A stretch of DNA of 64,000 nucleotides, from assembly GCF_010501095.1 (NCBI RefSeq), contig NZ_QVMP01000001.1, forward strand, positions 1-64,000, read 5' to 3'. The DNA comes from Dysgonomonas sp. 520 (lineage in GTDB: Bacteria; Bacteroidota; Bacteroidia; Bacteroidales; Dysgonomonadaceae). The position numbers were made by a program, and so were the translations under genes. The notes under the pieces were generated by a model, which had not been told where the DNA came from, made no database searches, and saw only the letters and a list, made by a program, of their open reading frames with translations. Positions 1 through 64,000 of this stretch are shown piece by piece; position 1 is the stretch's first letter; every line of letters starts with the position of its first letter.

Positions 1-16
1 AGGCGTAAAATTGAAC

Positions 17-81
17 ACCTCCCCAACCCCTCCAAAAGAGGGGCTTGCTCCCTCTCCTCTTGGAGAGGGCCGGGGTGAGGT
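17..81. repeat. REP-like imperfect palindrome
   Basis: A GC-rich imperfect inverted repeat in an otherwise AT-rich intergenic stretch. Its outer arms ACCTC (17-21) and GAGGT (77-81) enclose CCCC/GGGG and AGAGG/CCTCT arms. It resembles the 'cccctcc...ggagggg' extragenic palindromes scattered through Bacteroidetes genomes. Nothing else is recognisable from 82 to 315, and no clear promoter for the following gene was found. Confidence 0.6.
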
Positions 82-315
82 CGGTCGCCGAGAAGCTAAG
101 CCTTGACTTTTTGGTTCGTTTTGTGTCAAGACAAAATGAACGTTTTTATTATAATTAATTTAACTACTGATCGGCAAGGATGAGAAATAAATCAGACTGT
201 TGTATTTCACAGTCTTGCTAAAAATTTATATCTTTAATTTGTTATTCTGATTGTATCCATAATTTTTATAACGATTATAGATCAAACTAGTAAAAAACCA
301 TCAAAGAAAAAAGAC

Positions 316-894
316 ATGGAAAAAAGTATTAAAGGTACAGAAACTGAAAAATGCCTGTTGAAGTCGTTTGCGGGAGAGTCTCAAGCCCGTATGCGCTACA
401 CGATGTTTGCCTCGGTTGCAAAAAGTGAGGGTTATGAGCAAATAGCTTCGATATTTCTGGAAACTGCCGAGCAGGAAAAAGAACATGCAAAACGTATGTT
501 TAAGTTTTTGGAAGGTGGCATGGTGGAAATCACGGCTTCATATCCTGCCGGAAAAGTAGGCACAACAGCCGAAAATCTGATAGAAGCTGCTGCCGGAGAG
601 CATGAAGAGTGGGCGCAGGATTATCCTGCATTTGCTGATATTGCAGAGGCAGAAGGGTTTAAAGATATCGCAGTTATGTATCGCATGATTGCTAAAGTAG
701 AAAACATGCACGAAGACCGTTACAAAGCGCTCCTTGCCAGAGTGGAAAAAGGAGAAGTGTTTTCACGCGAAGAGCCGATCGAATGGCAATGTATGAACTG
801 CGGATTTGTGATTAAGAGCAAAACAGCACCAAAACAATGCCCGGCGTGTCTTCACCCACAAGCATATTTCGAACCTCTTAAGTGGAATTTTTAA
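316..894 (+). CDS. rbr: Rubrerythrin
   Basis: 192 aa, the usual rubrerythrin length. The N-terminal ferritin-like diiron domain (residues ~1-140) shows the expected carboxylate/His helices, including ESQAR near residue 20 and AEQEKEHAKRM near 55. The C-terminal rubredoxin-like domain (residues ~155-192) has two CxxC-type pairs, CMNCG and CPAC, to bind one iron. In anaerobes this family reduces hydrogen peroxide to water with electrons from rubredoxin or NADH oxidoreductases in the cytoplasm. It stands alone, followed by its own terminator. The ATG fits the family N-terminus (MEKSIKGTETEK). Function is firmly assigned by family; regulation is not visible. Confidence 0.95.
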   Translation: MEKSIKGTETEKCLLKSFAGESQARMRYTMFASVAKSEGYEQIASIFLETAEQEKEHAKRMFKFLEGGMVEITASYPAGKVGTTAENLIEAAAGEHEEWAQDYPAFADIAEAEGFKDIAVMYRMIAKVENMHEDRYKALLARVEKGEVFSREEPIEWQCMNCGFVIKSKTAPKQCPACLHPQAYFEPLKWNF

Positions 895-921
895 TATCCG
901 GAAAGCAGAAATAGCGACTCA

Positions 922-951
922 AAAAGCAACCTGAAAATGGGTTGCTTTTTT
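922..951 (+). terminator. Rho-independent terminator after rbr
   Basis: A perfect 10-bp stem, AAAAGCAACC (922-931) with GGTTGCTTTT (940-949), an 8-base loop and a T-tract. It lies 28 bases after the rbr stop. Confidence 0.9.
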
Positions 952-952
952 A

Positions 953-983
953 TTTGTGCTCTCAACAATAACAAGTACATTTG
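953..983 (+). promoter_or_regulatory. Bacteroidetes promoter for pyrC
   Basis: TTTG at 953-956, a 19-base spacer, then TACATTTG at 976-983. This matches the Bacteroidetes sigma consensus (TTTG, N19, TAnnTTTG). It lies 20 bases before the ATG at 1004, which excludes the in-frame GTG at 956 as the start. Confidence 0.85.
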
Positions 984-1003
984 CCTATCAAACAAATACA
1001 GCA

Positions 1004-2338
1004 ATGATACTTATACATAATGCAACAATAATAAATGAGGGCAAGAGCTTTACAGGTTCTGTGCTGATAGAAGGAAAAACTATTAAAGAAATTTACAAAA
1101 GTCAGGTTCCGGAACAAATGCTGTCTCACGCCAAAGTGATAGATGCAACAGGATTATGGCTAATACCCGGACTGATTGACGATCAGGTTCATTTCCGTGA
1201 GCCGGGTTTGACTCACAAGGGAGATATACACGCCGAAAGCAGAGCGGCTATTGCAGGAGGGGTCACTTCTTATATGGAAATGCCTAATACAAAACCACAA
1301 ACAACTACCATTGATGCACTGGAGCAAAAGTTTGAGATCGCAAACGAGAGATCGTTTGCCAATTATTCTTTTTATCTTGGCGCAACCAACGACAATCTGT
1401 CGGAGTTGAAGAAAGTGGACAAGAAAAATGTTTGCGGCATCAAAATCTTCATGGGATCGTCAACAGGCAATATGTTGGTGGACGACAATAAAACCTTAGC
1501 GGCTATTTTTGCAGAAATAGACATGATCAAAACTGTCCATTGCGAAGAAGAAAGCATTATCCAGAAAAATATAGCCTATTATAAATCTCAGTTCGGAGAC
1601 AATATTCCCATCAAATATCATCCGCTGATAAGAAGCGCAGAGGCTTGCTATCAATCTTCGGCTAAAGCTGTGGATCTTGCCGACAAATACGGCTCTCGCT
1701 TGCATATCCTGCATTTGTCAACAGAGAGGGAGGTCAGCCTGTTCGACATAAAACCTTTGATTGATAAGAAAATAACGGGAGAAGTATGTGTGCATCATCT
1801 CTGGTTTTCGGACAAAGATTATGAAAAGTATGGCTCTCTTATAAAATGGAATCCGGCCATCAAGACCGAGGAGGATAGAGAAGCCCTCTTACAAGGTTTA
1901 TTGTCAGGAAAACTGGATGTTGTGGCAACCGATCATGCCCCGCACCTATTGGATGAAAAACAAGGCGGATGTTTGCAAGCAGCTTCGGGAGGGCCTTTAG
2001 TGCAACATTCGCTGCAAGTTATGCTCGAATTGGCAAAACAAAATAAAATAACGAAAGAGCAGGTCGTAGACAAAATGTGCCATGCTCCTGCCACTTTGTT
2101 TCGGGTTCATAAACGGGGATATATTCGTCAGGGATATTTTGCCGATTTGGTATTGGTTGATCCGAAAAAGGATTATACAGTGACAAAGGAAAATATTTTG
2201 TACAAATGCGGTTGGTCGCCATTCGAAGGGCAAACGTTTTCGTCCACCATCGAGAAAACCTTTCTAAACGGGCAGATAGCCTTCGAAAACGGAACGGTGA
2301 ACGATACCAGAGGCGAAGCTCTGACTTTCGACTATTAG
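1004..2338 (+). CDS. pyrC: Dihydroorotase
   Basis: 444 aa amidohydrolase that would cyclise N-carbamoyl-aspartate to dihydroorotate in pyrimidine synthesis. Visible family marks are the REPGLTHKGDI region near residue 60, the GGVTSYMEMPNT strand, His residues in HILHLS and VCVHH, and the VATDHAPH catalytic block near residue 310. The first metal motif reads DDQVHF, where most class I enzymes have DxHxH, so the first His is Gln. A longer reading from GTG 956 overlaps the rbr terminator and promoter; the ATG at 1004 is chosen because it follows the promoter and begins with the normal first strand. The glycosyltransferase gene starts 59 bp downstream and may be co-transcribed. Confidence 0.88.
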   Translation: MILIHNATIINEGKSFTGSVLIEGKTIKEIYKSQVPEQMLSHAKVIDATGLWLIPGLIDDQVHFREPGLTHKGDIHAESRAAIAGGVTSYMEMPNTKPQTTTIDALEQKFEIANERSFANYSFYLGATNDNLSELKKVDKKNVCGIKIFMGSSTGNMLVDDNKTLAAIFAEIDMIKTVHCEEESIIQKNIAYYKSQFGDNIPIKYHPLIRSAEACYQSSAKAVDLADKYGSRLHILHLSTEREVSLFDIKPLIDKKITGEVCVHHLWFSDKDYEKYGSLIKWNPAIKTEEDREALLQGLLSGKLDVVATDHAPHLLDEKQGGCLQAASGGPLVQHSLQVMLELAKQNKITKEQVVDKMCHAPATLFRVHKRGYIRQGYFADLVLVDPKKDYTVTKENILYKCGWSPFEGQTFSSTIEKTFLNGQIAFENGTVNDTRGEALTFDY

Positions 2339-2397
2339 ACATTTGCGATATACGAATTACTATTTATGTAAACAACCTAAACTTTTATCAGACACCC

Positions 2398-3492
2398 ATG
2401 AAAGTAATAGTAACAGGCACGCGTGGCATACCCAACATACAAGGAGGAGTGGAAACACATTGCGAAAAGCTATACCCACTTCTGGTATCTTCCGGCTGTG
2501 ATGTCGAACTAATCAGACGATCGTGCTATGTTACTGCCGACAATATCCTCCCTCAATATAAAGGTGTGAAAATAAAAGATATTTTCGCTCCCAGAAAAAA
2601 AAGTATAGAAGCCATTGTGCATACATTCTTAGCTGTTTGCTATGCCAAAAGGCAAAAAGCCGATATACTTCACATTCATGCTATCGGACCTGCCTTGATG
2701 ACTCCTTTTGCCCGATTATTGGGCATGAAGGTCGTAGTTACTCATCACGGTGCAGATTATGACAGGCAAAAATGGGGTAAAGCAGCCAAACTGATGCTCA
2801 AAACAGGAGAACGTTGGGCAGCGAAATATGCCAACCATATTATTTCAATATCGAATGTTATTTCAAATTCATTGAAAGAGAAGTACAACAGGACAGAAAA
2901 TGTCCACCTCATCTACAATGGTGTCGATGCTCCTTTAATCATCGAAAACTCTAAGTATATTGAAACACTTGGTCTTGAAAAAGGGAAATATATTTTCACC
3001 TTGGGTCGCTTTGTTGAAGAAAAAGGATTTCATAATCTTATTGAAGCATATAGAGACAGCAAAATACCAAAAGATATAAAGTTGGTTATTGCCGGAGACG
3101 CCGATCACGAGACAGAATATTCTACCTCCTTAAAGAAACTGGCTAAAGAAAATAATATAATATTAACCGGCTTCATCAAAGGCGAACCGCTTGCTGAACT
3201 ATTTTCACATGCGGCATTGTTTGTTCTGCCGTCTTTTCACGAAGGTTTGCCAATTTCCCTGCTCGAAGCAATGAGTTACAGTTTGGATGCCGTGGTCAGT
3301 AACATTCCCGCTAATCTGGCTGTAAACCTGCCTGCGGAAGATTATTTCGACCCACACAACACCAATGAACTCATAAATAAATTGGAGGAAAAACTTTCCC
3401 GTTCCCCTCATAAAGTCGCATATAATCTGGACAATTACAACTGGGAGACTATTGCCGAGCAAACCCTTGAAGTATATAAAAAGATGATCTGA
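2398..3492 (+). CDS. GT4-family glycosyltransferase
   Basis: 364 aa with the two-domain GT-B architecture of family 4 retaining glycosyltransferases. The N-terminal glycine-rich loop (GTRGIPNIQGGVETH, residues ~7-21) and the C-terminal sugar-nucleotide signature ExxxGxxxxLLEAM (HEGLPISLLEAM) are clear. An internal 'YIFTLGRFVEEKGFHNLIEAY' strand starts the donor-binding domain. It probably transfers a hexose or deoxyhexose to a cell-envelope glycan; donor and acceptor cannot be told from sequence. The open frame extends upstream into pyrC, but the ATG at 2398 gives the family N-terminus MKVIVTG. It ends directly against the convergent cca gene with no gap and no visible terminator. Confidence 0.88.
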   Translation: MKVIVTGTRGIPNIQGGVETHCEKLYPLLVSSGCDVELIRRSCYVTADNILPQYKGVKIKDIFAPRKKSIEAIVHTFLAVCYAKRQKADILHIHAIGPALMTPFARLLGMKVVVTHHGADYDRQKWGKAAKLMLKTGERWAAKYANHIISISNVISNSLKEKYNRTENVHLIYNGVDAPLIIENSKYIETLGLEKGKYIFTLGRFVEEKGFHNLIEAYRDSKIPKDIKLVIAGDADHETEYSTSLKKLAKENNIILTGFIKGEPLAELFSHAALFVLPSFHEGLPISLLEAMSYSLDAVVSNIPANLAVNLPAEDYFDPHNTNELINKLEEKLSRSPHKVAYNLDNYNWETIAEQTLEVYKKMI

Positions 3493-4929
3493 TTATTTTT
3501 TCACAGGTTTCAAACCCATTTTTGCGGCTTTTTTTATCAGGTATTCGTATGCCGCATCGTATTCGTTAGGAATGACACCGTCTAGAATAGCATCCTTGAT
3601 TGAGGATTTAAGGCTACCAACTTCTGAGCTGGGAGCAAGACCAAAAATCTCCATAATTTCTTGCCCGTCAATAGGCGGTTGGAAATTACGAACATGGTCT
3701 TTTTCTTCAATATCCTTCATCTTTTGTCGAACTAATTCGAAATTCCGAAGATATTTCTTGACTTTTTCAGAATTCTTCGATGTGATATCGGCTTTACACA
3801 AAGTCATCAGATCGTCAATATCATCGCCGGCCTCGAAAATCAGCCTCCTCACAGCCGAATCCGTTACCTCATCTTCAACCAAGGCAATAGGGCGCATGTG
3901 CAAAGAAACGAGTTTCTGAACATACTTCATTTTTTCATTCAAAGGCAGTTTCATCCTCTTAAAAATGCCGGGAATCATCTTCTCCCCCACATAATTATGA
4001 TTATGAAAAGTCCATCCTAGTTTCGCATCCCAACGTTTTGTGGCAGGCTTGGCAATATCGTGAAGTATAGCAGCCCACCGCAACCAAAGATTATCGGTTT
4101 TCAAGGCAACATTGTCGAGCACCATCAAAGTATGATAATAGTTGTCCTTATGCCCCACCCCGGCTTTCATGTCCGTACCTTTAAGAGCGAGCAATTCGGG
4201 AAATATAATCTCCAACAATCCGGTCTTTTCCAACAGGATAAAACCAAGAGAAGGTTTCGGCGAAAGGACAATCTTGTTCAGCTCGTCAACAATCCGCTCC
4301 TTCGATATAATATTAATCCGCTCCCGGTTTCGCCTGATTGCCTCGAAAGCCTCGTCTACAATATCAAAAGCCAACTGAGACGAAAATCGTATGGCACGCA
4401 TCATTCGCAAAGGATCGTCCGAAAATGTGATGTCCGGATCAAGAGGTGTGCGTATCAGCAGGCGATCCATATCTCCCATGCCATCAAAGGGGTCGAGCAG
4501 TTCTCCGTACCGGTCTTTATTCAAACAAATGGCAAGAGCGTTGATCGTAAAATCGCGCCGTTTCTGATCATCTTCCAGAGTCCCATCTTCCACAATCGGG
4601 TTTCGCGAATCCCGCTGATACGATTCTTTTCGGGCTCCCACAAACTCAATTTCCGTGTCTTTATATTTAATTTGCGCTGTTCCGTAATTCTTGAAAACAG
4701 ACAATTTCACGTTTCGTCCTAATTTTGCCGCAACAGCCTCCGCCAATTCTATACCACGCCCAACGGTAACAATATCAATATCTTTAGATGGACGATGCAA
4801 AAAAATATCCCGTACATATCCACCAACCGTATAGCATTCCAAGCCTTTTTCGTCGGCAGTATCACGTATCGTTTCAAATATTTTTCCGGAGAGGTGTCTC
4901 TCTATTATTTCGTCGTCAACTTTATACAT
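3493..4929 (-). CDS. cca: CCA tRNA nucleotidyltransferase / poly(A) polymerase family, HD domain
   Basis: 478 aa. The N-terminal polymerase-beta-like head has the class II signature GGYVRDIFLHRPSKDIDIV (residues ~37-55, metal-binding DxD) and the RRDFTINALA motif (residues ~135-145). A C-terminal HD phosphohydrolase-like domain follows, with HKDNYYHTLMVLDN and ILHDIAKP. This organisation matches bacterial enzymes that add or repair the tRNA 3' CCA end. The tRNA gene in this window lacks an encoded CCA, which is consistent. Whether it is the sole CCA enzyme or a specialised paralogue cannot be judged. It is convergent with the upstream glycosyltransferase. Confidence 0.9.
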   Translation of the reverse strand: MYKVDDEIIERHLSGKIFETIRDTADEKGLECYTVGGYVRDIFLHRPSKDIDIVTVGRGIELAEAVAAKLGRNVKLSVFKNYGTAQIKYKDTEIEFVGARKESYQRDSRNPIVEDGTLEDDQKRRDFTINALAICLNKDRYGELLDPFDGMGDMDRLLIRTPLDPDITFSDDPLRMMRAIRFSSQLAFDIVDEAFEAIRRNRERINIISKERIVDELNKIVLSPKPSLGFILLEKTGLLEIIFPELLALKGTDMKAGVGHKDNYYHTLMVLDNVALKTDNLWLRWAAILHDIAKPATKRWDAKLGWTFHNHNYVGEKMIPGIFKRMKLPLNEKMKYVQKLVSLHMRPIALVEDEVTDSAVRRLIFEAGDDIDDLMTLCKADITSKNSEKVKKYLRNFELVRQKMKDIEEKDHVRNFQPPIDGQEIMEIFGLAPSSEVGSLKSSIKDAILDGVIPNEYDAAYEYLIKKAAKMGLKPVKK

Positions 4930-4990
4930 TTCTCAATTGTTTAAGAATCACAAAAATATAACAAAACGGGCATTTACCACAGAATATTAG

Positions 4991-4998
4991 TATTTTTG
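4991..4998 (+). promoter_or_regulatory. Bacteroidetes -7 box for lipoprotein gene
   Basis: TATTTTTG matches TAnnTTTG and lies 27 bases before the ATG at 5026. No clear -33 element is visible. Confidence 0.6.
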
Positions 4999-5025
4999 TA
5001 CGAAACCATTGGCTCTCATCGCATT

Positions 5026-5871
5026 ATGAAAACATCTATAAACACACTGATTACGGCACTTATTGTTATTCTGCTTGTTTCTTTTTCTTCCTGCAAAGAA
5101 GAAAACAAAGAGGCTCAAAACCTTTTAAGCAGTGCCACTGCCGCCTACGAAAACAACGATTTAGCAAAAGCCAAACAATTGATAGACAGCATCGAGAGCA
5201 ATCACCCTAGAGCTATTAACGAAAGAAAACAAGCCTATATTCTTCTGCAAAAAGTGAGAAAAGGAGAAAACGATGTAGAAATAAAAAGATGCGACTCGCT
5301 TCTCTCCATGCTACAACCGCAGTTGGATGAAATGAAAAAACAATTCGCCATCCAACAAAACAAAAAATATCAGGACAAAGGAATGTATGTTCCTAAAATC
5401 GACCCGTCTTTCTCCGGAAACAGCACAGGCCTGAGGTCTGGCGTTATGGAAGATGGAGATCTGATTCTGGAAAGTGTTTATAATGGCGGTGGAAAACATG
5501 CTATTGTGATAGTCAACACAAAAGACGGAAATTTTGCCGAAACCAAGGAGGAATACGGCGACGGGTTGAATTACAGATTAGGCGGAACTGAAATTATACG
5601 CTATACCCCGATGATGGAGAACGGCGTCGCAAAATTTATTTTCGACAATCAAGATCAAGTAATAACTGTCTCTCTGCGAGGACAACACACAGCTAGTTAT
5701 GTACTTTCAAATACATCAAAAAACTCAATTGTGCAATCATACAAATTAGCAACTCTGATGAAAGACATAGAGGATGCTAAAACATCGAAGGAAAAAGCTA
5801 TTTTGCGCAACCAATATCTTGAGAAAGGCGGTCAGGACGAAAGTTCGCAGACATTATCGGATACTCATTGA
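5026..5871 (+). CDS. Hypothetical lipoprotein
   Basis: 281 aa. A hydrophobic signal segment is followed by a lipobox (SFSSC, Cys about residue 23), so the protein should be lipid-anchored in the envelope. Residues ~28-110 are charged and helical, resembling a short TPR or coiled-coil segment (repeated Ala/Leu/Lys spacing around AYENNDLAKAKQLIDSIESNHP). The second half is beta-rich without a family I recognise. The ATG at 5026 is preferred over an upstream ATG at 4996 because it opens the signal peptide and lies properly behind the -7 box. Its last 7 bases overlap the end of the convergent gene. Confidence 0.8.
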   Translation: MKTSINTLITALIVILLVSFSSCKEENKEAQNLLSSATAAYENNDLAKAKQLIDSIESNHPRAINERKQAYILLQKVRKGENDVEIKRCDSLLSMLQPQLDEMKKQFAIQQNKKYQDKGMYVPKIDPSFSGNSTGLRSGVMEDGDLILESVYNGGGKHAIVIVNTKDGNFAETKEEYGDGLNYRLGGTEIIRYTPMMENGVAKFIFDNQDQVITVSLRGQHTASYVLSNTSKNSIVQSYKLATLMKDIEDAKTSKEKAILRNQYLEKGGQDESSQTLSDTH

Positions 5872-6359
5872 CCCGAATCGCAAACATAAAAAAGCATCAA
5901 GTCGCCAACATCGTCACCTTCGATGTTAGTCCAGGGCGAATCTTTTTTTGTTTTGGTCTTCACTATCACCTTACCTTTTGAATTATAATCGGTTATCGTC
6001 ACCGTTCTGAAGCGGCGATTGGCGCAATCGTAAATATATTCAATCAAAGTATATTTAAAATCGTCCCACTTTTTCATCTTTTTCCTTACTTTTTCAGGTT
6101 TTTTCTCAGTTTCGGCAAAAGTAGACTCAATTCTGCCTAAATATTCCGATTTTGCAATGATATCGGTATATAACTTTTTAGAAACCACACCGTAACGAAA
6201 CGTTCCGCTCTCTTTATTATCTACTCGCTTTATGGTAGTTGTATCTATGTAAACTTCCACGCCATCGGTCACAGCAAATAGCTTCCAGCCATCCACCTCC
6301 TGAGCAAAAGCAACAGAAGAAAGACAGATAACGATCATTGCTAAAAAAATCTTTTTCAT
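5865..6359 (-). CDS. Secreted adhesin E-like hypothetical protein
   Basis: 164 aa with a signal peptide (MKKIFLAMIVICLSSVAFA, cleavage before QEV). The mature part (WKLFAVTDGVEVYIDTTTIKRVDNKESGTFRYGV...) has the 'value of a named variable, converted to a legacy-type response' pattern of the surface-adhesin-E-like family: an early W, 'vyiD..sI', and a Cys pair near residues 111 and 160 that could form a disulfide. Function is unknown in most members. It is convergent with the lipoprotein gene (7-bp overlap) and divergent from the ABC gene. Confidence 0.7.
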   Translation of the reverse strand: MKKIFLAMIVICLSSVAFAQEVDGWKLFAVTDGVEVYIDTTTIKRVDNKESGTFRYGVVSKKLYTDIIAKSEYLGRIESTFAETEKKPEKVRKKMKKWDDFKYTLIEYIYDCANRRFRTVTITDYNSKGKVIVKTKTKKDSPWTNIEGDDVGDLMLFYVCDSGQ

Positions 6360-6469
6360 CGAGCTTCTTTTTTTAACGAATTAATGCGACTAAGATAACT
6401 AAAAAGAAAAATGATATTGCCATCCAACGGTTTTTATCTTTAATTTTACACTAAATTTAAGACTTAATC

Positions 6470-7915
6470 ATGGCAGATAAACCTATTTTAGAAATAAACG
6501 ATGTTATTCCCCGTCTTTCTGACATTGCTTTTAAAGAACCAATAAATTGGAAAATCAGAGAATCCGAAAATTGGGCAATTGTAGGGGCAAACGGAGCCGG
6601 AAAAACCATTTTGACAGATATAATTACAGGTAAATACGCTCTCAAATCGGGAGAGATAAAAATTGAAGAAGGCAGATCTTCATCTCAATTCATCAAATCG
6701 GTAGCATTCAAGGATATATACAGTCTGGCTGATATAAAAAACAGTTATTACCAACAACGATGGAATGTAGGAGACGAACACGAAATGCCTCTTGTTAAAG
6801 ATTTACTGCTAAAAGCCGACAACCAGGAATGGGTTGACTATCTGGTAGAATCCTTCAACATAGCAGACCTTTTGGAGAAAGAAATAAACCTGCTTTCGAG
6901 TGGAGAACTGAGGAAGTTCCTGATAATAAAATCCCTCATCTCAAAACCCCGCCTATTGATATTGGACAATCCATACATCGGACTGGATGCCGCTTCGAGA
7001 ATTGTACTGAACAATGTTTTGGAGAAACTGGCAACAATGGAAGGCATACAAATCATTCTTGTCCTTTCCAATCCGGACGACATTCCTAGCGTGATTACCA
7101 ACATCTTAGCCATAAAAGACAAAGCTATAAAAGCAACATTCGAGAGGGACGAATTTCTGAACGACAAAGAAATACAGGACAAACTTTTCGAGTGTGAATA
7201 TCCAATCAACCTCGGCGATGTTATCCAAAGCAAGAACGGCGGAATATGCTTTAACAATGTGTTGGAATTAAAAAACATACATATCGGATACAGAAAAAGA
7301 ACGATACTGAAAAATCTCGACTGGACTGTAAAAAAAGGAGAAAAATGGGCGCTTTTAGGAAAAAACGGAGCTGGAAAATCAACCCTGCTAAGCCTGATTT
7401 GCGCCGACAATCCGCAGGCTTATGCAAACGACATCACGCTTTTCGACCAAAAACGGGGTAATGGGGAAAGCATCTGGGATATAAAGAAACGAATCGGATA
7501 CATTTCTCCCGAGATGCACCTGTATTATCAGAAAAATGTGAGATGCGTGGATATTGTGGCCTCCGGATTTTTCGATACCATTGGCTTATACCGCAAATGC
7601 AACGACGAGCAAGAAAAAATTGCAGAGAAATGGATGGCGGTATTTGGTGTAGGGCATCTGAAAAATCACCCCTTTCTTCTGGCTTCGTCCGGAGAACAAC
7701 GCCTGATGTTACTTGCCAGAGTCTTTGTAAAAAACCCTGATCTTCTTGTTCTGGACGAACCTCTACACGGTTTAGACATCAACAAAAAGAAGCATATGAA
7801 AAGCATTATCGAAGAATATTGCAAAGACGACAAATCGTTGATCTATGTCACCCATTATGAAAATGAGATTCCGAACATTGTGGATAAAAAGTTAACTTTG
7901 ACCAAACAGATGTGA
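6470..7915 (+). CDS. Dual ATP-binding cassette protein, ModF/PhrA-like
   Basis: 481 aa with two ABC ATPase domains and no membrane segment. Domain 1 has Walker A GANGAGKT (residues 39-46), signature LLSSGELRK, and Walker B ending LILDNP near residue 165. Domain 2 has Walker A GKNGAGKST (~297-305), signature LASSGEQR and a normal LVLDEP near 427. The layout matches the ModF ('photorepair protein PhrA') group of soluble twin-cassette proteins, whose role is poorly known. In domain 1 the catalytic glutamate after the Walker B aspartate is Asn, so that site may bind but not hydrolyse ATP. A near-consensus -7 box (TATCTTTA, 6436-6443) lies upstream. Confidence 0.85.
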   Translation: MADKPILEINDVIPRLSDIAFKEPINWKIRESENWAIVGANGAGKTILTDIITGKYALKSGEIKIEEGRSSSQFIKSVAFKDIYSLADIKNSYYQQRWNVGDEHEMPLVKDLLLKADNQEWVDYLVESFNIADLLEKEINLLSSGELRKFLIIKSLISKPRLLILDNPYIGLDAASRIVLNNVLEKLATMEGIQIILVLSNPDDIPSVITNILAIKDKAIKATFERDEFLNDKEIQDKLFECEYPINLGDVIQSKNGGICFNNVLELKNIHIGYRKRTILKNLDWTVKKGEKWALLGKNGAGKSTLLSLICADNPQAYANDITLFDQKRGNGESIWDIKKRIGYISPEMHLYYQKNVRCVDIVASGFFDTIGLYRKCNDEQEKIAEKWMAVFGVGHLKNHPFLLASSGEQRLMLLARVFVKNPDLLVLDEPLHGLDINKKKHMKSIIEEYCKDDKSLIYVTHYENEIPNIVDKKLTLTKQM

Positions 7916-7967
7916 ATTTTTGTCTCTTAATAAAACTAAAACACATACTACATTTATGTTTTTTACG

Positions 7968-7975
7968 TAAGTTTG
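7968..7975 (+). promoter_or_regulatory. -7 box immediately before porin gene
   Basis: TAAGTTTG matches TAnnTTTG but ends only 5 bases before the ATG at 7981, so a transcript from it would be leaderless or nearly so. Confidence 0.5.
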
Positions 7976-7980
7976 CACCG

Positions 7981-10047
7981 ATGAAAAAAAATCTGGTATT
8001 CATAGCTTTCTTTTTCATGTCATTTGGTTATGTCATAGCCCAAGATGCTCGACTTATCCTCGACAATGACAGCCTGCACACCCACAACGACGAGCATATA
8101 CATGGCAGAGATATGACTCCCAAAGCTGTTGTAGATACTACTCAGAAACATCGGATATACGGGTGGGTAATTGACCAAAGGCTCGGAAACAGAACTATAA
8201 TAGAACGGGATACTTTGCTGTATAACTTCCATCACCGGGCCGAAGTTGATGCTCAGGACATAGCCGTCAGCTATCTGAGTAATCTCGGATCGCCGGCTCA
8301 ATCGAAGATCTTTTTCAACCGCGAAGAAACACCTCTCTTCAATTTTCTGGCTCCATTCAGTTATTCGCTAAAGAAACCCGAAAAGAAAGTTTTTCTGAAC
8401 ACAACCATACCCTATTCCAATATTTCGTATCAAAGCAAATCTTTCGGCTCCAGCCCTACCAACGAAGAAAATTTTAATGCGGAACTATCGTGGAATATCA
8501 ACAAAAACCTGAATATCGGTTTCAACATCAACTACCTCTATGCGCGAGGGCACTATAACAGTCTGGCCAATAAACAAATAGCATACGACTTCAATGTTAG
8601 TTATATTGGCAAAAAATATGAGATGCACGCTTGGGTATACAATAACAATTTCACGAACGGAGAAAACGGTGGCCTTGCCAACGACAGCAGCATTACCGAC
8701 CCCAATAAAAACAGGGAGTTTAAAGATTCCAAGAATATAGAAACCCGTTTTTCCGACGCATGGAACAGGGTGAAAGGCAGACAATTATATCTCAACAACA
8801 GATACAATCTGGGAATCACAGACACAGACTCCATTCCCATTGCCAGCCTTATACTGACCACCTATTATGCAGATCAGCAAAGAAAATTCATATCGAAAGA
8901 TACCGAAAAAATAAAAACGGATGCTCAGGAAAGAGAGCTGACGGCAACAGATACCACATACATAAAAAGCGCGAACGACCCTTGGTATTACTCCGGTCAG
9001 GCTGATGACCGGGCATCGTATTGGTCGTTAAAAAACACCTTCGGCATATCGCTGAACGAAGGATTCAGAGAATGGGTAAAATTCGGATTAACAGCCTTCA
9101 TCGAACAAGATATCAGAAAATTCCAATATCCCAGTTTCCGATACCCGTTGGCAGGAATTGTCGAATCGCAAAACTCTACTGTTATCGGAGGTGTCTTATC
9201 GAAAGAAAAAGGTCAATATCTCAGATATAACCTGTATGCAGACCTTGGTGTAATAGGATATAATGTTGGTGAATTCAAGATAAAAGGAGACATATCAACC
9301 AGAATAAAGATAAAAGGTAAAGATGCTGTTATCAGAGCAAATGCCTACATAAAAAACCTGAAGCCAACATTTTTCGAAACCAAATTCTACTCCAAGTATT
9401 TCAGGTGGGACAGTAAAGATTTATACGTAGAAAACCAAATTGCCCACAATAAAGTTATAAATCCCGGAGATATCCGCCGTGTATATGTGGGTGGGGAAAT
9501 ATGGTTGCCTCAAACAAAAACCAGAATTAAAGGAGGCGTTGAAAACATACAGAACTACATTTACTATGGCGCAGACAAGCTGATTGCACAAGAGAAAGAC
9601 AACATACAAGTTATAGGTATTCAGCTAGAACAAAAGCTAAATGCAGGCATACTACACTGGGACAATGAGATAGCATATCAGATGTCGGGCAACAAAAAAG
9701 CCTTGCCTCTGCCAACGATCAGCCTCTACACAAACCTGTATTTGCAGGCAACACTTGCCAAGGTTTTGCATCTGCAACTGGGGGTCGACGGCCGTTACTT
9801 TACCGAATACCACGCGCCGGGATACGATCCTGTAATTATGCAGTTCTATAATCAACAGGAAAAGAAGATCGGAAATTTCCCTATTGCGAGCGCATATCTG
9901 GACTTCAAATTAAAAAACACCCGTGTATACCTGATGATGTACAACATTGCCGAAAGTTTAGGAAACAGATGCTATTTCACCACGCCAGACTATCCGGTCA
10001 ACCCGATGTCATTCAAATTTGGCTTATCCTGGAATTTCAACGATTAA
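7981..10047 (+). CDS. Putative outer-membrane beta-barrel porin
   Basis: 688 aa. A signal peptide (MKKNLVFIAFFFMSFGYVIA, then QDARL) precedes a long beta-rich protein with alternating polar/hydrophobic strands and frequent aromatic girdles. It ends in a strand typical of outer-membrane insertion (MSFKFGLSWNFND). The length and the 'HRIYGWVIDQRLGNRTIIERDTLLYNFHHR' N-terminal region resemble the Bacteroidetes 'putative porin' family (Porin_10). Substrate unknown. An alternative upstream start at 7912 would place 23 odd residues before the signal peptide and overlap the ABC gene's last codon, so it was rejected. Confidence 0.82.
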   Translation: MKKNLVFIAFFFMSFGYVIAQDARLILDNDSLHTHNDEHIHGRDMTPKAVVDTTQKHRIYGWVIDQRLGNRTIIERDTLLYNFHHRAEVDAQDIAVSYLSNLGSPAQSKIFFNREETPLFNFLAPFSYSLKKPEKKVFLNTTIPYSNISYQSKSFGSSPTNEENFNAELSWNINKNLNIGFNINYLYARGHYNSLANKQIAYDFNVSYIGKKYEMHAWVYNNNFTNGENGGLANDSSITDPNKNREFKDSKNIETRFSDAWNRVKGRQLYLNNRYNLGITDTDSIPIASLILTTYYADQQRKFISKDTEKIKTDAQERELTATDTTYIKSANDPWYYSGQADDRASYWSLKNTFGISLNEGFREWVKFGLTAFIEQDIRKFQYPSFRYPLAGIVESQNSTVIGGVLSKEKGQYLRYNLYADLGVIGYNVGEFKIKGDISTRIKIKGKDAVIRANAYIKNLKPTFFETKFYSKYFRWDSKDLYVENQIAHNKVINPGDIRRVYVGGEIWLPQTKTRIKGGVENIQNYIYYGADKLIAQEKDNIQVIGIQLEQKLNAGILHWDNEIAYQMSGNKKALPLPTISLYTNLYLQATLAKVLHLQLGVDGRYFTEYHAPGYDPVIMQFYNQQEKKIGNFPIASAYLDFKLKNTRVYLMMYNIAESLGNRCYFTTPDYPVNPMSFKFGLSWNFND

Positions 10048-10141
10048 TCTTCTTGTTTTTTCATTGAACAATCGACACAATCAACCAAAAGCAAGTTGTA
10101 TATTCTCATTCAATATAAACCCTAATAAATAAAAAATCCGG

Positions 10142-11044
10142 ATGAGTTTTCTAAAGAAAATCAGATCGTACATGATGCCCATAACAATGACTGTGGGGAT
10201 TGTTTTTCACTCCTTTTTTCAGCATTTTTACATCATAACGCCCTATCTGATTTTTTTGATGCTTTTTATCACCTATTGCAACATTGAGTTGAAAAGCATA
10301 AAACCCACAAAAATGCACTTTTTCCTTTTGCTGATTCAGATAGTTGGCAGTTTGATCGTGTATCGGGTTCTTGTTTCATTCGATGCCATTGTTGCTCAGG
10401 CGGGATTGATATGTATGCTGGCACCCACAGCCACTTCAGCCGTTGTTATAACGGGTATGCTTGGGGGCAACACAGCAAGCCTGACAGCTTATACATTCAT
10501 GAGCAATCTGACAGTAGCAATCTGCGCTCCGTTCATTTTTGCGTTAATAAGCAATCAGGGAGATGTATCATTTTTTCAGGCAACAGTCATTATCGGCGAA
10601 AAGATAGTGATATTACTGATTTTGCCATTGGTTATTGCCCTATTCCTGAAAAGATATGTATCCCCATTGTATAAAACGGTGAAGAAATCGCAATCAGGCT
10701 CATTTTACCTTTGGAATATTGCCCTGCTGTTAGTTTCGGCACAAATAACACAGTTTATTCTGGATGCCAAAGGGACAATTAATCCATATACCGAAGTAGT
10801 GATAGCACTGACAGCCTTATTTATCTGTCTTTTACAGTTTATTGCCGGAAGAAAAATCGGGAAACGCTACGACGACACCATTGCCGGAGGACAAGGACTA
10901 GGTCAGAAAAATACGATTCTTGCCATCTGGATGGCTCAAACTTACCTGAATCCACTCTCTTCGATAGGTCCGGGAACTTATGTTTTGTGGCAAAACATTA
11001 TCAATTCGTATCAGGTTTGGCGAAAAAGAAAAAATCTTCAATAA
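10142..11044 (+). CDS. BASS-family (bile acid:sodium symporter-like) transporter
   Basis: 300 aa integral membrane protein with about nine to ten hydrophobic segments. Residues ~95-135 (APTATSAVVITGMLGGNTASLTAYTFMSNL) match the conserved core of the bile acid:Na+ symporter/arsenite permease fold, where the broken helices bind sodium and substrate. Bacterial members carry various organic acids; the substrate here cannot be inferred. It stands alone between the porin and tRNA-Gln. No strong promoter or terminator was seen. Confidence 0.78.
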   Translation: MSFLKKIRSYMMPITMTVGIVFHSFFQHFYIITPYLIFLMLFITYCNIELKSIKPTKMHFFLLLIQIVGSLIVYRVLVSFDAIVAQAGLICMLAPTATSAVVITGMLGGNTASLTAYTFMSNLTVAICAPFIFALISNQGDVSFFQATVIIGEKIVILLILPLVIALFLKRYVSPLYKTVKKSQSGSFYLWNIALLLVSAQITQFILDAKGTINPYTEVVIALTALFICLLQFIAGRKIGKRYDDTIAGGQGLGQKNTILAIWMAQTYLNPLSSIGPGTYVLWQNIINSYQVWRKRKNLQ

Positions 11045-11102
11045 CTAAGACATTGAAACTTAAGGCTGTTTTTGAAATATAAATAAAAAACAGTTTTATT
11101 GT

Positions 11103-11132
11103 TTTGTTTTTAATAAAAAAGGTATATCTTTG
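11103..11132 (+). promoter_or_regulatory. Promoter of tRNA-Gln
   Basis: TTTG at 11103-11106 and TATCTTTG at 11125-11132, 18 bases apart. The box ends 25 bases before the tRNA. Confidence 0.8.
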
Positions 11133-11157
11133 CATCGCTTTTCAAGCAAAAAGGGAT

Positions 11158-11228
11158 TGTCCCATGGTGTAATGGTAACACAGCTGATTTTGGTTCAGTC
11201 GTTCAAAGTTCGAATCTTTGTGGGACAA
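11158..11228 (+). tRNA. tRNA-Gln(TTG)
   Basis: A 71-base cloverleaf with a 7-bp acceptor stem TGTCCCA/TGGGACA, a D arm around GGTGTAATGGTAACAC, an anticodon stem GCTGA/TCAGT around loop TTTTGGT (anticodon TTG, 11190-11192), and a T arm CAAAG/CTTTG with TTCGAAT. The 3' CCA is not encoded and would be added by the Cca enzyme. It has its own promoter and terminator, so it is a single-gene unit. Confidence 0.96.
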
Positions 11229-11234
11229 CAAGTG

Positions 11235-11275
11235 AAAAACGGTTATATATCGAATTGATATGTAACCGTTTTTTT
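11235..11275 (+). terminator. Terminator after tRNA-Gln
   Basis: A stem of about 17 bp (11235-11251 with 11257-11273, one G-T wobble) around the loop GAATT, ending in an uninterrupted T-tract. Confidence 0.92.
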
Positions 11276-11299
11276 TAGATTGAAAGACAACTATTTTCC

Positions 11300-12544
11300 T
11301 TACTCAAATTTGATTGATTTTGCAGGCAATATGCGAGCAATCAGATAAGAAGGACCTATCATCATCATCAAGGAAACAAGAAGTGTGCCTATATTGATAA
11401 GTACAATATAAATGATATTCAGTTCGATAGGCACTTGCGAAACGTAGTATACGGAAGCATCCAGCTTCAATATTCCAAAATATTTTTGAACAAGGCATAT
11501 TGTCAATGCTATTACATTTCCCCACAGCATGCCTTTCAGTATGAGGAATGAAGAAACATAGAGAAATGTTTTTCTGATGGAAAAGTTTTTGGCTCCCAAA
11601 GCCTTTAATATACCGATCATATTTGTCCGTTCCAATATCAGGATCAACAAACCCGAAATCATGGTGAATCCCGAAACGGCCAACATGAGGATGAGTATCA
11701 CCCAGACATTCATATCGAGCAGGTTCAGCCAATTGAAAATCATCGGATTCTGATCAATTACGGAGACTGTGAAAAATGTATTGCCCAACCTGTCATGGGT
11801 TGCAGCCATATCAATGAAAAGATCGTTCCTGATTTCTTGCAAACGATCGAAATCATTTACAATAAGCTCAATTCCACCGAATTGGTCAGATTCCCAACTA
11901 TTGAGTTTGCTAATAATATTTATGTTTGTTATGACGAATATTTTGTCATAATCTTCAAAATTTGTATTGTAGATGCCTGTAATAGTGAACTTTCTCACTT
12001 TTGGCGGATCTTGAATAAAATAGCAGAAAAAGCTATCGCCAAGTTTCAAGCTTAGCTTATTGGCAATATATTCCGAAATAATAGCCTCGTAAGCAGAGAT
12101 TGTATCAGAAACATTCAGAACGCTTCCTTCCACCAGGTTGCGCTTGAAAAAACTCCAGTCGTAATCAGATGTAACACCTTTCAATACAATGCCTTGAAAG
12201 TCATTATCTGTCTTTATAATTCCGGGTTTTGTAGAAAAAACCTCTACGTGTTTTACTTCCGGTTTCGATTTCAGGAAATTCAAAAGGCTATCGTCTACGC
12301 ATACAGGATAGGTTTCATAAGAGTTGTTATTCTCAAAATTAGAGATCTGGATGTGAGAACTGAAACCGACAACCTTGTCCCGTATTTCTTGTTTAAATCC
12401 AACAACTATACAGACAGCCAATATCATGGTGGCCAATCCCAGGGCTATTCCGGCAACGGCTATTTTTATGGCAGGTGACGATGCTTTATTCTTATTATCT
12501 CCTTTGAAGTATATTTTTCGGGCTATGAATAACTCTAAATTCAA
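11300..12544 (-). CDS. LolC/LolE-type ABC transporter permease
   Basis: 414 aa. One N-terminal membrane helix (residues ~25-50, IKIAVAGIALGLATMILAVCIVVGF) is followed by a large periplasmic domain and three C-terminal helices (~280-400) with the FtsX-type motif region ILKALGAKNFSIRKTFL. This is the membrane part of the LolCDE lipoprotein-releasing or MacB-like machines. The matching ATPase (LolD) is not adjacent. It probably moves lipoproteins from the inner membrane toward the outer membrane, but that is a family inference. Confidence 0.88.
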   Translation of the reverse strand: MNLELFIARKIYFKGDNKNKASSPAIKIAVAGIALGLATMILAVCIVVGFKQEIRDKVVGFSSHIQISNFENNNSYETYPVCVDDSLLNFLKSKPEVKHVEVFSTKPGIIKTDNDFQGIVLKGVTSDYDWSFFKRNLVEGSVLNVSDTISAYEAIISEYIANKLSLKLGDSFFCYFIQDPPKVRKFTITGIYNTNFEDYDKIFVITNINIISKLNSWESDQFGGIELIVNDFDRLQEIRNDLFIDMAATHDRLGNTFFTVSVIDQNPMIFNWLNLLDMNVWVILILMLAVSGFTMISGLLILILERTNMIGILKALGAKNFSIRKTFLYVSSFLILKGMLWGNVIALTICLVQKYFGILKLDASVYYVSQVPIELNIIYIVLINIGTLLVSLMMMIGPSYLIARILPAKSIKFE

Positions 12545-12699
12545 AATCTTATCGTTTTACTGTATATCCGCACAAAGGTAAGAAATAAATCAAATTATTG
12601 CATTTTGAGGCTTATCGGAAAAATATTTCAATCAAAATTATCCATGTATTATAATCTTTCTTCAATAATTACGTTATATGTATAATTAAAATAAAAATT

Positions 12700-12707
12700 T
12701 ATCTTTG
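12700..12707 (+). promoter_or_regulatory. -7 box for porQ
   Basis: TATCTTTG matches TAnnTTTG, 32 bases before the ATG. Confidence 0.65.
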
Positions 12708-12739
12708 TCTTTTGGGACTAAGAACTCTTACAACAACCT

Positions 12740-13753
12740 ATGAACATACGTTTACATAAAATATTTTTAGTAACATATATTCTGACATTCTTCTTTAACA
12801 CAATACTTAACGCTCAGGATGGAGAAAAAGCATACAGGTTTCTTAACCTTCCTTCATCGGCCAGAGTGAATGCGATGGGAGGAAGCAATGTCTCTTTGGT
12901 GGACAACGATTTGTCTCTTGTATTTCACAACCCTGCGCTTCTGGGTACGGAAATGGACATGAACGTCAACCTCAACTATATGTCGTATATAGGTGACATT
13001 AGGGTTGGGAGCGCAATTTTCGGAAAAGCAATAAACGACATCAGTGCGTTTTCGGTAGGAATCAACTACCTCGATTATGGCGATTTTTTAGAGGCATCTC
13101 CCGAAAATATTACAGGAAGCAATTTTTCGGCGAAAGACATAGCTATAAACGGTACGTATAGCCGAGATTTGTCAGAAAGATGGAGAGGTGGAGTCACAGG
13201 CAAATTTATCTACTCTTCCTACGAAAACTATACATCTACGGCCGTAGGGTTCGATGCAGGATTGAGCTATTATAATCCGGATAGCGATGCTGCCGTAGGA
13301 TTCGTTATCAAAAACGTAGGGGCGCAAATTTCTGCCTACAACGACAAACGGGTAAGCCTGCCTTGGGATGTAAACGTCGGTTTCTCGAAGCGGTTGTCTC
13401 ACGCTCCGGTTCGTGTATCGGCAACGGCTGTTTACCTCACTCAATGGAAATTTGAAAAAGTGAATGCTGCAAATGGCCTGGAACCCGACAAAAGTAATTT
13501 TTTCAGTGTATTGATGAAACACTTGGTTTTCGGGGTAGATATAATTCCGTCCGATAATTTCTGGATTGGCGTAGGATATAACCCTAAAGTACATTCGGAT
13601 ATGAAAATACAGGATGGAAATAAATGGGGCGGCTGGAATGCCGGAGCCGGATTGAGGGTAAAGAGATTTAACATAGGCTTTGCCTTGGCGCAATTTCACC
13701 CCGATGCCACTTCCTATCACTTTAGTTTAGGCATAGATTTGTCTAAATATTAA
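12740..13753 (+). CDS. porQ: Type IX secretion system protein PorQ
   Basis: 337 aa with a signal peptide of about 25 residues ending ...NTILNAQ. The start of the mature protein (YRFLNLPSSARVNAMGGSNVSLVDNDLSLVFHNPALL) is the hallmark of the PorV/PorQ/UPF0164 family, and the overall length fits PorQ. The rest is beta-barrel-like (FadL-type) with repeated glycine/aromatic strands, consistent with the outer membrane. PorQ is part of the T9SS that exports proteins carrying a C-terminal sorting domain; such a protein is encoded at 50966-51310. No other T9SS gene is beside it. Confidence 0.85.
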   Translation: MNIRLHKIFLVTYILTFFFNTILNAQDGEKAYRFLNLPSSARVNAMGGSNVSLVDNDLSLVFHNPALLGTEMDMNVNLNYMSYIGDIRVGSAIFGKAINDISAFSVGINYLDYGDFLEASPENITGSNFSAKDIAINGTYSRDLSERWRGGVTGKFIYSSYENYTSTAVGFDAGLSYYNPDSDAAVGFVIKNVGAQISAYNDKRVSLPWDVNVGFSKRLSHAPVRVSATAVYLTQWKFEKVNAANGLEPDKSNFFSVLMKHLVFGVDIIPSDNFWIGVGYNPKVHSDMKIQDGNKWGGWNAGAGLRVKRFNIGFALAQFHPDATSYHFSLGIDLSKY

Positions 13754-13861
13754 ACCGGAACCAAACACTTCAAAAACAGATTCCCGATAGATATACGGAA
13801 AGAAAGCAGGACAGCCACATCTAATTGCGATGATGTTGGCATTTTCGATGTATGTATATAT

Positions 13862-13955
13862 AAATAAAAAAAGGTTGTCATCACGACAGCTTAAATTTCA
13901 ATTGTAACACATTGGCTTTCAATAACCATATCTAATCAAAATGACAAAATGCACA
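13862..13955 (+). repeat. Hairpin element, copy 1 (degenerate)
   Basis: AGGTTGTC (13872-13879) and GACAGCTT (13885-13892) pair with two G-U wobbles. Downstream blocks TTCAATTGT, AACCATATCTAAT and a CACATTA block follow. The same order of blocks occurs at 45001-45084. The rest of 13754-14186 shows no gene or promoter that I can support. Confidence 0.55.
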
Positions 13956-14186
13956 TTAAAGTGCACATAGACAAGGTTTATAATGAGTTATTTCCTACTG
14001 CAAATATACATAGGTTTATTCATTTTGTAACGACTGACAGTAAGTTTTTTTTGAACTTTCTTTGTTAATGGTAAAAACCACCTATGTAGGAGTAACATGT
14101 GGCTTCATAAAGTAATACATGAAGATAAAGTCAGTCACTTTACATAGTTTGTTTCTTTACGAATGCTAATGGTAATTTTATAATCA

Positions 14187-14897
14187 TTAAGGGACCTTTA
14201 CCCAAAGATGCAATAAGTCGATATCATCAGATATTCTTTTAGCAGTAGAGCGAGATATTGAATATGTTTTATTTGGCTCTATTTCTAAATCACTTAAGCA
14301 CTCACAACTTTTCCATTCTTGAGGTAATTCAGTTGCTTTACTTAAAATCCATCCATTTATTGTATTATGCCAATGTAAAAAGTCATCTTGTTCAATATAA
14401 CCTAACAATGCACTTTTTGACAAACCATAACCATGATCACTAGTTTTGAATCTTTGAATTCCACCAGAGGGGTTACCACTGTCACAATATCCTATCACAT
14501 ATTCAATTTCCCGAGTGCCTTTTCCTGTAGGTAAACGTTTTGCTTCGACAGCATATAAACTTTTCTTTGATACATTTTGCTCTGAAGATATAAATACAAA
14601 ATCAACTCTTTTTGCAGGATTACCACCTGAATAATAGTCCTTAAACTCTGGAACAACTAAGACACCTCGACTATGATTAATTAAGCTTCGATTCAGGACA
14701 CTCGTAAATTCCTGAGTAAAACCTTCTTCATTCAAATTCCTAGTAAAAACACCATTTGATATATCTTGCAAAAAAATAGGAATATTTTCTACCAATATAT
14801 TTTCATATATATTTTCTAGCTTTACACTTGGCGTAAAAGCTGGTACGTTTGACGTTGATGAATTTATAGAATCATTTACCAACATATCAGTAGTCAT
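14187..14897 (-). CDS. PD-(D/E)XK nuclease-like protein, partner of the N6-adenine methylase
   Basis: 236 aa. The core VDFVF (Asp99) followed by YAVEAKRLP (Glu118, Lys120) has the D...ExK spacing of PD-(D/E)XK nucleases. The surrounding region (RVDFVFISSEQ...GTREIEYVIGYC) looks like a restriction-endonuclease fold. Its start overlaps the end of the upstream methylase gene by 11 bp, so the two are translated from one message. The likely role is the cleavage subunit of a type II-like restriction system, or a nuclease accessory; no close family is recognised. The gene and its partner are visibly more AT-rich than the flanking host genes, which fits horizontal acquisition. Confidence 0.7.
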   Translation of the reverse strand: MTTDMLVNDSINSSTSNVPAFTPSVKLENIYENILVENIPIFLQDISNGVFTRNLNEEGFTQEFTSVLNRSLINHSRGVLVVPEFKDYYSGGNPAKRVDFVFISSEQNVSKKSLYAVEAKRLPTGKGTREIEYVIGYCDSGNPSGGIQRFKTSDHGYGLSKSALLGYIEQDDFLHWHNTINGWILSKATELPQEWKSCECLSDLEIEPNKTYSISRSTAKRISDDIDLLHLWVKVP

Positions 14898-17607
14898 TTA
14901 ATATGTCAGCAAATACACTATCTGCATCACGGTAGGCAATTGATGCTAACCAATAGCGTTTTTGATTAGGTTTAATAAATAACACCTTATTTGGTGTGTA
15001 ATATTGTATAACTCTTGTTGCTGTAAGGCTTTGATTTATATCAAAATGAGTTAATCCTTCAATTCCTGTTGCTTCATCTTCGTTAATTATTCGGATCTCT
15101 TTCTTTTCTTCGTCATCGTAAGAGAATAATGCTCCGATTAAGCCTTCTTTCTCAAATTTTATAATGTTCGTAAGCTTAAATAAATTTGTCTGATCTGCAT
15201 ATAAATCATTTATAGCAGTTGAAAACTCTTGTCCATAAAAATAAATTTCTGATTCAATGTTCTTTAATGGTTTTAGGGCTTCAGCTGTTTCGGGCTTTCT
15301 TATAAAATATTGAGTATATTCTAATACATCATTAATGACATTTTTTTCTATTTCAGATAGAATGAACGACTCATCCAATATAGGTAAACGCATTATATCT
15401 TCTTTAAGTATTGCAGTGTTTTTTCCTATTAAAACTTGACTACTTGTTATAAAAATAATTAAACGATGGAAGTCTTGATAATTTGATAATGATCTATACA
15501 ACTCTGCAATCGGTTCAATATTCTTATGCAAAGAGTATATTCCAATTAATTTATGTTTAAACGTAAAGTTAATGTTATTATTAAAATAAATTGGTATTTT
15601 ATTTTTTTCAATATTTTCTTTTATTATAATATTGGGATATTCATATGTAGAACGATTTTTTATTGATATAAATTTCTTCTTCCTGTCTATAAAATCTAAT
15701 TGATTAAAATCAATTCCATCTTCATTAAAAGCTCGTGTTGGAAGTGTTTTATATTCATACATAAAATCTTCAGAAAGGTCTCCTTCTATACCGAACATAA
15801 AGCCTTCATTAGCTTGACATTCATTGGAATCTAAGTAGTCTTGAACTTTTACAGACTCAGAATATTTGTGATATAAATAATTCAATCGACCTCCTCCAAG
15901 AAGATTTATTTTGAATATGTAGGGGTTTTCGTAAATCGCTTGACGAAGAATAAAATGTAAGTCATATTTATCTATCTCAAAATAGATTCTTTCTTTATTT
16001 GTTTTCGTTCTACGAAAAATTGCATGTAATATATTTTTATCGTAATCTGGTTTAGCTTTGGTTACAAATATTGCAGCAGTATCAACATCAACCCCATCCC
16101 ATAAAACTCCATTACGAGCAAGAGGTGTAAAATCAAAAATTTGATTAATATGAAAGTTTTCTGTTAGTGCCCTTAGGTAGGCTTTAGACGAATCGCTACT
16201 ACTATATAATAGAGGTAAGGCTTTTACTATTAAACACGATATTCCATTATCTTTTAGCAAGGTCAAAGAGTCTCCTAAAAATTTTAATGCAATTTGGTTC
16301 TGAGGAATATCAACAGATAAGCTATCATTTACTTGCCAAATTTTCAAGTCATCTTTAACTCCACCTCTTACAAAAGGGGGATTTCCTATGACGAGATCGA
16401 ATTTAGTCTCTTTTCCTATATTTTTTTTCCATAAAAAGAAATCATTACAGTAAACTATTTTTTCTTCAAGTTTATCAAACCTCAAATCATCCCATATTTC
16501 TTTAGGTGAAAGTTCATCACATAAGGCAATACAAAGGCTGAATATTGAAATCTGAACAGCTTTTGGGTCGTAATCTATACCACAAAGAGATTGTTGTAAA
16601 CCTATTAAATCCTTTAACTCAGGTTTTTTGTAATTATTTTGTTGTCGCCACCACTGTACTAAGCGTTTGAAGGCAACAACAAGAAATATAGCAGAACCAC
16701 ATGCAGGATCTAAAATTTTATAGTCTTTTATATTGGATGGGTATTGATTAATGGGCATAACCTCATTAATCAATAATCTCACTAAATGGGATGGTGTGTA
16801 TGCAACACCATCATTTTTTTTAGTTCCTTCAACTAATTGATCTTTCTTTTTCTCTTTTATGATAAACTCTTCATACAGACGACTAATTAATTCAACTGGA
16901 ATATGATTGAAAGAATACAGCCTGGAAAAATTATCATCAAAATCAATTTGATATTGATGATTTGAACCTAAATATCCTTTCAATACTTCGGCTAAATAAG
17001 AAAGGGCAGATTCTTTCCCATCGAATAATCGAATTTGACTTTCTTCCCAATGAAAAATACCCCCATTAAAATGATTTTTATTCAAGTCGTCAAAAAATAA
17101 AAACACCTTGCCATTTACCAATATATCGCTAAATTGCTGGCCATCGTATTTTTCAAAAAAACTAGAAGGAAAAACCGAGTTATTATTTTCGTCACGCCTT
17201 TCTTCCAGATATTTTATAAGAATACATTGTATAATTAATTTTTGAACAACATCCTTGTTATTAGCTAATCCAGAATCTTTAGTAAACCTGTTTATTACTT
17301 TACGTAATAACTCTGTCAATTTACTGTAAGAAGAATATTTGTAAAAATCAATACTGGAATTATCCCAATAGCTACCAGCCTTTAATTTTTGAGCAAAAAA
17401 CTTGTTATAAATGCTATGACCTTTAGCTATTGTCTTTAAGTTTTCAACAATATATTCAGGCACATATTTATCCTTTTCTTTCTTTATCGGCTTGCTAGTG
17501 TCTAATATTTTTGTTTCGGTCTTTGAGAACACACAAACCAAAGGAATATCTCCTCCTGTCCATACATTCTTATGAATTTCGGTTAGGACACTTTCCTCAG
17601 CTAACAT
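14887..17607 (-). CDS. N6-adenine DNA methyltransferase (type IIG/Eco57I-like), N-terminus lost
   Basis: 906 aa as an open frame. Motif I DPACGSA lies at residues 300-306 and the catalytic motif IV NPPF at 409-412, so it should bind SAM and methylate adenine N6. A helical N-terminal domain precedes the catalytic core, and the ~450 C-terminal residues look like a target-recognition domain. The frame continues upstream in the same phase to an ATG at 17847, interrupted only by a TAA at 17670-17668. The normal protein was therefore about 985 residues, and this ORF would need reinitiation at 17607. Core motifs are intact, so residual methylase activity is possible. A nuclease-like gene overlaps its 3' end. 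Confidence 0.82.
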   Translation of the reverse strand: MLAEESVLTEIHKNVWTGGDIPLVCVFSKTETKILDTSKPIKKEKDKYVPEYIVENLKTIAKGHSIYNKFFAQKLKAGSYWDNSSIDFYKYSSYSKLTELLRKVINRFTKDSGLANNKDVVQKLIIQCILIKYLEERRDENNNSVFPSSFFEKYDGQQFSDILVNGKVFLFFDDLNKNHFNGGIFHWEESQIRLFDGKESALSYLAEVLKGYLGSNHQYQIDFDDNFSRLYSFNHIPVELISRLYEEFIIKEKKKDQLVEGTKKNDGVAYTPSHLVRLLINEVMPINQYPSNIKDYKILDPACGSAIFLVVAFKRLVQWWRQQNNYKKPELKDLIGLQQSLCGIDYDPKAVQISIFSLCIALCDELSPKEIWDDLRFDKLEEKIVYCNDFFLWKKNIGKETKFDLVIGNPPFVRGGVKDDLKIWQVNDSLSVDIPQNQIALKFLGDSLTLLKDNGISCLIVKALPLLYSSSDSSKAYLRALTENFHINQIFDFTPLARNGVLWDGVDVDTAAIFVTKAKPDYDKNILHAIFRRTKTNKERIYFEIDKYDLHFILRQAIYENPYIFKINLLGGGRLNYLYHKYSESVKVQDYLDSNECQANEGFMFGIEGDLSEDFMYEYKTLPTRAFNEDGIDFNQLDFIDRKKKFISIKNRSTYEYPNIIIKENIEKNKIPIYFNNNINFTFKHKLIGIYSLHKNIEPIAELYRSLSNYQDFHRLIIFITSSQVLIGKNTAILKEDIMRLPILDESFILSEIEKNVINDVLEYTQYFIRKPETAEALKPLKNIESEIYFYGQEFSTAINDLYADQTNLFKLTNIIKFEKEGLIGALFSYDDEEKKEIRIINEDEATGIEGLTHFDINQSLTATRVIQYYTPNKVLFIKPNQKRYWLASIAYRDADSVFADILNDY

Positions 17608-17667
17608 TAAGGCTGTGAAATCATAGATATATATTTGTGGTATATATTCGTTGTCTTTGATACCCTT

Positions 17668-17847
17668 TTAAAAAAAAACAGCACCCGCCTTATAGAGTTG
17701 TGCTTTTTCTAGTTGAAACCAAACCTCAGGTAAAGAACTATACTTCTCTTTTTCTTTAGTAAAAAAGAGTAATAAGTCTCTTTCAGAAGCTAATCCTAGT
17801 TCTGAAAGGCCCTGATCTATGATGTCATTTTCATATGGGTTTCCCAT
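17668..17847 (-). pseudogene. Severed N-terminal 59 codons of the methylase
   Basis: ATG at 17847 begins MGNPYENDIIDQGLSEL and runs 59 codons to an in-frame TAA at 17670-17668, just after a run of nine T on the coding strand. The 20 codons after the stop (KGIKDNEYIPQIYIYDFTAL) continue the family's normal 'VYFR..d...P..YIYDyT' N-terminal sequence into the 906-aa ORF in the same frame. This is a nonsense change, not a frameshift. A good promoter lies directly upstream. Confidence 0.8.
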
Positions 17848-17854
17848 AATTGTA

Positions 17855-17884
17855 CAAATATAATCACTTTTTGCCGTTTAACAA
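17855..17884 (-). promoter_or_regulatory. Promoter of the restriction-modification genes
   Basis: On the minus strand, TTG (17884-17882), 19 bases, then TATATTTG (17862-17855), ending 7 bases before the ATG at 17847. The match supports 17847 as the original start and implies a very short leader. Apart from this and the repeats at 18085-18177, the stretch 17885-18258 is very AT-rich and holds no gene I can support. Confidence 0.75.
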
Positions 17885-18084
17885 TAAAATAAATTAATTA
17901 GTTATTTATCAACAATTTAATGTTTTGTAATTATTATATTAAAGCAAATACTTTAATCCTTTTTTAGTATAGATAAATGATGAGAGATTTAATAAAAAAG
18001 AAAGCTCCTACACTTATTATATGTATTTGATTTTTCATCTGCATTTTAGAAACGTTTTTTCCATAATAGTTCTATTTTTTAGTA

Positions 18085-18177
18085 AAGGCACTATTGCCAT
18101 TAGTAATATAAAAATATTATGTAAACGATTTATGTAAAGTTTATGGATTTTAGAATATTACAGGCACTATTTGCCTG
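18085..18177. repeat. Paired short palindromes upstream of tail cassette (candidate operators)
   Basis: AGGCACTATTGCC (18086-18098) and CAGGCACTATTTGCCTG (18161-18177, perfect 6-bp arms CAGGCA/TGCCTG) are two copies of one palindrome. Between them TTATGTAAA occurs at 18117-18125 and again at 18130-18138, a 13-base period. The group ends 81 bases before the first tail gene and could bind a regulator. Confidence 0.45.
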
Positions 18178-18258
18178 ATTTACTTTCCATAACTGAAGAC
18201 TTTGGATAAATTTTGTTATGTAAGACTTTCGATAACAAAATCAACGGAAAGAAAACTT

Positions 18259-19164
18259 ATGGAGACAAAGAATAAAATAGACAGCAACAACAGCCAGCGG
18301 ATGATAAAGGAAGCAATCCGTAAGATAGCTCTGGGCAGGAGTATGGACCGCATCGATATGGCTCCCGGAGGAACAAGCGGTGTTGGAACTGCCCGGATGA
18401 TCCACGGTTATGTTGCCAAAATACATGATGATGAAGCGGATGAAGAGTTTGAAGAATATGCCGGAACAATCGATGTTGGTGAATTTCCGGATGAGACATC
18501 CAGTACAGAACCAATAGTCCATAAGGGAGTGTTACTATCCGGAGCAAAGGATAATTCGGAAGGTTTTTTGGTAATCCCGACATTGTATTCGGATGTAACT
18601 ATTGTCAGTGATGCTGCCACGAAATATATGTATGTCCTGAACTTCTCTCATGCCGATGTTATCCAACTGAATGCGCATAAAGAAGTGACAGTTGGTGTTA
18701 TTGAAACCGAAGAACTCGATCCGGAAGATAACGATTCACCTGATTATGATGAGTTGAAGCCGACAGGCAATAAGGCTGTGACTTCTTATTCAGCCGATGC
18801 AATACATACAGCGGTAGAAAACAAAGACGGAAAAGCTGCGGATACCCTGCATACATCCGAGCAAATCACGCATACAGTTGATAAGTCTAGCGTAAGCCAG
18901 ACAGCGGATAAAATACAACAGAAAGTCGGAAGCACCGCTGTTACCCTTCAGGAAAACAAAGTAACAATCGGGGAAGAAACGGCAACCGAACCATTAGTAT
19001 TAGGAAATCAATTGGCTCAATTAATGCTGGAATTCCTGACGGAATGTTCCAAGATTATGACTCCGACATTGATGGGAACCATGCCAGCTGTTAATGCACC
19101 CAATTTCGCATCGCTTATTTCCAAAATACAGAAATTCCTTTCACAAACAGCCTTTACCAAATGA
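18259..19164 (+). CDS. Phage baseplate/tail-spike-like protein (OB-fold, gpV-like)
   Basis: 301 aa. Residues ~45-130 (ARMIHGYVAKIHDDEADEEFEEYAGTIDVGEF...) look like the beta-barrel of tail spike/hub proteins. Residues ~190-260 carry repeated short strands (HTVDKSSVSQTADKIQQKVGSTAVTLQENKVTIGEE), as in the trimeric beta-prism of gp5/gpV needles. The C-terminus is helical. The ATG at 18259 has a GGAAAGAAAA ribosome site; a longer frame from TTG 18202 was rejected. It overlaps the next gene by 4 bp. I infer a structural tail-tip role; no enzymatic motif is visible. Confidence 0.6.
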   Translation: METKNKIDSNNSQRMIKEAIRKIALGRSMDRIDMAPGGTSGVGTARMIHGYVAKIHDDEADEEFEEYAGTIDVGEFPDETSSTEPIVHKGVLLSGAKDNSEGFLVIPTLYSDVTIVSDAATKYMYVLNFSHADVIQLNAHKEVTVGVIETEELDPEDNDSPDYDELKPTGNKAVTSYSADAIHTAVENKDGKAADTLHTSEQITHTVDKSSVSQTADKIQQKVGSTAVTLQENKVTIGEETATEPLVLGNQLAQLMLEFLTECSKIMTPTLMGTMPAVNAPNFASLISKIQKFLSQTAFTK

Positions 19165-20825
19165 GTGTAACATTACATCCCGCTATAAAAGAACTGGATA
19201 CAGAAAGCCTTTGTTACAGTATTTATACGCAACTGTACCATAATTTTTTTAATGCCCAGGATAAAAAAGATGAAAACCATCCCTGGGGGATTGTTGAAGG
19301 AAACGAAATATCTGTCCGTTTGCACAACACGGCTTATGGTTTTGCAGAAGCCATTGCCGGAGGCGTAGCAGGGGAAGGAAATGGAGATCAAAGCGGGATC
19401 TTAATGGACTACCTGAAGAAGAGTGGCGGTGATATGACCGGAATGTTACGTGCTAATTACGGCTTTGAAGCAGGCTATAATAATACCTGGATTATCCGGA
19501 CTTACCTAAAACAGGGTGTCATTTATGGTGTCAGATTTAACGGCGATGTGGAGATTGGAGCCACGAATCTATATATAGGTGGCAAACGGATAATCTCTTA
19601 TGATAATCAGACAGGTACAGCTTTGTTTATAAACCGCGATATTAGTTTCTCGGATTCCACATTGCACTCTCAGGGAGATTTTATTTTCGGAGACAGTAAA
19701 GAATCGGGGGTTTATATTTCTCCTTCTACCCTGCTGGTAAAAGGTAAAGAAGTTTTCCATGCAGGAAATGCCAATCTGGAGAGTGTAAGCTGGAGGATGC
19801 TTGACGGATTGATATCGGGAAACCTTACGGTTAAAGGTGAAACCAAACTATCCGGAATGCTCAGGGCCTGCAGGGGTGTAGAATTCGGCATTGATGATAA
19901 AGTAATCGTTTCAATAGATAAACAGGGAACTGTTAATCTGAACAACTATCTATCCTTTGCATCGGGCTTCGGAATAAAGATCGGCAATATCCCCGTCTTA
20001 ACGAGAATAAACGGGGAAAATATACAACTGGGTGCTGCAGGCGGTGATTTGCTTCTTGGCAGTGAATACACTGATAAAGTCAGATTGTTGGCAAATATTT
20101 CCGATGTCGATGGAGATTATGTCCTCGTAAGTAAATACGGGGCGGCCTATTTTCCGGATTCGTTGACGGTCCGCCATAATTACGGAGACAATCTGTTATC
20201 CAGTTACCGTGTTGATTCAAACGATGAAGGGATAATCGTTCATAAAAAACTAAGGTTTGGCACATCAAGAGGTGCATATTTATATGGAAAATCGGATGGT
20301 ATCAGTTTTACATCCTTTGTTGAACATATTACACCCGACAAGAAAACGGTCTTTTATTATGAAATTCTGTTTAAATACGGGATTTCAACCAGCCGCTACC
20401 AACCGCAAAACAGAATTTCCGATTCACTTATTATTTCGACTAATGCAGATTTTATCACGTTTGATAAACCCATCGAATCAAAAAGTCACATAGGAATTGA
20501 TAATTCTTTCACCAGATTAACCGCCGGATGCCTATTCTTTAACAACGAACAGTATTTTCTGGCTTCTGCGGACGGGATTAAACACCACGGAAATGCTTAT
20601 TTCCTGAATGATTTGTCATCGGAAAGATTCTCGTCCGGATTTGCGGGTTCAGGTTGGGCTGTGATGCATAATAAAATTACAGGTAATGTTGCCGCTACTT
20701 TTGATGAACTGACAATCCGCAAAAAGATGCGTATTTATGAACTGGAGGTTCAAAAAATAAGTGCAACGAACGGTGCATTATGGGTCAGTGACAATTGTTC
20801 GGGAGATACGGTTGTTAGATTATAA
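19161..20825 (+). CDS. Phage tail-fibre-like protein
   Basis: 554 aa, overlapping the previous stop by 4 bp. It contains fibre-type phrases: SGGDMTGMLRANYGFEAG (residues ~91-108), EVFHAGNANLESVSWRMLDG (~197-215) and many 'tinGtv..nnyl' beta repeats. These resemble the shaft modules of Bacteroidetes phage fibres, where a conserved xFHAGN joins shaft segments. The last 20 residues carry no recognised chaperone domain. It is expected to be a trimeric receptor-binding fibre. No frameshift is seen. The ATGA junction and spacing indicate translation coupled to the spike-like gene. Confidence 0.6.
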   Translation: MSVTLHPAIKELDTESLCYSIYTQLYHNFFNAQDKKDENHPWGIVEGNEISVRLHNTAYGFAEAIAGGVAGEGNGDQSGILMDYLKKSGGDMTGMLRANYGFEAGYNNTWIIRTYLKQGVIYGVRFNGDVEIGATNLYIGGKRIISYDNQTGTALFINRDISFSDSTLHSQGDFIFGDSKESGVYISPSTLLVKGKEVFHAGNANLESVSWRMLDGLISGNLTVKGETKLSGMLRACRGVEFGIDDKVIVSIDKQGTVNLNNYLSFASGFGIKIGNIPVLTRINGENIQLGAAGGDLLLGSEYTDKVRLLANISDVDGDYVLVSKYGAAYFPDSLTVRHNYGDNLLSSYRVDSNDEGIIVHKKLRFGTSRGAYLYGKSDGISFTSFVEHITPDKKTVFYYEILFKYGISTSRYQPQNRISDSLIISTNADFITFDKPIESKSHIGIDNSFTRLTAGCLFFNNEQYFLASADGIKHHGNAYFLNDLSSERFSSGFAGSGWAVMHNKITGNVAATFDELTIRKKMRIYELEVQKISATNGALWVSDNCSGDTVVRL

Positions 20826-20864
20826 ATTTGTCAGCATTCTTAATTTTTAATTCTTCATTTAATT

Positions 20865-22808
20865 ATGTCTGTATATAATTATCCGAAATTCAAAATACTG
20901 ATTGACCCGAAGTCAAAAAAGACACAGGGACTATGTGTCGGTGATGTAGTCAGAAGGCAATATTTCGACAATCCGAACCTGATCTATTCCTTAATGATTG
21001 TAACGGATACCGGAACCGAGTTGGTCGGTGAAGGAGAGTCCGCCTATTTTATCGGGGCGTTGATTGAAGGCGATGAGCCTAAAACGGGAGAAATACTGGA
21101 TTTTGTTCGTATCACCAATTTATTTGATACAAACCGCAGCGGAGCTTTATATCTGACTGCTTCGGACTGCGAATCCCCGTTTATGGATGTAATCGATGGA
21201 TTAGCTATCGAAAATTCCTTATGCTTTCCTTATTTGTATAAAGGAAAGCAGGATATTCCCGATAAAAATAAATATGCCTGCGTGGGAGAAAAGTATCTGG
21301 ATGTAAGCTACATCCAATCAGGAAGTGAAGCAAACAGGATTTTCAGGATAACAAGAAATACCGTCAATAATACAATAGATAAAATTGGTTTTAAGCAATC
21401 TATCGGGAAACGGTTAGAACATCCGCAAAGGCTTATCATATCTTATAAGGTTAGGGCATCCAAAAGCCTGACAAATGTTCCTGTTTCATTTGGATATACC
21501 TCCGGTTTGGAAATGGACGGGACAGATATTATAGAAATTAAAGCTGATTGGGAGTATAAATTGCATCTGGTCACTATAGACTATCCGGCTTCTTATCAAC
21601 GGAGTTTCTTTATTGATCTTACCAACTTTCTGAAAACCGAAGGAGACTGGTGTGAGATCGCCGAGTTGAACATTGTGCTCCAATCGGATATTTCAACTTT
21701 TGCCGGAGCAACGAAAACCCGTATCGGAAAAGTCAAAGGAATAGTCGATCCTGTATTCGGAGTATTGGACGGGTATGGAGCTTATTTTCAAAATCTATAT
21801 GCAACAAAGAACGTAAACATAGCAGGAACCCTGACTGCCGGTGACGAAAACGGATTCAGTTCCACCTTTTATGTTGGTAAAATACATAAGAATATCATTC
21901 AAAATAGTATTGATTGCAGTTTTGAAGATATTTTTACTGTAGAAATTGAGAATGAGACTCCCGTCGGTATAGGCTCTGTCTGGCAAATGGGGTATTATGC
22001 CAAACTTATTGTTCAATCCCATGAATGGCGAACCGCACATATCGACAAAAAGTATTGTTTTTCATTTTGGACCAAAGCGAATAATGATGTTGTACTTTCT
22101 CTGTATCAGGATGAATATTACTTGCAGGATATTATCATTACGGCAAGTAATGAATGGAGACGTCATTACCTGTCTTTTCCTATTCAAAAATCGGAAGCAT
22201 TAAATCTGATAATCCGTATAGATGCTACAAAAGCAGGTGTATTAATTTCCGCTCCACAAATGGAATCGGGTATTACACCTTCCCAGTATCAACCCACTGA
22301 CGGAACCCTTTCGTATGTCGAAGATTATGGGGCTTGGTTCAGTAAAGGAGGAATCGGAGGAACGATTCAAAACCCGCTATTAAAGTTGAATGCCGATGGC
22401 TCCATTTCTTCCCGCGACAACTCCTTTGTTATTAATCCCGATGGAACAGGACATTTTGCTTCAGGACGTTTCAATTGGACAAAAGATACGATTACACTTC
22501 AGGATGTGACCATTCGTTGGGAAGACCTTAATAAAGAGGCTCAGGAGAAACTTAAACCCATTGTTGTTGAAATCGTAAGTAACCGGGGATTTATTATAAA
22601 GAATGGAAATAATAATGTTGACGCGACAGCTAAACTGTATCGTGACGGAAAAGAACTGGATACCGAAGGTGTTTTTTATACCTACACATGGAGTTTATGG
22701 AACAGGACAGGAACCGTTGTTATCAAAACTTATACCGGAAAATCAATAATTGTGGATAAAAATGATGTTACCGGTTCAGGTGTTCTGACCTGTGAAGTAT
22801 TGGTGTGA
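20865..22808 (+). CDS. Phage tail-tip/fibre-like protein
   Basis: 647 aa, 39 bp after the previous gene. The N-terminal ~110 residues (NYPKFKILIDPKSKKTQGLCVGDVVRRQYFD...) form an unrecognised domain. Residues ~340-480 look like two jelly-roll, carbohydrate-binding-type modules (CFSFWTKANNDVVLSLYQDEYYLQ...; APQMESGITPSQYQPTDGT, the usual annotation of a fibre-attached CBM-like fold). The C-terminus has an Ig-like strand set (KPIVVEIVSNRGFIIKNGNNNVDATAKLYRDG). The same FxxWxKA/CBM pattern recurs in the fibre pseudogene at 40009. I infer a receptor-binding structural protein. It is the last gene of the cassette. Confidence 0.55.
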   Translation: MSVYNYPKFKILIDPKSKKTQGLCVGDVVRRQYFDNPNLIYSLMIVTDTGTELVGEGESAYFIGALIEGDEPKTGEILDFVRITNLFDTNRSGALYLTASDCESPFMDVIDGLAIENSLCFPYLYKGKQDIPDKNKYACVGEKYLDVSYIQSGSEANRIFRITRNTVNNTIDKIGFKQSIGKRLEHPQRLIISYKVRASKSLTNVPVSFGYTSGLEMDGTDIIEIKADWEYKLHLVTIDYPASYQRSFFIDLTNFLKTEGDWCEIAELNIVLQSDISTFAGATKTRIGKVKGIVDPVFGVLDGYGAYFQNLYATKNVNIAGTLTAGDENGFSSTFYVGKIHKNIIQNSIDCSFEDIFTVEIENETPVGIGSVWQMGYYAKLIVQSHEWRTAHIDKKYCFSFWTKANNDVVLSLYQDEYYLQDIIITASNEWRRHYLSFPIQKSEALNLIIRIDATKAGVLISAPQMESGITPSQYQPTDGTLSYVEDYGAWFSKGGIGGTIQNPLLKLNADGSISSRDNSFVINPDGTGHFASGRFNWTKDTITLQDVTIRWEDLNKEAQEKLKPIVVEIVSNRGFIIKNGNNNVDATAKLYRDGKELDTEGVFYTYTWSLWNRTGTVVIKTYTGKSIIVDKNDVTGSGVLTCEVLV

Positions 22809-22948
22809 ATAACCATTGAGTTCTTCAATTATATATAAAGGACAATAGAATTTAACACAACCTCAACAATTTGTTATTCTCCGCTTATTTATTTCGTAAC
22901 CAATAAGAATAAACTTTGCACACGAAATACATAAAGCAATAAATAAAG

Positions 22949-25669
22949 ATGTCTAAACAAACAATTATTAAATTATTGGGATCCCTGTTTTTAACATTTC
23001 CCCTTTTCTTATCGGCACAATCAATAAAAGGGACTGTCACAGACAGTAAGACACAAGAAACATTACCCGGAGTAAGTATCATAATAAAAGGTACTAATAT
23101 CGGAACGGCAAGTGATATGGATGGTAATTATCAAATAGATGTACCGGCTGGTATGTACACAATAGTCGCCACTTATGTATCTTATGCAACAGTAGAGATA
23201 ACCGACGTAGAAGTAAGAAATGATAAACCGGTTATTTTAAATGTATCATTAAAAGAGTCAATACAAGGCCTCTCGGAAATTGTTGTAAAAGCCCGAAAAA
23301 ATATGGAAGCAGAAGGAATGCTAATGATGGACCGTAAGGTTTCAACCATCGCAGTTGAAAGTGTGGGAGCGAGGGAAATGTCAATAAAAGGCCTTTCGAC
23401 GGTTGCCGACGGTATCAAAAAAATAACGGGTATTTCAATGGAGGGTAACAGTAAAGTCCTGGTAAGAGGGCTGGGCGACCGTTACAGTATGACCTCACTG
23501 AATGGTTTTCCTATAGCATCACCTAATCCGGATAACAAACTGATCCCGCTCACACTATTCCCGACATCGGTTGTAAAAAATGTAACCGTGAGTAAAGTAT
23601 ATCAGCCTTCTGTTTTTGGCGACTATTCAGGTGCTCATATCGATGTGGAAACAAAGGAAAATATCGGTACCGATTTTATTACCCTCGGTATATCAACCGG
23701 TGGACGAACGAATGTTCTTTTCGCCGATTTTTATTCCTCTGATAAAGCAGGCGCTAAAGCTCCTTATCTTGGAATATCCGGTGGTTTATTTTTAAATGAT
23801 AAAATAAAGGATATGAGCCGGGGCGAATTTCAGGACTATTACAAAAACAATCAATTGTTCAAAACATCATTTCAGATAGAGAAAAAAACAGCTATGCCCG
23901 AACTGGGACTGGAATTCGGTGCCGGTAAATCATGGAAAATAGGAAATCAGAAATTAAATGCGATGATCGCAGCCAATTTCAACAATGATTACAAGATATA
24001 TGATGACGCCTATACCTCTTCGGTAAATGCACAAGGGGATGTCAAGCAAAATTTCCATTATGATAAATATACGTATGAGACAACATTTACTTCCCTAGCC
24101 CAGATAAGTTACACGTTGCGTCAAAACGATATGTTATCCTATAATGTAATGTTTGTAAACAATACCGAGGATGAGTTTAAGGAACGGGACGGTTTCGATG
24201 CAGAAGGAGTCCCCCTGAAAGGGAGCAACAGTCTGTATCATATCTATACCTTGTTGAACAACCAAATAACAGGAAAGCATCAGTTTGTGGGTAACCGCCT
24301 CTATATTGACTGGCAAGGATCATACGGACGAACAACGAGTGACGAACCGGACAGACGGCAGGTAATGTTCCGCAAAAATGATGATGGTACACTGTCACTA
24401 TTCAGGTTGAACCAGCAAGAAACGATGCGCTATTTTTCCGACTTGTTTGAAGACGAATGGAACGGCGATGCAAAAATCAAATATATATTAAATAAAGATG
24501 CTGAAAAACCAAACTTTATGCGGTTAGGCATATCCCTAAGGAATAAATCGAGAGATTTTTACTCTGCGAATTTCTATTACGACATAAATCTGTTAAATCC
24601 TCAGATAGACAATGTTTACGATACGAATTCCTATTTGAATGAAGAAAACATCAAAAACGGGACATTAACAATAAACCGGGTTTCCCAAAAACGTAATTCG
24701 TATTATGCAGGAACAGATATATATGCAGGTTTCCTCGATATGGAATATTATGTTACGCCACAATTGTTAGTTGCCGGAGGATTACGTTTCGAAAAATCGA
24801 AACAATGGGTTCGTTACTGGAACGACCAAGCCGAAGAAAAACGGGCAGAAATGAATGTTGACGACTTCTTTCCTGCATTGAATATAAAGTACACAATCGA
24901 GGGAGAGAACACCCAAAACTACCGTTTCAGTGCATCACGGACAATCACCCGCCCTTCTTTTCTCGAAATGGCACCTTTCTCCTATCAGGAATCCTATGGA
25001 AGCAGTATGGTAATTGGTAATGACAGTATTCAAAACGGCTACAATTATAATTTTGATATCCGTTACGAATTATTTACCAAATCGGGAGATATGTATTCTA
25101 TCAGTGCATATTACAAACATCTGGACAATCCGATAGAACAGATTCAAAAATACTCGGGAAGCGTGATAAAAAGCTTCAGGAACGTAAACAAAGGAACAGC
25201 TGCAGGCATCGAGCTGGAAATAAGGAAAAAAATCACTAACGACCTGAGAATAGACTTCAATGCTTCATACATTTATACACACATCAGTTTACCTAAAAAT
25301 GGTCTTTATACCGACAAATCAAGACGATTGCAGGGAGCTTCACCTTATCTGATAAATATTGACATTAACTATTCGCCAAAGTTTTCCAACAACAGGGTGC
25401 TTTCCCTTTCTGGCGTATACAACCTGCAAGGGCCACGTATCAGCTCTGTAGGGATAAACGGAGTAAGCAATATTGTGGAACAGGAAGTACACTCACTCGA
25501 CTTTATCACAGCCTATTCACTGAATCAGAAGATGAAGCTGAAGTTTCATGCAAAGAACATACTGAATCAGAAAAACGAATTTACACAAGAGATAAATAAC
25601 GTGGATAAAGTAGTGGAATATTACAAAAAAGGGATTTCGTTAGGAATCGGTTTTTCAATGAATTTCTAA
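22949..25669 (+). CDS. TonB-dependent outer-membrane receptor
   Basis: 906 aa. A signal peptide (to ~22, ...FPLFLSAQS) is followed by a carboxypeptidase-regulatory-like beta-sandwich (~24-105, GTVTDSKTQETLPGVSIIIKGT), a plug domain (~120-240, with LVRGLGDRYSMTSLNG) and a 22-strand-type barrel to the terminal GIGFSMNF. TonB/ExbBD energy would drive uptake of its ligand. It is not followed by a SusD homologue, so a SusCD glycan system is unlikely. The next gene, 43 bp downstream, is a beta-helix lipoprotein that may be its surface partner. Ligand unknown. Confidence 0.92.
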   Translation: MSKQTIIKLLGSLFLTFPLFLSAQSIKGTVTDSKTQETLPGVSIIIKGTNIGTASDMDGNYQIDVPAGMYTIVATYVSYATVEITDVEVRNDKPVILNVSLKESIQGLSEIVVKARKNMEAEGMLMMDRKVSTIAVESVGAREMSIKGLSTVADGIKKITGISMEGNSKVLVRGLGDRYSMTSLNGFPIASPNPDNKLIPLTLFPTSVVKNVTVSKVYQPSVFGDYSGAHIDVETKENIGTDFITLGISTGGRTNVLFADFYSSDKAGAKAPYLGISGGLFLNDKIKDMSRGEFQDYYKNNQLFKTSFQIEKKTAMPELGLEFGAGKSWKIGNQKLNAMIAANFNNDYKIYDDAYTSSVNAQGDVKQNFHYDKYTYETTFTSLAQISYTLRQNDMLSYNVMFVNNTEDEFKERDGFDAEGVPLKGSNSLYHIYTLLNNQITGKHQFVGNRLYIDWQGSYGRTTSDEPDRRQVMFRKNDDGTLSLFRLNQQETMRYFSDLFEDEWNGDAKIKYILNKDAEKPNFMRLGISLRNKSRDFYSANFYYDINLLNPQIDNVYDTNSYLNEENIKNGTLTINRVSQKRNSYYAGTDIYAGFLDMEYYVTPQLLVAGGLRFEKSKQWVRYWNDQAEEKRAEMNVDDFFPALNIKYTIEGENTQNYRFSASRTITRPSFLEMAPFSYQESYGSSMVIGNDSIQNGYNYNFDIRYELFTKSGDMYSISAYYKHLDNPIEQIQKYSGSVIKSFRNVNKGTAAGIELEIRKKITNDLRIDFNASYIYTHISLPKNGLYTDKSRRLQGASPYLINIDINYSPKFSNNRVLSLSGVYNLQGPRISSVGINGVSNIVEQEVHSLDFITAYSLNQKMKLKFHAKNILNQKNEFTQEINNVDKVVEYYKKGISLGIGFSMNF

Positions 25670-25712
25670 ACAATATAAAAGGAGATTTAGTATTTACATT
25701 TAATTAATGATT

Positions 25713-26921
25713 ATGAAAAAAAGTTTTACGAAAATTGGTTTTTATTTACTGATGGCATTTGCTGTAATAGGTCTAACAACAAGCTGTAGTAGCGATGATG
25801 ACGACACTCCACCACCTGCCCCGGAAGAATTAGTTTTAAACGGTTCTTTAAGTTCGGAAAAAATTCTTCTGACAGGTTACACATATAAACTGGATAAAGG
25901 TTTTCATGTAAAATCGGGAGGTAACTTAATTATCCAGAAAGGGGTAACTATACAGGCACAGGAAAATTCGGACGATCCCGACTATATCCTGATAGAGCAA
26001 GGTGGTAAAATAACAGCTGAAGGGACAAAAGACCAGCCTATCGTAATGACCTCCAAAACAAAATCGCACGGAGCATGGGGTGGTGTTCATATTTGCGGAA
26101 AAGCCCCTATAAATTTGAATGGCGGCTCCGGAAAATCGGAAATCGGCGATGCGAACTATGGTGGTAATGTTGCGAACGACAACTCCGGCGTAATGAGATA
26201 TGTACGTTTGGAATATACAGGTTTCGCTTTTAACCCGGATAAGGAATCGAACGGTTTGACCATGTACGGTGTAGGAAATGGTACAACCATTGAATATGTA
26301 CAGGTTTATAAAGGTGCTGATGATGGCTTTGAATGGTTCGGAGGAACCGTAAACAGCAAGTTCCTTGTATCGACAGGTAGTGGAGATGACTCGTTCGACT
26401 GGACAGAAGGCTGGATAGGAAAAGGACAGTTTTGGGTAGCTGTACAGGATGCAGATGGCGATTGCCTAATAGAAGCCGATAACCTGAAGGATAATAACAT
26501 GAACACTCCTATATCAAGCCCGACTATTGCAAACCTAACCCTGATAGGTAATAACAGCACTGAAAGTAAAAGAGGTGTAAGGCTTCGCGAAGGTACACAC
26601 GTTAAAATGTATAACGCACTGATTTGCGGTAAAGAAAGTGCCTTAACCACAGAAACCACAGGGACGGAACAAAGTTTTACCGACGGAAAGTCATTCGTAG
26701 AATATACGCATGTAAGCACTGTGTTTAAAACCGGTTCTTCACTTGATTTGAAATCTGCTACAGGAAATGCCGAAGGGCAAACAATCAACTTTACAAATAC
26801 ATATCTGGGTAGTGTCGACGGAGGTAAAGATCTCTCATCAGACTCATTCTTTACAAAAGCTATGTACAAAGGTGCTGTTCCGGCAGACAATGACTGGACT
26901 GCGGGGTGGACTAAGAAATAA
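25713..26921 (+). CDS. Beta-helix-like surface lipoprotein
   Basis: 402 aa. A signal peptide ends in a lipobox (TTSCSSDDDD, Cys ~25). The run of Asp and Pro after the Cys resembles a Bacteroidetes lipoprotein export signal that sends proteins to the cell surface. Residues ~45-390 show repeated turns with short strands and Asn/Gly corners (GGNLIIQKGVTIQAQ, GTTIEYVQVYKGADDGFEWFGGT, NLTLIGNNSTESKRG), fitting a right-handed beta-helix. It is probably co-transcribed with the TonB receptor. An ATG two codons upstream (25707) is the alternative start. Ligand unknown. Confidence 0.78.
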   Translation: MKKSFTKIGFYLLMAFAVIGLTTSCSSDDDDTPPPAPEELVLNGSLSSEKILLTGYTYKLDKGFHVKSGGNLIIQKGVTIQAQENSDDPDYILIEQGGKITAEGTKDQPIVMTSKTKSHGAWGGVHICGKAPINLNGGSGKSEIGDANYGGNVANDNSGVMRYVRLEYTGFAFNPDKESNGLTMYGVGNGTTIEYVQVYKGADDGFEWFGGTVNSKFLVSTGSGDDSFDWTEGWIGKGQFWVAVQDADGDCLIEADNLKDNNMNTPISSPTIANLTLIGNNSTESKRGVRLREGTHVKMYNALICGKESALTTETTGTEQSFTDGKSFVEYTHVSTVFKTGSSLDLKSATGNAEGQTINFTNTYLGSVDGGKDLSSDSFFTKAMYKGAVPADNDWTAGWTKK

Positions 26922-26944
26922 TAGAAAGTTCACCGAAATTCTTC

Positions 26945-26981
26945 AAAAGCAGAATAGCGAGATGGTTATTCTGCTTTTATT
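26945..26981 (+). terminator. Bidirectional terminator between lipoprotein gene and gltD
   Basis: A perfect 12-bp stem AAAAGCAGAATA (26945-26956)/TATTCTGCTTTT (26967-26978). T-tracts follow on + and, less strongly, on -, suiting the convergent genes. Confidence 0.88.
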
Positions 26982-27048
26982 ATCCCTGCAAAAGATTGGT
27001 TATATAATCCTTATTCGACAAGTGGTAAACAGCTATCGCATAGTTTGT

Positions 27049-28467
27049 TTAAGTTAAGAAACTATGTATATGCTTTGCTGTTTCACGCCCTGAAGCTATA
27101 CATTTAACGACAAGAGACTGCCCGCTAACACAATCACCAGCACCAAATACTTTCGGAACGTTGGTCGCACGTTTTGCATCCGTTGCTACATTTTTGCGTC
27201 CGTCAACATTCAATCCAAGTTCTTCAAGTAACCCCTCTTGTGTTGGATGTACAAATCCTAAAGCAAGGAATACCAAATCTATTTTGAGTATTTCGGGCTT
27301 TCCGATTTCTTTCATCACATGATTGCCTTTCTCATCTTTGCTCCATTCTATCTCAACAAGCTCTACACCTGTCAATATACCATTTTCACCAATAAAACGT
27401 TTTGTATTCAATGACCAACGGCGTTCGCAACCTTCCATATGAGAAGAAGAAGTTTTCAAGACAACAGGAAATGATTCGGGCCAAGGGTTCTCTATATCTT
27501 CCAACTTTGGCGGTTTGGGCAAAATTTCTATTTGAAGGATATTTGCCGCACCCTGTCTGTTGGCTGTACCAATACAGTCAGAACCAGTATCACCTCCACC
27601 AATAACCAATACATTTTTGCCTTTAGCGTCAATAATACCATCGGAATTAATCTCCTCTTTTCCAACAAGTTTATTTTGCATAGTAAGGTATTCCATTGCG
27701 TAATAAACGCCTTTCAGTTCACGACCTTCAATCGGGAGATTTCGAGGAACTTGTGAACCGACAGCCAAACAAACAGCATCGTATTCTTTCAATAAGGCTT
27801 TTGCTTTGGAATCCTTCCCGATTTCTATACCTGTAACGAACTTCACCCCTTCGGCTTCCATCAAAGCCAAGCGGCGGTCAATCACATTCTTATTCAGCTT
27901 GAAATCAGGAATACCAAAACGAAGCAAACCTCCTATCTTGGAACTTTTTTCATAGACAGTCACATCATGCCCTTTTTGGTTCAATTGATTAGCGACAGCT
28001 AATCCGGCAGGTCCCGATCCTATCACAGCAACCTTTTTACCTGTCCTTGTCTTAGGTATCTTTGGCAACATATAGCCTAAGTTATATGCCTGCTCCAACG
28101 CTGCCGCTTCATTTTCACGAATGGTTACAGGCGAACGATGCAAGGACAACACACACGATTTTTCGCAAGGGGCAGGACATATACGTCCTGTAAATTCAGG
28201 AAAATCATTCGTTTGTTGCAATACCTCAGCAGCCAACTTCCAATTACCTTTATAAATATATTCTTGCCATTCCGGCATCTTATTTCCTAATGGACACGCC
28301 CAGTGACAAAACGGAACTCCACAATCCATACAACGTGAAGCTTGCTCGCGGCGGTCTTCGGTATTTAGTGTCTGTTCTACTTCACCAAAATCAGCAATGC
28401 GGTCTTGTAGCGGACGGTATCCCGCTTCTTTCCTCTTTACTGTCAAAAATGCTTTAGGATTTCCCAT
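27049..28467 (-). CDS. gltD: Glutamate synthase (NADPH) small subunit
   Basis: 472 aa. The N-terminal ferredoxin-like region has the cysteine sets CMDCGVPFCHWACP (residues ~46-59) and CPAPCEKSC, which ligate 4Fe-4S clusters. Two Rossmann motifs follow: AVIGSGPAGLAVANQL for FAD and VLVIGGGDTGSDCIG for NADPH. It passes electrons from NADPH to the large subunit so that 2-oxoglutarate and glutamine give two glutamates. The start MGNPKAFLTVKRKEAGYRP is the family's usual N-terminus; an upstream in-frame start at 28491 adds eight atypical residues. It is the last gene of the leftward asnB-glnN-gltB-gltD run. Confidence 0.95.
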   Translation of the reverse strand: MGNPKAFLTVKRKEAGYRPLQDRIADFGEVEQTLNTEDRREQASRCMDCGVPFCHWACPLGNKMPEWQEYIYKGNWKLAAEVLQQTNDFPEFTGRICPAPCEKSCVLSLHRSPVTIRENEAAALEQAYNLGYMLPKIPKTRTGKKVAVIGSGPAGLAVANQLNQKGHDVTVYEKSSKIGGLLRFGIPDFKLNKNVIDRRLALMEAEGVKFVTGIEIGKDSKAKALLKEYDAVCLAVGSQVPRNLPIEGRELKGVYYAMEYLTMQNKLVGKEEINSDGIIDAKGKNVLVIGGGDTGSDCIGTANRQGAANILQIEILPKPPKLEDIENPWPESFPVVLKTSSSHMEGCERRWSLNTKRFIGENGILTGVELVEIEWSKDEKGNHVMKEIGKPEILKIDLVFLALGFVHPTQEGLLEELGLNVDGRKNVATDAKRATNVPKVFGAGDCVSGQSLVVKCIASGRETAKHIHSFLT

Positions 28468-28554
28468 AATATTAATATGAAAATTTGCCAATATGCCAAT
28501 ACGAAAATGAAATTTAATTTTCTCATTAACACATTCGCATGTTGTCTCATTATT

Positions 28555-31500
28555 TTAATAATCAAATTCTACTTCTGCTATTTTCTTTTTGATAGCTTCT
28601 ATCTTTTCCTCCTGTAATACACGCTTATATTCAATCGGAGTAATCTTGATAAACTTCTCAACTTCTGTTGCCCAATTATCAAGAATACGTTTTGCAAGAG
28701 GACTATTCGTATAATTATAGTGTCGTGTAATCAGATCACGAAGTTCACGATTGTCATAAGTATCTTCGATCAATGTCAATTCGACCATCTGCATATTGCA
28801 ATAATAATCGAAATCTCCGTCAACATCATATACATATGCCAATCCTCCACTCATACCAGCAGCAAAGTTGCGTCCTGTTTTTCCTAAGACTACAGTTCGA
28901 CCGCCTGTCATATATTCGCAGCAGTGGTCACCTGCACCTTCAACAACAGCCATTGCCCCACTGTTTCGCACACAGAAACGCTCTCCTACACGACCGTTAA
29001 TGTAAACTTCTCCTCCTGTCGCGCCATAAAGCAGCGTATTACCTGCTATTATATTTTGTTCGGGAGCGAATGTCGAAACGGCAGGAGGTACGATAATTAT
29101 CTTTCCTCCCGAAAGTCCTTTACCCACATAGTCGTTTGCATCGCCTTCGAGACGGAAAGTCACACCATGAGCCAAGAACCCTCCGAAGCTTTGCCCCGCT
29201 GCACCTTGAAAAGTACATTGTATCGTATCGGCAGGAAGTCCCGCATTACCGTAACGTTTCGCAATTTCGCCCGAAAGCATTGCACCCACTGTACGGTTTG
29301 TATTTTTGATTGTGCGAGTCAATTCCACAGGCATAGACTTTTCAATAGCCAATTTGCAAGTTTTAATCAACTCTTTGTCAATCACATCATCCAATTTATG
29401 CTCTTGGTCTTTTATTCTGTGAATTGCATGTTCTTTCGCTTCAACAGGCATATATAATAAGCGTGACAAATCGAGCTTTTTCAATTTCTCGTTCGCATCG
29501 CTCTTCACATACTTCAATAAGTCTGTACGCCCTACAATTTCGTCAAGCGATTTAACTCCTAAAGCCGCCAGATATTCACGTACCTCTTCAGCCAAGAATG
29601 TAAAGTAGTTTACCAAATATTCACTGCGTCCAATGAATTTTTTACGCAACTCTTCATTCTGAGTAGCTACCCCCACAGGACACGTATTTAAGTGGCATTT
29701 ACGCATCATAATACATCCCAAGACAATCAATGCACTTGTTGCAAATCCATATTCTTCCGCACCAAGCATAGTCGCCACAATAATATCATGACCTGTTTTC
29801 AATTGTCCATCTGTCTGTAAATACACCTGACCACGAAGATTATTAAGCACCAATGTTTGTTGCACTTCGGATAATCCGATTTCAAGCGGCAAACCTGCAT
29901 GTTTTATCGAGCTTGCAGGACTCGCACCTGTACCGCCTTCGCAACCGCTTATAATGATACGGTCAGCTTTGGCTTTTGCTACCCCTGCGGCGATAGTCCC
30001 TACTCCGCTTTCCGCAACAAGTTTCACACTAATTTGAGCAGTAGGATTCACGCTTTTAAGGTCATATATAAGTTGTGCCAAATCTTCTATTGAGTAAATA
30101 TCATGATGTGGCGGTGGTGAAATCAAAGATATTCCCGGTATGGAGTGACGTGTTTGTGCAATCACCTTATCCACTTTGAAACCCGGTAATTGTCCGCCCT
30201 CTCCCGGCTTAGCACCTTGAGCTATCTTGATTTGTATTTCATCCGCATTCACCAGATATTCGGTTGTTACGCCGAAACGTCCCGATGCAACCTGCTTGAT
30301 TTTGGAACGGGCATCTGTCGCAAAACGTTCTGCCAATTCACCGCCTTCTCCTGTGTTGCTCTTTCCACCGATGGCGTTCATGGCGATTGCCATAGCTTCG
30401 TGAGCTTCACGACTGATAGAACCGAAAGACATTGCTCCTGTTACAAAGCGTTTTGTTATTGCCGAAACGGGTTCTACTTCCGATATATCAATAGGTTTCT
30501 TAGCTAAATCGAAATCCAAGAAATCACGCAAAAAAATCTTTTCAGGCTTCTTGTCTATACTTTCTGTATATTCTCTAAATTTCTTATAACTCCCTAAACG
30601 GGTTGCCATTTGCAACTTAGAAATAGTATCGGGATTCCAAGCATGTTTTTCGCCATTACGACGCCATGCATGAATACCCTGATTTATCAAACGAGGATCG
30701 TCAAATTCTCCTTCGAATGCTTCGTAAAATGCTTCGAGTGTATCACTTGCAATATCGCCTAAGTCGATACCTTCTATTTTAGAGGTAGTTCCTTTGAAAT
30801 ATTTGTCTATCAATTTAGAACTGATACCAATAGCTTCGAATTGTTGTGCTCCATGATAGCTTTTCAATGTAGAAATACCCATTTTTGATAAAGTCTTTAA
30901 TAAGCCTTTATTTATGGATTTCACATAATGCACCATAGCCGTATGGAAATCGAGATGTATATTTCCACTCTTCACAATATCTTCGATAACGGCAAGTGCC
31001 AAATATGGGTTCACAGCATTTGCACCATATCCAAACAACAGGGCAAAGTGCATCACCTCACGAGGTTCGGCAGACTCAACGATAATATCTATCTGCATAC
31101 GTTTGCGGCGGTCTACCAAGTAATGATGTACTGCCGAAACAGCTAATAATGATGGAATCGGAGCGTGTTCTTTATCCACGCCTCTATCCGAAATCACAAT
31201 ATAATTGCTTCCGTTGTCTACTGCTTTCTCTGCTTTTTGGCAAAGTTCTTCAAGGGCTTTTTCCAATCCATCCGCACCCTTAGTCGGGTCGAACAGCATA
31301 GGAATAACTTCTGCCTTAAAGCCTTTATATTCCAAATGCACCAATAAATCCAACTCCCTGTTAGACAGGAACGGATTTGACAATCCGACCATCTTACAGT
31401 GTTCCGGCATCGGCTCCAAAATATTCTTATGTATAGAACCTATATATCCTGCCAAAGACATGACCAATTCTTCACGAATAGGGTCAATAGGCGGATTCGT

Positions 31501-33072
31501 TACTTGTGCAAACAGTTGACGGAAGTAATTGAACAGGCGTTGCGGCTTTTCGGAAAGAACTGCCACAGGCGCATCGTTACCCATTGATGCTGTCGGCTCT
31601 TTACCTTCGTCAGCCATTGGGGTAAGTATTTTTTCAATATCTTCTTTATAATAGCCGAATGTTTTCAACAATTGAGTATAATTGTCTACACTATATTTAA
31701 TGTTACGACCTGACGATATATCATCCAACGAGATACGGTTTTTGTCCAACCAATTACGGTACGGATAAGCTTTCGCCAGATTTTCTTTCAATTCAGGGTC
31801 ATACTGAATTGTACCTGTTTCGGTATCAATCATCAACATTTTACCCGGCCTTAATCGTCCTTTTTCTTTTATTTCGGATGGTTCAAATGGTAGCACTCCC
31901 ATTTCGGATGCCACAACCATTATATCATTGTTAGTCATCAGGTAACGTGCAGGACGCAAGCCGTTTCTATCCAACAATCCGCCTGCATAACGTCCATCTG
32001 TAAACAAGACTGTCGCAGGACCATCCCAAGGCTCCATCAAAATACTGTGGTATTCATAAAATGCTTTGAGGTCGTTAGAAATTGGGTTTTTATCGTTCCA
32101 TGATTCCGGAATCATCATTGCCAACGCATGCGGTAGAGATTTACCCGACATCACCAAGAATTCCAATACATTATCGAATGATGCACTATCACTCATAGAT
32201 GGTTGTATAATGGGCCACAATTCGCTGATATTACCCAATAAATCTGATTTAAGAACGCTCTCACGAGCTTCCATCCACAGGCGATTGCCTTTTATCGTAT
32301 TTATTTCACCATTGTGAGCTACCATTCTGAACGGATGCGCCAAATCCCAAGTGGGAAATGTATTGGTACTGAAACGTGAGTGTACCATAGCGATAGCACT
32401 TGTCAAATGCGGATTCAACAAATCAGGGAAATAATGACGAAGTTGCTCCGAAGAAAGCATACCTTTATATACAATCCGCTTCGAGGAAAGGCTGACGATA
32501 TAAAAAGCTTTTTTGGTAGCGAGCGAAAGAACAGTCGATTGTACGATTCCTCTTTCTACTTTCTTACGAAGCAGATATAAACGATGCTCAAGTTCGTCCT
32601 GATCCGTTCCTTCATCACCTACAACGAATATTTGTTTGATAGTCGGTTCATTGGCAAGAGCCATTTCGCCCAATATGTCGCTGTTGACAGGAACATCACG
32701 AACTGCAATCAGTTTAAGACCGTCCTTCTCAATAGATTCGGTCAACATCATCATACACGATTCAGCTTCCGCTTCACCTTTCGGCAGAAAGACAAGCCCT
32801 GTACCGTAATGCCCTTTTTCGGGAACTGCTATACCTTGCAATAATATAAATTCGTGTGGGATTTGCAGCATGATACCTGCGCCATCCCCAGTTTTATTAT
32901 CGGCATTTTCTGCACCCCGGTGCATCATATTTTCCAATACCCGAAGCCCATTTTCTACAATAGCATGAGATTTAGCACCTTTCATGTGCAGAACCATACC
33001 TACACCGCAGGCATCATGTTCAAACTCCGGGTTATATAGTCCATTTTCTATTATTGCTTTTAAATTTTGCAT
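28555..33072 (-). CDS. gltB: Glutamate synthase large subunit
   Basis: 1505 aa, the normal size. Cys22 in DACGVG is the N-terminal nucleophile of the glutamine amidotransferase domain (residues 22 to ~420) after removal of a 21-residue propeptide. The synthase centre (FMN-binding) lies around residues ~850-1200 and contains GGxGASPASSIKHAGLP. The 3Fe-4S ligands are in CIMMRKCHLNTCPVG (~1130). A C-terminal beta-helix domain follows. It releases ammonia from glutamine and channels it to 2-oxoglutarate. It starts 23 bp after glnN, and gltD begins 87 bp downstream, so the three genes form one nitrogen-assimilation unit. Confidence 0.96.
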   Translation of the reverse strand: MQNLKAIIENGLYNPEFEHDACGVGMVLHMKGAKSHAIVENGLRVLENMMHRGAENADNKTGDGAGIMLQIPHEFILLQGIAVPEKGHYGTGLVFLPKGEAEAESCMMMLTESIEKDGLKLIAVRDVPVNSDILGEMALANEPTIKQIFVVGDEGTDQDELEHRLYLLRKKVERGIVQSTVLSLATKKAFYIVSLSSKRIVYKGMLSSEQLRHYFPDLLNPHLTSAIAMVHSRFSTNTFPTWDLAHPFRMVAHNGEINTIKGNRLWMEARESVLKSDLLGNISELWPIIQPSMSDSASFDNVLEFLVMSGKSLPHALAMMIPESWNDKNPISNDLKAFYEYHSILMEPWDGPATVLFTDGRYAGGLLDRNGLRPARYLMTNNDIMVVASEMGVLPFEPSEIKEKGRLRPGKMLMIDTETGTIQYDPELKENLAKAYPYRNWLDKNRISLDDISSGRNIKYSVDNYTQLLKTFGYYKEDIEKILTPMADEGKEPTASMGNDAPVAVLSEKPQRLFNYFRQLFAQVTNPPIDPIREELVMSLAGYIGSIHKNILEPMPEHCKMVGLSNPFLSNRELDLLVHLEYKGFKAEVIPMLFDPTKGADGLEKALEELCQKAEKAVDNGSNYIVISDRGVDKEHAPIPSLLAVSAVHHYLVDRRKRMQIDIIVESAEPREVMHFALLFGYGANAVNPYLALAVIEDIVKSGNIHLDFHTAMVHYVKSINKGLLKTLSKMGISTLKSYHGAQQFEAIGISSKLIDKYFKGTTSKIEGIDLGDIASDTLEAFYEAFEGEFDDPRLINQGIHAWRRNGEKHAWNPDTISKLQMATRLGSYKKFREYTESIDKKPEKIFLRDFLDFDLAKKPIDISEVEPVSAITKRFVTGAMSFGSISREAHEAMAIAMNAIGGKSNTGEGGELAERFATDARSKIKQVASGRFGVTTEYLVNADEIQIKIAQGAKPGEGGQLPGFKVDKVIAQTRHSIPGISLISPPPHHDIYSIEDLAQLIYDLKSVNPTAQISVKLVAESGVGTIAAGVAKAKADRIIISGCEGGTGASPASSIKHAGLPLEIGLSEVQQTLVLNNLRGQVYLQTDGQLKTGHDIIVATMLGAEEYGFATSALIVLGCIMMRKCHLNTCPVGVATQNEELRKKFIGRSEYLVNYFTFLAEEVREYLAALGVKSLDEIVGRTDLLKYVKSDANEKLKKLDLSRLLYMPVEAKEHAIHRIKDQEHKLDDVIDKELIKTCKLAIEKSMPVELTRTIKNTNRTVGAMLSGEIAKRYGNAGLPADTIQCTFQGAAGQSFGGFLAHGVTFRLEGDANDYVGKGLSGGKIIIVPPAVSTFAPEQNIIAGNTLLYGATGGEVYINGRVGERFCVRNSGAMAVVEGAGDHCCEYMTGGRTVVLGKTGRNFAAGMSGGLAYVYDVDGDFDYYCNMQMVELTLIEDTYDNRELRDLITRHYNYTNSPLAKRILDNWATEVEKFIKITPIEYKRVLQEEKIEAIKKKIAEVEFDY

Positions 33073-33095
33073 TTTCCTGTTGGTTTATTATATCC

Positions 33096-35273
33096 TTATC
33101 TTATAAATAATAACTCACGATACTTAGCCAATGGCCACATTTCATTATCAACAATAAGTTCCAATTTATCAATATGATAACGTATTTCATCCAGATATGG
33201 CGCCACATTATCATGATACGAAATGGCTTTCTGACGTTCGCCTTCTATCGTGTTTGCTATTTTACGGGCATCGACCATTTCATGTACTTTTGCGTTGATA
33301 GCATTCACATGCGTTGAAATTTTTTCAATCAGGCGAAGCTGCTCTGCCCCCAGTGTCTTATAATCCTCTGTTACATCTTTCAGTTTGGATACATTTGTCA
33401 GCAATATCGACTGGTAACTAATTGCTACCGGAATAATATGGTTTAATGCCAAATCCCCTAATACACGAGACTCAATCTGGATTTTTTTCGTATAAGTTTC
33501 CCATTTTACCTCATTGCGTGCATGAAGTTCTACTTCCGACAATATGTTCCCGAACGTTTTTATACTTTGCTTCGATGTATAGGCATCGTAAATAACGGGC
33601 ACACTAGTTTCACAATCTAAACCGCGTTGTTTTGCTTCGGCTTTCCATGCATCACAGTACCCGTTCCCATTAAAACGGATCGGACGGGATTCCTTGATAT
33701 ACTTTTTAATGATTTTGTAAAGAGCCTCTTCTTTCGATTTCCCTGATTCAATCAACTCTTCCACTTCTTGCTTGAATGTCCTTAATTGCTCAGCCACAGA
33801 GGCATTCAACGCAGTCATAGCAGAAGCACAGTTAGCCGAGGAGCCTACTGCACGAAATTCGAAACGGTTTCCCGTAAAAGCAAATGGAGAAGTACGGTTA
33901 CGATCTGTGTTATCCAAAAGGATCTCAGGGATTTGACCAACCCCAAGGCTTATTTGTTTTTTGCTGTCTACTACAATAGCATCTTTTACCGAACTTTTTT
34001 CAAATTTATCCAGAATATCACTTACCTGAGTACCAAGAAATACCGATATAATTGCCGGAGGCGCTTCGTTCGCACCTAAACGGTGAGCGTTTGTTGCAGA
34101 AGAAATAGATGCTTTCAACAATCCATTATTTTTGTGTACGGCAGCCAGGATATTAACAACAAAGGTGATAAAACGCAAGTTGTCTACTTGGTTTTTGCCC
34201 GGAGACAATAAATTTATGCCTGTATCTGTAGACAACGACCAGTTGTTGTGCTTGCCCGACCCGTTAATACCTTTGAACGGCTTTTCGTGGAACAATATAC
34301 GAAACGAATGTTTACGGGCAACTTTGTCCATTATTGACATTACCAACAGGTTATGGTCTACTGCCAGGTTACATTCTTCATAAATCGGAGCCAGTTCAAA
34401 CTGGTTTGGAGCAACTTCATTGTGACGGGTTTTTACAGGAATACCTAAAGAATATGATTCATACTCAAGTTCTTCCATAAATTTTTGCACACGTACCGGA
34501 ATAGCTCCGAAATAATGATCCTCTAATTGTTGATTTTTAGCGCTTTCGTGCCCCATCAATGTTCTTCCTGTCAGAGCCAGATCGGGACGAGCCATAAATA
34601 AATCCTCGTCAACAAGGAAGTATTCCTGTTCCCATCCGAGGTTTGATTGTATTTTTGTCACATCTTCATTAAAGTAATGTACAACATCTGTTGCCGCTTT
34701 GTTTACCTCATGCAGGGCTTTGAGAAGTGGCGTTTTATAATCCAGTGATTCGCCTGTATATGAGATAAATATTGTAGGTATACATAGTGTATCACCCACT
34801 ATAAAAGCAGGAGAAGAAGGGTCCCACGCCGAGTATCCACGAGCCTCAAATGTATTGCGGAGCCCTCCTGAAGGGAAACTTGACGCATCCGGTTCTTGCT
34901 GAGCCAAAAGTTTTCCTTCAAATTCTTCTATTAGTCCGCCTTGCCCGTCATGCTCCACAAATGCATCATGCTTTTCGGCTGTACCATCTGTCAATGGATG
35001 AAACCAATGTGTGTAATGTGTCGCTCCATTTTCCAGAGCCCACATACGCATTCCCGCCGCCACATGCTCGGCAAGGAAACGGTCAACAATGGCGCCATTA
35101 TCTATGGCATTTGCAATTGCACTGTAAGTTTCCCGCGACAGATATTTAGCCATCGCTTTCCGGTTGAATACTTTCTCTCCATAATAGTCTGAGGTTTTAG
35201 AAGTTGGCTTTTCAACTTTCACCGGTTGCCTTTCCGAAGCCGTTTGTACTGCTTTGAATCGTAATTTTGACAT
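33096..35273 (-). CDS. glnN: Glutamine synthetase type III
   Basis: 725 aa, the length of the GSIII family found in Bacteroidetes and cyanobacteria, far longer than GSI. It carries the glutamate/ammonia-binding and ATP loops of glutamine synthetases (GINGSGKHNNWSLSTDTG at ~305-325, FRAVGSSANCASAMTALNASVAEQL at ~475) in GSIII form. It makes glutamine from glutamate, ammonium and ATP. The start at 35273 gives the family N-terminus MSKLRFKAVQTASERQPV; a longer frame to 35318 would overlap asnB. It begins 28 bp after asnB, so co-transcription is likely. Confidence 0.95.
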   Translation of the reverse strand: MSKLRFKAVQTASERQPVKVEKPTSKTSDYYGEKVFNRKAMAKYLSRETYSAIANAIDNGAIVDRFLAEHVAAGMRMWALENGATHYTHWFHPLTDGTAEKHDAFVEHDGQGGLIEEFEGKLLAQQEPDASSFPSGGLRNTFEARGYSAWDPSSPAFIVGDTLCIPTIFISYTGESLDYKTPLLKALHEVNKAATDVVHYFNEDVTKIQSNLGWEQEYFLVDEDLFMARPDLALTGRTLMGHESAKNQQLEDHYFGAIPVRVQKFMEELEYESYSLGIPVKTRHNEVAPNQFELAPIYEECNLAVDHNLLVMSIMDKVARKHSFRILFHEKPFKGINGSGKHNNWSLSTDTGINLLSPGKNQVDNLRFITFVVNILAAVHKNNGLLKASISSATNAHRLGANEAPPAIISVFLGTQVSDILDKFEKSSVKDAIVVDSKKQISLGVGQIPEILLDNTDRNRTSPFAFTGNRFEFRAVGSSANCASAMTALNASVAEQLRTFKQEVEELIESGKSKEEALYKIIKKYIKESRPIRFNGNGYCDAWKAEAKQRGLDCETSVPVIYDAYTSKQSIKTFGNILSEVELHARNEVKWETYTKKIQIESRVLGDLALNHIIPVAISYQSILLTNVSKLKDVTEDYKTLGAEQLRLIEKISTHVNAINAKVHEMVDARKIANTIEGERQKAISYHDNVAPYLDEIRYHIDKLELIVDNEMWPLAKYRELLFIR

Positions 35274-35301
35274 AGGATTTTTATTATATGATAGTTCGTT
35301 A

Positions 35302-36969
35302 TTAATATGCTTTTTCATGTACTGTTTGCACTGCGCGTCCCGATGGGTCTACTTTATTTCTGAACGAGGCATCCCATTCCAGAGCAACAGCCGAACTGCA
35401 TGCAACCGAAGGGACAGACGGAACTGTGCGTGCCGCCGAAGCCGAAGGGAAGTGGCTCTCGAAAATCGTCCGGTACAAATATTCCTCTTTCGACATGGGC
35501 GGGTTTACCGGAAAACGCTCTGCTGCATTCCTCATTTGTTTGTCCGACACCTTTGATGCGGCCACTTCCCGCAAGGTATCTATCCAGTTGTAGCCCACTC
35601 CGTCCGAGAATTGTTCTTTCTGTCGCCAGGTTACAGTTTCAGGCAAATATGCTTCAAAAGCTTTCCGCAGGATATATTTTTCTATTTTCCCATTGCTCCC
35701 GCACATTTTATCGTTAGGATTCAACTGCATGGCTGTATCCATAAATTCTTTGTCAAGAAAAGGAACACGCCCTTCCACACCCCATGCAGCCAATGCCTTA
35801 TTTGCCCGCAGGCAGTCATAGAGGTGCAGTTTATCTAGTTTACGCACAGTTTCTTCATGAAAAGCTTCTGCACTGGGAGCTTTGTGAAAATAAAGATATC
35901 CACCGAATAATTCATCAGAACCCTCACCCGACAATACCATTTTCACTCCCATCGACTTTATATGCCTGGCCAGAAGATACATCGGTGTTGATGCCCTTAC
36001 GGTAGTGACATCGTATGTTTCGATGTGGTATATAACATCAGGGAGAGCATCCAGCGCTTCTTCTACTGTGAAATGTATTTCGTGATGGATTGTCCCTATA
36101 TAATCTGCCACATGCCTGGCTGCCGCCAGATCGGGAGCTCCTTTGAGCCCTATGGCAAATGAATGTAACTGAGGCCACCATGCTTCTGTTTTATGTTCTT
36201 CTTCGATCCGGTAGGAAGCATAACGCTTTGCGATAGCAGATATAATGGAAGAGTCTAGTCCGCCGGAAAGCAATACGCCGTAGGGAACGTCCGACATCAT
36301 CTGCCGGCACACCGCATTTTCCAGATCCATGCGTATTTTTTCCGGATCGGATATGTTATGTTTCACATTTTCGTAAAACATCCAGTCGCGCTTATACCAT
36401 TGTTTTACTTCCCCGTCTTCACTATACAGGAAATGTCCGGGAGGGAATTCTTTTATATCGGGGCATATCCCCTCAAGGGCTTTCAGTTCGCTGGCGACAT
36501 AGAACTGTCCGGAATTATCGTATCCCATATACAAGGGTATGATGCCCATATGGTCACGCCCTATCAGGTACACATCTTTGGTTTTGTCGTATAATGCAAA
36601 GGCATAGATACCATTCAGTTCTTCAAACAGGCTGGTTCCTTTATCCTGATACAAAGCCAGAATAACCTCACAATCGGATTGAGTCTGAAAGTCATAGGCG
36701 GAGGAATACCGGTCCCGTATTTCTTTATGGTTGTATATCTCTCCGTTCACAGCCAGTACCATGTTTTCTTCCGGGCTGCACAAAGGCTGTTTGCCCGACT
36801 CTATTCCTACAATAGACAAACGTTCATGAGCCAATATACTTTTGCCGCAACAATATACTCCGGACCAATCAGGTCCCCTGTGGCGTATCTTTTTCGCCAT
36901 CTTCAATACTTGGGGGCGCAGAGACTGTATATCTTGTACTAAATCAAAAATTCCAACAAATCCACACAT
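35302..36969 (-). CDS. asnB: Asparagine synthetase B (glutamine-hydrolysing)
   Basis: 555 aa. The start is fixed by Cys2 of MCGFVGIFD, which must be N-terminal to act as the class II amidotransferase nucleophile; the ATG seven codons upstream is therefore wrong. HRGPDWSG and NGEIYNHKEI mark the glutaminase domain, and LLSGGLDSSIISAIA (~residue 235) is the ATP-pyrophosphatase loop. It converts aspartate to asparagine using glutamine nitrogen. It is first in the leftward nitrogen operon, behind an excellent promoter. Confidence 0.95.
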   Translation of the reverse strand: MCGFVGIFDLVQDIQSLRPQVLKMAKKIRHRGPDWSGVYCCGKSILAHERLSIVGIESGKQPLCSPEENMVLAVNGEIYNHKEIRDRYSSAYDFQTQSDCEVILALYQDKGTSLFEELNGIYAFALYDKTKDVYLIGRDHMGIIPLYMGYDNSGQFYVASELKALEGICPDIKEFPPGHFLYSEDGEVKQWYKRDWMFYENVKHNISDPEKIRMDLENAVCRQMMSDVPYGVLLSGGLDSSIISAIAKRYASYRIEEEHKTEAWWPQLHSFAIGLKGAPDLAAARHVADYIGTIHHEIHFTVEEALDALPDVIYHIETYDVTTVRASTPMYLLARHIKSMGVKMVLSGEGSDELFGGYLYFHKAPSAEAFHEETVRKLDKLHLYDCLRANKALAAWGVEGRVPFLDKEFMDTAMQLNPNDKMCGSNGKIEKYILRKAFEAYLPETVTWRQKEQFSDGVGYNWIDTLREVAASKVSDKQMRNAAERFPVNPPMSKEEYLYRTIFESHFPSASAARTVPSVPSVACSSAVALEWDASFRNKVDPSGRAVQTVHEKAY

Positions 36970-37007
36970 AAAGCAATATATTATAATCACAATATCATTA
37001 TCGAGTA

Positions 37008-37038
37008 CAAATGTATATCATTTTATTAAACAAACAAA
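37008..37038 (-). promoter_or_regulatory. Promoter of the asnB-glnN-gltB-gltD operon
   Basis: On the minus strand, TTTG (37038-37035), exactly 19 bases, TACATTTG (37015-37008). The ATG lies 38 bases on. The 310-bp intergenic region 36970-37283 also holds the divergent promoter at 37184; no gene fits in it. Confidence 0.85.
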
Positions 37039-37183
37039 TGTTTTAATGTCTTTATGTATTACTAATTGCAAAATATAATACAAAAGGTTATTTTTCAGCT
37101 ATTCTATCAAGCTAATTGATAGTAAATTACAAATTTTCCTAAAAAAATGTTTTTATTTATTCTTTTTACAAATCAAAATAACG

Positions 37184-37191
37184 TACATTTG
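37184..37191 (+). promoter_or_regulatory. Promoter of the porin-glnK-amt operon
   Basis: TACATTTG matches TAnnTTTG, with a T-rich TTTTTAC about 19 bases upstream. The leader to the ATG at 37284 would be about 85 bases, long enough for regulation. Confidence 0.7.
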
Positions 37192-37283
37192 CATCATAAA
37201 ACATCATATTGTAGCTACTATTGAGTTTTATTAAACTATTTGTCTTGATAAATTAATATTTAACATCTTTAAATGTTTTGCTT

Positions 37284-38018
37284 ATGAATGTTTTATTCTT
37301 AATAAAGAAAGTCCGATGGATAATGCTTTTATCCGCATCATTATTTGTGACAAAAATCAATGCACAAACAGGTGTCAGCGTCAATCTGGAGGCTGATGTT
37401 GTCAGCAGCTATGTATGGAGAGGATTTAAACAAGCCGGGGCAAGCATCCAGCCATCATTGGGTGTAGAGTATAAGGGCGTGTCGTTATCAGCATGGGCAT
37501 CTACTGATATTGCAGGAGATGATAAGAAAGAGGTGGACTTTACATTGGGCTATGCTGTTTCTGGCTTTAATGCCAGCCTGACGGATTACTGGTGGGATGG
37601 TGAATATGCCAACAGGTATTTCAGTTATCCGGCAGAAGGAAACGCTGGGCATCTATTGGAGGCATCTATCTCTTATACATTGTCCGAAGCTTTTCCGCTT
37701 ACTGTATCGTGGAATACTTTCCTGTTGGGAAGAGGAAATAAAAAGGCAAATGGGGATAACTCATTTTCAACCTATATTGAAGCATCATATCCTTTTGTGG
37801 TAAAAGATATGGAATTTAGTATATCGGCCGGCTTTATACCTTGGGAAAGTGCGGTATATGGTGCGGATATGGATGGCTTTAAGTTTACGAATATTCAATT
37901 GGGAGCAACGCGGGATATAAAGATCAACGAGCGTTTCAGCTTGCCGGTTTTTGCGAATATTATTGCTAATCCTGCGGTAGAGGATATTCATTTTGTATTT
38001 GGATTCAGAATTAAATAA
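37284..38018 (+). CDS. TorF-family putative porin
   Basis: 244 aa. A signal peptide (~residues 1-29, ...SLFVTKINAQ) is followed by a beta-barrel with the family phrase SYVWRGFKQAGASIQPSLGVEYKGVSLSAWAST and a terminal strand HFVFGFRIK. Members of this family (Gcw_chp/TorF) often sit beside PII and ammonium transporter genes, as here. It may let ammonium or a related small nitrogen compound cross the outer membrane; this is inferred from context. ATG 37284 is chosen over the TTG two codons earlier. It ends 7 bp before glnK. Confidence 0.8.
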   Translation: MNVLFLIKKVRWIMLLSASLFVTKINAQTGVSVNLEADVVSSYVWRGFKQAGASIQPSLGVEYKGVSLSAWASTDIAGDDKKEVDFTLGYAVSGFNASLTDYWWDGEYANRYFSYPAEGNAGHLLEASISYTLSEAFPLTVSWNTFLLGRGNKKANGDNSFSTYIEASYPFVVKDMEFSISAGFIPWESAVYGADMDGFKFTNIQLGATRDIKINERFSLPVFANIIANPAVEDIHFVFGFRIK

Positions 38019-38025
38019 TCAACGT

Positions 38026-38382
38026 ATGAAAAAGATTGAAGCGATTGTACGGAAATCAAAATTCCAGGATGTACGAAAGGCTCTATATGATGCCGACATA
38101 GAGTTCTTGTCCTGGTGGGACGTGAAGGGACAGGGCGATGCTAAGCAGGGACTGATATTCAGGGGGATTGCTTATGACATAAATGCCATAGACCGGATAT
38201 ATTTATCATTTGTTGTGCGAAACCAGAATCTGGAGAAATCTATTGATGTTATTCTGAAATCAGCCTATACCGGTGAAAGTGGCGACGGCAGGATATTCGT
38301 TTCGGATATAGAACAGTCTATCAGGATTCGGACTAGGGACAGGGGCGAGGAATCGCTGTACAACAAAGGGGAAGAGAAATAA
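38026..38382 (+). CDS. glnK: PII nitrogen regulatory protein
   Basis: 118 aa. It begins MKKIEAIVRKSKFQDVRKAL like other PII trimers and ends with the conserved GESGDGRIFVSDIEQSIRIRTRDRGE. The T-loop keeps a tyrosine (Tyr50 in IFRGIAYDIN) at the place of the uridylylated Tyr51 of E. coli GlnB, but the loop KGQGDAKQG differs strongly from GRQKGHTE, so partner recognition may differ. It would bind ATP, ADP and 2-oxoglutarate and gate the Amt channel encoded next. A longer frame from 37993 overlaps the porin end and was rejected. Confidence 0.9.
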   Translation: MKKIEAIVRKSKFQDVRKALYDADIEFLSWWDVKGQGDAKQGLIFRGIAYDINAIDRIYLSFVVRNQNLEKSIDVILKSAYTGESGDGRIFVSDIEQSIRIRTRDRGEESLYNKGEEK

Positions 38383-38421
38383 AACAGGTATTAGTTTAAC
38401 GAATTTAAGGTAAATAAAGAT

Positions 38422-39858
38422 ATGAAGGCTTTTCTATTCAAGTATATATTAATCGGTTTTTTAGGTTTATTTTGTTTTTTGCCAGTCCTGCAGGCTCAGG
38501 ATTCCGGCACACATGAAGCTGATTCTGCCAGGTTGTATTCTTCTGTAACTTCACCTGCCGCCCCTATTGATATGAATGCGGAGCAAGCGGAACCAGCAGC
38601 GTTAAATGTGGGCAATACAGCTTGGATATTGGTTGCAACCATACTGGTTATGCTGATGACTATTCCGGGACTGGCATTTTTTTACGGAGGCCTGGTACGG
38701 CGGAAGAACGTACTGAGTATTATGATGCAATGCCTTGTCCTTACTGCGCTTATCAGTGTTTTATGGATTGCCTTCGGGTATAGTTGGGTATTTGGCACTG
38801 ATTACATGGATGGTGAAAATTCGCTTGGTTTCATGATGGGCGGCTTCGACAAGGTGTTTTTTAAAGGCATGGGCATTAACACTTTGTTGGAGGGGGTAAA
38901 TATTCCCGAGATATTATTTGCCATGTTCCAATGCAAATTTGCGATTATAACTCCGGCTCTTATCATTGGCGCTTTTGCTGAGAGGATTAAATTTTCGGGA
39001 TTCCTTCTGTTCAGCGCACTATGGGCTATAATCGTTTACAACCCGATGGCCCATTGGGTATGGGGTGGCGGTTGGATGCAGGAGATGGGAGCCATCGACT
39101 TTGCCGGAGGGACAGTTGTGCATATCAATGCCGGAGTTTCGGCTTTGGTTATGGCTATTATGTTAGGCCGCCGCAAAGGTTATCGTACAGTAGGACATCC
39201 GATACCTCCGCATAATATTCCATTCGTGGTGCTGGGAACAGCTCTGCTATGGCTGGGATGGTTCGGCTTCAATGCCGGAAGCGGATTGGCAGCCGATGGC
39301 TTAGCAGCAAACGCTTTAACGGTTACCCATCTTGCTACAGCGGTTGCTGCACTGGCGTGGATGGCTCTGGAATGGATTATCAATAAAAAGCCGACTGTTG
39401 TGGGTATCTGTACAGGTAGTGTTGCCGGGCTAGTTGCTATCACCCCTGCTGCCGGCACAGTGGATGTTATGGGAGCATTCTTTATCGGATTGATATCAGC
39501 TATGGTCTGCTTTATGATGGTAGCCTGGGTGAAACCTAAGTTGAAATATGATGACACATTGGATGCTTTTGGTGTGCATGGTGTAGGTGGATTTGTGGGC
39601 GCTATATTAACCGGGATATTTGCTACGCAGGTAATCTCGGGAGAGGGTGGCGTACAAGGCGCTTTGTATGGAGATTTTCATCAACTGGGCATACAGGTGA
39701 TCTGTAATGGTGCTGCCATTGTTTACAGTGCGGTACTCACATTTGTTTTGTTCAAGATTGTGGACAAGCTAGTAGGTTTGCGTGCAACAAAAGAGGAGGA
39801 ATCAATCGGATTGGATATAACTCAGCATGGTGAAATGGCGTATAATGAAGATGAGTGA
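38422..39858 (+). CDS. amt: Ammonium transporter
   Basis: 478 aa. A signal peptide (~residues 1-25) is followed by about 11 membrane helices. Amt hallmarks are the FFYGGLVRRKNVLS helix, FAMFQCKFAIITPALIIGAFAERIKF and the conserved D-F-A-G-G-T-V-V-H-I-N-A-G signature near residue 230; HGVGGFVGAILTG contains the second pore His. It conducts ammonium/ammonia across the inner membrane, probably controlled by GlnK. It is the last gene of the operon and is followed by a strong terminator. Confidence 0.95.
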   Translation: MKAFLFKYILIGFLGLFCFLPVLQAQDSGTHEADSARLYSSVTSPAAPIDMNAEQAEPAALNVGNTAWILVATILVMLMTIPGLAFFYGGLVRRKNVLSIMMQCLVLTALISVLWIAFGYSWVFGTDYMDGENSLGFMMGGFDKVFFKGMGINTLLEGVNIPEILFAMFQCKFAIITPALIIGAFAERIKFSGFLLFSALWAIIVYNPMAHWVWGGGWMQEMGAIDFAGGTVVHINAGVSALVMAIMLGRRKGYRTVGHPIPPHNIPFVVLGTALLWLGWFGFNAGSGLAADGLAANALTVTHLATAVAALAWMALEWIINKKPTVVGICTGSVAGLVAITPAAGTVDVMGAFFIGLISAMVCFMMVAWVKPKLKYDDTLDAFGVHGVGGFVGAILTGIFATQVISGEGGVQGALYGDFHQLGIQVICNGAAIVYSAVLTFVLFKIVDKLVGLRATKEEESIGLDITQHGEMAYNEDE

Positions 39859-39946
39859 AACGAAAATTGGATACTCTGAATCTCTTACAGGGTTCTCTCA
39901 TAAGTAAGATATCAGGACTCTATTAAATTAAAGTTTAATATCTCCG

Positions 39947-39976
39947 GGCGGCACTAAACATGTCGCCTTTTTTTTT
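39947..39976 (+). terminator. Terminator after amt
   Basis: GGCGGCA (39947-39953) pairs with TGTCGCC (39961-39967), one G-T wobble, followed by nine T. Confidence 0.88.
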
Positions 39977-40008
39977 GCCTATTCTTTAGTGTAATTAAAC
40001 AAAAGAAA

Positions 40009-43000
40009 ATGGCCAAACAATTGATCGCAAGAGGACAAATTACAGTTTATACTCAGAATGATGCATATAACATCAACCAGTCTTTGAATGAATACATATT
40101 TACAGCAAACAACAACGGAACAATACCGAATGCCGTATCGTTCACTTCTGCTATAAAGGTAACTCTTGGGGATAAAAATATTACAAACTTCACTATTGGT
40201 AACATTACTATACCTACCGGTTTTTCTGCAATTACCGTAAACAATACCACTAAAACGATTACCTATTTGATTGCTGCCAATACAAGTAACTTGGCCGATA
40301 ATGGTAATATTTCCATTCCTGTCATTATTAATAATGAAACATACCACCTCTCATTTGTCTGGTCAAAGTCTAAACAAGGTATTGTTGGCTCTGCAGGTGT
40401 CGATGCCAATCTTCTGGATTGGGTTTCTGACTGGGATACCAATAAAACTGTCATCAGCTCCCAATCTGTTATCACTCCTAAAATTTTTGCAGGTATAAAA
40501 AATATAAATGGAACTATAACGGGTACTGCCATCGGAAGGTTCCCTTTAGATACAATGAACCCTTCGGGGCAAATTACAACCGAAACGATAGATGGTATTT
40601 ACGGATTTAAAGACGGGTACAAAACATTTTTTGTTGATAACTCCGGAAATGCCCAGTTAGGAAGGGCAAACCAGCATATAAAATATAATGCTGATACCGG
40701 AAAAGTAGAATTTGGCTCTGAAATTAGCCTGAACTGGTTAATTCCCATCCAAACTGCCAAGAATGAGGCGATCAATACAGCAGTAATTGATGCAACACAG
40801 AAAATAGCATCAATACAAATCGGAACGCGAAACTATATAAGGAACAGTACTTTTGAAGTTTCAAAAATCTCGGATGTTTTAAAGATTGAAGGTGTAACTG
40901 CAGTTATAGATACACAAGAAAAATACCTCGGTTATAATTCCATTAAGATTACACAAAATATTGCAACTACAGAAAATGCAGCTGCATACCGGGTTTATTT
41001 CAATGCTCTCAAATTATGTTCTCCTGCCAGTTTCAGTATGTGGGTAAAAGCATCTGCTACCACAAGCCTTTGTATCCGCATCGGAGGAAAAGGTACAGTA
41101 GATAAAGCTATCGACACTGAATGGAGATTGATTAAATTAGAAAATATTACTCCAAATTCGCTGGTTGTTCTTTTTGGGGTTACTAACTCAGGAATAACCT
41201 ACAACATAGCGCTTCCCATGCTTGTTGAAGAATCATTGACTCTAAAAGTTGAAAAGGGTAAGATTGGCGGCTGGAATATTGTTTCCGATTCTATTTATAT
41301 CGGAACGAAAAGGAATGTGTATGGTATATTCACCGATGAACAAGGCTCCATAACGATCGGTACGAATGGAATAAGGGGATATAAATGGCGCCTGGATGCT
41401 AGTGGTAATGGGGCGATAGCTGGAGGCAATATCAGTTGGGATAAAGCAGGCAATATCACTTTTGCTGAATCTGTTAAACTAAACTGGACAAGTTATACGG
41501 ATAATCTGATAACAACGAATAATAAAAATATCCTACCTAAACTGACTCAAATTACGTCCACAGGTATATATACAGGAGCATTGAATGCAAGCCAGATAAC
41601 AGCAGGGATAATCAGTGCCGATAGAATTGCGGCCAACAGTATAACATCAGCAAAGCTGGATGCAGTCAGTATCAAAGCAAATATTATCAATACTGATTAT
41701 ATTAATGGGCTATCCTGTACTTTTACTAAAGGAACAATTGGTGGTTGGAATATAATATCAGATACCATCTATCAGAAAACATCCGGAAGATATATCCTTT
41801 TCCGTGCAACAGAAGGTTATTCTTCGGTCGTATCAACTTATGGCAAACGAGGATTGACAATTTACACTGAAGACCAGTATCTGAGCGAAGGAGCCGTTAA
41901 GATTGTACAGATGGGAATGTTGGCCGACAAGAATACAGCTCAAACATACAGCTCAACTTCCAGTTATGGTTTCCGAATCATGCTGAAAGGAAGTAAAGAT
42001 GCTTTTCGTGCCGATCAATACGGTGTTCTGCTTGCGGGTTGGAATGTTGACCAGGAAAGTCTTTACAGGGGGACAAAGTCAAATTTATCCTATACTTTTA
42101 CTGATGCAGGAGCATCTGTAACAATAGGAACACGGGGAATAAGAGGCTATAAATGGAGACTGGAATCAGACGGTGCCGGAGCAATAGCAGGTGGTAATAT
42201 TTCATGGAACACGCTTGGCAAAGTTACATTCGCAGAGTCAGTGTCTTTAAACTGGACAAAATATACGGATGATAAAGTAAACTCAATAAACATTGGTGCC
42301 CGAAACTACGCTCTTGAAACATCAAATGCCTGGACCATTTATACAGACCTTGCAAATGTGTTTAATCAATGTATATTACCTTATAAGGTATTAACCGACA
42401 CATGGAAGAAAAATGATACGATAATTGTTACCTTCGATTATAAGTATTCCAATATAGTGGCTAATGCCGGTCAAAATTGTGAAATAGCCATACAGGGAAG
42501 TGGAAATGTAACAGAATGGGGTATCGGAGGATTCAATTATACGAGTTTCATCGATAAAATAGATTTTGAAAAAAAATCGGGGACTATACGTATCAGTTAT
42601 TCTTTTATTGTTACGGCAGATCATCTAAAGAACAGTTTTATAATGTGAATTTCCAGCATGACTATCTGGTCGGAAGAGTGTATATAAAGAATTTCAAGGT
42701 CGAAAAGGGAACTAAAGCTACCGATTGGTCACCTGCACCGGAAGACATCAGTTCCCGTCTTACTAAAATTACTTCAACGGGGATATATACAGGAACCATC
42801 AGTGTCGGGCAGATAAATATAGACAATACCCTTGTTGTCGGAGGCAGTACCTATAACGGGAGTATATCCGTCCGTGATGCATTAAACAATACGATGGTTA
42901 CTTTGAACCGTAACGGAATAACCGCCATAGGCGGATCGATAGGTGGCTGGGTTATATCTTCAAATCAAATATCCAAGAATTCTGTTGTATTCGGAGCTGA

Positions 43001-43555
43001 CGGAACTATATCAAATGCAGGTAAATCAATGATGGTGCAGGTTATGTTGCCAATGGAAATGTTATATGGACTGCATCGGGTGCTGTTACCATTACAGGAA
43101 CAATAAATGCTACTTCCGGTCAGATAGGCGGATTTGAAATAGGTTATGGCAGGATAGGTTCTGTTGCTACGGGAAATGGTGAAGGAGGAGGTCTCGCAAT
43201 TTATAATGATCTTTTCAGGGTTGGCTCCTCTATCTCATATGCTCTGTTTGGAAGTGATACATTCCCTGCATCGGCAGGAGGATCTTTTACATCAGCAGGG
43301 AGAATAACCAATCATCGTTCCGGTTCTCACTTTTATGAAACCAATTGTGGTATTTATATTGATGTAAAAAATGCAACTAAGAATTTCGGAGTATATACCA
43401 ATGCTCCCATTATGGCGCCTTCTTTCATCGGGAATAAATGCAAAACCATTGTATTCAGTGGCACAGGCTACAGTATTGACTTTTCCCAGTGTAATGTGTT
43501 TTTTGTTTATGGGACTGCACATTATGGCGTTAATCTTCCGGATGAACAATATTAG
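40009..43555 (+). pseudogene. Phage tail-fibre gene broken by two single-base deletions
   Basis: The intact protein would be about 1,180 aa. Frame one (40009-42627) carries fibre-like repeats, including FSMWVKASATTSLCIRIGG and two copies of an ~80-residue module (see the repeat at 41266-42281). One A is missing in the AAA at 42627-42629; reading continues as KEQFYNVNFQHDYLVGRVYIKNFKVEKG in the next frame. A second base is lost near 43027; reading continues NDGAGYVANGNVIWTASGAVTITG to a TAG at 43553. Both repairs restore an unbroken, sensible fibre sequence, so recent decay is likely. It overlaps the next gene by 14 bp and follows a RBS-like AAAAGAAA. Confidence 0.75.
41266..42281 (+). repeat. 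Two copies of an ~80-residue module inside the fibre gene
   Basis: Copy 1 (41266-41506) reads GGWNIVSDSIYIGTKRN...TIGTNGIRGYKWRLDASGNGAIAGGNISW...FAESVKLNWTSYTD. Copy 2 (42036-42281) reads AGWNVDQESLYRGTKSN...TIGTRGIRGYKWRLESDGAGAIAGGNISW...FAESVSLNWTKYTD. They share most residues and are separated by about 530 bp. This is a typical expansion of fibre shafts. Confidence 0.75.
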
Positions 43556-43985
43556 CCCACTTGATTCAGTTAATTGGGGTGCAATAGCCAACTATGATCC
43601 GGACCATAACGAATATGAATTGTCTGAACACGAATATGTGGTCTACAATGGAAAAGTGTTTCATCCGGAAATCGATGTGAATGCCGATATTCCGGAAGTA
43701 GGGAAGAACCTTACCTTAAATGATTGCCGGAACTACAACTTGAAAAAACACATGGTGCGATTAGCTGTATATGAATTGACAAAACTCATCGCCCCCAATA
43801 ACGTAAGTGTTGTCAGGGTAAAAGATTATGAGGATTCAATGAAATGGCTCTCGGATGCAGCCAGATTAAAGCTAAACCCCCAAATTCTTCGTAAACTGGC
43901 GGAAGATAAAAAGGAAGTTATGGACTGGCAACTTGCCACATTTCAGACGGACTATGACCCGTATAAGAACCCGTGGTTGACCTGA
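43542..43985 (+). CDS. Small phage gp36-like protein
   Basis: 147 aa. The N-terminal ~55 residues (AIANYDPDHNEYELSEHEYVVYNGKVFHP) look like an anchor or short beta domain. Residues ~60-147 (VRLAVYELTKLIAPNNVSVVRVKDYEDSMKWLSDAARLKLNPQ) are helical and resemble the gp36/DUF1320 group, which in phages sits near the tail or head-tail junction; the link is tentative. The start ATG overlaps the fibre stop by 14 bp; a longer open frame from 43371 would read through fibre sequence. It ends one base before the convergent small ORF. Confidence 0.6.
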   Translation: MNNISPLDSVNWGAIANYDPDHNEYELSEHEYVVYNGKVFHPEIDVNADIPEVGKNLTLNDCRNYNLKKHMVRLAVYELTKLIAPNNVSVVRVKDYEDSMKWLSDAARLKLNPQILRKLAEDKKEVMDWQLATFQTDYDPYKNPWLT

Positions 43986-44168
43986 TTATAGCTCTTCTTC
44001 TTTGTCCTCTATTTTACAAATAACGGTCTTGTTTGAGTATTGAATTTCAAGATATGGACTATCTTGAGTCAGTTCGTCAAGCAGGCCGTTTCTTTTCATT
44101 TCATCAAGTATGGATTGTATAAGTTCGTCTTTTCCCTGATTGCTTTGTTCGTTAGTGTTAATTTTCAT
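43986..44168 (-). CDS. Small acidic hypothetical protein
   Basis: 60 aa (MKINTNEQSNQGKDELIQSILDEMKRNGLLDELTQ...KTVICKIEDKEEEL), charged and helical, without a recognised family. It reads leftward from the structured region at 44194-44301 and ends against the gp36-like gene. Its coding quality is modest. It could be a small phage or leader-controlled product. Confidence 0.45.
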   Translation of the reverse strand: MKINTNEQSNQGKDELIQSILDEMKRNGLLDELTQDSPYLEIQYSNKTVICKIEDKEEEL

Positions 44169-44193
44169 ATTTTAACATTTACTATATACAAAA

Positions 44194-44301
44194 GCGTGAG
44201 ACACTTACCTATCGACATCCGGGAACGGCCAAGCCCCACGTACACAATAAGAAATGCTCACGCCTATAGTATGAGCATTTAACCTATTTTTTCGTGTACG
44301 T
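44194..44301. other. Candidate structured RNA or regulatory DNA with competing inverted repeats
   Basis: Three perfect inverted repeats: A, GCGTGAG (44194-44200)/CTCACGC (44257-44263); B, AAATGCTCA (44252-44260)/TGAGCATTT (44272-44280); C, ACGTACAC (44238-44245)/GTGTACGT (44294-44301), which encloses B. Arms of A and B share 44257-44260, so only one can form at a time. No ORF covers it. Either strand could be transcribed; on the minus strand it would be the leader of the small ORF at 43986-44168. The rest of 44302-44486 shows no recognised element. Confidence 0.55.
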
Positions 44302-44486
44302 ATCTTAAATTGGTCGTTTCGGATACTCTCGAATTATAAGCTAAACGCTAATTCTTCTCTAATATGTAATACAAAAATAGATATTTACCTATGATTTTGC
44401 ATTATATCCTGGTTATTTTTCAATCTAATAGCTTATCTGATGGCTAATTTTGCTTTTGTTTAAGTCAGGATTTTATTTTTTAAATT

Positions 44487-44494
44487 TATCTTTG
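44487..44494 (+). promoter_or_regulatory. -7 box for the H1-like histone gene
   Basis: TATCTTTG matches TAnnTTTG, 31 bases before the ATG. Confidence 0.7.
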
Positions 44495-44525
44495 TTCCGA
44501 AATTAATTAAATAACGAATATTACG

Positions 44526-44699
44526 ATGAAAGAATTAGTAGACAATTTAACCCAATTATTTGCAGACTTTTCTAAGGACGCGGCATTACAAGTTGAAAAC
44601 GGAAACAAAGCAGCTGGTACCCGTGCCAGAAAAACATCGCTTGCAATCGAAAAAGCATTGAAAGAATTTCGTAAAGTTTCTATTGCAGAATCAAAATAA
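44526..44699 (+). CDS. Histone H1-like (Hc1) DNA-binding protein
   Basis: 57 aa (MKELVDNLTQLFADFSKDAALQVENGNKAAGTRARKTSLAIEKALKEFRKVS...). The KAAGTRARK-SLxIEKxLKEFRKVS core is the short histone-H1-like family present in nearly all Bacteroidetes. It is short and Lys/Arg-rich and should bind or compact DNA. It has its own promoter and terminator, so it is an independent unit set between two phage-derived remnants. Confidence 0.9.
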   Translation: MKELVDNLTQLFADFSKDAALQVENGNKAAGTRARKTSLAIEKALKEFRKVSIAESK

Positions 44700-44719
44700 G
44701 ATCAGTTATAGGAGAAAGG

Positions 44720-44767
44720 AAACGGGAATAAGAATGTTTTGATTTCTTAATCCCGTTTGTCTTTTTG
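44720..44767 (+). terminator. Terminator after H1-like gene
   Basis: A 15-base arm (44720-44734) pairs with 44744-44758 with one mismatch, followed by GTCTTTTT. Confidence 0.82.
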
Positions 44768-44802
44768 AAAATATTAGTTTGATCTTGGTATTTTCTTTTT
44801 AA

Positions 44803-44910
44803 TTATTGAAAATTACGATTCATTTGAGCAAACACCTCGTCTTCATTAGTTGATTTATAGTAATGTTTGTAAATTACGTCCGGAGTATTTCCTGCTTGTC
44901 CAGCTACTAA
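44803..44910 (-). pseudogene. C-terminal remnant of a tyrosine recombinase (integrase)
   Basis: On the minus strand the frame reads LVAGQAGNTPDVIYKHYYKSTNEDEVFAQMNRNFQ then TAA. It starts abruptly after a stop, with no ATG. The AGNTPDVIYKHYY block is the conserved end of the tyrosine-recombinase catalytic domain, whose last Tyr is the nucleophile region (VIYKHY). All other catalytic residues are absent. It marks a former integrase at the edge of the phage-derived patch. Coordinates are by translation only. Confidence 0.7.
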
Positions 44911-45000
44911 TTATCAACAATAGACATCCGTACTACCTAAGTCACACAAACAACTAAAAATTAGCCTTTTACAGCTATTTTTATAGTATATATAAAAAAG

Positions 45001-45084
45001 AAAAGGTTGTCGTCCCGACAACCAATCTTCAAATTGTTAACCTTAAATCTAATACCATGAAAAACACATTACAAATGTAAGGGG
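45001..45084 (+). repeat. Hairpin element, copy 2
   Basis: A perfect 8-bp hairpin GGTTGTCG (45005-45012)/CGACAACC (45016-45023) with loop TCC is followed by TTCAAATTGT, AACCTTAAATCTAAT, then ATG AAA AAC ACA TTA CAA ATG TAA (a 7-codon reading, 45057-45080). The order of blocks matches 13862-13955. The stretch 45085-45212 otherwise shows nothing recognised. Confidence 0.6.
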
Positions 45085-45212
45085 TTTTTCTAAACTGACA
45101 AAATATCCTGAATAGAAAATATGTTTTTTAACACAAAACCCACTTTTAACTTTTTTGTTAGGATATTTTTATTACACGAGCCTTTGTTGTGAATAATTCT
45201 TTATAGAAAAGC

Positions 45213-45245
45213 AAAAAGACAGAACTTTGTAAGTCCTGTCTTTTT
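45213..45245 (-). terminator. Bidirectional terminator after OmpA-like gene
   Basis: A 10-bp stem AAAAAGACAG (45213-45222)/CTGTCTTTTT (45236-45245), extended by ACTT/AAGT inside it, with T-tracts on both strands. It lies just downstream of the leftward gene. Confidence 0.85.
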
Positions 45246-45267
45246 GGAAATGATATATAACTCTATA

Positions 45268-45942
45268 TTATTTACCTTGTTGTGCGTCTTCAATCATCTT
45301 AGCATTAGGCAAGATGTAAACCTCAACACGACGGTTTTGGCTTCTTCCTGCAGCTGTACCATTATCAGCAACCGGCTGAGTAGAGCCTTGACCTTCTGAT
45401 GTCATACGAGAACCTCCGATACCGTTTGTTACAAGATAATCGTAAACTGCTTTTGCACGTTTCTCTGAAAGCGGATTGTTTATTGCATCACTACCAGTAT
45501 TGTCGGTATGTCCGAATATTTGAACATCTGTATCAGGGTTGTTTTTCAATGATGTAGCAAAACTTGACAAAGAACTTTTTGCAGCAGAACTCAATGTGCT
45601 TGAGTTAGTTGCAAATAAGATTCCTGATTCGAATGTAACCTTGATTGCTTGTCCGTCATTGATAGATTCTACCTGCGCTCCATTGATTCTTTCAAGTTCA
45701 GCTTTTTGTTTATCCATCTTGTTTCCAATGATAGCTCCGGCCGAACCACCAACAACAGCACCGATACCTGCTCCCCAGGCAGCACCTTTACCTCCACCGA
45801 TAATTGCACCGATACCTGCTCCTAATGCACCTCCGGCTCCGGCTCCGATACCACCGCCTTTTACTGTATTGCTTGCTCCACAACTCGAAAACAGAACTGC
45901 TACGCTAAGCCCGATAGCAGCCAGAATTGATAAATTTTTCAT
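45268..45942 (-). CDS. OmpA-family lipoprotein with glycine zipper
   Basis: 224 aa. Signal peptide and lipobox end at Cys21 (FSSCGAS). Residues ~28-75 are a glycine-zipper run (GAGIGAIIGGGKGAAWGAGIGAVVGG) that can form a membrane-associated helix. Residues ~95-215 are an OmpA C-terminal domain with the peptidoglycan-binding FGHTDNTGSDAINNPLSEKRAKAVYDYL and RRVEVYI segments. It should tether the outer membrane to the wall. Confidence 0.92.
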   Translation of the reverse strand: MKNLSILAAIGLSVAVLFSSCGASNTVKGGGIGAGAGGALGAGIGAIIGGGKGAAWGAGIGAVVGGSAGAIIGNKMDKQKAELERINGAQVESINDGQAIKVTFESGILFATNSSTLSSAAKSSLSSFATSLKNNPDTDVQIFGHTDNTGSDAINNPLSEKRAKAVYDYLVTNGIGGSRMTSEGQGSTQPVADNGTAAGRSQNRRVEVYILPNAKMIEDAQQGK

Positions 45943-45981
45943 AATAGTTTTTTTTTAATTTAGTATAAAATAATTTTGTAT

Positions 45982-46311
45982 TTACTCAAACATGTCAATT
46001 GAATCGCAGTAATCCAATTCGCCTCTGATAATATAAGTTATTTCTTCGGGCGTAAACTTGGTTATCTTGTCTTTTCGGGTATTTTTCAACACGTATTCAA
46101 CCAACTCATCTTCATCAATATCAACAATGGTGTCATCAGACACATCGCTATCCATAAGACCTTTATCTTCATAAAAGTCGTATATAATATCAATGATATA
46201 GGTGATCTCGTCGTTCGAAAATTTCCCCTTTAACTCTTGCGGCAGGCTTTTTTGTATGAATTTTACCGCTGCTTCTTCGTCATAGCCCAACAAATCGTTT
46301 TCTGCGCTCAT
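45982..46311 (-). CDS. Small acidic conserved hypothetical protein
   Basis: 109 aa, strongly acidic, with two similar helical halves: 'LKGKFSNDEITYIIDIIYDFYED' (~28-50) and 'ITKFTPEEITYIIRGELDYCDS' (~82-103). This suggests an internal duplication. No signal peptide and no recognised family. It reads toward the ompA-like gene, 39 bp away, and may share its message. Confidence 0.7.
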   Translation of the reverse strand: MSAENDLLGYDEEAAVKFIQKSLPQELKGKFSNDEITYIIDIIYDFYEDKGLMDSDVSDDTIVDIDEDELVEYVLKNTRKDKITKFTPEEITYIIRGELDYCDSIDMFE

Positions 46312-46466
46312 TCTGTTATGAACTTTTAATGTTTATACTGAAATATAACAATGTATAGAAAGTTTGTGTTCACTCGTGTTGTGAATATTTATTCTTTATT
46401 TAAATGACATACATATACTCAAAAGGTTTAATCCTTTTTATGAAAATATTTAAAATTTCAAATATT

Positions 46467-48119
46467 TTATTTCGCTTCGTTTTGATATAAAAATCGTTTG
46501 ATGCTCCGTTTGGGAGTTTTTTCAAACTCCTCTTCTCTAACAACATAACGGCTTATTTGGCTGTAATTAGCTAAACGTCCGTTTATTTGCTTTATCTCTT
46601 TGTCAAGCAAAGTTCTCAGATCTTCGTCAGATATTTTGTTCGCTTTCAAATATTCCAAATCCGGATATATGAGAGCCACCAGTTTGTTTTTGCTATCTTC
46701 AACAACCAATGATTCGGACACAAAGATACTATTATTAAGGAAATCTTCAATTTCTTCCGGATAAATATTCTGCCCTGAGGCTCCTAAAATCATGGTTTTA
46801 CTGCGTCCTCGTATATATATGAAGTCATTTTCGTCCATCACGCCAAGATCTCCCGTGTATAGCCAACCGTCTTTGTCTATGGCACTTGCCGTAGCTTCGG
46901 GGTCTTTAAAATATCCGCTCATGACATTCATACCCCTGACCAAAATTTCTCCGGCTATGCGTTGCGGATCTTCCGAGTCTATTTTCACTTCCATACGGTC
47001 GACAGGCTTACCGCACGAGGTTGCCCTGTATGTTTCCCAATAGTCGTAAGAGATTAGCGGACCACATTCCGTCATACCGTACCCCACGGTGTATGGGAAT
47101 TTTATTTTGGTGAGAAAATCTCCAATTTCTTTGTTCAATGCAGCGCCACCTATCACAACCTCAACAATATTACCGCCAAAGGCTTCTATCAGTTGTTTTC
47201 TGATCTTTTTGAATACGATATCCCTCAGCACAGGTATTTTAACCAGCGTGCTAACCGGCTGTTTTTTCAACACCGGAAACACTTTGCTTCGGATGATTTT
47301 TTCGATAATCAACGGAACTGCAATAACCAGCGTTGGTTTTGCCAGAGCAAAGGCCCCCAGAATAATTTGAGGTGATGGCACTTTCGAAATAAAGTGCATG
47401 TGCGAACCTTTGGTGATAGACAATAATACCTCGAAAGCCAATCCATACATGTGTGCCATAGGCAACATACACACAAACCCGTCGCCCGCCTTTACGAAAG
47501 GAATGTTGTCGATGGCGAAACGGGTGTTAGACCACAAGCTCCTGTATGGAATCATTACACCCTTGGGGTTGCTTGTAGTTCCTGACGTATAGTTTAAGAT
47601 TGCCAGATCTTCGGGTTGCTCGTCGTGTATATACACGTTTTCTTTGGTGAATCCATTCGGAAACTTTTTATCAAAAGCTACCTGCACATCAAATTCTCCG
47701 GATATATTGGACTTCAATATCGAAAAGTCGTCGATAAGTATTATCGAATCCAGTTGAGGCATTTCGGATTCGGCTAACCTCTTCCAAACGGTAGAGCCTA
47801 CAAATAATATCTTCGACTCGGAATGATTAACTATCCTATGCACACTCTCGGCATTGAAGTCGTGAAGTATTGTTGTTGCCGCCGCCCCATACGACAATGT
47901 AGCGAATATCCCGATTGCCCAATGTGTACTATTGGCTCCGCATAAGGCTATTTTATCTCCTTTTTTTACACCCAGAGCCTCGAATAGCAAGTGCAGTTTT
48001 GCCATTTCTTCGGCCAGATGTTTGTATGTATAAGTTTTTTTCTCAATATCAGTAAGCGCCGGTTTATCCCAATTGTTTGTTATTCCGTCTTTTACTAATT
48101 GTAAAAAGCTATTTTTCAT
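46467..48119 (-). CDS. AMP-binding acyl-CoA synthetase (long-chain fatty acid:CoA ligase type)
   Basis: 550 aa of the ANL superfamily. The P-loop motif LNYTSGTTSNPKGVMIPYR (~residue 175) and the adenylation motif VGYGMTECGPLISYD (~340) are clear, and the C-terminal hinge region with IRGRSKTMILGASGQNIYPEEIE is complete. It would activate a fatty or other carboxylic acid as an acyl-adenylate and then thioester. The exact substrate is not determined. The ATG follows a -7 box by 26 bases and a longer upstream ATG is not needed. Confidence 0.88.
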   Translation of the reverse strand: MKNSFLQLVKDGITNNWDKPALTDIEKKTYTYKHLAEEMAKLHLLFEALGVKKGDKIALCGANSTHWAIGIFATLSYGAAATTILHDFNAESVHRIVNHSESKILFVGSTVWKRLAESEMPQLDSIILIDDFSILKSNISGEFDVQVAFDKKFPNGFTKENVYIHDEQPEDLAILNYTSGTTSNPKGVMIPYRSLWSNTRFAIDNIPFVKAGDGFVCMLPMAHMYGLAFEVLLSITKGSHMHFISKVPSPQIILGAFALAKPTLVIAVPLIIEKIIRSKVFPVLKKQPVSTLVKIPVLRDIVFKKIRKQLIEAFGGNIVEVVIGGAALNKEIGDFLTKIKFPYTVGYGMTECGPLISYDYWETYRATSCGKPVDRMEVKIDSEDPQRIAGEILVRGMNVMSGYFKDPEATASAIDKDGWLYTGDLGVMDENDFIYIRGRSKTMILGASGQNIYPEEIEDFLNNSIFVSESLVVEDSKNKLVALIYPDLEYLKANKISDEDLRTLLDKEIKQINGRLANYSQISRYVVREEEFEKTPKRSIKRFLYQNEAK

Positions 48120-48145
48120 GAGTAAAGTTTTTATGATGATTATCG

Positions 48146-48153
48146 CAAATATA
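48146..48153 (-). promoter_or_regulatory. -7 box for acyl-CoA synthetase gene
   Basis: On the minus strand TATATTTG (48153-48146), 26 bases before the ATG. Confidence 0.65.
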
Positions 48154-48257
48154 AAGACTTTTTATAAGAATTATTATTTTTTCCTTTTCTAAAAGTCTTG
48201 GGGTAATGATTATTCTTTGTAGTTTCGGAAGGTATTTTATATAAATTATCCGATAAA

Positions 48258-48737
48258 ATGATGGAGAATAGAGAAATAACATGGTTGACACTACCTTTCA
48301 ACAAACTGGACTGCAAATCATTATACCAAATACTACGATTGCGAAGCGAGGTATTTGTTGTGGAGCAGGCTTGTGTATATCAGGATGTTGACGGCAAGGA
48401 TGTTAAAGCATTGCACGTTTTAGGCTACGCCGGCGAAGAACTTGTCGCTTATTGCCGTTTATTCAGAGCGGGCGATTATTTTGACGAACCTGCTATCGGG
48501 CGTGTGGTTGTATCAGCAGCACATCGCAGATTTGGCTATGGACATCAACTGATGGATAAGGCTATCGAAAAATTGTTTCATTGGGCGGGTGAATCGGAAA
48601 TTGTTATCTCTGCCCAACTATATTTGAAAAGATTTTACGAGGCTCATGATTTTGAGCAAATTAGCGACATATACCCGGAAGATGGCATTCCCCATATCAG
48701 GATGAGGAGAGAGATAAACAAAGAGCGGATTTTGTAA
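48258..48737 (+). CDS. GNAT acetyltransferase, ElaA-like
   Basis: 159 aa. The N-terminal KLDCKSLYQILRLRSEVFVVEQACVYQDVDGKD is characteristic of the ElaA branch of GNAT enzymes, followed by the acetyl-CoA loop IGRVVVSAAHRRFGYGHQLMDKA (V/I...RxxGxG form). It would acetylate an amine or amino-group substrate that is unknown. The next codon is also ATG (48261), so the true start may be one residue later. The stop codon lies inside the loop of its own terminator. Confidence 0.85.
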   Translation: MMENREITWLTLPFNKLDCKSLYQILRLRSEVFVVEQACVYQDVDGKDVKALHVLGYAGEELVAYCRLFRAGDYFDEPAIGRVVVSAAHRRFGYGHQLMDKAIEKLFHWAGESEIVISAQLYLKRFYEAHDFEQISDIYPEDGIPHIRMRREINKERIL

Positions 48738-48754
48738 ATTAATCCGCTCTTGTT
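48721..48754 (+). terminator. Terminator overlapping the 3' end of the elaA-like gene
   Basis: A perfect 11-bp stem AAGAGCGGATT (48721-48731)/AATCCGCTCTT (48741-48751), then TGTT. Its left arm encodes the last amino acids and the stop (48735-48737) lies in the loop. Confidence 0.75.
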
Positions 48755-48775
48755 CTGTCCTAATTTATAGAAACC

Positions 48776-48902
48776 GTCTAGACTTTTTCGTTTTATTCAA
48801 TTTTGTCATCCTGAGAGTATCGAAGGATCTGTTTTTTAGATGTTTCACTACGTTCAACATGACAAAAACTCAAAAATTAAGTATAATTTAAAAAGTCTAG
48901 AT
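48776..48902. mobile_element. MITE/REP-like element with terminal inverted repeats
   Basis: GTCTAGACTTTTT (48776-48788) and AAAAAGTCTAGAT (48890-48902) are matching terminal inverted repeats. Inside, TTTTGTCATCCTGAGAGTATCGAAGGATCT faces an imperfect complement ending at ...ACATGACAAAA, so the whole 127 bp could fold into one long hairpin. The inner 'gtcatcctgag...gaaggatct' phrase resembles a very common extragenic palindrome. No ORF is present. Confidence 0.6.
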
Positions 48903-48906
48903 GACT

Positions 48907-50040
48907 TCATAGTTTTTTGTTATATCCTCGTCTCGTTTTATGATGTTCGGCGTTGAACCCATCCCACTGCGACTGAATTTTGTTGTTCATCTCAAGCTCA
49001 GGATTTGTTTCGGCAAAACGGAATCCGCTCTTGTGTGCCGATGGAATGAAATCGTTGAAGATCATTGCATTTACTCCCTTTCCTTGATATTCGGGTGCTA
49101 CGCCCATAAGCATCAAATCTAATATAGGGTTCTTTTTGCCTTTCAAGTCTTTAAGTAAATGTATCCAACCTGTGGGGAACAATCTTCCTCTCGATTTTAT
49201 GAGCGACTGAGACAAGTTAGGTATACCAATACCGAAAGCAACAACTTCGTCCGTATCTTCTTTTATCACAATCGAAACCACATCCCACCGCAACAGAGGA
49301 ACATACATTTTGACATAATAGTCTATCTGTCTCTTTGTCAGGGGAGAAAACCCGTACAACGGTGCGTATGCCCTGTTCAGCAGATTAAACAGCTTGTCTA
49401 CGTATGGCGTTATCTGCTTCAAGTTTTTAAACTTAAGCAGTTTAAGTCCAAATTTTTCAGATACAATTTTCGCTATCCGCTGATGGCGTTCCGGCACTTC
49501 GGGCGGAACGGGAATATAAAACTCGTGCCAGTCTACGTCTTTCTCATACCCCAGACGTTCTATTTGTTCTTTATAGTATGGATAACTGTACGTAGTTCCC
49601 ATTGTCGAGATTCTATCGTATCCGTATATCAATAAACCTTCATGATCCAGGTCGGTAAATCCCAACGGGCCTTGTATTGCCTCCATCCCTTTACTTTTCG
49701 CCCAATTTTCGGCAGCATCGAACAGAGCATCAACAACCTCGTTGTCATCAATGAAGTCGACAAAGCCGAAACGTCCATGTTTTTGACCCCACACCTCATT
49801 GGCTTTGTGATTGATAATCGCTGCTATACGACCAACAACTTTTCCATCCTTGTATGCCAGAAAAAGTTGGCGTTCGCAAAATTCAAATGCCGGATTTTTT
49901 TCGGTATTGAAGGTATTGATCTCGTCCAGTATTAGTGAGGGTACATAATAAGGATTATCTTTATAAAGATCATCGATAGGGAATTTGACAAATTTTTTTA
50001 CAGAAGATTTGTCATTTGCTTCAACAATTGTAACTGACAT
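48907..50040 (-). CDS. GNAT-like conserved hypothetical protein
   Basis: 377 aa. The C-terminal half (VVAFGIGIPNLSQ...DLMLMGVAPEYQGKGVNAMIFNDFIP) has the GNAT acetyl-CoA loop form (xxPExQGKGxN). The N-terminal half (YYVPSLILDE...QLFLAYKDGKVVGRIAAIINHKANE) is a second, GNAT-related fold. No membrane segments. Similar proteins are common in Bacteroidetes without a known substrate. The promoter -7 box is 39 bases upstream. Confidence 0.8.
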   Translation of the reverse strand: MSVTIVEANDKSSVKKFVKFPIDDLYKDNPYYVPSLILDEINTFNTEKNPAFEFCERQLFLAYKDGKVVGRIAAIINHKANEVWGQKHGRFGFVDFIDDNEVVDALFDAAENWAKSKGMEAIQGPLGFTDLDHEGLLIYGYDRISTMGTTYSYPYYKEQIERLGYEKDVDWHEFYIPVPPEVPERHQRIAKIVSEKFGLKLLKFKNLKQITPYVDKLFNLLNRAYAPLYGFSPLTKRQIDYYVKMYVPLLRWDVVSIVIKEDTDEVVAFGIGIPNLSQSLIKSRGRLFPTGWIHLLKDLKGKKNPILDLMLMGVAPEYQGKGVNAMIFNDFIPSAHKSGFRFAETNPELEMNNKIQSQWDGFNAEHHKTRRGYNKKL

Positions 50041-50078
50041 TCTTTAAGTCTCGATAGTTAAGAATTATTTTGATACGG

Positions 50079-50086
50079 CAAATATA
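50079..50086 (-). promoter_or_regulatory. -7 box for GNAT-like gene
   Basis: On the minus strand TATATTTG (50086-50079), 38 bases before the ATG. Confidence 0.6.
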
Positions 50087-50107
50087 GTATTTTTTTACCA
50101 ATCCATC

Positions 50108-50887
50108 TTATATTCTTCTTATAGCAGAAAGAATATGCGAATAAGCGGATGTCTCGTCATTCATAATCCCCTTATTATCAACAGGCTCTATTTTAACTTT
50201 ACCCGAAGCATGAATAATTTTCCCATCTCCCAGATAGATGCCAACATGTGTCGTCTTTTCATCTTTCTCGAAAAAAAGAAGGTCGGTTGGCTGAGCTTCA
50301 GCTAAAGAACTTATGATTTCGCCCTCTTTCACCTGTGTCCCGGCATCTCTGGTTAATGAAAAACCATTCATGGCAAAAACAGTCTGAACCAATCCGGAGC
50401 AATCGATGCCAAAAACGTTTTTCCCTCCCCACATATATGGCGAATTAAGGAATAGCATGGCTGTTGCTATTATATTGTCTTTGCTGCTATGTGGCAGATA
50501 GGTAACAAAACTGGGATGTATCTGAAAGGTCTTTCCTGCAATATCAAAACTACTATTCTCCGGATTATAGAATGGCAAACGGCTGCCTGCCGACAGGTGA
50601 TATATGCTCTTGTCTGTCATGCAAAATGCGTCGGCAATAGGAACACAGGTCATAAATGTAGGGTGAGAAAGGAGTTTTGTGTATATTTCCTCGTCTATTT
50701 CTGTCAGCATCTTCGCATCCACCCATCCGGTGTACGAATCAATCGAGTTTTTTATCTTTACAAAAGATTCGCTATCCCCCTCTACCTCACAGGTTTCCCC
50801 GAACAGCAATTGCGTTACCATTTCGGCTTGTTCTTGCGGTGCACTTCTAACGGGCGTTACAGAATTCAGATTGACAACGTATTTCAT
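50108..50887 (-). CDS. NlpC/P60-family peptidoglycan peptidase
   Basis: 259 aa. Two SH3-like domains (~residues 5-60 and ~75-130, with VRSAPQEQAEMVTQLLFGE and TGWVDA) precede an NlpC/P60 cysteine-peptidase domain. Cys163 in IDCSGL is the nucleophile, His214 in THVGIYLG is the base, and His226 in IIHAS may be the third residue. This is the YkfC/dipeptidyl-peptidase VI type, cleaving gamma-D-Glu-mDAP bonds of wall peptides. No signal peptide, so it may recycle muropeptides inside the cell. The ATG at 50887 lies past the terminator hairpin; a frame start at 50923 would begin inside it. Confidence 0.85.
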   Translation of the reverse strand: MKYVVNLNSVTPVRSAPQEQAEMVTQLLFGETCEVEGDSESFVKIKNSIDSYTGWVDAKMLTEIDEEIYTKLLSHPTFMTCVPIADAFCMTDKSIYHLSAGSRLPFYNPENSSFDIAGKTFQIHPSFVTYLPHSSKDNIIATAMLFLNSPYMWGGKNVFGIDCSGLVQTVFAMNGFSLTRDAGTQVKEGEIISSLAEAQPTDLLFFEKDEKTTHVGIYLGDGKIIHASGKVKIEPVDNKGIMNDETSAYSHILSAIRRI

Positions 50888-50903
50888 AATTGTATTTTTA
50901 TCC

Positions 50904-50933
50904 ATAAAAAAAGGAGACATCATCGGCCTCCTC
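50904..50933 (-). terminator. Weak terminator after T9SS-tagged gene
   Basis: On the minus strand AGGAG (50932-50928) pairs with CTCCT (50916-50912), with a T7 tract after it. Confidence 0.45.
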
Positions 50934-50965
50934 TTGTTATTTAATTTCTGTTTTTACTATTTTTT

Positions 50966-51310
50966 TTATCGGACAATGAATTTCTTTGCCCCGAATTTTT
51001 TAGATCCGTCTTCTACCGAGTAGATGTACGTACCTCTTTCGAGTGAAGTTGGTAAATCAATATTGTTTATTCCTCCGGCAAGTTTCACAGATACAACGCA
51101 TTTTCCTAACAGGTTGTATATCTTCAACGTTTTTGCTGTTTTGAAATTATACGAAAATCTAACGTTATCTGTAACCGTACTTGTTATATTGATAAATTCT
51201 TCTTCACCCATACTTGTGGCAATTCCATCACCGGAAGCGTTGAAAGACGGGCTTTCAGCGTATCCATGCAATGCAAAGGACAAGAATATTAAAAGTAGAA
51301 TTTTCTTCAT
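50966..51310 (-). CDS. Small secreted protein with T9SS type A sorting domain
   Basis: 114 aa. Signal peptide ~1-18 (to YA|ES), ~25 intervening residues, then a complete type A C-terminal sorting domain of ~70 residues (VRFSYNF... LKIYNLLGKCVVSVKLAGGINNIDLPTSLERGTYIYSVEDGSKKFGAKKFIVR). The domain directs substrates through the type IX system, after which it is usually removed. There is almost no cargo, so the mature product would be a short peptide. It has its own promoter. Function unknown. Confidence 0.8.
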   Translation of the reverse strand: MKKILLLIFLSFALHGYAESPSFNASGDGIATSMGEEEFINITSTVTDNVRFSYNFKTAKTLKIYNLLGKCVVSVKLAGGINNIDLPTSLERGTYIYSVEDGSKKFGAKKFIVR

Positions 51311-51340
51311 AATTACAGTTTATACCCAATTATACATGGA

Positions 51341-51348
51341 CAAATGTA
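51341..51348 (-). promoter_or_regulatory. Promoter of the T9SS-tagged gene
   Basis: On the minus strand TACATTTG (51348-51341) with a TTG about 20 bases upstream; 30 bases to the ATG. Confidence 0.7.
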
Positions 51349-51423
51349 GGGAATCTATTCCGAATAAACAAGCGTTTCTTTTATATTTTCGTTGTTAAAA
51401 ACACAAAAAAGGTTACAGTCTTA

Positions 51424-52365
51424 TTATATATCCACTACATTTTCTTTCAATGCCTCATCAAGCAAGGCCTTGGGCACGGAGCGTTTTATCTCGCTTATGA
51501 TAATTTTCACAACTTTCTCTCGTAGAAAGTCTTTGCGTGTAACCAAACTTATCTCCCGCACGGGGTTTATGCCTTTGAATGGCCTTATATTTTTTTTCTG
51601 GGTTTCGCTCAACTCGTTGATTGCCATTTCGGGAATGATGGTCAACCCGCTATTGTTGTCGACGATATTGACAAGGGTATTGATGCTTCCCGCCTCATAC
51701 GTGAACAGGTTGTGAGAGCTTTTACGCTTTCTCAGGTTACATAGCTTCAATATCTGATTGCGAAAGCAATGCACATCTTCCAACAGCCAAAGCCTGTTGA
51801 CGTTTATGTCATCTTCTTCCAGTTCTTTTTTTGCATAAAGCGAAGTCTCGCGAGGAGAAACATACGAGAAAAAGCGTTCGTAATAGACCGGATGTTCTTT
51901 TATTTTGTCGTTCTTCAAGGGTGTAGCCAGAACTGCCCCGTCGAGGGTTCCGCTCATCAGCCGTTCTATTATCTGGGCTGTTGTTACTTCTTCTATCGAC
52001 AGTTCGATGTCGTAACCGTTTTCTTCGTGTACCTGCATGAATACGGGCAGCAAATACGGTGCGATGGTGGGGATAATGCCTAAACGGAAGACTCCTTGCA
52101 CAACGCCTTTTTCTTCCTGAATGATTTCTTTTATTTGCTTCACCTGCGACACTATCACTCTGGCCTGATTGATAACTTGTGTCCCAATCGGGGTTGGCTG
52201 CACAGGCAACTGGCTGCGATCGAATATTTTGATATCCAGTTCATCTTCCAGTTTCTGGATCATCATACTCAGTGTTGGTTGTGTTACAAAAGAGGCTTCT
52301 GCCGCTTTTGCAAAGTGACGATGTGTGTCTACTGCTATTATGTACTCCAGTTGTTGTATATTCAT
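51424..52365 (-). CDS. oxyR: LysR-family peroxide sensor OxyR
   Basis: 313 aa. An N-terminal winged helix-turn-helix (residues ~1-60, FAKAAEASFVTQPTLSMMIQKLE) binds DNA. The regulatory domain has Cys200 and Cys209 in EDVHCFRNQILKLCN, with the same nine-residue spacing as the redox Cys199/Cys208 pair of E. coli OxyR (HCLRDQAMGFC), so peroxide sensing is well supported. It probably controls peroxide defence genes. The gene is 21 bp downstream of yggS and likely co-transcribed with it. Regulatory targets are not seen here. Confidence 0.92.
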   Translation of the reverse strand: MNIQQLEYIIAVDTHRHFAKAAEASFVTQPTLSMMIQKLEDELDIKIFDRSQLPVQPTPIGTQVINQARVIVSQVKQIKEIIQEEKGVVQGVFRLGIIPTIAPYLLPVFMQVHEENGYDIELSIEEVTTAQIIERLMSGTLDGAVLATPLKNDKIKEHPVYYERFFSYVSPRETSLYAKKELEEDDINVNRLWLLEDVHCFRNQILKLCNLRKRKSSHNLFTYEAGSINTLVNIVDNNSGLTIIPEMAINELSETQKKNIRPFKGINPVREISLVTRKDFLREKVVKIIISEIKRSVPKALLDEALKENVVDI

Positions 52366-52386
52366 AGTGTTCTCGTACTAAAAGGT

Positions 52387-53055
52387 TTAGTATTCTCTCT
52401 CACCAAAGATGGATGTTCCTATTCTGACCATTGTAGAACCTTCTTCTATGGCTATACGGTAATCGTGCGACATGCCCATTGATATTTCGCTAAAATAATC
52501 AAAATCTTTGAAATAATCTTGTTTTAGACAGTCAAAAAAACTTCTCAAGGCTTTGAATTCTTCCCTTACTTTCTTTTCGTCGTCGGTATATGTTGCCATC
52601 CCCATAACTCCGGCAATGCGTGCGTATTTCAGGCTTTGCCAATTGTTTTGATCGAGCATTTTTTCACATTCGTCAAAATCGAACCCGAGTTTACTTTCTT
52701 CGTCTGCAATGTGAATTTCGAGCAAACAATTTATTGTTTTCCCTATTTTAGCGGCATTTTTCTCTATTTCCGAAATCAATTTCCAACTGTCAACACTATG
52801 TATGGTGTGCGTGTATGGCAATATCGCTTTCACTTTATTGGTTTGAAGATGCCCGATAAAGTGCCACTGTATGTCGGAGGGCAAGAGGTTTTGTTTCTGC
52901 TCAACCTCTTGCTGCCTGCTTTCTCCAAATATCCGTTGACCTGCGTTGTAGGCTTCCAATATAGCTTCGCAGGGATGAAACTTCGATACGGCAATCAGTT
53001 TAACGTGATCGGGTATCGTACTTCTTATTTCTGTCAGATTTGAAGCTATGCTCAT
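52387..53055 (-). CDS. yggS: PLP homeostasis protein (YggS/PROSC family)
   Basis: 222 aa single-domain TIM-barrel PLP-binding protein. The lysine of KLIAVSKFHP (~25-34) forms the PLP aldimine, and the family HFIGHLQTNKVKAI, HSVDS and MGMATYTDD blocks are present. It keeps free pyridoxal phosphate in balance; no catalytic activity is known. The start at 53055 is preferred because MSIASNLTEI opens the first helix; an upstream start at 53088 overlaps the DUF4494 gene. The preceding gene ends 7 bp away. Confidence 0.9.
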   Translation of the reverse strand: MSIASNLTEIRSTIPDHVKLIAVSKFHPCEAILEAYNAGQRIFGESRQQEVEQKQNLLPSDIQWHFIGHLQTNKVKAILPYTHTIHSVDSWKLISEIEKNAAKIGKTINCLLEIHIADEESKLGFDFDECEKMLDQNNWQSLKYARIAGVMGMATYTDDEKKVREEFKALRSFFDCLKQDYFKDFDYFSEISMGMSHDYRIAIEEGSTMVRIGTSIFGEREY

Positions 53056-53062
53056 ATCACTA

Positions 53063-53608
53063 TCATTCGGCGTCGGCATCCGCCGCATCTTCCTCCACTT
53101 CCGGGTTTGCCTCCAAAGCGGCGTTCAACTCGGTTTTCAGTGTTTCTACAACAGCGTTTGTCTTACTTTCGGTTTTGGTTACTTGCGAATATGGGAAAAC
53201 ATCCATCAGCATTGTTTCGGACAAACTGGCGATGCTGTAATCGGCCAGCGTTCCTGCCATTCCTTTTTCTACAACAGCCAATGCCTCCTTCAAATCGCAG
53301 GCTTGAGCCAACATCTGAACGGCCGTCTTTTTTTCCGATCCGCTTTTTTCATCGAGGGTAATAAAATATACCTTGGCTTTGAAGTAACGGTCGCCATTTT
53401 CGTTAAAGAAAATTTCGGCAAGTTTCATCCTTTTTATGTCGGCAACTGTAAATTCGCCACTGATATAAGGTCTTATTTCTTCAATGATGCGGGCTTCTGC
53501 TTCCGTGAAAGAAAGTGCGTCAACCAAATATGGCTCCGTTACTTTTTTCTGCATCCCGTTTTCCAAGGTTTTGTCGTAGCTAACCTTGCATTCAAACCAA
53601 TTGTGCAT
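53063..53608 (-). CDS. DUF4494 domain protein
   Basis: 181 aa. The N-terminal MHNWFECKVSYDKTLENGMQKKVTEPYLVDALSFTEAEARI is the signature of DUF4494, a Bacteroidetes-specific family of unknown function. The last ~30 residues are acidic and low-complexity (NPEVEEDAADADAE). It is first in the probable DUF4494-yggS-oxyR unit. The 280 bp upstream are AT-rich; only the -7 box at 53845 for the opposite gene is clear. Confidence 0.88.
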   Translation of the reverse strand: MHNWFECKVSYDKTLENGMQKKVTEPYLVDALSFTEAEARIIEEIRPYISGEFTVADIKRMKLAEIFFNENGDRYFKAKVYFITLDEKSGSEKKTAVQMLAQACDLKEALAVVEKGMAGTLADYSIASLSETMLMDVFPYSQVTKTESKTNAVVETLKTELNAALEANPEVEEDAADADAE

Positions 53609-53844
53609 ACTCTAATTGTTGTTATCTGGTTAATAATTATAATCGTATTTGATGGCGAAAGTAATTAATAAAGATGAAAAAGAGATAAATAAAAACTATA
53701 AAAAATAATATTTAATTCGATTTTACGGTTGTGATAATTACATTCTGCCGATTTTCAATTCGCTGAAACAAGAGCATGATGTATAGAAAAATGGCATATC
53801 CGAAATTGGTTCTTTTTAATTGACTGCATGTCTTCAACTTTTAC

Positions 53845-53852
53845 TACTTTTG
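53845..53852 (+). promoter_or_regulatory. -7 box for the GT2-deacetylase-DgkA operon
   Basis: TACTTTTG matches TAnnTTTG; 37 bases before the ATG. A TTG lies 22 bases upstream. Confidence 0.6.
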
Positions 53853-53889
53853 TATTGCTAAAGTATTAAAAAAGAATATTCATAAACAG

Positions 53890-54825
53890 ATGAAGCAAAA
53901 AAAAGTGTCAGTCATTTTGTGCAGCTACAATGAGGCTACAAACCTGCCTACGGTTGTAGCGGCTGTTCATGAGAATATGGATAAGTTACCGTACGATTAT
54001 GAAATAATTATTGTGAATGATGGTAGTTCCGACAATTCGATGGAAGTGATTGAACAACTATGCAAAGATGACGATAAGCTATATTACATAGAATTCTCTC
54101 GCAACTTCGGGCATCAGAATGCCCTGAAAGCAGGGTTGGACTATGCAACCGGCGATTGCCTGATTTCGATGGACGCAGATATGCAACATCCGCCGCGTAT
54201 GCTGCCCCGGTTTCTCGAAAAATGGGAAGAGGGATACGATATTGTATACACCCGCCGAATGGAAGATCAGAATTTGCCAAAAATGAAGCGTAAAACATCG
54301 GCATGGTATTACCGGATTATAAATATGCTGTCGGACATTGAACTGGAGGAGGGCACTGCCGATTTCAGGCTGATGGACAGGAAAGCGGCAAACGTCATCA
54401 TCGGAATAAAGGGAAGCAGCCTATTTATCCGGGGATTGGTAAAATGGATTGGCTTCAAACAATATGGCATAGACTACATGCCCGACGAACGCCTTTCGGG
54501 AAGCACCAAATATACGGTCAAAAAAATGATGAGCATGGCTGTACAGGGAATACTCTCTTTCAGCACAAAGCCGTTGCACATAGCACTTTATTCAGGATTT
54601 ATTATCGCTGCACTTTCCCTGCTGTCCATGCCTTATGCTTTCATCAGTTACTTCACCGATCATTATAGCAACGGTTGGGCATCATTGATATGTGTGGTCG
54701 GTTTTCTGGGAGGTTTCCAGTTGTTCGTCCTCGGCATTATAGGTTTATATATCGGGCGGATATTTAATCAGACCAAAAATTATCCGGCATACATCGTAAG
54801 AAGTACAAATATCCCGCAAAAATGA
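53890..54825 (+). CDS. GT2 glycosyltransferase (polyprenyl-phosphate sugar synthase type)
   Basis: 311 aa. The N-terminal GT-A domain has ILCSYNEATNLP, VNDGSSDNS and the DADMQHPP metal motif (~residues 97-104). Two membrane helices at ~235-290 anchor it, as in DPM1/GtrB/ArnC enzymes that transfer a sugar from a nucleotide to a lipid phosphate carrier. It is the first gene of a coupled trio: 4-bp overlaps lead to a deacetylase and then DgkA. Together these suggest building or trimming of an envelope lipid-linked sugar. Confidence 0.88.
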   Translation: MKQKKVSVILCSYNEATNLPTVVAAVHENMDKLPYDYEIIIVNDGSSDNSMEVIEQLCKDDDKLYYIEFSRNFGHQNALKAGLDYATGDCLISMDADMQHPPRMLPRFLEKWEEGYDIVYTRRMEDQNLPKMKRKTSAWYYRIINMLSDIELEEGTADFRLMDRKAANVIIGIKGSSLFIRGLVKWIGFKQYGIDYMPDERLSGSTKYTVKKMMSMAVQGILSFSTKPLHIALYSGFIIAALSLLSMPYAFISYFTDHYSNGWASLICVVGFLGGFQLFVLGIIGLYIGRIFNQTKNYPAYIVRSTNIPQK

Positions 54826-55616
54826 AAAATCGAAGAATATTATTGAGCTTTGACATAGAGGAGTTTGAGATGCCCCGTGAATATGGCGACCCAATCCCTT
54901 TCGAAAATCAGATACAGATATCGACAGAAGGGACAAATAAAATATTGGATTTGCTGAAAAAACACGATGTAAAAGCTACATTTTATACTACGGCAAATTT
55001 TGCCCGAAATGCTCAGGCAATTGTAGACCGCATTGTGAACGAAGGTCACGAATTGGCTTCACATGGTTTGTTTCACGACCATTTCGAACCTGAACATCTT
55101 AAAGAATCGAGGGAAATTCTGGAACGGTTGGGAAATGTGGAAGTGAAAGGCTATCGTATGGCTCGCATGGCTCCCGTACCCGAAGAGGAAGTTTATAAAG
55201 CGGGTTATATTTACAATTCGTCCATAAATCCTACTTTTCTTCCGGGAAGATACAATAAATTGAACGAACCCCGCACCTATTTCAAACGCGAGGGTGTTTG
55301 GCAACTGCCTGCATCCGTAACCCCGTTGTTACGGTTTCCTCTGTTCTGGATTTCATTTCACAATTTACCTTTACCCGTGTATAAATTCCTATCGAACAGA
55401 GTTTTGAAAAAGGACGGCTACCTGAATGTGTATTTTCACCCGTGGGAATTTATGCAGATAGGACCGAAATCAAAGTATAATTTCCCGTTCTATGTGACTA
55501 GAAATACCGACCAAAAGATGGTAGACAGATTGGGGCGATTTATAGAATGGGGAAAACGCAAGGGGTATTCATTTGAGCGAACAGATAAACTAATAGACGA
55601 GATAGAGAACAAATGA
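54822..55616 (+). CDS. Polysaccharide deacetylase-family protein
   Basis: 264 aa NodB-like carbohydrate esterase. The N-terminal LLSFDIEEFEMPREYGDP carries the metal Asp, and ELASHGLFHDHFEPEH is the conserved HxxxH zinc-binding block. The C-terminal FHPWEFMQIG is conserved in the group that acts on undecaprenyl-linked sugars. Its start overlaps the GT2 stop by 4 bp, so it probably works on the same lipid-linked product. Confidence 0.88.
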   Translation: MKNRRILLSFDIEEFEMPREYGDPIPFENQIQISTEGTNKILDLLKKHDVKATFYTTANFARNAQAIVDRIVNEGHELASHGLFHDHFEPEHLKESREILERLGNVEVKGYRMARMAPVPEEEVYKAGYIYNSSINPTFLPGRYNKLNEPRTYFKREGVWQLPASVTPLLRFPLFWISFHNLPLPVYKFLSNRVLKKDGYLNVYFHPWEFMQIGPKSKYNFPFYVTRNTDQKMVDRLGRFIEWGKRKGYSFERTDKLIDEIENK

Positions 55617-55993
55617 AAGGACAAGAAAAATTCTCATTCAAGAAACGGCTCGAAAGTTTTAAGTATGCTTTTAGTGGGTTAGCCACACTGTTCAAGGAAG
55701 AACACAACGCCCGCATTCATCTGGTATTTGCCCTTGCAGCCATAGCATTGGGATTTGTGTTTTCTATTTCTGTTTATGAATGGATTGCCATTTTGTTGTG
55801 CGTAGCCCTTGTCTTTTCGTTGGAAATTGTCAATTCTGCGATTGAAAACCTTGCAGACCGTATCACCAAAGACAACGACAGCTACATCCGCAAAGCAAAA
55901 GACCTGGCAGCAGCCGCTGTTTTGGTTGCTGCAATTTTTTCCGTTATAATTGGCGCAATCATATTTTTGCCCAAATTATTGGATTTGATCTAA
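55613..55993 (+). CDS. dgkA: Diacylglycerol/undecaprenol kinase (DgkA family)
   Basis: 126 aa with three membrane helices. It has EEHNARIHLVFALAAI and the conserved EIVNSAIENLADRI, which supplies active-site Glu/Asn. The family phosphorylates diacylglycerol or, in Gram-positives, undecaprenol. Given its coupling (4-bp overlap) to a lipid-linked sugar pathway, recycling of the lipid carrier is a reasonable inference; the substrate is not proven. Confidence 0.9.
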   Translation: MKGQEKFSFKKRLESFKYAFSGLATLFKEEHNARIHLVFALAAIALGFVFSISVYEWIAILLCVALVFSLEIVNSAIENLADRITKDNDSYIRKAKDLAAAAVLVAAIFSVIIGAIIFLPKLLDLI

Positions 55994-56022
55994 GAGCCTG
56001 TCTAAGAATTTAAACAGGCTCT
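55993..56022. terminator. Hairpin between convergent dgkA and hypothetical gene
   Basis: AGAGCCTGT (55993-56001) pairs with ACAGGCTCT (56014-56022), 9 bp. No clear T-tract follows, so termination is likely but weak. Confidence 0.45.
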
Positions 56023-56025
56023 AAG

Positions 56026-56967
56026 TTAATTTGCCCTATATTCAGGAATCAGTTTTTTCTTTTCTTCTGTCATATTGATGAAGTAATCCATAATATCTTT
56101 TTTCTTATACTCATCAATATTGTCATCGGTGAGCAAACTAAGCAACAGATAGTCCATGCTATTGTATCCGAAATTGTACAAATTTGATATAATCTCATAA
56201 AAGTCATAACATGAGATGTAAGAAAGAGGTGACGACCTTCTTATATTCCTCATTTTTAAGAGATAATATTTCTGTACATCATCAGGGAATTTATCTTTTA
56301 TCAGAGGTAATAAATCCTCATTTCCTGACAGAAAACTCATTTTTGCCTTTTGAGCCATTTCGTCATTCAACAATAGCGATTCTTTGACAACCCCCTTTTG
56401 TTGGTAAAACTCAATAAAACCGTTGTCGGGATAAAAACCGTTGTCGATAAACCAATCAAGAGTTTTGGAATAGCGTTCGTTAAGATCTTTAATCTTTTCT
56501 ATCTCCATAACCTGAGCTATCTTGCTTATATATTCGGTTTTCATTTCACCTATTTCTAAGTTTTCATATATCCCCAACACTTGATATTGTTTTCCCACTT
56601 TTTTCAAAAACATCAGATTTGAATAAGACTTACCAACGTCTTGCGATATAGATCCAAGAAGTCGACCTCCATCGCCAAAATAACCATCTGAGAAATAATC
56701 ATTTCCATCGGTCAATATCCTTGCTGTATAGTCAGATTCTTTGAATTTTGTATTGTTCTTGATTATACTATCCACTTTGTTTATGACACAAACACTTTCT
56801 TTCGAAAAGTCATTCACGTAAGTATCTGTTTTTTCGTAACTATTACTGGTCAGAATGACATCACTTTTCATAGTTAGTATTCTCAATATCTGCTTATCTT
56901 GAGCGTTTACACTGATACATATTATGCATATCAGAAAAGAGATGAGGGTGTGTTTTGTTCGTTGCAT
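56026..56967 (-). CDS. Secreted hypothetical protein
   Basis: 313 aa with a signal peptide (~1-22, MQRTKHTLISFLICIICISVNA). The mature part is mixed alpha/beta with no motif I recognise. The ATG at 56967 is selected because it opens the signal peptide and lies 35 bases behind the -7 box; an earlier start at 57015 would overlap that box. Convergent with dgkA. Confidence 0.72.
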   Translation of the reverse strand: MQRTKHTLISFLICIICISVNAQDKQILRILTMKSDVILTSNSYEKTDTYVNDFSKESVCVINKVDSIIKNNTKFKESDYTARILTDGNDYFSDGYFGDGGRLLGSISQDVGKSYSNLMFLKKVGKQYQVLGIYENLEIGEMKTEYISKIAQVMEIEKIKDLNERYSKTLDWFIDNGFYPDNGFIEFYQQKGVVKESLLLNDEMAQKAKMSFLSGNEDLLPLIKDKFPDDVQKYYLLKMRNIRRSSPLSYISCYDFYEIISNLYNFGYNSMDYLLLSLLTDDNIDEYKKKDIMDYFINMTEEKKKLIPEYRAN

Positions 56968-57001
56968 TGGCGAGTATGTGTATGTTGAGAGTTGATAGTC
57001 G

Positions 57002-57009
57002 CAAAGATA
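57002..57009 (-). promoter_or_regulatory. -7 box for the secreted hypothetical gene
   Basis: On the minus strand TATCTTTG (57009-57002). Confidence 0.6.
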
Positions 57010-57052
57010 TATCATTTGTTTAGAAAAATACTTTTAAGACATTACTTTTTGC

Positions 57053-57060
57053 TAACTTTG
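57053..57060 (+). promoter_or_regulatory. -7 box for trpS
   Basis: TAACTTTG matches TAnnTTTG, 39 bases before the ATG; divergent from the box at 57002. Confidence 0.65.
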
Positions 57061-57099
57061 TGCTTCCTAAAAAAAAACAGAAAACAAAAAGGCTAAAAT

Positions 57100-58089
57100 A
57101 TGGATATAGTATTAAGCGGAATACGCTCGACAGGAAATTTACACTTGGGAAACTATTACGGGGCATTGAGAAACTTTACTCGTATGCAACACGAGAATAA
57201 ATGTTTTTTCTTCATTGCCGATTATCACTCAATGACCACGCACCCCGATCCGAAGCAATTGCATGGAAATGTAAAGAATGTGCTGACCGAATATCTGGCT
57301 GCGGGCATCGACCCGGAATTATCGACTATCTACGTACAGAGCGATGTGCCGGAAGTATGCGAACTGTATCTGTTATTGAATATGCATGCTTATATGGGTG
57401 AGTTGGCTAAGACTGTGTCTTTCAAGGAAAAAGCCAGAAAGCAACCTGAGAATGTGAATGCAGGATTATTGACCTACCCCACCCTTATGGCTGCCGACAT
57501 CCTGATACACAATGCCGATAAAGTTCCTGTTGGTAAAGATCAGGAGCAACACCTTGAAATGACACGTAAATTTGCCCGCCGTTTCAATAATCTTTACGGT
57601 TTGGAATACTTCAAAGAGCCTGTGGCATATAACTTCGGTCAAGAGCTTATTAAGATACCCGGATTGGATGGCAGCGGAAAAATGGGAAAATCGGAAGGTA
57701 ACTGTATTTATCTTGGCGAAGACCCAAAATCAATAGAAAAGAAAGTAAAACGAGCTTTGACGGACGAGGGTCCAAAAGAGTTTAATTCCGAAAAACCTGA
57801 TTATATAGAAAACCTGTTCACTATATTGAAAGTCGTATCTGCGGAAGAAGTAGTGAAACATTACGAAGAATTGTGGAACAAATGCGAAATCAGGTATGGA
57901 GACTTGAAAAAGCAACTGGCAGAAGACATAATTAAAGTGACATCACCCATTCGCGAACGTATCCTTGATATTCAGGGCGATGATGCGTATCTGCACAAAG
58001 TGACATCGGAAGGTGCAGAAAAAGCACGCGAAAGTGCTTCGAAAACCGTTCGTGAAGTACGTGAGATAATGGGAATAACGAAATTCTGA
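57100..58089 (+). CDS. trpS: Tryptophanyl-tRNA synthetase
   Basis: 329 aa, normal length for bacterial TrpRS. The class I signature is seen as GNLHLGNYYGAL (HIGH-like, residues ~13-24) and the KMSKS-like loop as GKMGKSEGN (~193-201). It charges tRNA-Trp with tryptophan. Single-gene unit with its own promoter and terminator. Confidence 0.96.
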   Translation: MDIVLSGIRSTGNLHLGNYYGALRNFTRMQHENKCFFFIADYHSMTTHPDPKQLHGNVKNVLTEYLAAGIDPELSTIYVQSDVPEVCELYLLLNMHAYMGELAKTVSFKEKARKQPENVNAGLLTYPTLMAADILIHNADKVPVGKDQEQHLEMTRKFARRFNNLYGLEYFKEPVAYNFGQELIKIPGLDGSGKMGKSEGNCIYLGEDPKSIEKKVKRALTDEGPKEFNSEKPDYIENLFTILKVVSAEEVVKHYEELWNKCEIRYGDLKKQLAEDIIKVTSPIRERILDIQGDDAYLHKVTSEGAEKARESASKTVREVREIMGITKF

Positions 58090-58117
58090 TAGATATTTCC
58101 TATATCAGATAGAATAT

Positions 58118-58154
58118 AAAATAAGCCGCAAAATAACATTTGTGGCTTATTTTT
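58118..58154 (+). terminator. Terminator after trpS
   Basis: AAAATAAGCCGCAAA (58118-58132) pairs with TTTGTGGCTTATTTT (58139-58153), one G-T wobble, T-rich end. Confidence 0.85.
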
Positions 58155-58192
58155 GTTATACCATTATTAGAAATCGCATACAATATTTTTTT

Positions 58193-59089
58193 ATGATCAA
58201 CTACAAAGACATAGAGCTATCGGATAAAAAACTTATAGATGCCTGTCTGACAGGAAATACATACAGAGCATGTGACTTTTCGTTTGCAAACCTTTATTCG
58301 TGGAACGCAAAATTCAAGACTCAATTCGACGTTAAAAACCAGACACTTTTTCTTCGATTCACCGAATCGGATGGATATATGTATTACATGATGCCAATCG
58401 GGCACATGAACCTGAAATGTGCTATCGAGGAAATGATGGAAGATGCAAAGGCAAACAATATACCATTCAGGATGAAGGGGATAACCCTGAGGATGTGGGA
58501 TGATATAAAGGCTGTTATGCCCGACCGGTTTGAGTATATCCACGACAGGAATAACGATGAATATCTCTACCTCTCGGAAAAATTGATAAAACTCAGCGGG
58601 AAAAAGCTACAAAGCAAACGCAATCATATCAACCGCTTCAAAGCCGACAATCCCGATTGGGAATATTTCCCGATATTCAATCAGCACGAGTTGGACGAAT
58701 GTGTGGAAATGCTCGATAAATGGGATAAGGTTCATGAAGATAAAGACAGGACACTAAAATATGATTACATTGCCACACGCAAAATGCTGGACAATTTTCA
58801 TGCCCTGAAACTGAAAGGTGGAGCCATCCGTGTGAATGGCAAGATTGTAGCATTCACGATTGGCGAAAAACTAACAGAAGATACTTTTGTGGTTCATGTG
58901 GAAAAGGCCTTTTCCGAGATAAACGGGGCATACACTATCATCAACCAACAATTCATTGAGCATGAAGCAACTAAATACACATACGTAAACCGGGAGGAAG
59001 ACATGGGATTGGAGTCTTTGAGAAAAGCGAAAAGTTCTTATTATCCTGACATCTTGTTACAAGAAGCTATATTAATACCCAAGGTATAA
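58193..59089 (+). CDS. DUF2156-family protein (lysyltransferase/GNAT-like fold)
   Basis: 298 aa. Residues ~10-290 contain the DUF2156 form (LYSWNAKFKTQFDVKNQTLFLRF..., KLQSKRNHINRFKADNPDW, TYVNREEDMGLESLRKAKSSYYPDILLQE), related to the aminoacyl-transfer domain of phosphatidylglycerol lysyltransferase but without its membrane part. It may move an amino-acyl or acyl group; substrate unknown. ATG 58193 is chosen over an upstream frame at 58142 that lies in the trpS terminator. It runs into the following GNAT gene after 41 bp. Confidence 0.82.
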   Translation: MINYKDIELSDKKLIDACLTGNTYRACDFSFANLYSWNAKFKTQFDVKNQTLFLRFTESDGYMYYMMPIGHMNLKCAIEEMMEDAKANNIPFRMKGITLRMWDDIKAVMPDRFEYIHDRNNDEYLYLSEKLIKLSGKKLQSKRNHINRFKADNPDWEYFPIFNQHELDECVEMLDKWDKVHEDKDRTLKYDYIATRKMLDNFHALKLKGGAIRVNGKIVAFTIGEKLTEDTFVVHVEKAFSEINGAYTIINQQFIEHEATKYTYVNREEDMGLESLRKAKSSYYPDILLQEAILIPKV

Positions 59090-59102
59090 CCTAAGTTTTG
59101 TT

Positions 59103-59110
59103 TATCTTTG
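59103..59110 (+). promoter_or_regulatory. -7 box for GNAT gene
   Basis: TATCTTTG, 20 bases before the ATG at 59131. Confidence 0.55.
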
Positions 59111-59130
59111 AAGAAGAAATTTAGTAAAGG

Positions 59131-59931
59131 ATGATTCAATTCTCAAACAACAGGATAGAACCCATGCTTCGTGACATGTGGAAGACGTGTTTCGAAGATA
59201 CGGATGAATACACGGAACTGATTTTCACTAAAAAGTATAAGCACGAAAACACGTTGGTGTATATGGAAAATGCTGTGGCGGTAGCCGTACTGCACATGTA
59301 CCCCTACGTGTTCTCTTATTACGACAGGCAGGTTCCTGTCTATTATTTTGCAGGACTAAGCACTCTGCCGGAATATCGCAAGCGTGGATATATGGAGCTA
59401 CTGATCGCCGAATCGTTTAAGGTGATGCAAGACCGCAAAATTCCTCTAAGCATTCTCATTCCCGCAGAAGACTGGCTGTATGGATTTTATGCAAAATACG
59501 GATACGAAAAAATATTCGACAAAGGAACTACCGTTCTTCCGTTCAGGGATATACTGAACAAATATCCGACCGATTTGGAATATGCGTATAAGGAATTTGA
59601 CGCTACATTTAACCGAAAGGATTTCACTATCCGAAAATCTTTCGACGACTTCACGACAATGGCTGAAGAGTACCGAAACGATGGCTATCCACCTAAGTAC
59701 GATTTATCGGGAATGGCCAGAATTGTTGATGCCGGATATTTTCTCAAGATATTTGAAGAGGAAAATCCCCGTAAGTCTTTAGATGTTAAAGTTTCCGATC
59801 CTATTATTTCAGAAAACAACAAAACGTTTTCGATAAACGGAGGCGAAGACAAGATAGAAGTTGATATTAAATCGCTGACCCGATTGTTATTTGATCATCA
59901 CGCACCTACTATGAACCTGATGTTGGAATAA
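59131..59931 (+). CDS. GNAT N-acetyltransferase
   Basis: 266 aa. The GNAT core lies at ~residues 40-145, with AGLSTLPEYRKRGYMELLIAES as the acetyl-CoA loop (xxPxYRKRGY), and a C-terminal extension reminiscent of the Eis group (~150-266). Substrate unknown. It ends 4 bp from the convergent metallo-hydrolase gene. Confidence 0.85.
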   Translation: MIQFSNNRIEPMLRDMWKTCFEDTDEYTELIFTKKYKHENTLVYMENAVAVAVLHMYPYVFSYYDRQVPVYYFAGLSTLPEYRKRGYMELLIAESFKVMQDRKIPLSILIPAEDWLYGFYAKYGYEKIFDKGTTVLPFRDILNKYPTDLEYAYKEFDATFNRKDFTIRKSFDDFTTMAEEYRNDGYPPKYDLSGMARIVDAGYFLKIFEEENPRKSLDVKVSDPIISENNKTFSINGGEDKIEVDIKSLTRLLFDHHAPTMNLMLE

Positions 59932-59935
59932 ATTT

Positions 59936-60763
59936 TCAGAACTCTTTCAATCCGGAGGGTTTTCCCCGGCTTAAGGTTTGCAGTTTGACATGGTTACCTA
60001 CATAAATGCCTTCTTTTTCAAGGCAACTTTCAACAGTACGGTAAGCAATCTCAGGGCGATTGTTGTCGTTACTTAAATGACACAGCCAGATTTCTTCGAG
60101 CTGAGGGGTATAAATAGATGCGATAAAATCGCCCGAAAGTCGGTTGCTGATGTGCCCCATCCCGCTGGTAATACGCTTTTTCAGGTATTCGGGATAACGA
60201 CCGAAGCGAAGCATTTCTTCGTCATAATTGGCCTCCATTATCAAATGATTGGCGGTTGACGCATATTTCACAATAGTATCGGTGATTCGCCCCACATCAG
60301 TCAGCAGCACCACCGTGTTGTTGTCGAAAACAATCTGATATCCGACATTCTCTATGGTGTCGTGAGGCACTTCAAACGCCGTAATTTGAAAATCTTTGAT
60401 TGTGAACGGTATTTCTTTCGATATAATCCGTTTCGATGAAATTACGCAACTTTCCACGTAATGGCAACGGTCTATCCCCGCATGTACGGTTTCTGTCGTA
60501 TAAACCGGAATGTTCATTTTATTGGCAAAGCTACCCACTGTCTTTATGTGGTCGGCATGATCGTGGGTTATCAGCACCCCAACAATGGTTTCAATGGCAA
60601 TGCCATATTCCCTCAAATATTTTTTGATGGTGCGGAATCCTATCCCTACATCTATGAGAATTCCGTATTCGGACGTCCCTAAGTAGTAGCAATTACCATT
60701 GCTGCCACTTGAAAGGCTGATTAGTTTATATTTGGTTGTCTTTGGAAAGAGGTCGAACTGCAT
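59936..60763 (-). CDS. MBL-fold metallo-hydrolase (YycJ/WalJ-like)
   Basis: 275 aa with the metallo-beta-lactamase motif LITHDHADHIKT (~residues 63-74) and a second metal region with LLTDVGRITD. Length and SLSSGSNGNCYYLGTSEYGILIDVGIG match the YycJ/WalJ nuclease-like group. A DNA or nucleotide phosphodiesterase role is likely by family. No partner gene is adjacent. Confidence 0.85.
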   Translation of the reverse strand: MQFDLFPKTTKYKLISLSSGSNGNCYYLGTSEYGILIDVGIGFRTIKKYLREYGIAIETIVGVLITHDHADHIKTVGSFANKMNIPVYTTETVHAGIDRCHYVESCVISSKRIISKEIPFTIKDFQITAFEVPHDTIENVGYQIVFDNNTVVLLTDVGRITDTIVKYASTANHLIMEANYDEEMLRFGRYPEYLKKRITSGMGHISNRLSGDFIASIYTPQLEEIWLCHLSNDNNRPEIAYRTVESCLEKEGIYVGNHVKLQTLSRGKPSGLKEF

Positions 60764-60896
60764 GATGTTGCAAAGTTAAGCCAATCTTCCTTTTCGTTGA
60801 AATAATAGTTGCTAAATCTTTTGTGTAAAATATAAAAAAATGCGTTTTTCGGGTGTATTATCAGTCATTTTTCTAGCTTTTTTCTAGCTATTTTAA

Positions 60897-60904
60897 TACT
60901 TTTG
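60897..60904 (+). promoter_or_regulatory. -7 box for antiporter gene
   Basis: TACTTTTG matches TAnnTTTG; 51 bases before the ATG at 60956. Just upstream, TTTTTCTAGCT occurs twice (about 60869-60890). Confidence 0.6.
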
Positions 60905-60955
60905 TAAGGGTTTATCCCCACTTTTTCATAAAAATCATATACACTAAACATATTT

Positions 60956-63292
60956 ATGGCTCATTTACCCGATTTAATTTCAGATCTGGCTCTTATTCTA
61001 ATTGTGGCCGGCGTAGTCACCATCCTGTTCAAATGGCTGAAACAACCTGTTGTCCTCGGATACATTGTAGCGGGGTTCTTTGTCGGAACCGGTTTTGTTG
61101 ATGTTTTGAAAGAAATATTTACAAACACAGGGGGAGGAAAATATCTGTCACTGATCAACTATTACCCTCAGGTTCTGGACACAAGCAGCATACACACATG
61201 GTCTGAAATCGGGGTCATCTTTCTGCTTTTTGCACTGGGGCTTGAGTTCAGTTTCAAAAAACTGATGGAGGTTGGCGGAACAGCATCAATTGCCACGATA
61301 ATCAACATGGGGTCTATGATAGTGATCGGATACATAGTGGGGCAATTGCTTGGCTGGTCGCAGATGAACAGCATTTTTCTCGGAGGAATGTTGTCTATGT
61401 CGTCCACAACCATTATTATCAAGGCTTTCAACGACATGGGATTGCAGAAGAAGAAGTTTGCAAGTATTGTGTTCGGGATGCTCATCGTTGAAGACCTCGC
61501 CGCCATCCTGATGATGGTATTGTTATCCACAGTTGCGCAAAGCCACAATGTTGGAGGCATGGTTTTGCTGGACAACGTACTTAAGTTGATCTTTTTCATG
61601 ATGATATGGTTTGTGGGTGGAATCTATCTGATACCTACATTCCTGAAAAAGTTTAAAAGTTACCTGAACGATGAAACGCTGCTAATCATAGCCGTAGGTT
61701 TGTGTCTGGGGATGGTATTGTTTGCCAATTTTGTTAACTTCTCATCTGCACTAGGAGCTTTCATTATGGGGTCTATATTAGCCGAAACAATTGAGGCAAA
61801 ACGCATAGAACACCTGATTGAACCTTTAAAAAACCTTTTCGGTGCGGTATTCTTCGTCTCTGTGGGTATGATGATTGCCCCAGCCGTTCTGGTCGAACAT
61901 GCGGGCACTATACTGCTGCTTACCGTCATTGTTCTGATAGGGCGTATTATCTTTGCAACAATTGGCGTATCAGCCTCAGGACAAGGGCTTAAAGTTGCCG
62001 TACAGTCAGGGTTCAGCTTGGCTCAGATTGGTGAGTTTTCGTTCATCATAGCCACCTTGGGAATAAGCCTCGGGGTAATGGATGCTTTCCTATATCCTGT
62101 TATCGTCGCCGTATCCGTAATAACAACATTTACAACACCTTATTGCATAAAATATTCAACAAACGCATACAGTTTCCTCGAAAAACATATCCCATCTAAA
62201 TGGGACAAGCTGATCACAGGTTATGCCTCGGCAAATTACAAAAGCATTAACGATCAAACCACATGGAACAAACTGCTGAAAAGCATTTTGAGCAGCGTGG
62301 CTGTCTATTTTTGCATTTCAGTAGCCATTCTCCTGATATGCAACAAATCCGTCATACCGTTCGTCACATCCAACGTTCCCGATGTTTGGGGGCGGATATT
62401 GTCAGCCGCCATTACCCTCACGCTTATGGCTCCGTTTATGCGTGCCATCATCATGAAAAAGAACCGCTCGAAAGAATTTCGCGAACTGTGGTCGGACGAC
62501 AAGCACTTCAATAAAGGCGCACTGATATCGCTGCTCGTATTCAGAACGGCATTGTGCATGCTCCTTATCTTGATAGTACTCATCCCTCTGTTTCCCAGTG
62601 CAACCGTGCTGATGGTCATTATTTCACTAGCCATTATCATTTTCATTATATACTCGCAAGGATTCAAAAACCAATCGAGAAGAATGGAGGCTCGCTTTCT
62701 GGAAAACCTGAATATGAAGGAAGTTGCAGAAGCCGAAAAACAATCTATCAGAAAAGAATTTGCCAACGATTTGTTGTCTAAAAACGTGCATATAGAAGAC
62801 TACGACATTCCACAAAACTCGGATATTGTCGGAAAAACGCTTCGTGACCTCAATTTCAAGCAAAAAACCGGGGTGAATATAGTGCGCATCATCAGGGGTT
62901 CGCAAAAGATAAACATACCTGATGGCAACGAGTATCTGTTCCCGATGGATAAGATAGTGGTAATAGGTTCGGACGACGAACTGCAAACTTTCGAACAGAT
63001 GATAGATAGGCATCATGGCAATGAAACAGCAAACGATACATCTTCGGACGAAGAATACATCGACATGTCTCAATACATTGTCGAGAACGATTCGTTTATG
63101 ATTGGCAAAAGCATCAGAGAACTGAATATCAGGGAGAAAACCGAATGTATGATAATTGCCATCGACCGAGACGAACAAGCTATCATGGACATTAACGCCG
63201 ACACGGTGTTGATGGTAGACGACGTTTTGTGGATTGCAGGAGAAGTATCAAAAATGGAGAAATTCGGCGAAAATATGGAGAAAACCTCCTGA
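60956..63292 (+). CDS. Cation:proton antiporter with two RCK_C domains (KefC-like)
   Basis: 778 aa. Residues ~5-400 form a Na+/H+ exchanger-type membrane domain with about 12 helices. A further set of membrane segments occupies ~445-575. The soluble tail has two TrkA-C/RCK_C domains (~620-700 and ~705-775), each with the 'G+...d.nv.viai' fold, but no nucleotide-binding TrkA_N domain. It probably exchanges K+ or Na+ for protons and is gated by a small ligand at the RCK_C pair. It is a single gene behind its own promoter. Confidence 0.86.
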   Translation: MAHLPDLISDLALILIVAGVVTILFKWLKQPVVLGYIVAGFFVGTGFVDVLKEIFTNTGGGKYLSLINYYPQVLDTSSIHTWSEIGVIFLLFALGLEFSFKKLMEVGGTASIATIINMGSMIVIGYIVGQLLGWSQMNSIFLGGMLSMSSTTIIIKAFNDMGLQKKKFASIVFGMLIVEDLAAILMMVLLSTVAQSHNVGGMVLLDNVLKLIFFMMIWFVGGIYLIPTFLKKFKSYLNDETLLIIAVGLCLGMVLFANFVNFSSALGAFIMGSILAETIEAKRIEHLIEPLKNLFGAVFFVSVGMMIAPAVLVEHAGTILLLTVIVLIGRIIFATIGVSASGQGLKVAVQSGFSLAQIGEFSFIIATLGISLGVMDAFLYPVIVAVSVITTFTTPYCIKYSTNAYSFLEKHIPSKWDKLITGYASANYKSINDQTTWNKLLKSILSSVAVYFCISVAILLICNKSVIPFVTSNVPDVWGRILSAAITLTLMAPFMRAIIMKKNRSKEFRELWSDDKHFNKGALISLLVFRTALCMLLILIVLIPLFPSATVLMVIISLAIIIFIIYSQGFKNQSRRMEARFLENLNMKEVAEAEKQSIRKEFANDLLSKNVHIEDYDIPQNSDIVGKTLRDLNFKQKTGVNIVRIIRGSQKINIPDGNEYLFPMDKIVVIGSDDELQTFEQMIDRHHGNETANDTSSDEEYIDMSQYIVENDSFMIGKSIRELNIREKTECMIIAIDRDEQAIMDINADTVLMVDDVLWIAGEVSKMEKFGENMEKTS

Positions 63293-63347
63293 TAAGAGTC
63301 AACCGGAACAATTAGCATTTGGATTTTATATAAAAACAAACGATCTT

Positions 63348-63355
63348 TAATTTTG
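63348..63355 (+). promoter_or_regulatory. -7 box for the right-edge membrane protein
   Basis: TAATTTTG matches TAnnTTTG, 23 bases before the ATG at 63379. Confidence 0.6.
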
Positions 63356-63378
63356 AACATTAATACACATATTTCAAT

Positions 63379-64000
63379 ATGAACTATCGACAAAATACCA
63401 ACTCTTTCAGGCAAAATGGCTGGTTTTATCTGTTTTTTCTGATAATTTCAATCTTTTTTCTCGGAGTTCACTCAATAAACACCAGTCCGATGTTTATCGG
63501 ATATGGAGGCGATAGTTCAAACTACCTGATGATGGGTAAAATGCTTCTCGCAGGAAAAGTCCCTTACCTCGATTTTTTCGACCACAAAGGTCCCGTCATA
63601 ACCTTTGTTGAGGCTTTGGGGCAATCAATTGCACCCGACAGGCTCGGACTGTTTATCCTGCAAATAATAAACCTCACGCTAACGCTGTCCATCATATATT
63701 GTTGCGCAAGACTCATACTGAGCAAGTCTTACAGCTTTCTGACAACAGTCATCGCCTTGTTTTTCTTCACATTCACGATGGAAGGCGGCAACCTGACGGA
63801 AGAATACAGCCTGCCCTTCCTATTTTACACGCTGTATGTAACCCTGAAATTTTATTTTTCGGGCAACAAAAAATTAAACTCCTTCCATCTGGTATTGACA
63901 GGAATATGCGCCGCATTCCTTTTCTGGCTGCGGCTCAACAACATGGGAGCACTTTGTGCCTGTATGCTCTACATGTTTATTGTTTCCATCAGCGATAAAA
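63379..64000 (+). CDS. Membrane glycosyltransferase-like protein (GT39/ArnT-type), 3' end outside window
   Basis: At least 207 aa with no stop before the window edge. It begins MNYRQNTNSFRQNGWFYLFF and has four to six hydrophobic segments in view. The loop ...GKMLLAGKVPYLDFFDHKGPVITFVEALGQ is typical of the polyprenyl-phosphate-sugar-dependent GT39/ArnT group, in which the D-F-F-D-H-K-G-P segment lies near the catalytic loop. It would use a lipid-linked sugar. The rest is needed to confirm it. Confidence 0.7.
   Translation, partial: MNYRQNTNSFRQNGWFYLFFLIISIFFLGVHSINTSPMFIGYGGDSSNYLMMGKMLLAGKVPYLDFFDHKGPVITFVEALGQSIAPDRLGLFILQIINLTLTLSIIYCCARLILSKSYSFLTTVIALFFFTFTMEGGNLTEEYSLPFLFYTLYVTLKFYFSGNKKLNSFHLVLTGICAAFLFWLRLNNMGALCACMLYMFIVSISDK

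Follow-up and report, generated by a model that had tools for sequence, protein, structure and literature searches.

A tail spike, fibre and tip gene block in Dysgonomonas sp. 520 is very probably a remnant of a contractile-tailed temperate phage

The window, i.e., the whole stretch of 64,000 nucleotides of Dysgonomonas sp. 520 DNA that was analysed, carries three adjacent genes that very probably remain from the tail operon of a temperate, contractile-tailed phage related to BS-TP1, the rest of the prophage having been lost. This reading is based on the same three-gene order in Bacteroides phage BS-TP1 and in the record MT835494.1, on the baseplate-hub gene found upstream of the spike in nearly all related loci and on the contractile-spike order of folds in the spike model. 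It is further based on the cognate sheath, which was not found in the source genome though control genomes matched strongly, on a further fragment of this phage type that occupies the corresponding site in a genome of another genus (G006) and on the fusion of parts of two phage genes in the tip. The features of the locus are as follows.

11158-11229: tRNA-Gln
11300-12544: LolC/E-like permease gene, below the NCBIfam cut-off
12740-13753: PorQ gene, the first clear host gene leftward, above the NCBIfam cut-off
14187..14897, minus strand: methyltransferase partner gene, 236 aa, no family found, overlapping the methyltransferase gene
14887..17607, minus strand: type IIG-like adenine methyltransferase gene, 906 aa, probably former phage cargo (Pfam Eco57I, E 5.4e-20; PADLOC REase_MTase_IIG, E 3.3e-23)
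17608..18258: interval separating the spike from the methyltransferase ORF, no phage similarity upstream of 18277
18259..19164, plus strand: tail spike gene, putative membrane-piercing tip, 301 aa (homologues in 53 loci and two phage records; AlphaFold model and fold comparison)
19161..20825, plus strand: tail fibre gene, 554 aa (PHROG tail-fibre match; synteny with BS-TP1 gp31)
20865..22808, plus strand: tip or receptor-binding-like gene, 647 aa (gene-3 and gene-4 matches; CBM4-like and CBM22-like modules in the model)
22809..22851: border zone between phage remnant and host DNA on the right side (DNA homology to G006 starts at 22852, with looser similarity back to the stop codon)
22949-25669: TonB-dependent receptor gene, downstream of the tip (Pfam)

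The three frames are open; the spike and fibre ORFs overlap by 4 nt, and the tip ORF begins 39 nt past the fibre end. The 301 aa of the spike are counted from the ATG, but its open frame extends back to include a TTG at 18202. The initial annotation had described three intact, coupled genes with spike, fibre and tip roles, and this was confirmed by the ORFs, by synteny for all three, by PHROGs tail matches for the fibre and the tip and by fold for the spike and the tip. None of the three proteins matched a Pfam family at the Pfam cut-offs. The fibre matched a PHROGs tail-fibre family at residues 478-545 (E 1.4e-8), and a short stretch of the tip matched a PHROGs tail family (E 6.1e-16). A chance origin of the ORFs is excluded because homologues that cover most of each protein occur in the same order in two phage records and many loci.

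In MT835494.1, the spike, fibre and tip are 66%, 52% and 56% identical to those of the window, and in BS-TP1 (PQ571274.1), where they correspond to gp32-gp31-gp30 in the order and orientation of the window, the values are 36%, 32% and 42%. The BS-TP1 block follows the tape measure and two baseplate-hub genes in a genome of 111.7 kb, whereas the window block stands alone, and the BS-TP1 tip has 842 aa, whereas that of the window has 647 aa and a different end. The name BS-TP1 was not found among the titles and abstract openings returned by part of the literature search. The closer relative, a prophage-like region of MT835494.1/Phocaeicola coprophilus DSM 18228 (L004, L040), is also a partial phage, whose phage genes stop just past gene 4. 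Unlike the window, it retains the region from the portal through gene 4, including the hub, tape measure and sheath.

In the scans, 25 related loci came from bacterial genomes and 28 from viral contigs, a total of 53 that includes some near-identical copies; the closest relatives of the block are 66-73% identical. A homologue of the baseplate hub lies upstream of the spike in 51 of the 53, and in the two exceptions (L030 and L060) the contigs end about 1.4 and 1.6 kb upstream of the spike. The window is thus the sole locus observed with a genuine absence of the hub. It has the three homologous genes of a BS-TP1-like block in fixed order on one strand; the hub and tape-measure genes do not precede them, and it was therefore filed as a module remnant and not as a phage. 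The initial suggestion of a prophage scrap agrees with this, as the block belongs to a tail module known from phages, in which the hub and tape-measure genes normally come first. The opposite situation was observed in Alistipes sp. RGIG9059 (L044), where phage similarity ends within the spike (10001-10543): the hub and cargo are retained, and the fibre and tip are missing in the fetched 10 kb.

The AlphaFold monomer model of the spike (mean pLDDT 71, pTM 0.45) contains an OB-type domain at about residues 47-136 and then a beta-helix at about 168-237, which is the arrangement of contractile-tail spikes of the gp5, gpV or VgrG type. The spikes of phi92, P2 (gpV), phi812 and phiKZ and VgrG likewise have an OB-type domain and a beta-helix in a single chain; however, they show no above-threshold sequence relation to the window spike, the best PDB sequence match being a VgrG at E 0.059. 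Foldseek gave no match at E 0.001, the best being the phiKZ baseplate (E 2.0e-3). In the fold comparison, both parts were matched in order by phi812 (Z 10.0, rmsd 13.2, 151 aligned), phiKZ (Z 8.8, rmsd 10.3, 161 aligned), phiTE (Z 8.4, rmsd 8.1, 150 aligned), phi92 (Z 7.6, rmsd 6.1, 132 aligned), a VgrG (Z 6.6, rmsd 10.6, 133 aligned) and an eCIS spike (Z 6.6, rmsd 9.7, 131 aligned). The high rmsd values (6.1-13.2) indicate that the OB part and the beta-helix are placed differently. The first part of the model was matched by P2 gpV (Z 6.8, rmsd 5.3, 73 aligned); the rows for CPAP and OspA, with Z up to 9.8, concern the single-layer sheet only, and ribosomal rows the OB part only. The modelled fold suggests a piercing role for the spike.

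The model of the tip (mean pLDDT 68, with low confidence at residues 563-647) revealed a CBM4-like module at residues 89-276 (Z 14.0, 2.8 A, 154 residues) and a CBM22-like module at residues 339-474 (Z 11.8, 2.5 A, 128 residues), which point to sugar binding by the tip. The structure prediction proposed as a check of the initial annotation thus gave, on monomers, a contractile-spike fold order for the spike and carbohydrate-binding-like modules for the tip. No solved structure was related in sequence to the tip at E 1, and among plasmids only two Bacillus plasmids matched it, at residues 565-645 only.

Residues 1-578 of the tip (20865-22598) match a phage gene that we call gene 3, and the remainder (about 22551-22799) resembles the terminal part of the gene that follows it in the phages, gene 4, so that the tip gene is a gene-3/gene-4 fusion. 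Over its last 79-85 residues, identity is 61-65% to eight gene-4 ends, taken from seven phage loci and from G006, and 23-29% to 11 gene-3 ends. The gene-4 ends of the other phage loci with separate genes 3 and 4 are 87-96% identical to that of L004. The end in the window is thus an outlier, owing either to faster evolution of that end here or to an unusual phage variant. Naturally long tip ORFs of 1048-2626 aa are present in five loci (L005, L032, L033, L035 and L037), which means that the two parts may already have been joined before the phage was lost. The tip gene was the sole match of the gene 4 query in the source genome.

By homology and fold, the spike of such a phage would form a trimer that caps the tail tube and punctures the outer membrane, with the second protein acting as a fibre and the carbohydrate-binding-like modules of the third binding a glycan on the cell surface. 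Genes for the hub, the tube, the sheath and the head are missing, and so is the rest of the phage to the extent that it was searched for. The block alone cannot build an injection machine and is most likely idle, and we infer that it lacks a present function.

The search for the rest of the phage covered the source assembly (99.65% complete, 68 contigs, window included). A second copy of the spike, fibre or tip was not found in it, and the tape measure of this phage type had no match in a search run without a positive control. For the cognate hub, there were two matches, both short and weak (E 6.6e-6 and 1.6e-5; 35-36% identity across about 60-70 residues), and for the cognate sheath a single weak one (E 1.6e-8; 30% identity along part of the protein), while the same sheath query reached E 8.8e-293 or better in three control genomes. 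The weak matches are located on contigs C21 and C13 (L019 and L020), in two other contractile-tailed prophages, each of which carries its own sheath and hub genes. With the cognate sheath, hub and tape measure not found in the assembly, the full set of head, tail, packaging, replication and integration genes of a complete temperate prophage is not there. Likewise, the sheath, tube, hub and baseplate that would accompany the spike in a tailocin or an extracellular contractile injection system are not found beside the block. The whole-genome searches and the comparison of 10000-23000 with phage loci (plus-strand matches displayed) bear out the initial statement that other virion genes are absent next to the block. 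The Mu-type phage model PF09299 had no match anywhere, the 14 control genomes included, and was uninformative.

The left limit of recognisable phage sequence is the spike start, which is the place where related phages carry cargo. Beyond it lies the two-gene R-M locus (14187-17607), which is probably former phage cargo: its position upstream of the spike on the opposite strand, at the place of the slot, is like that of slot cargo and fits such an origin. It adjoins the spike, the hub side is lost, and the same R-M genes were present in no phage locus examined. The methyltransferase matched three phage records, all of them partially, and 79 plasmid records, with about 26-27% identity among the matches listed. 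For its 236-aa partner, Pfam, PHROGs, PADLOC and NCBIfam yielded no family at an E cut-off of 0.001; it may carry a PD-(D/E)XK-like motif. The methyltransferase frame runs 59 codons further upstream to an ATG (17608-17860, minus strand) and is interrupted there by an in-frame stop beside a T run; this stretch may be a broken 5' end, part of a phase-variable gene or non-coding. The block had initially been described as embedded in host sequence, which suits the right side, where clear host DNA starts at 22852; the left neighbour, the R-M locus, is not plainly host.

This cargo slot of BS-TP1-like phages, between the hub and the spike, was analysed in 16 non-identical loci of the closer group (L004 included) that were readable on both the hub and the spike sides. 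The gap between the hub and the spike is 17-44 nt in three of them (L028, L032 and L037) and 0.66-2.8 kb in the other 13 (L004, L005, L029, L031, L033, L035, L036, L038, L042, L044, L053, L056 and L057). Slot genes were scanned in nine of the 13 filled loci, each not always in both libraries, with L029, L031, L044 and L057 left out. Seven of the nine contained known or candidate defence or toxin-antitoxin families: AbiEi/AbiEii (L033), HipA_C (L035), YhcG/PDC-S02 (L036), GmrSD_N/HEC-05 (L042), DUF4143/PDC-S01 (L053), TIR/bSEFIR (L004) and ParE (L005). The cargo of L038 (Pfam only), that of L056 (PADLOC only) and the second gene of L036 gave no family. The slot could serve as a quick hunting place for new defence genes in Bacteroidales phages; none of the titles in the literature search describes it, which is not evidence of its being unpublished.

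A CTATTCTT-like box is located near the spike start in 13 of the 15 loci whose upstream DNA is cargo or unread (shuffling predicts 0.54), the pattern having been picked after looking and the box lying just inside the assigned spike start in two loci. It is present in none of the three empty-slot loci and is absent from the window. The box is possibly a late promoter. Boxes like it were also visible by eye after gene 4 in L031, L042, L043 and L057.

The right edge lies just past the tip gene that joins parts of two phage genes. Clear host DNA begins upstream of the TonB-dependent receptor gene and is common from 22852 on, with 85.8% identity, to the relative G006, which belongs to another genus of the same family and shares the receptor gene in two pieces (84% and 93%, with one stop). 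Directly upstream of the shared DNA, G006 carries a 122-codon gene-4 end (85-86% identical to L004), which adjoins on its left a minus-strand ORF to which no identity was assigned. Fragments from two variants of a single phage type thus occupy one site. Identity of the G006 fragment is 81-89% to the gene-4 ends of phages and only 61% to that of the window, and this greater nearness to the phages argues against simple common ancestry. The sharing of the site may reflect either common ancestry or two integrations at one site. The dihydroorotase of the window genome is only 75% identical to that of G006, which suggests that the TonB locus may have moved between lineages. The comparison with relatives that had been proposed as a check located the spike in the source only, among 101 genomes (the source and 100 relatives), and the other fragment of this phage type at the G006 site.

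Neither an att repeat at the locus nor an empty site in the compared relatives was found. Integration at the tRNA-Gln with an att core at the right border found no support, as 11100-18260 and 22780-22960 share no word of at least 12 bases; there are two shared 11-base words (1.35 expected) and eight 10-base words (4.4 expected). G001 was discarded as an empty-site comparison since its TonB region is not collinear with the window.

In P. coprophilus (G104), the phage region spans the portal to gene 4 and is flanked on both sides by genes that look chromosomal by eye. Its flanking stretches gave no match to replication or baseplate-wedge queries apart from one weak gp23 match (24%), while the same queries matched in Bacteroides gallinarum (G102), where baseplate and replication genes come after gene 4. 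The terminase and integrase queries had no match in P. coprophilus or in the prophage stretches of B. gallinarum, and so the absence of these genes is not inferable. Three junctions between phage and other DNA lie just past a gene-4 end or a fused end, namely at 22809 in the window, at 741 of L018 (G006) and at 26149 of L004 (P. coprophilus), and such a position directly after gene 4 calls for an explanation.

The state of the genes was assessed in 17 of the 27 closer loci (L004 included) and 15 of the 28 more distant ones (L003 included), which were also used for the trees; near-identical copies among others, L044 and, per gene, any sequence shorter than 80% of the query were excluded. Of the positions invariant in the other closer-group phages, the window has changed one among 99 for the spike, one among 100 for the fibre and none among 135 for the tip, where only residues 1-578 were covered. 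These counts are within the range of other loci (0-5 changes), and the total of 2 in 334 speaks against decay of the cassette in place. The initial view that intact frames suggest use or recent arrival and not slow decay is supported for the spike, the fibre and tip residues 1-578; the last 80 residues of the tip have diverged further than their counterparts in other phages. Either the block left phage service a short time ago or it has been kept; recent loss is judged the likelier of the two because no conservation at the site was shown. In the fibre and tip trees, the window pairs with L028 (support 0.98 and 0.94), and in the spike tree, it groups weakly (0.84) with L032, L030, L005 and L035.

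The reading of the block as a prophage remnant has points against it. The spike, fibre and main part of the tip are without the decay expected in an old idle remnant, and its intactness would be due either to a recent loss or to a benefit that the host draws from the R-M genes next to it. Moreover, the fused end of the tip has diverged (61-65% against 87-96%), so that the fusion may be older than the loss; no empty site or att repeat was found, and the cargo origin of the R-M genes is itself an inference. The undecayed genes, the carbohydrate-binding-like modules of the tip and the adjoining R-M genes would also agree with a domesticated piece, of which the host uses the three proteins, e.g., as glycan binders or phage decoys, perhaps with the R-M locus. 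We consider this improbable, as the spike occurs in no other of the 101 searched genomes, no secretion or display gene is linked to the block, and the CTATTCTT-like box of the related loci, a pattern chosen after looking, is missing here. That the host retains the spike, fibre, tip and R-M genes as one phage-defence unit, with the tail-tip proteins acting as decoys or masks of surface glycans, seems more improbable still; if true, the receptor-binding end of a phage would have been turned into a defence part of its former host.

The initial annotation had also proposed a fibre reservoir for switching, here taken as a silent store of tail-tip genes to be picked up by incoming related phages via recombination. 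The genes are intact, the phage group is widespread, and the weakly different position of the window in the spike tree leaves room for past exchange, the trees being not wholly concordant. However, neither a close donor or recipient nor a nearby recombinase or second copy was found, and relatives no closer than 66-73% give no sign of recent exchange, which makes such a store highly improbable. Its further proposal, a dispersed injection system, here taken to mean that another element lends its sheath and hub to the spike, could draw on the two other contractile tails of the source genome. These tails are distant from the phage type of the block and own their hub genes, and neither a matching sheath and hub nor the tape measure was found elsewhere, so that we give this proposal almost no credence. 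Equally little is given to an assembly artefact in which phage DNA was wrongly joined to the chromosome: the assembly is a draft of 68 contigs, but in G006, an independent genome, the corresponding TonB-receptor region likewise adjoins a piece of this phage type. As a prophage remnant, the block by itself is one more ordinary case, remnants of this general sort being common, and the more useful points come from the comparison of its relatives, i.e., the cargo slot and the gene-4 junctions.

L039, L040 and L041 are 99.93-99.99% identical to MT835494.1 (L004) over about 20 kb, flank included. The four records are named MT835494.1, Bacteroides ndongoniae, Phocaeicola coprophilus and Bacteroides propionicigenes, and their near-identity reflects recent transfer or naming trouble. 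On the left of the window block, the ends of the LolC/E-like gene and of the gene for PorQ, a type IX secretion protein (window 11300-13762), recur on contig C2 of the source genome (9609-10153 of L027) as two adjoining fragments that are about 90-91% identical to those of the window and sit near genes reading by eye like cmk, ispH and pfkA. The lolE-porQ pair of the window may be a moved or imported copy.
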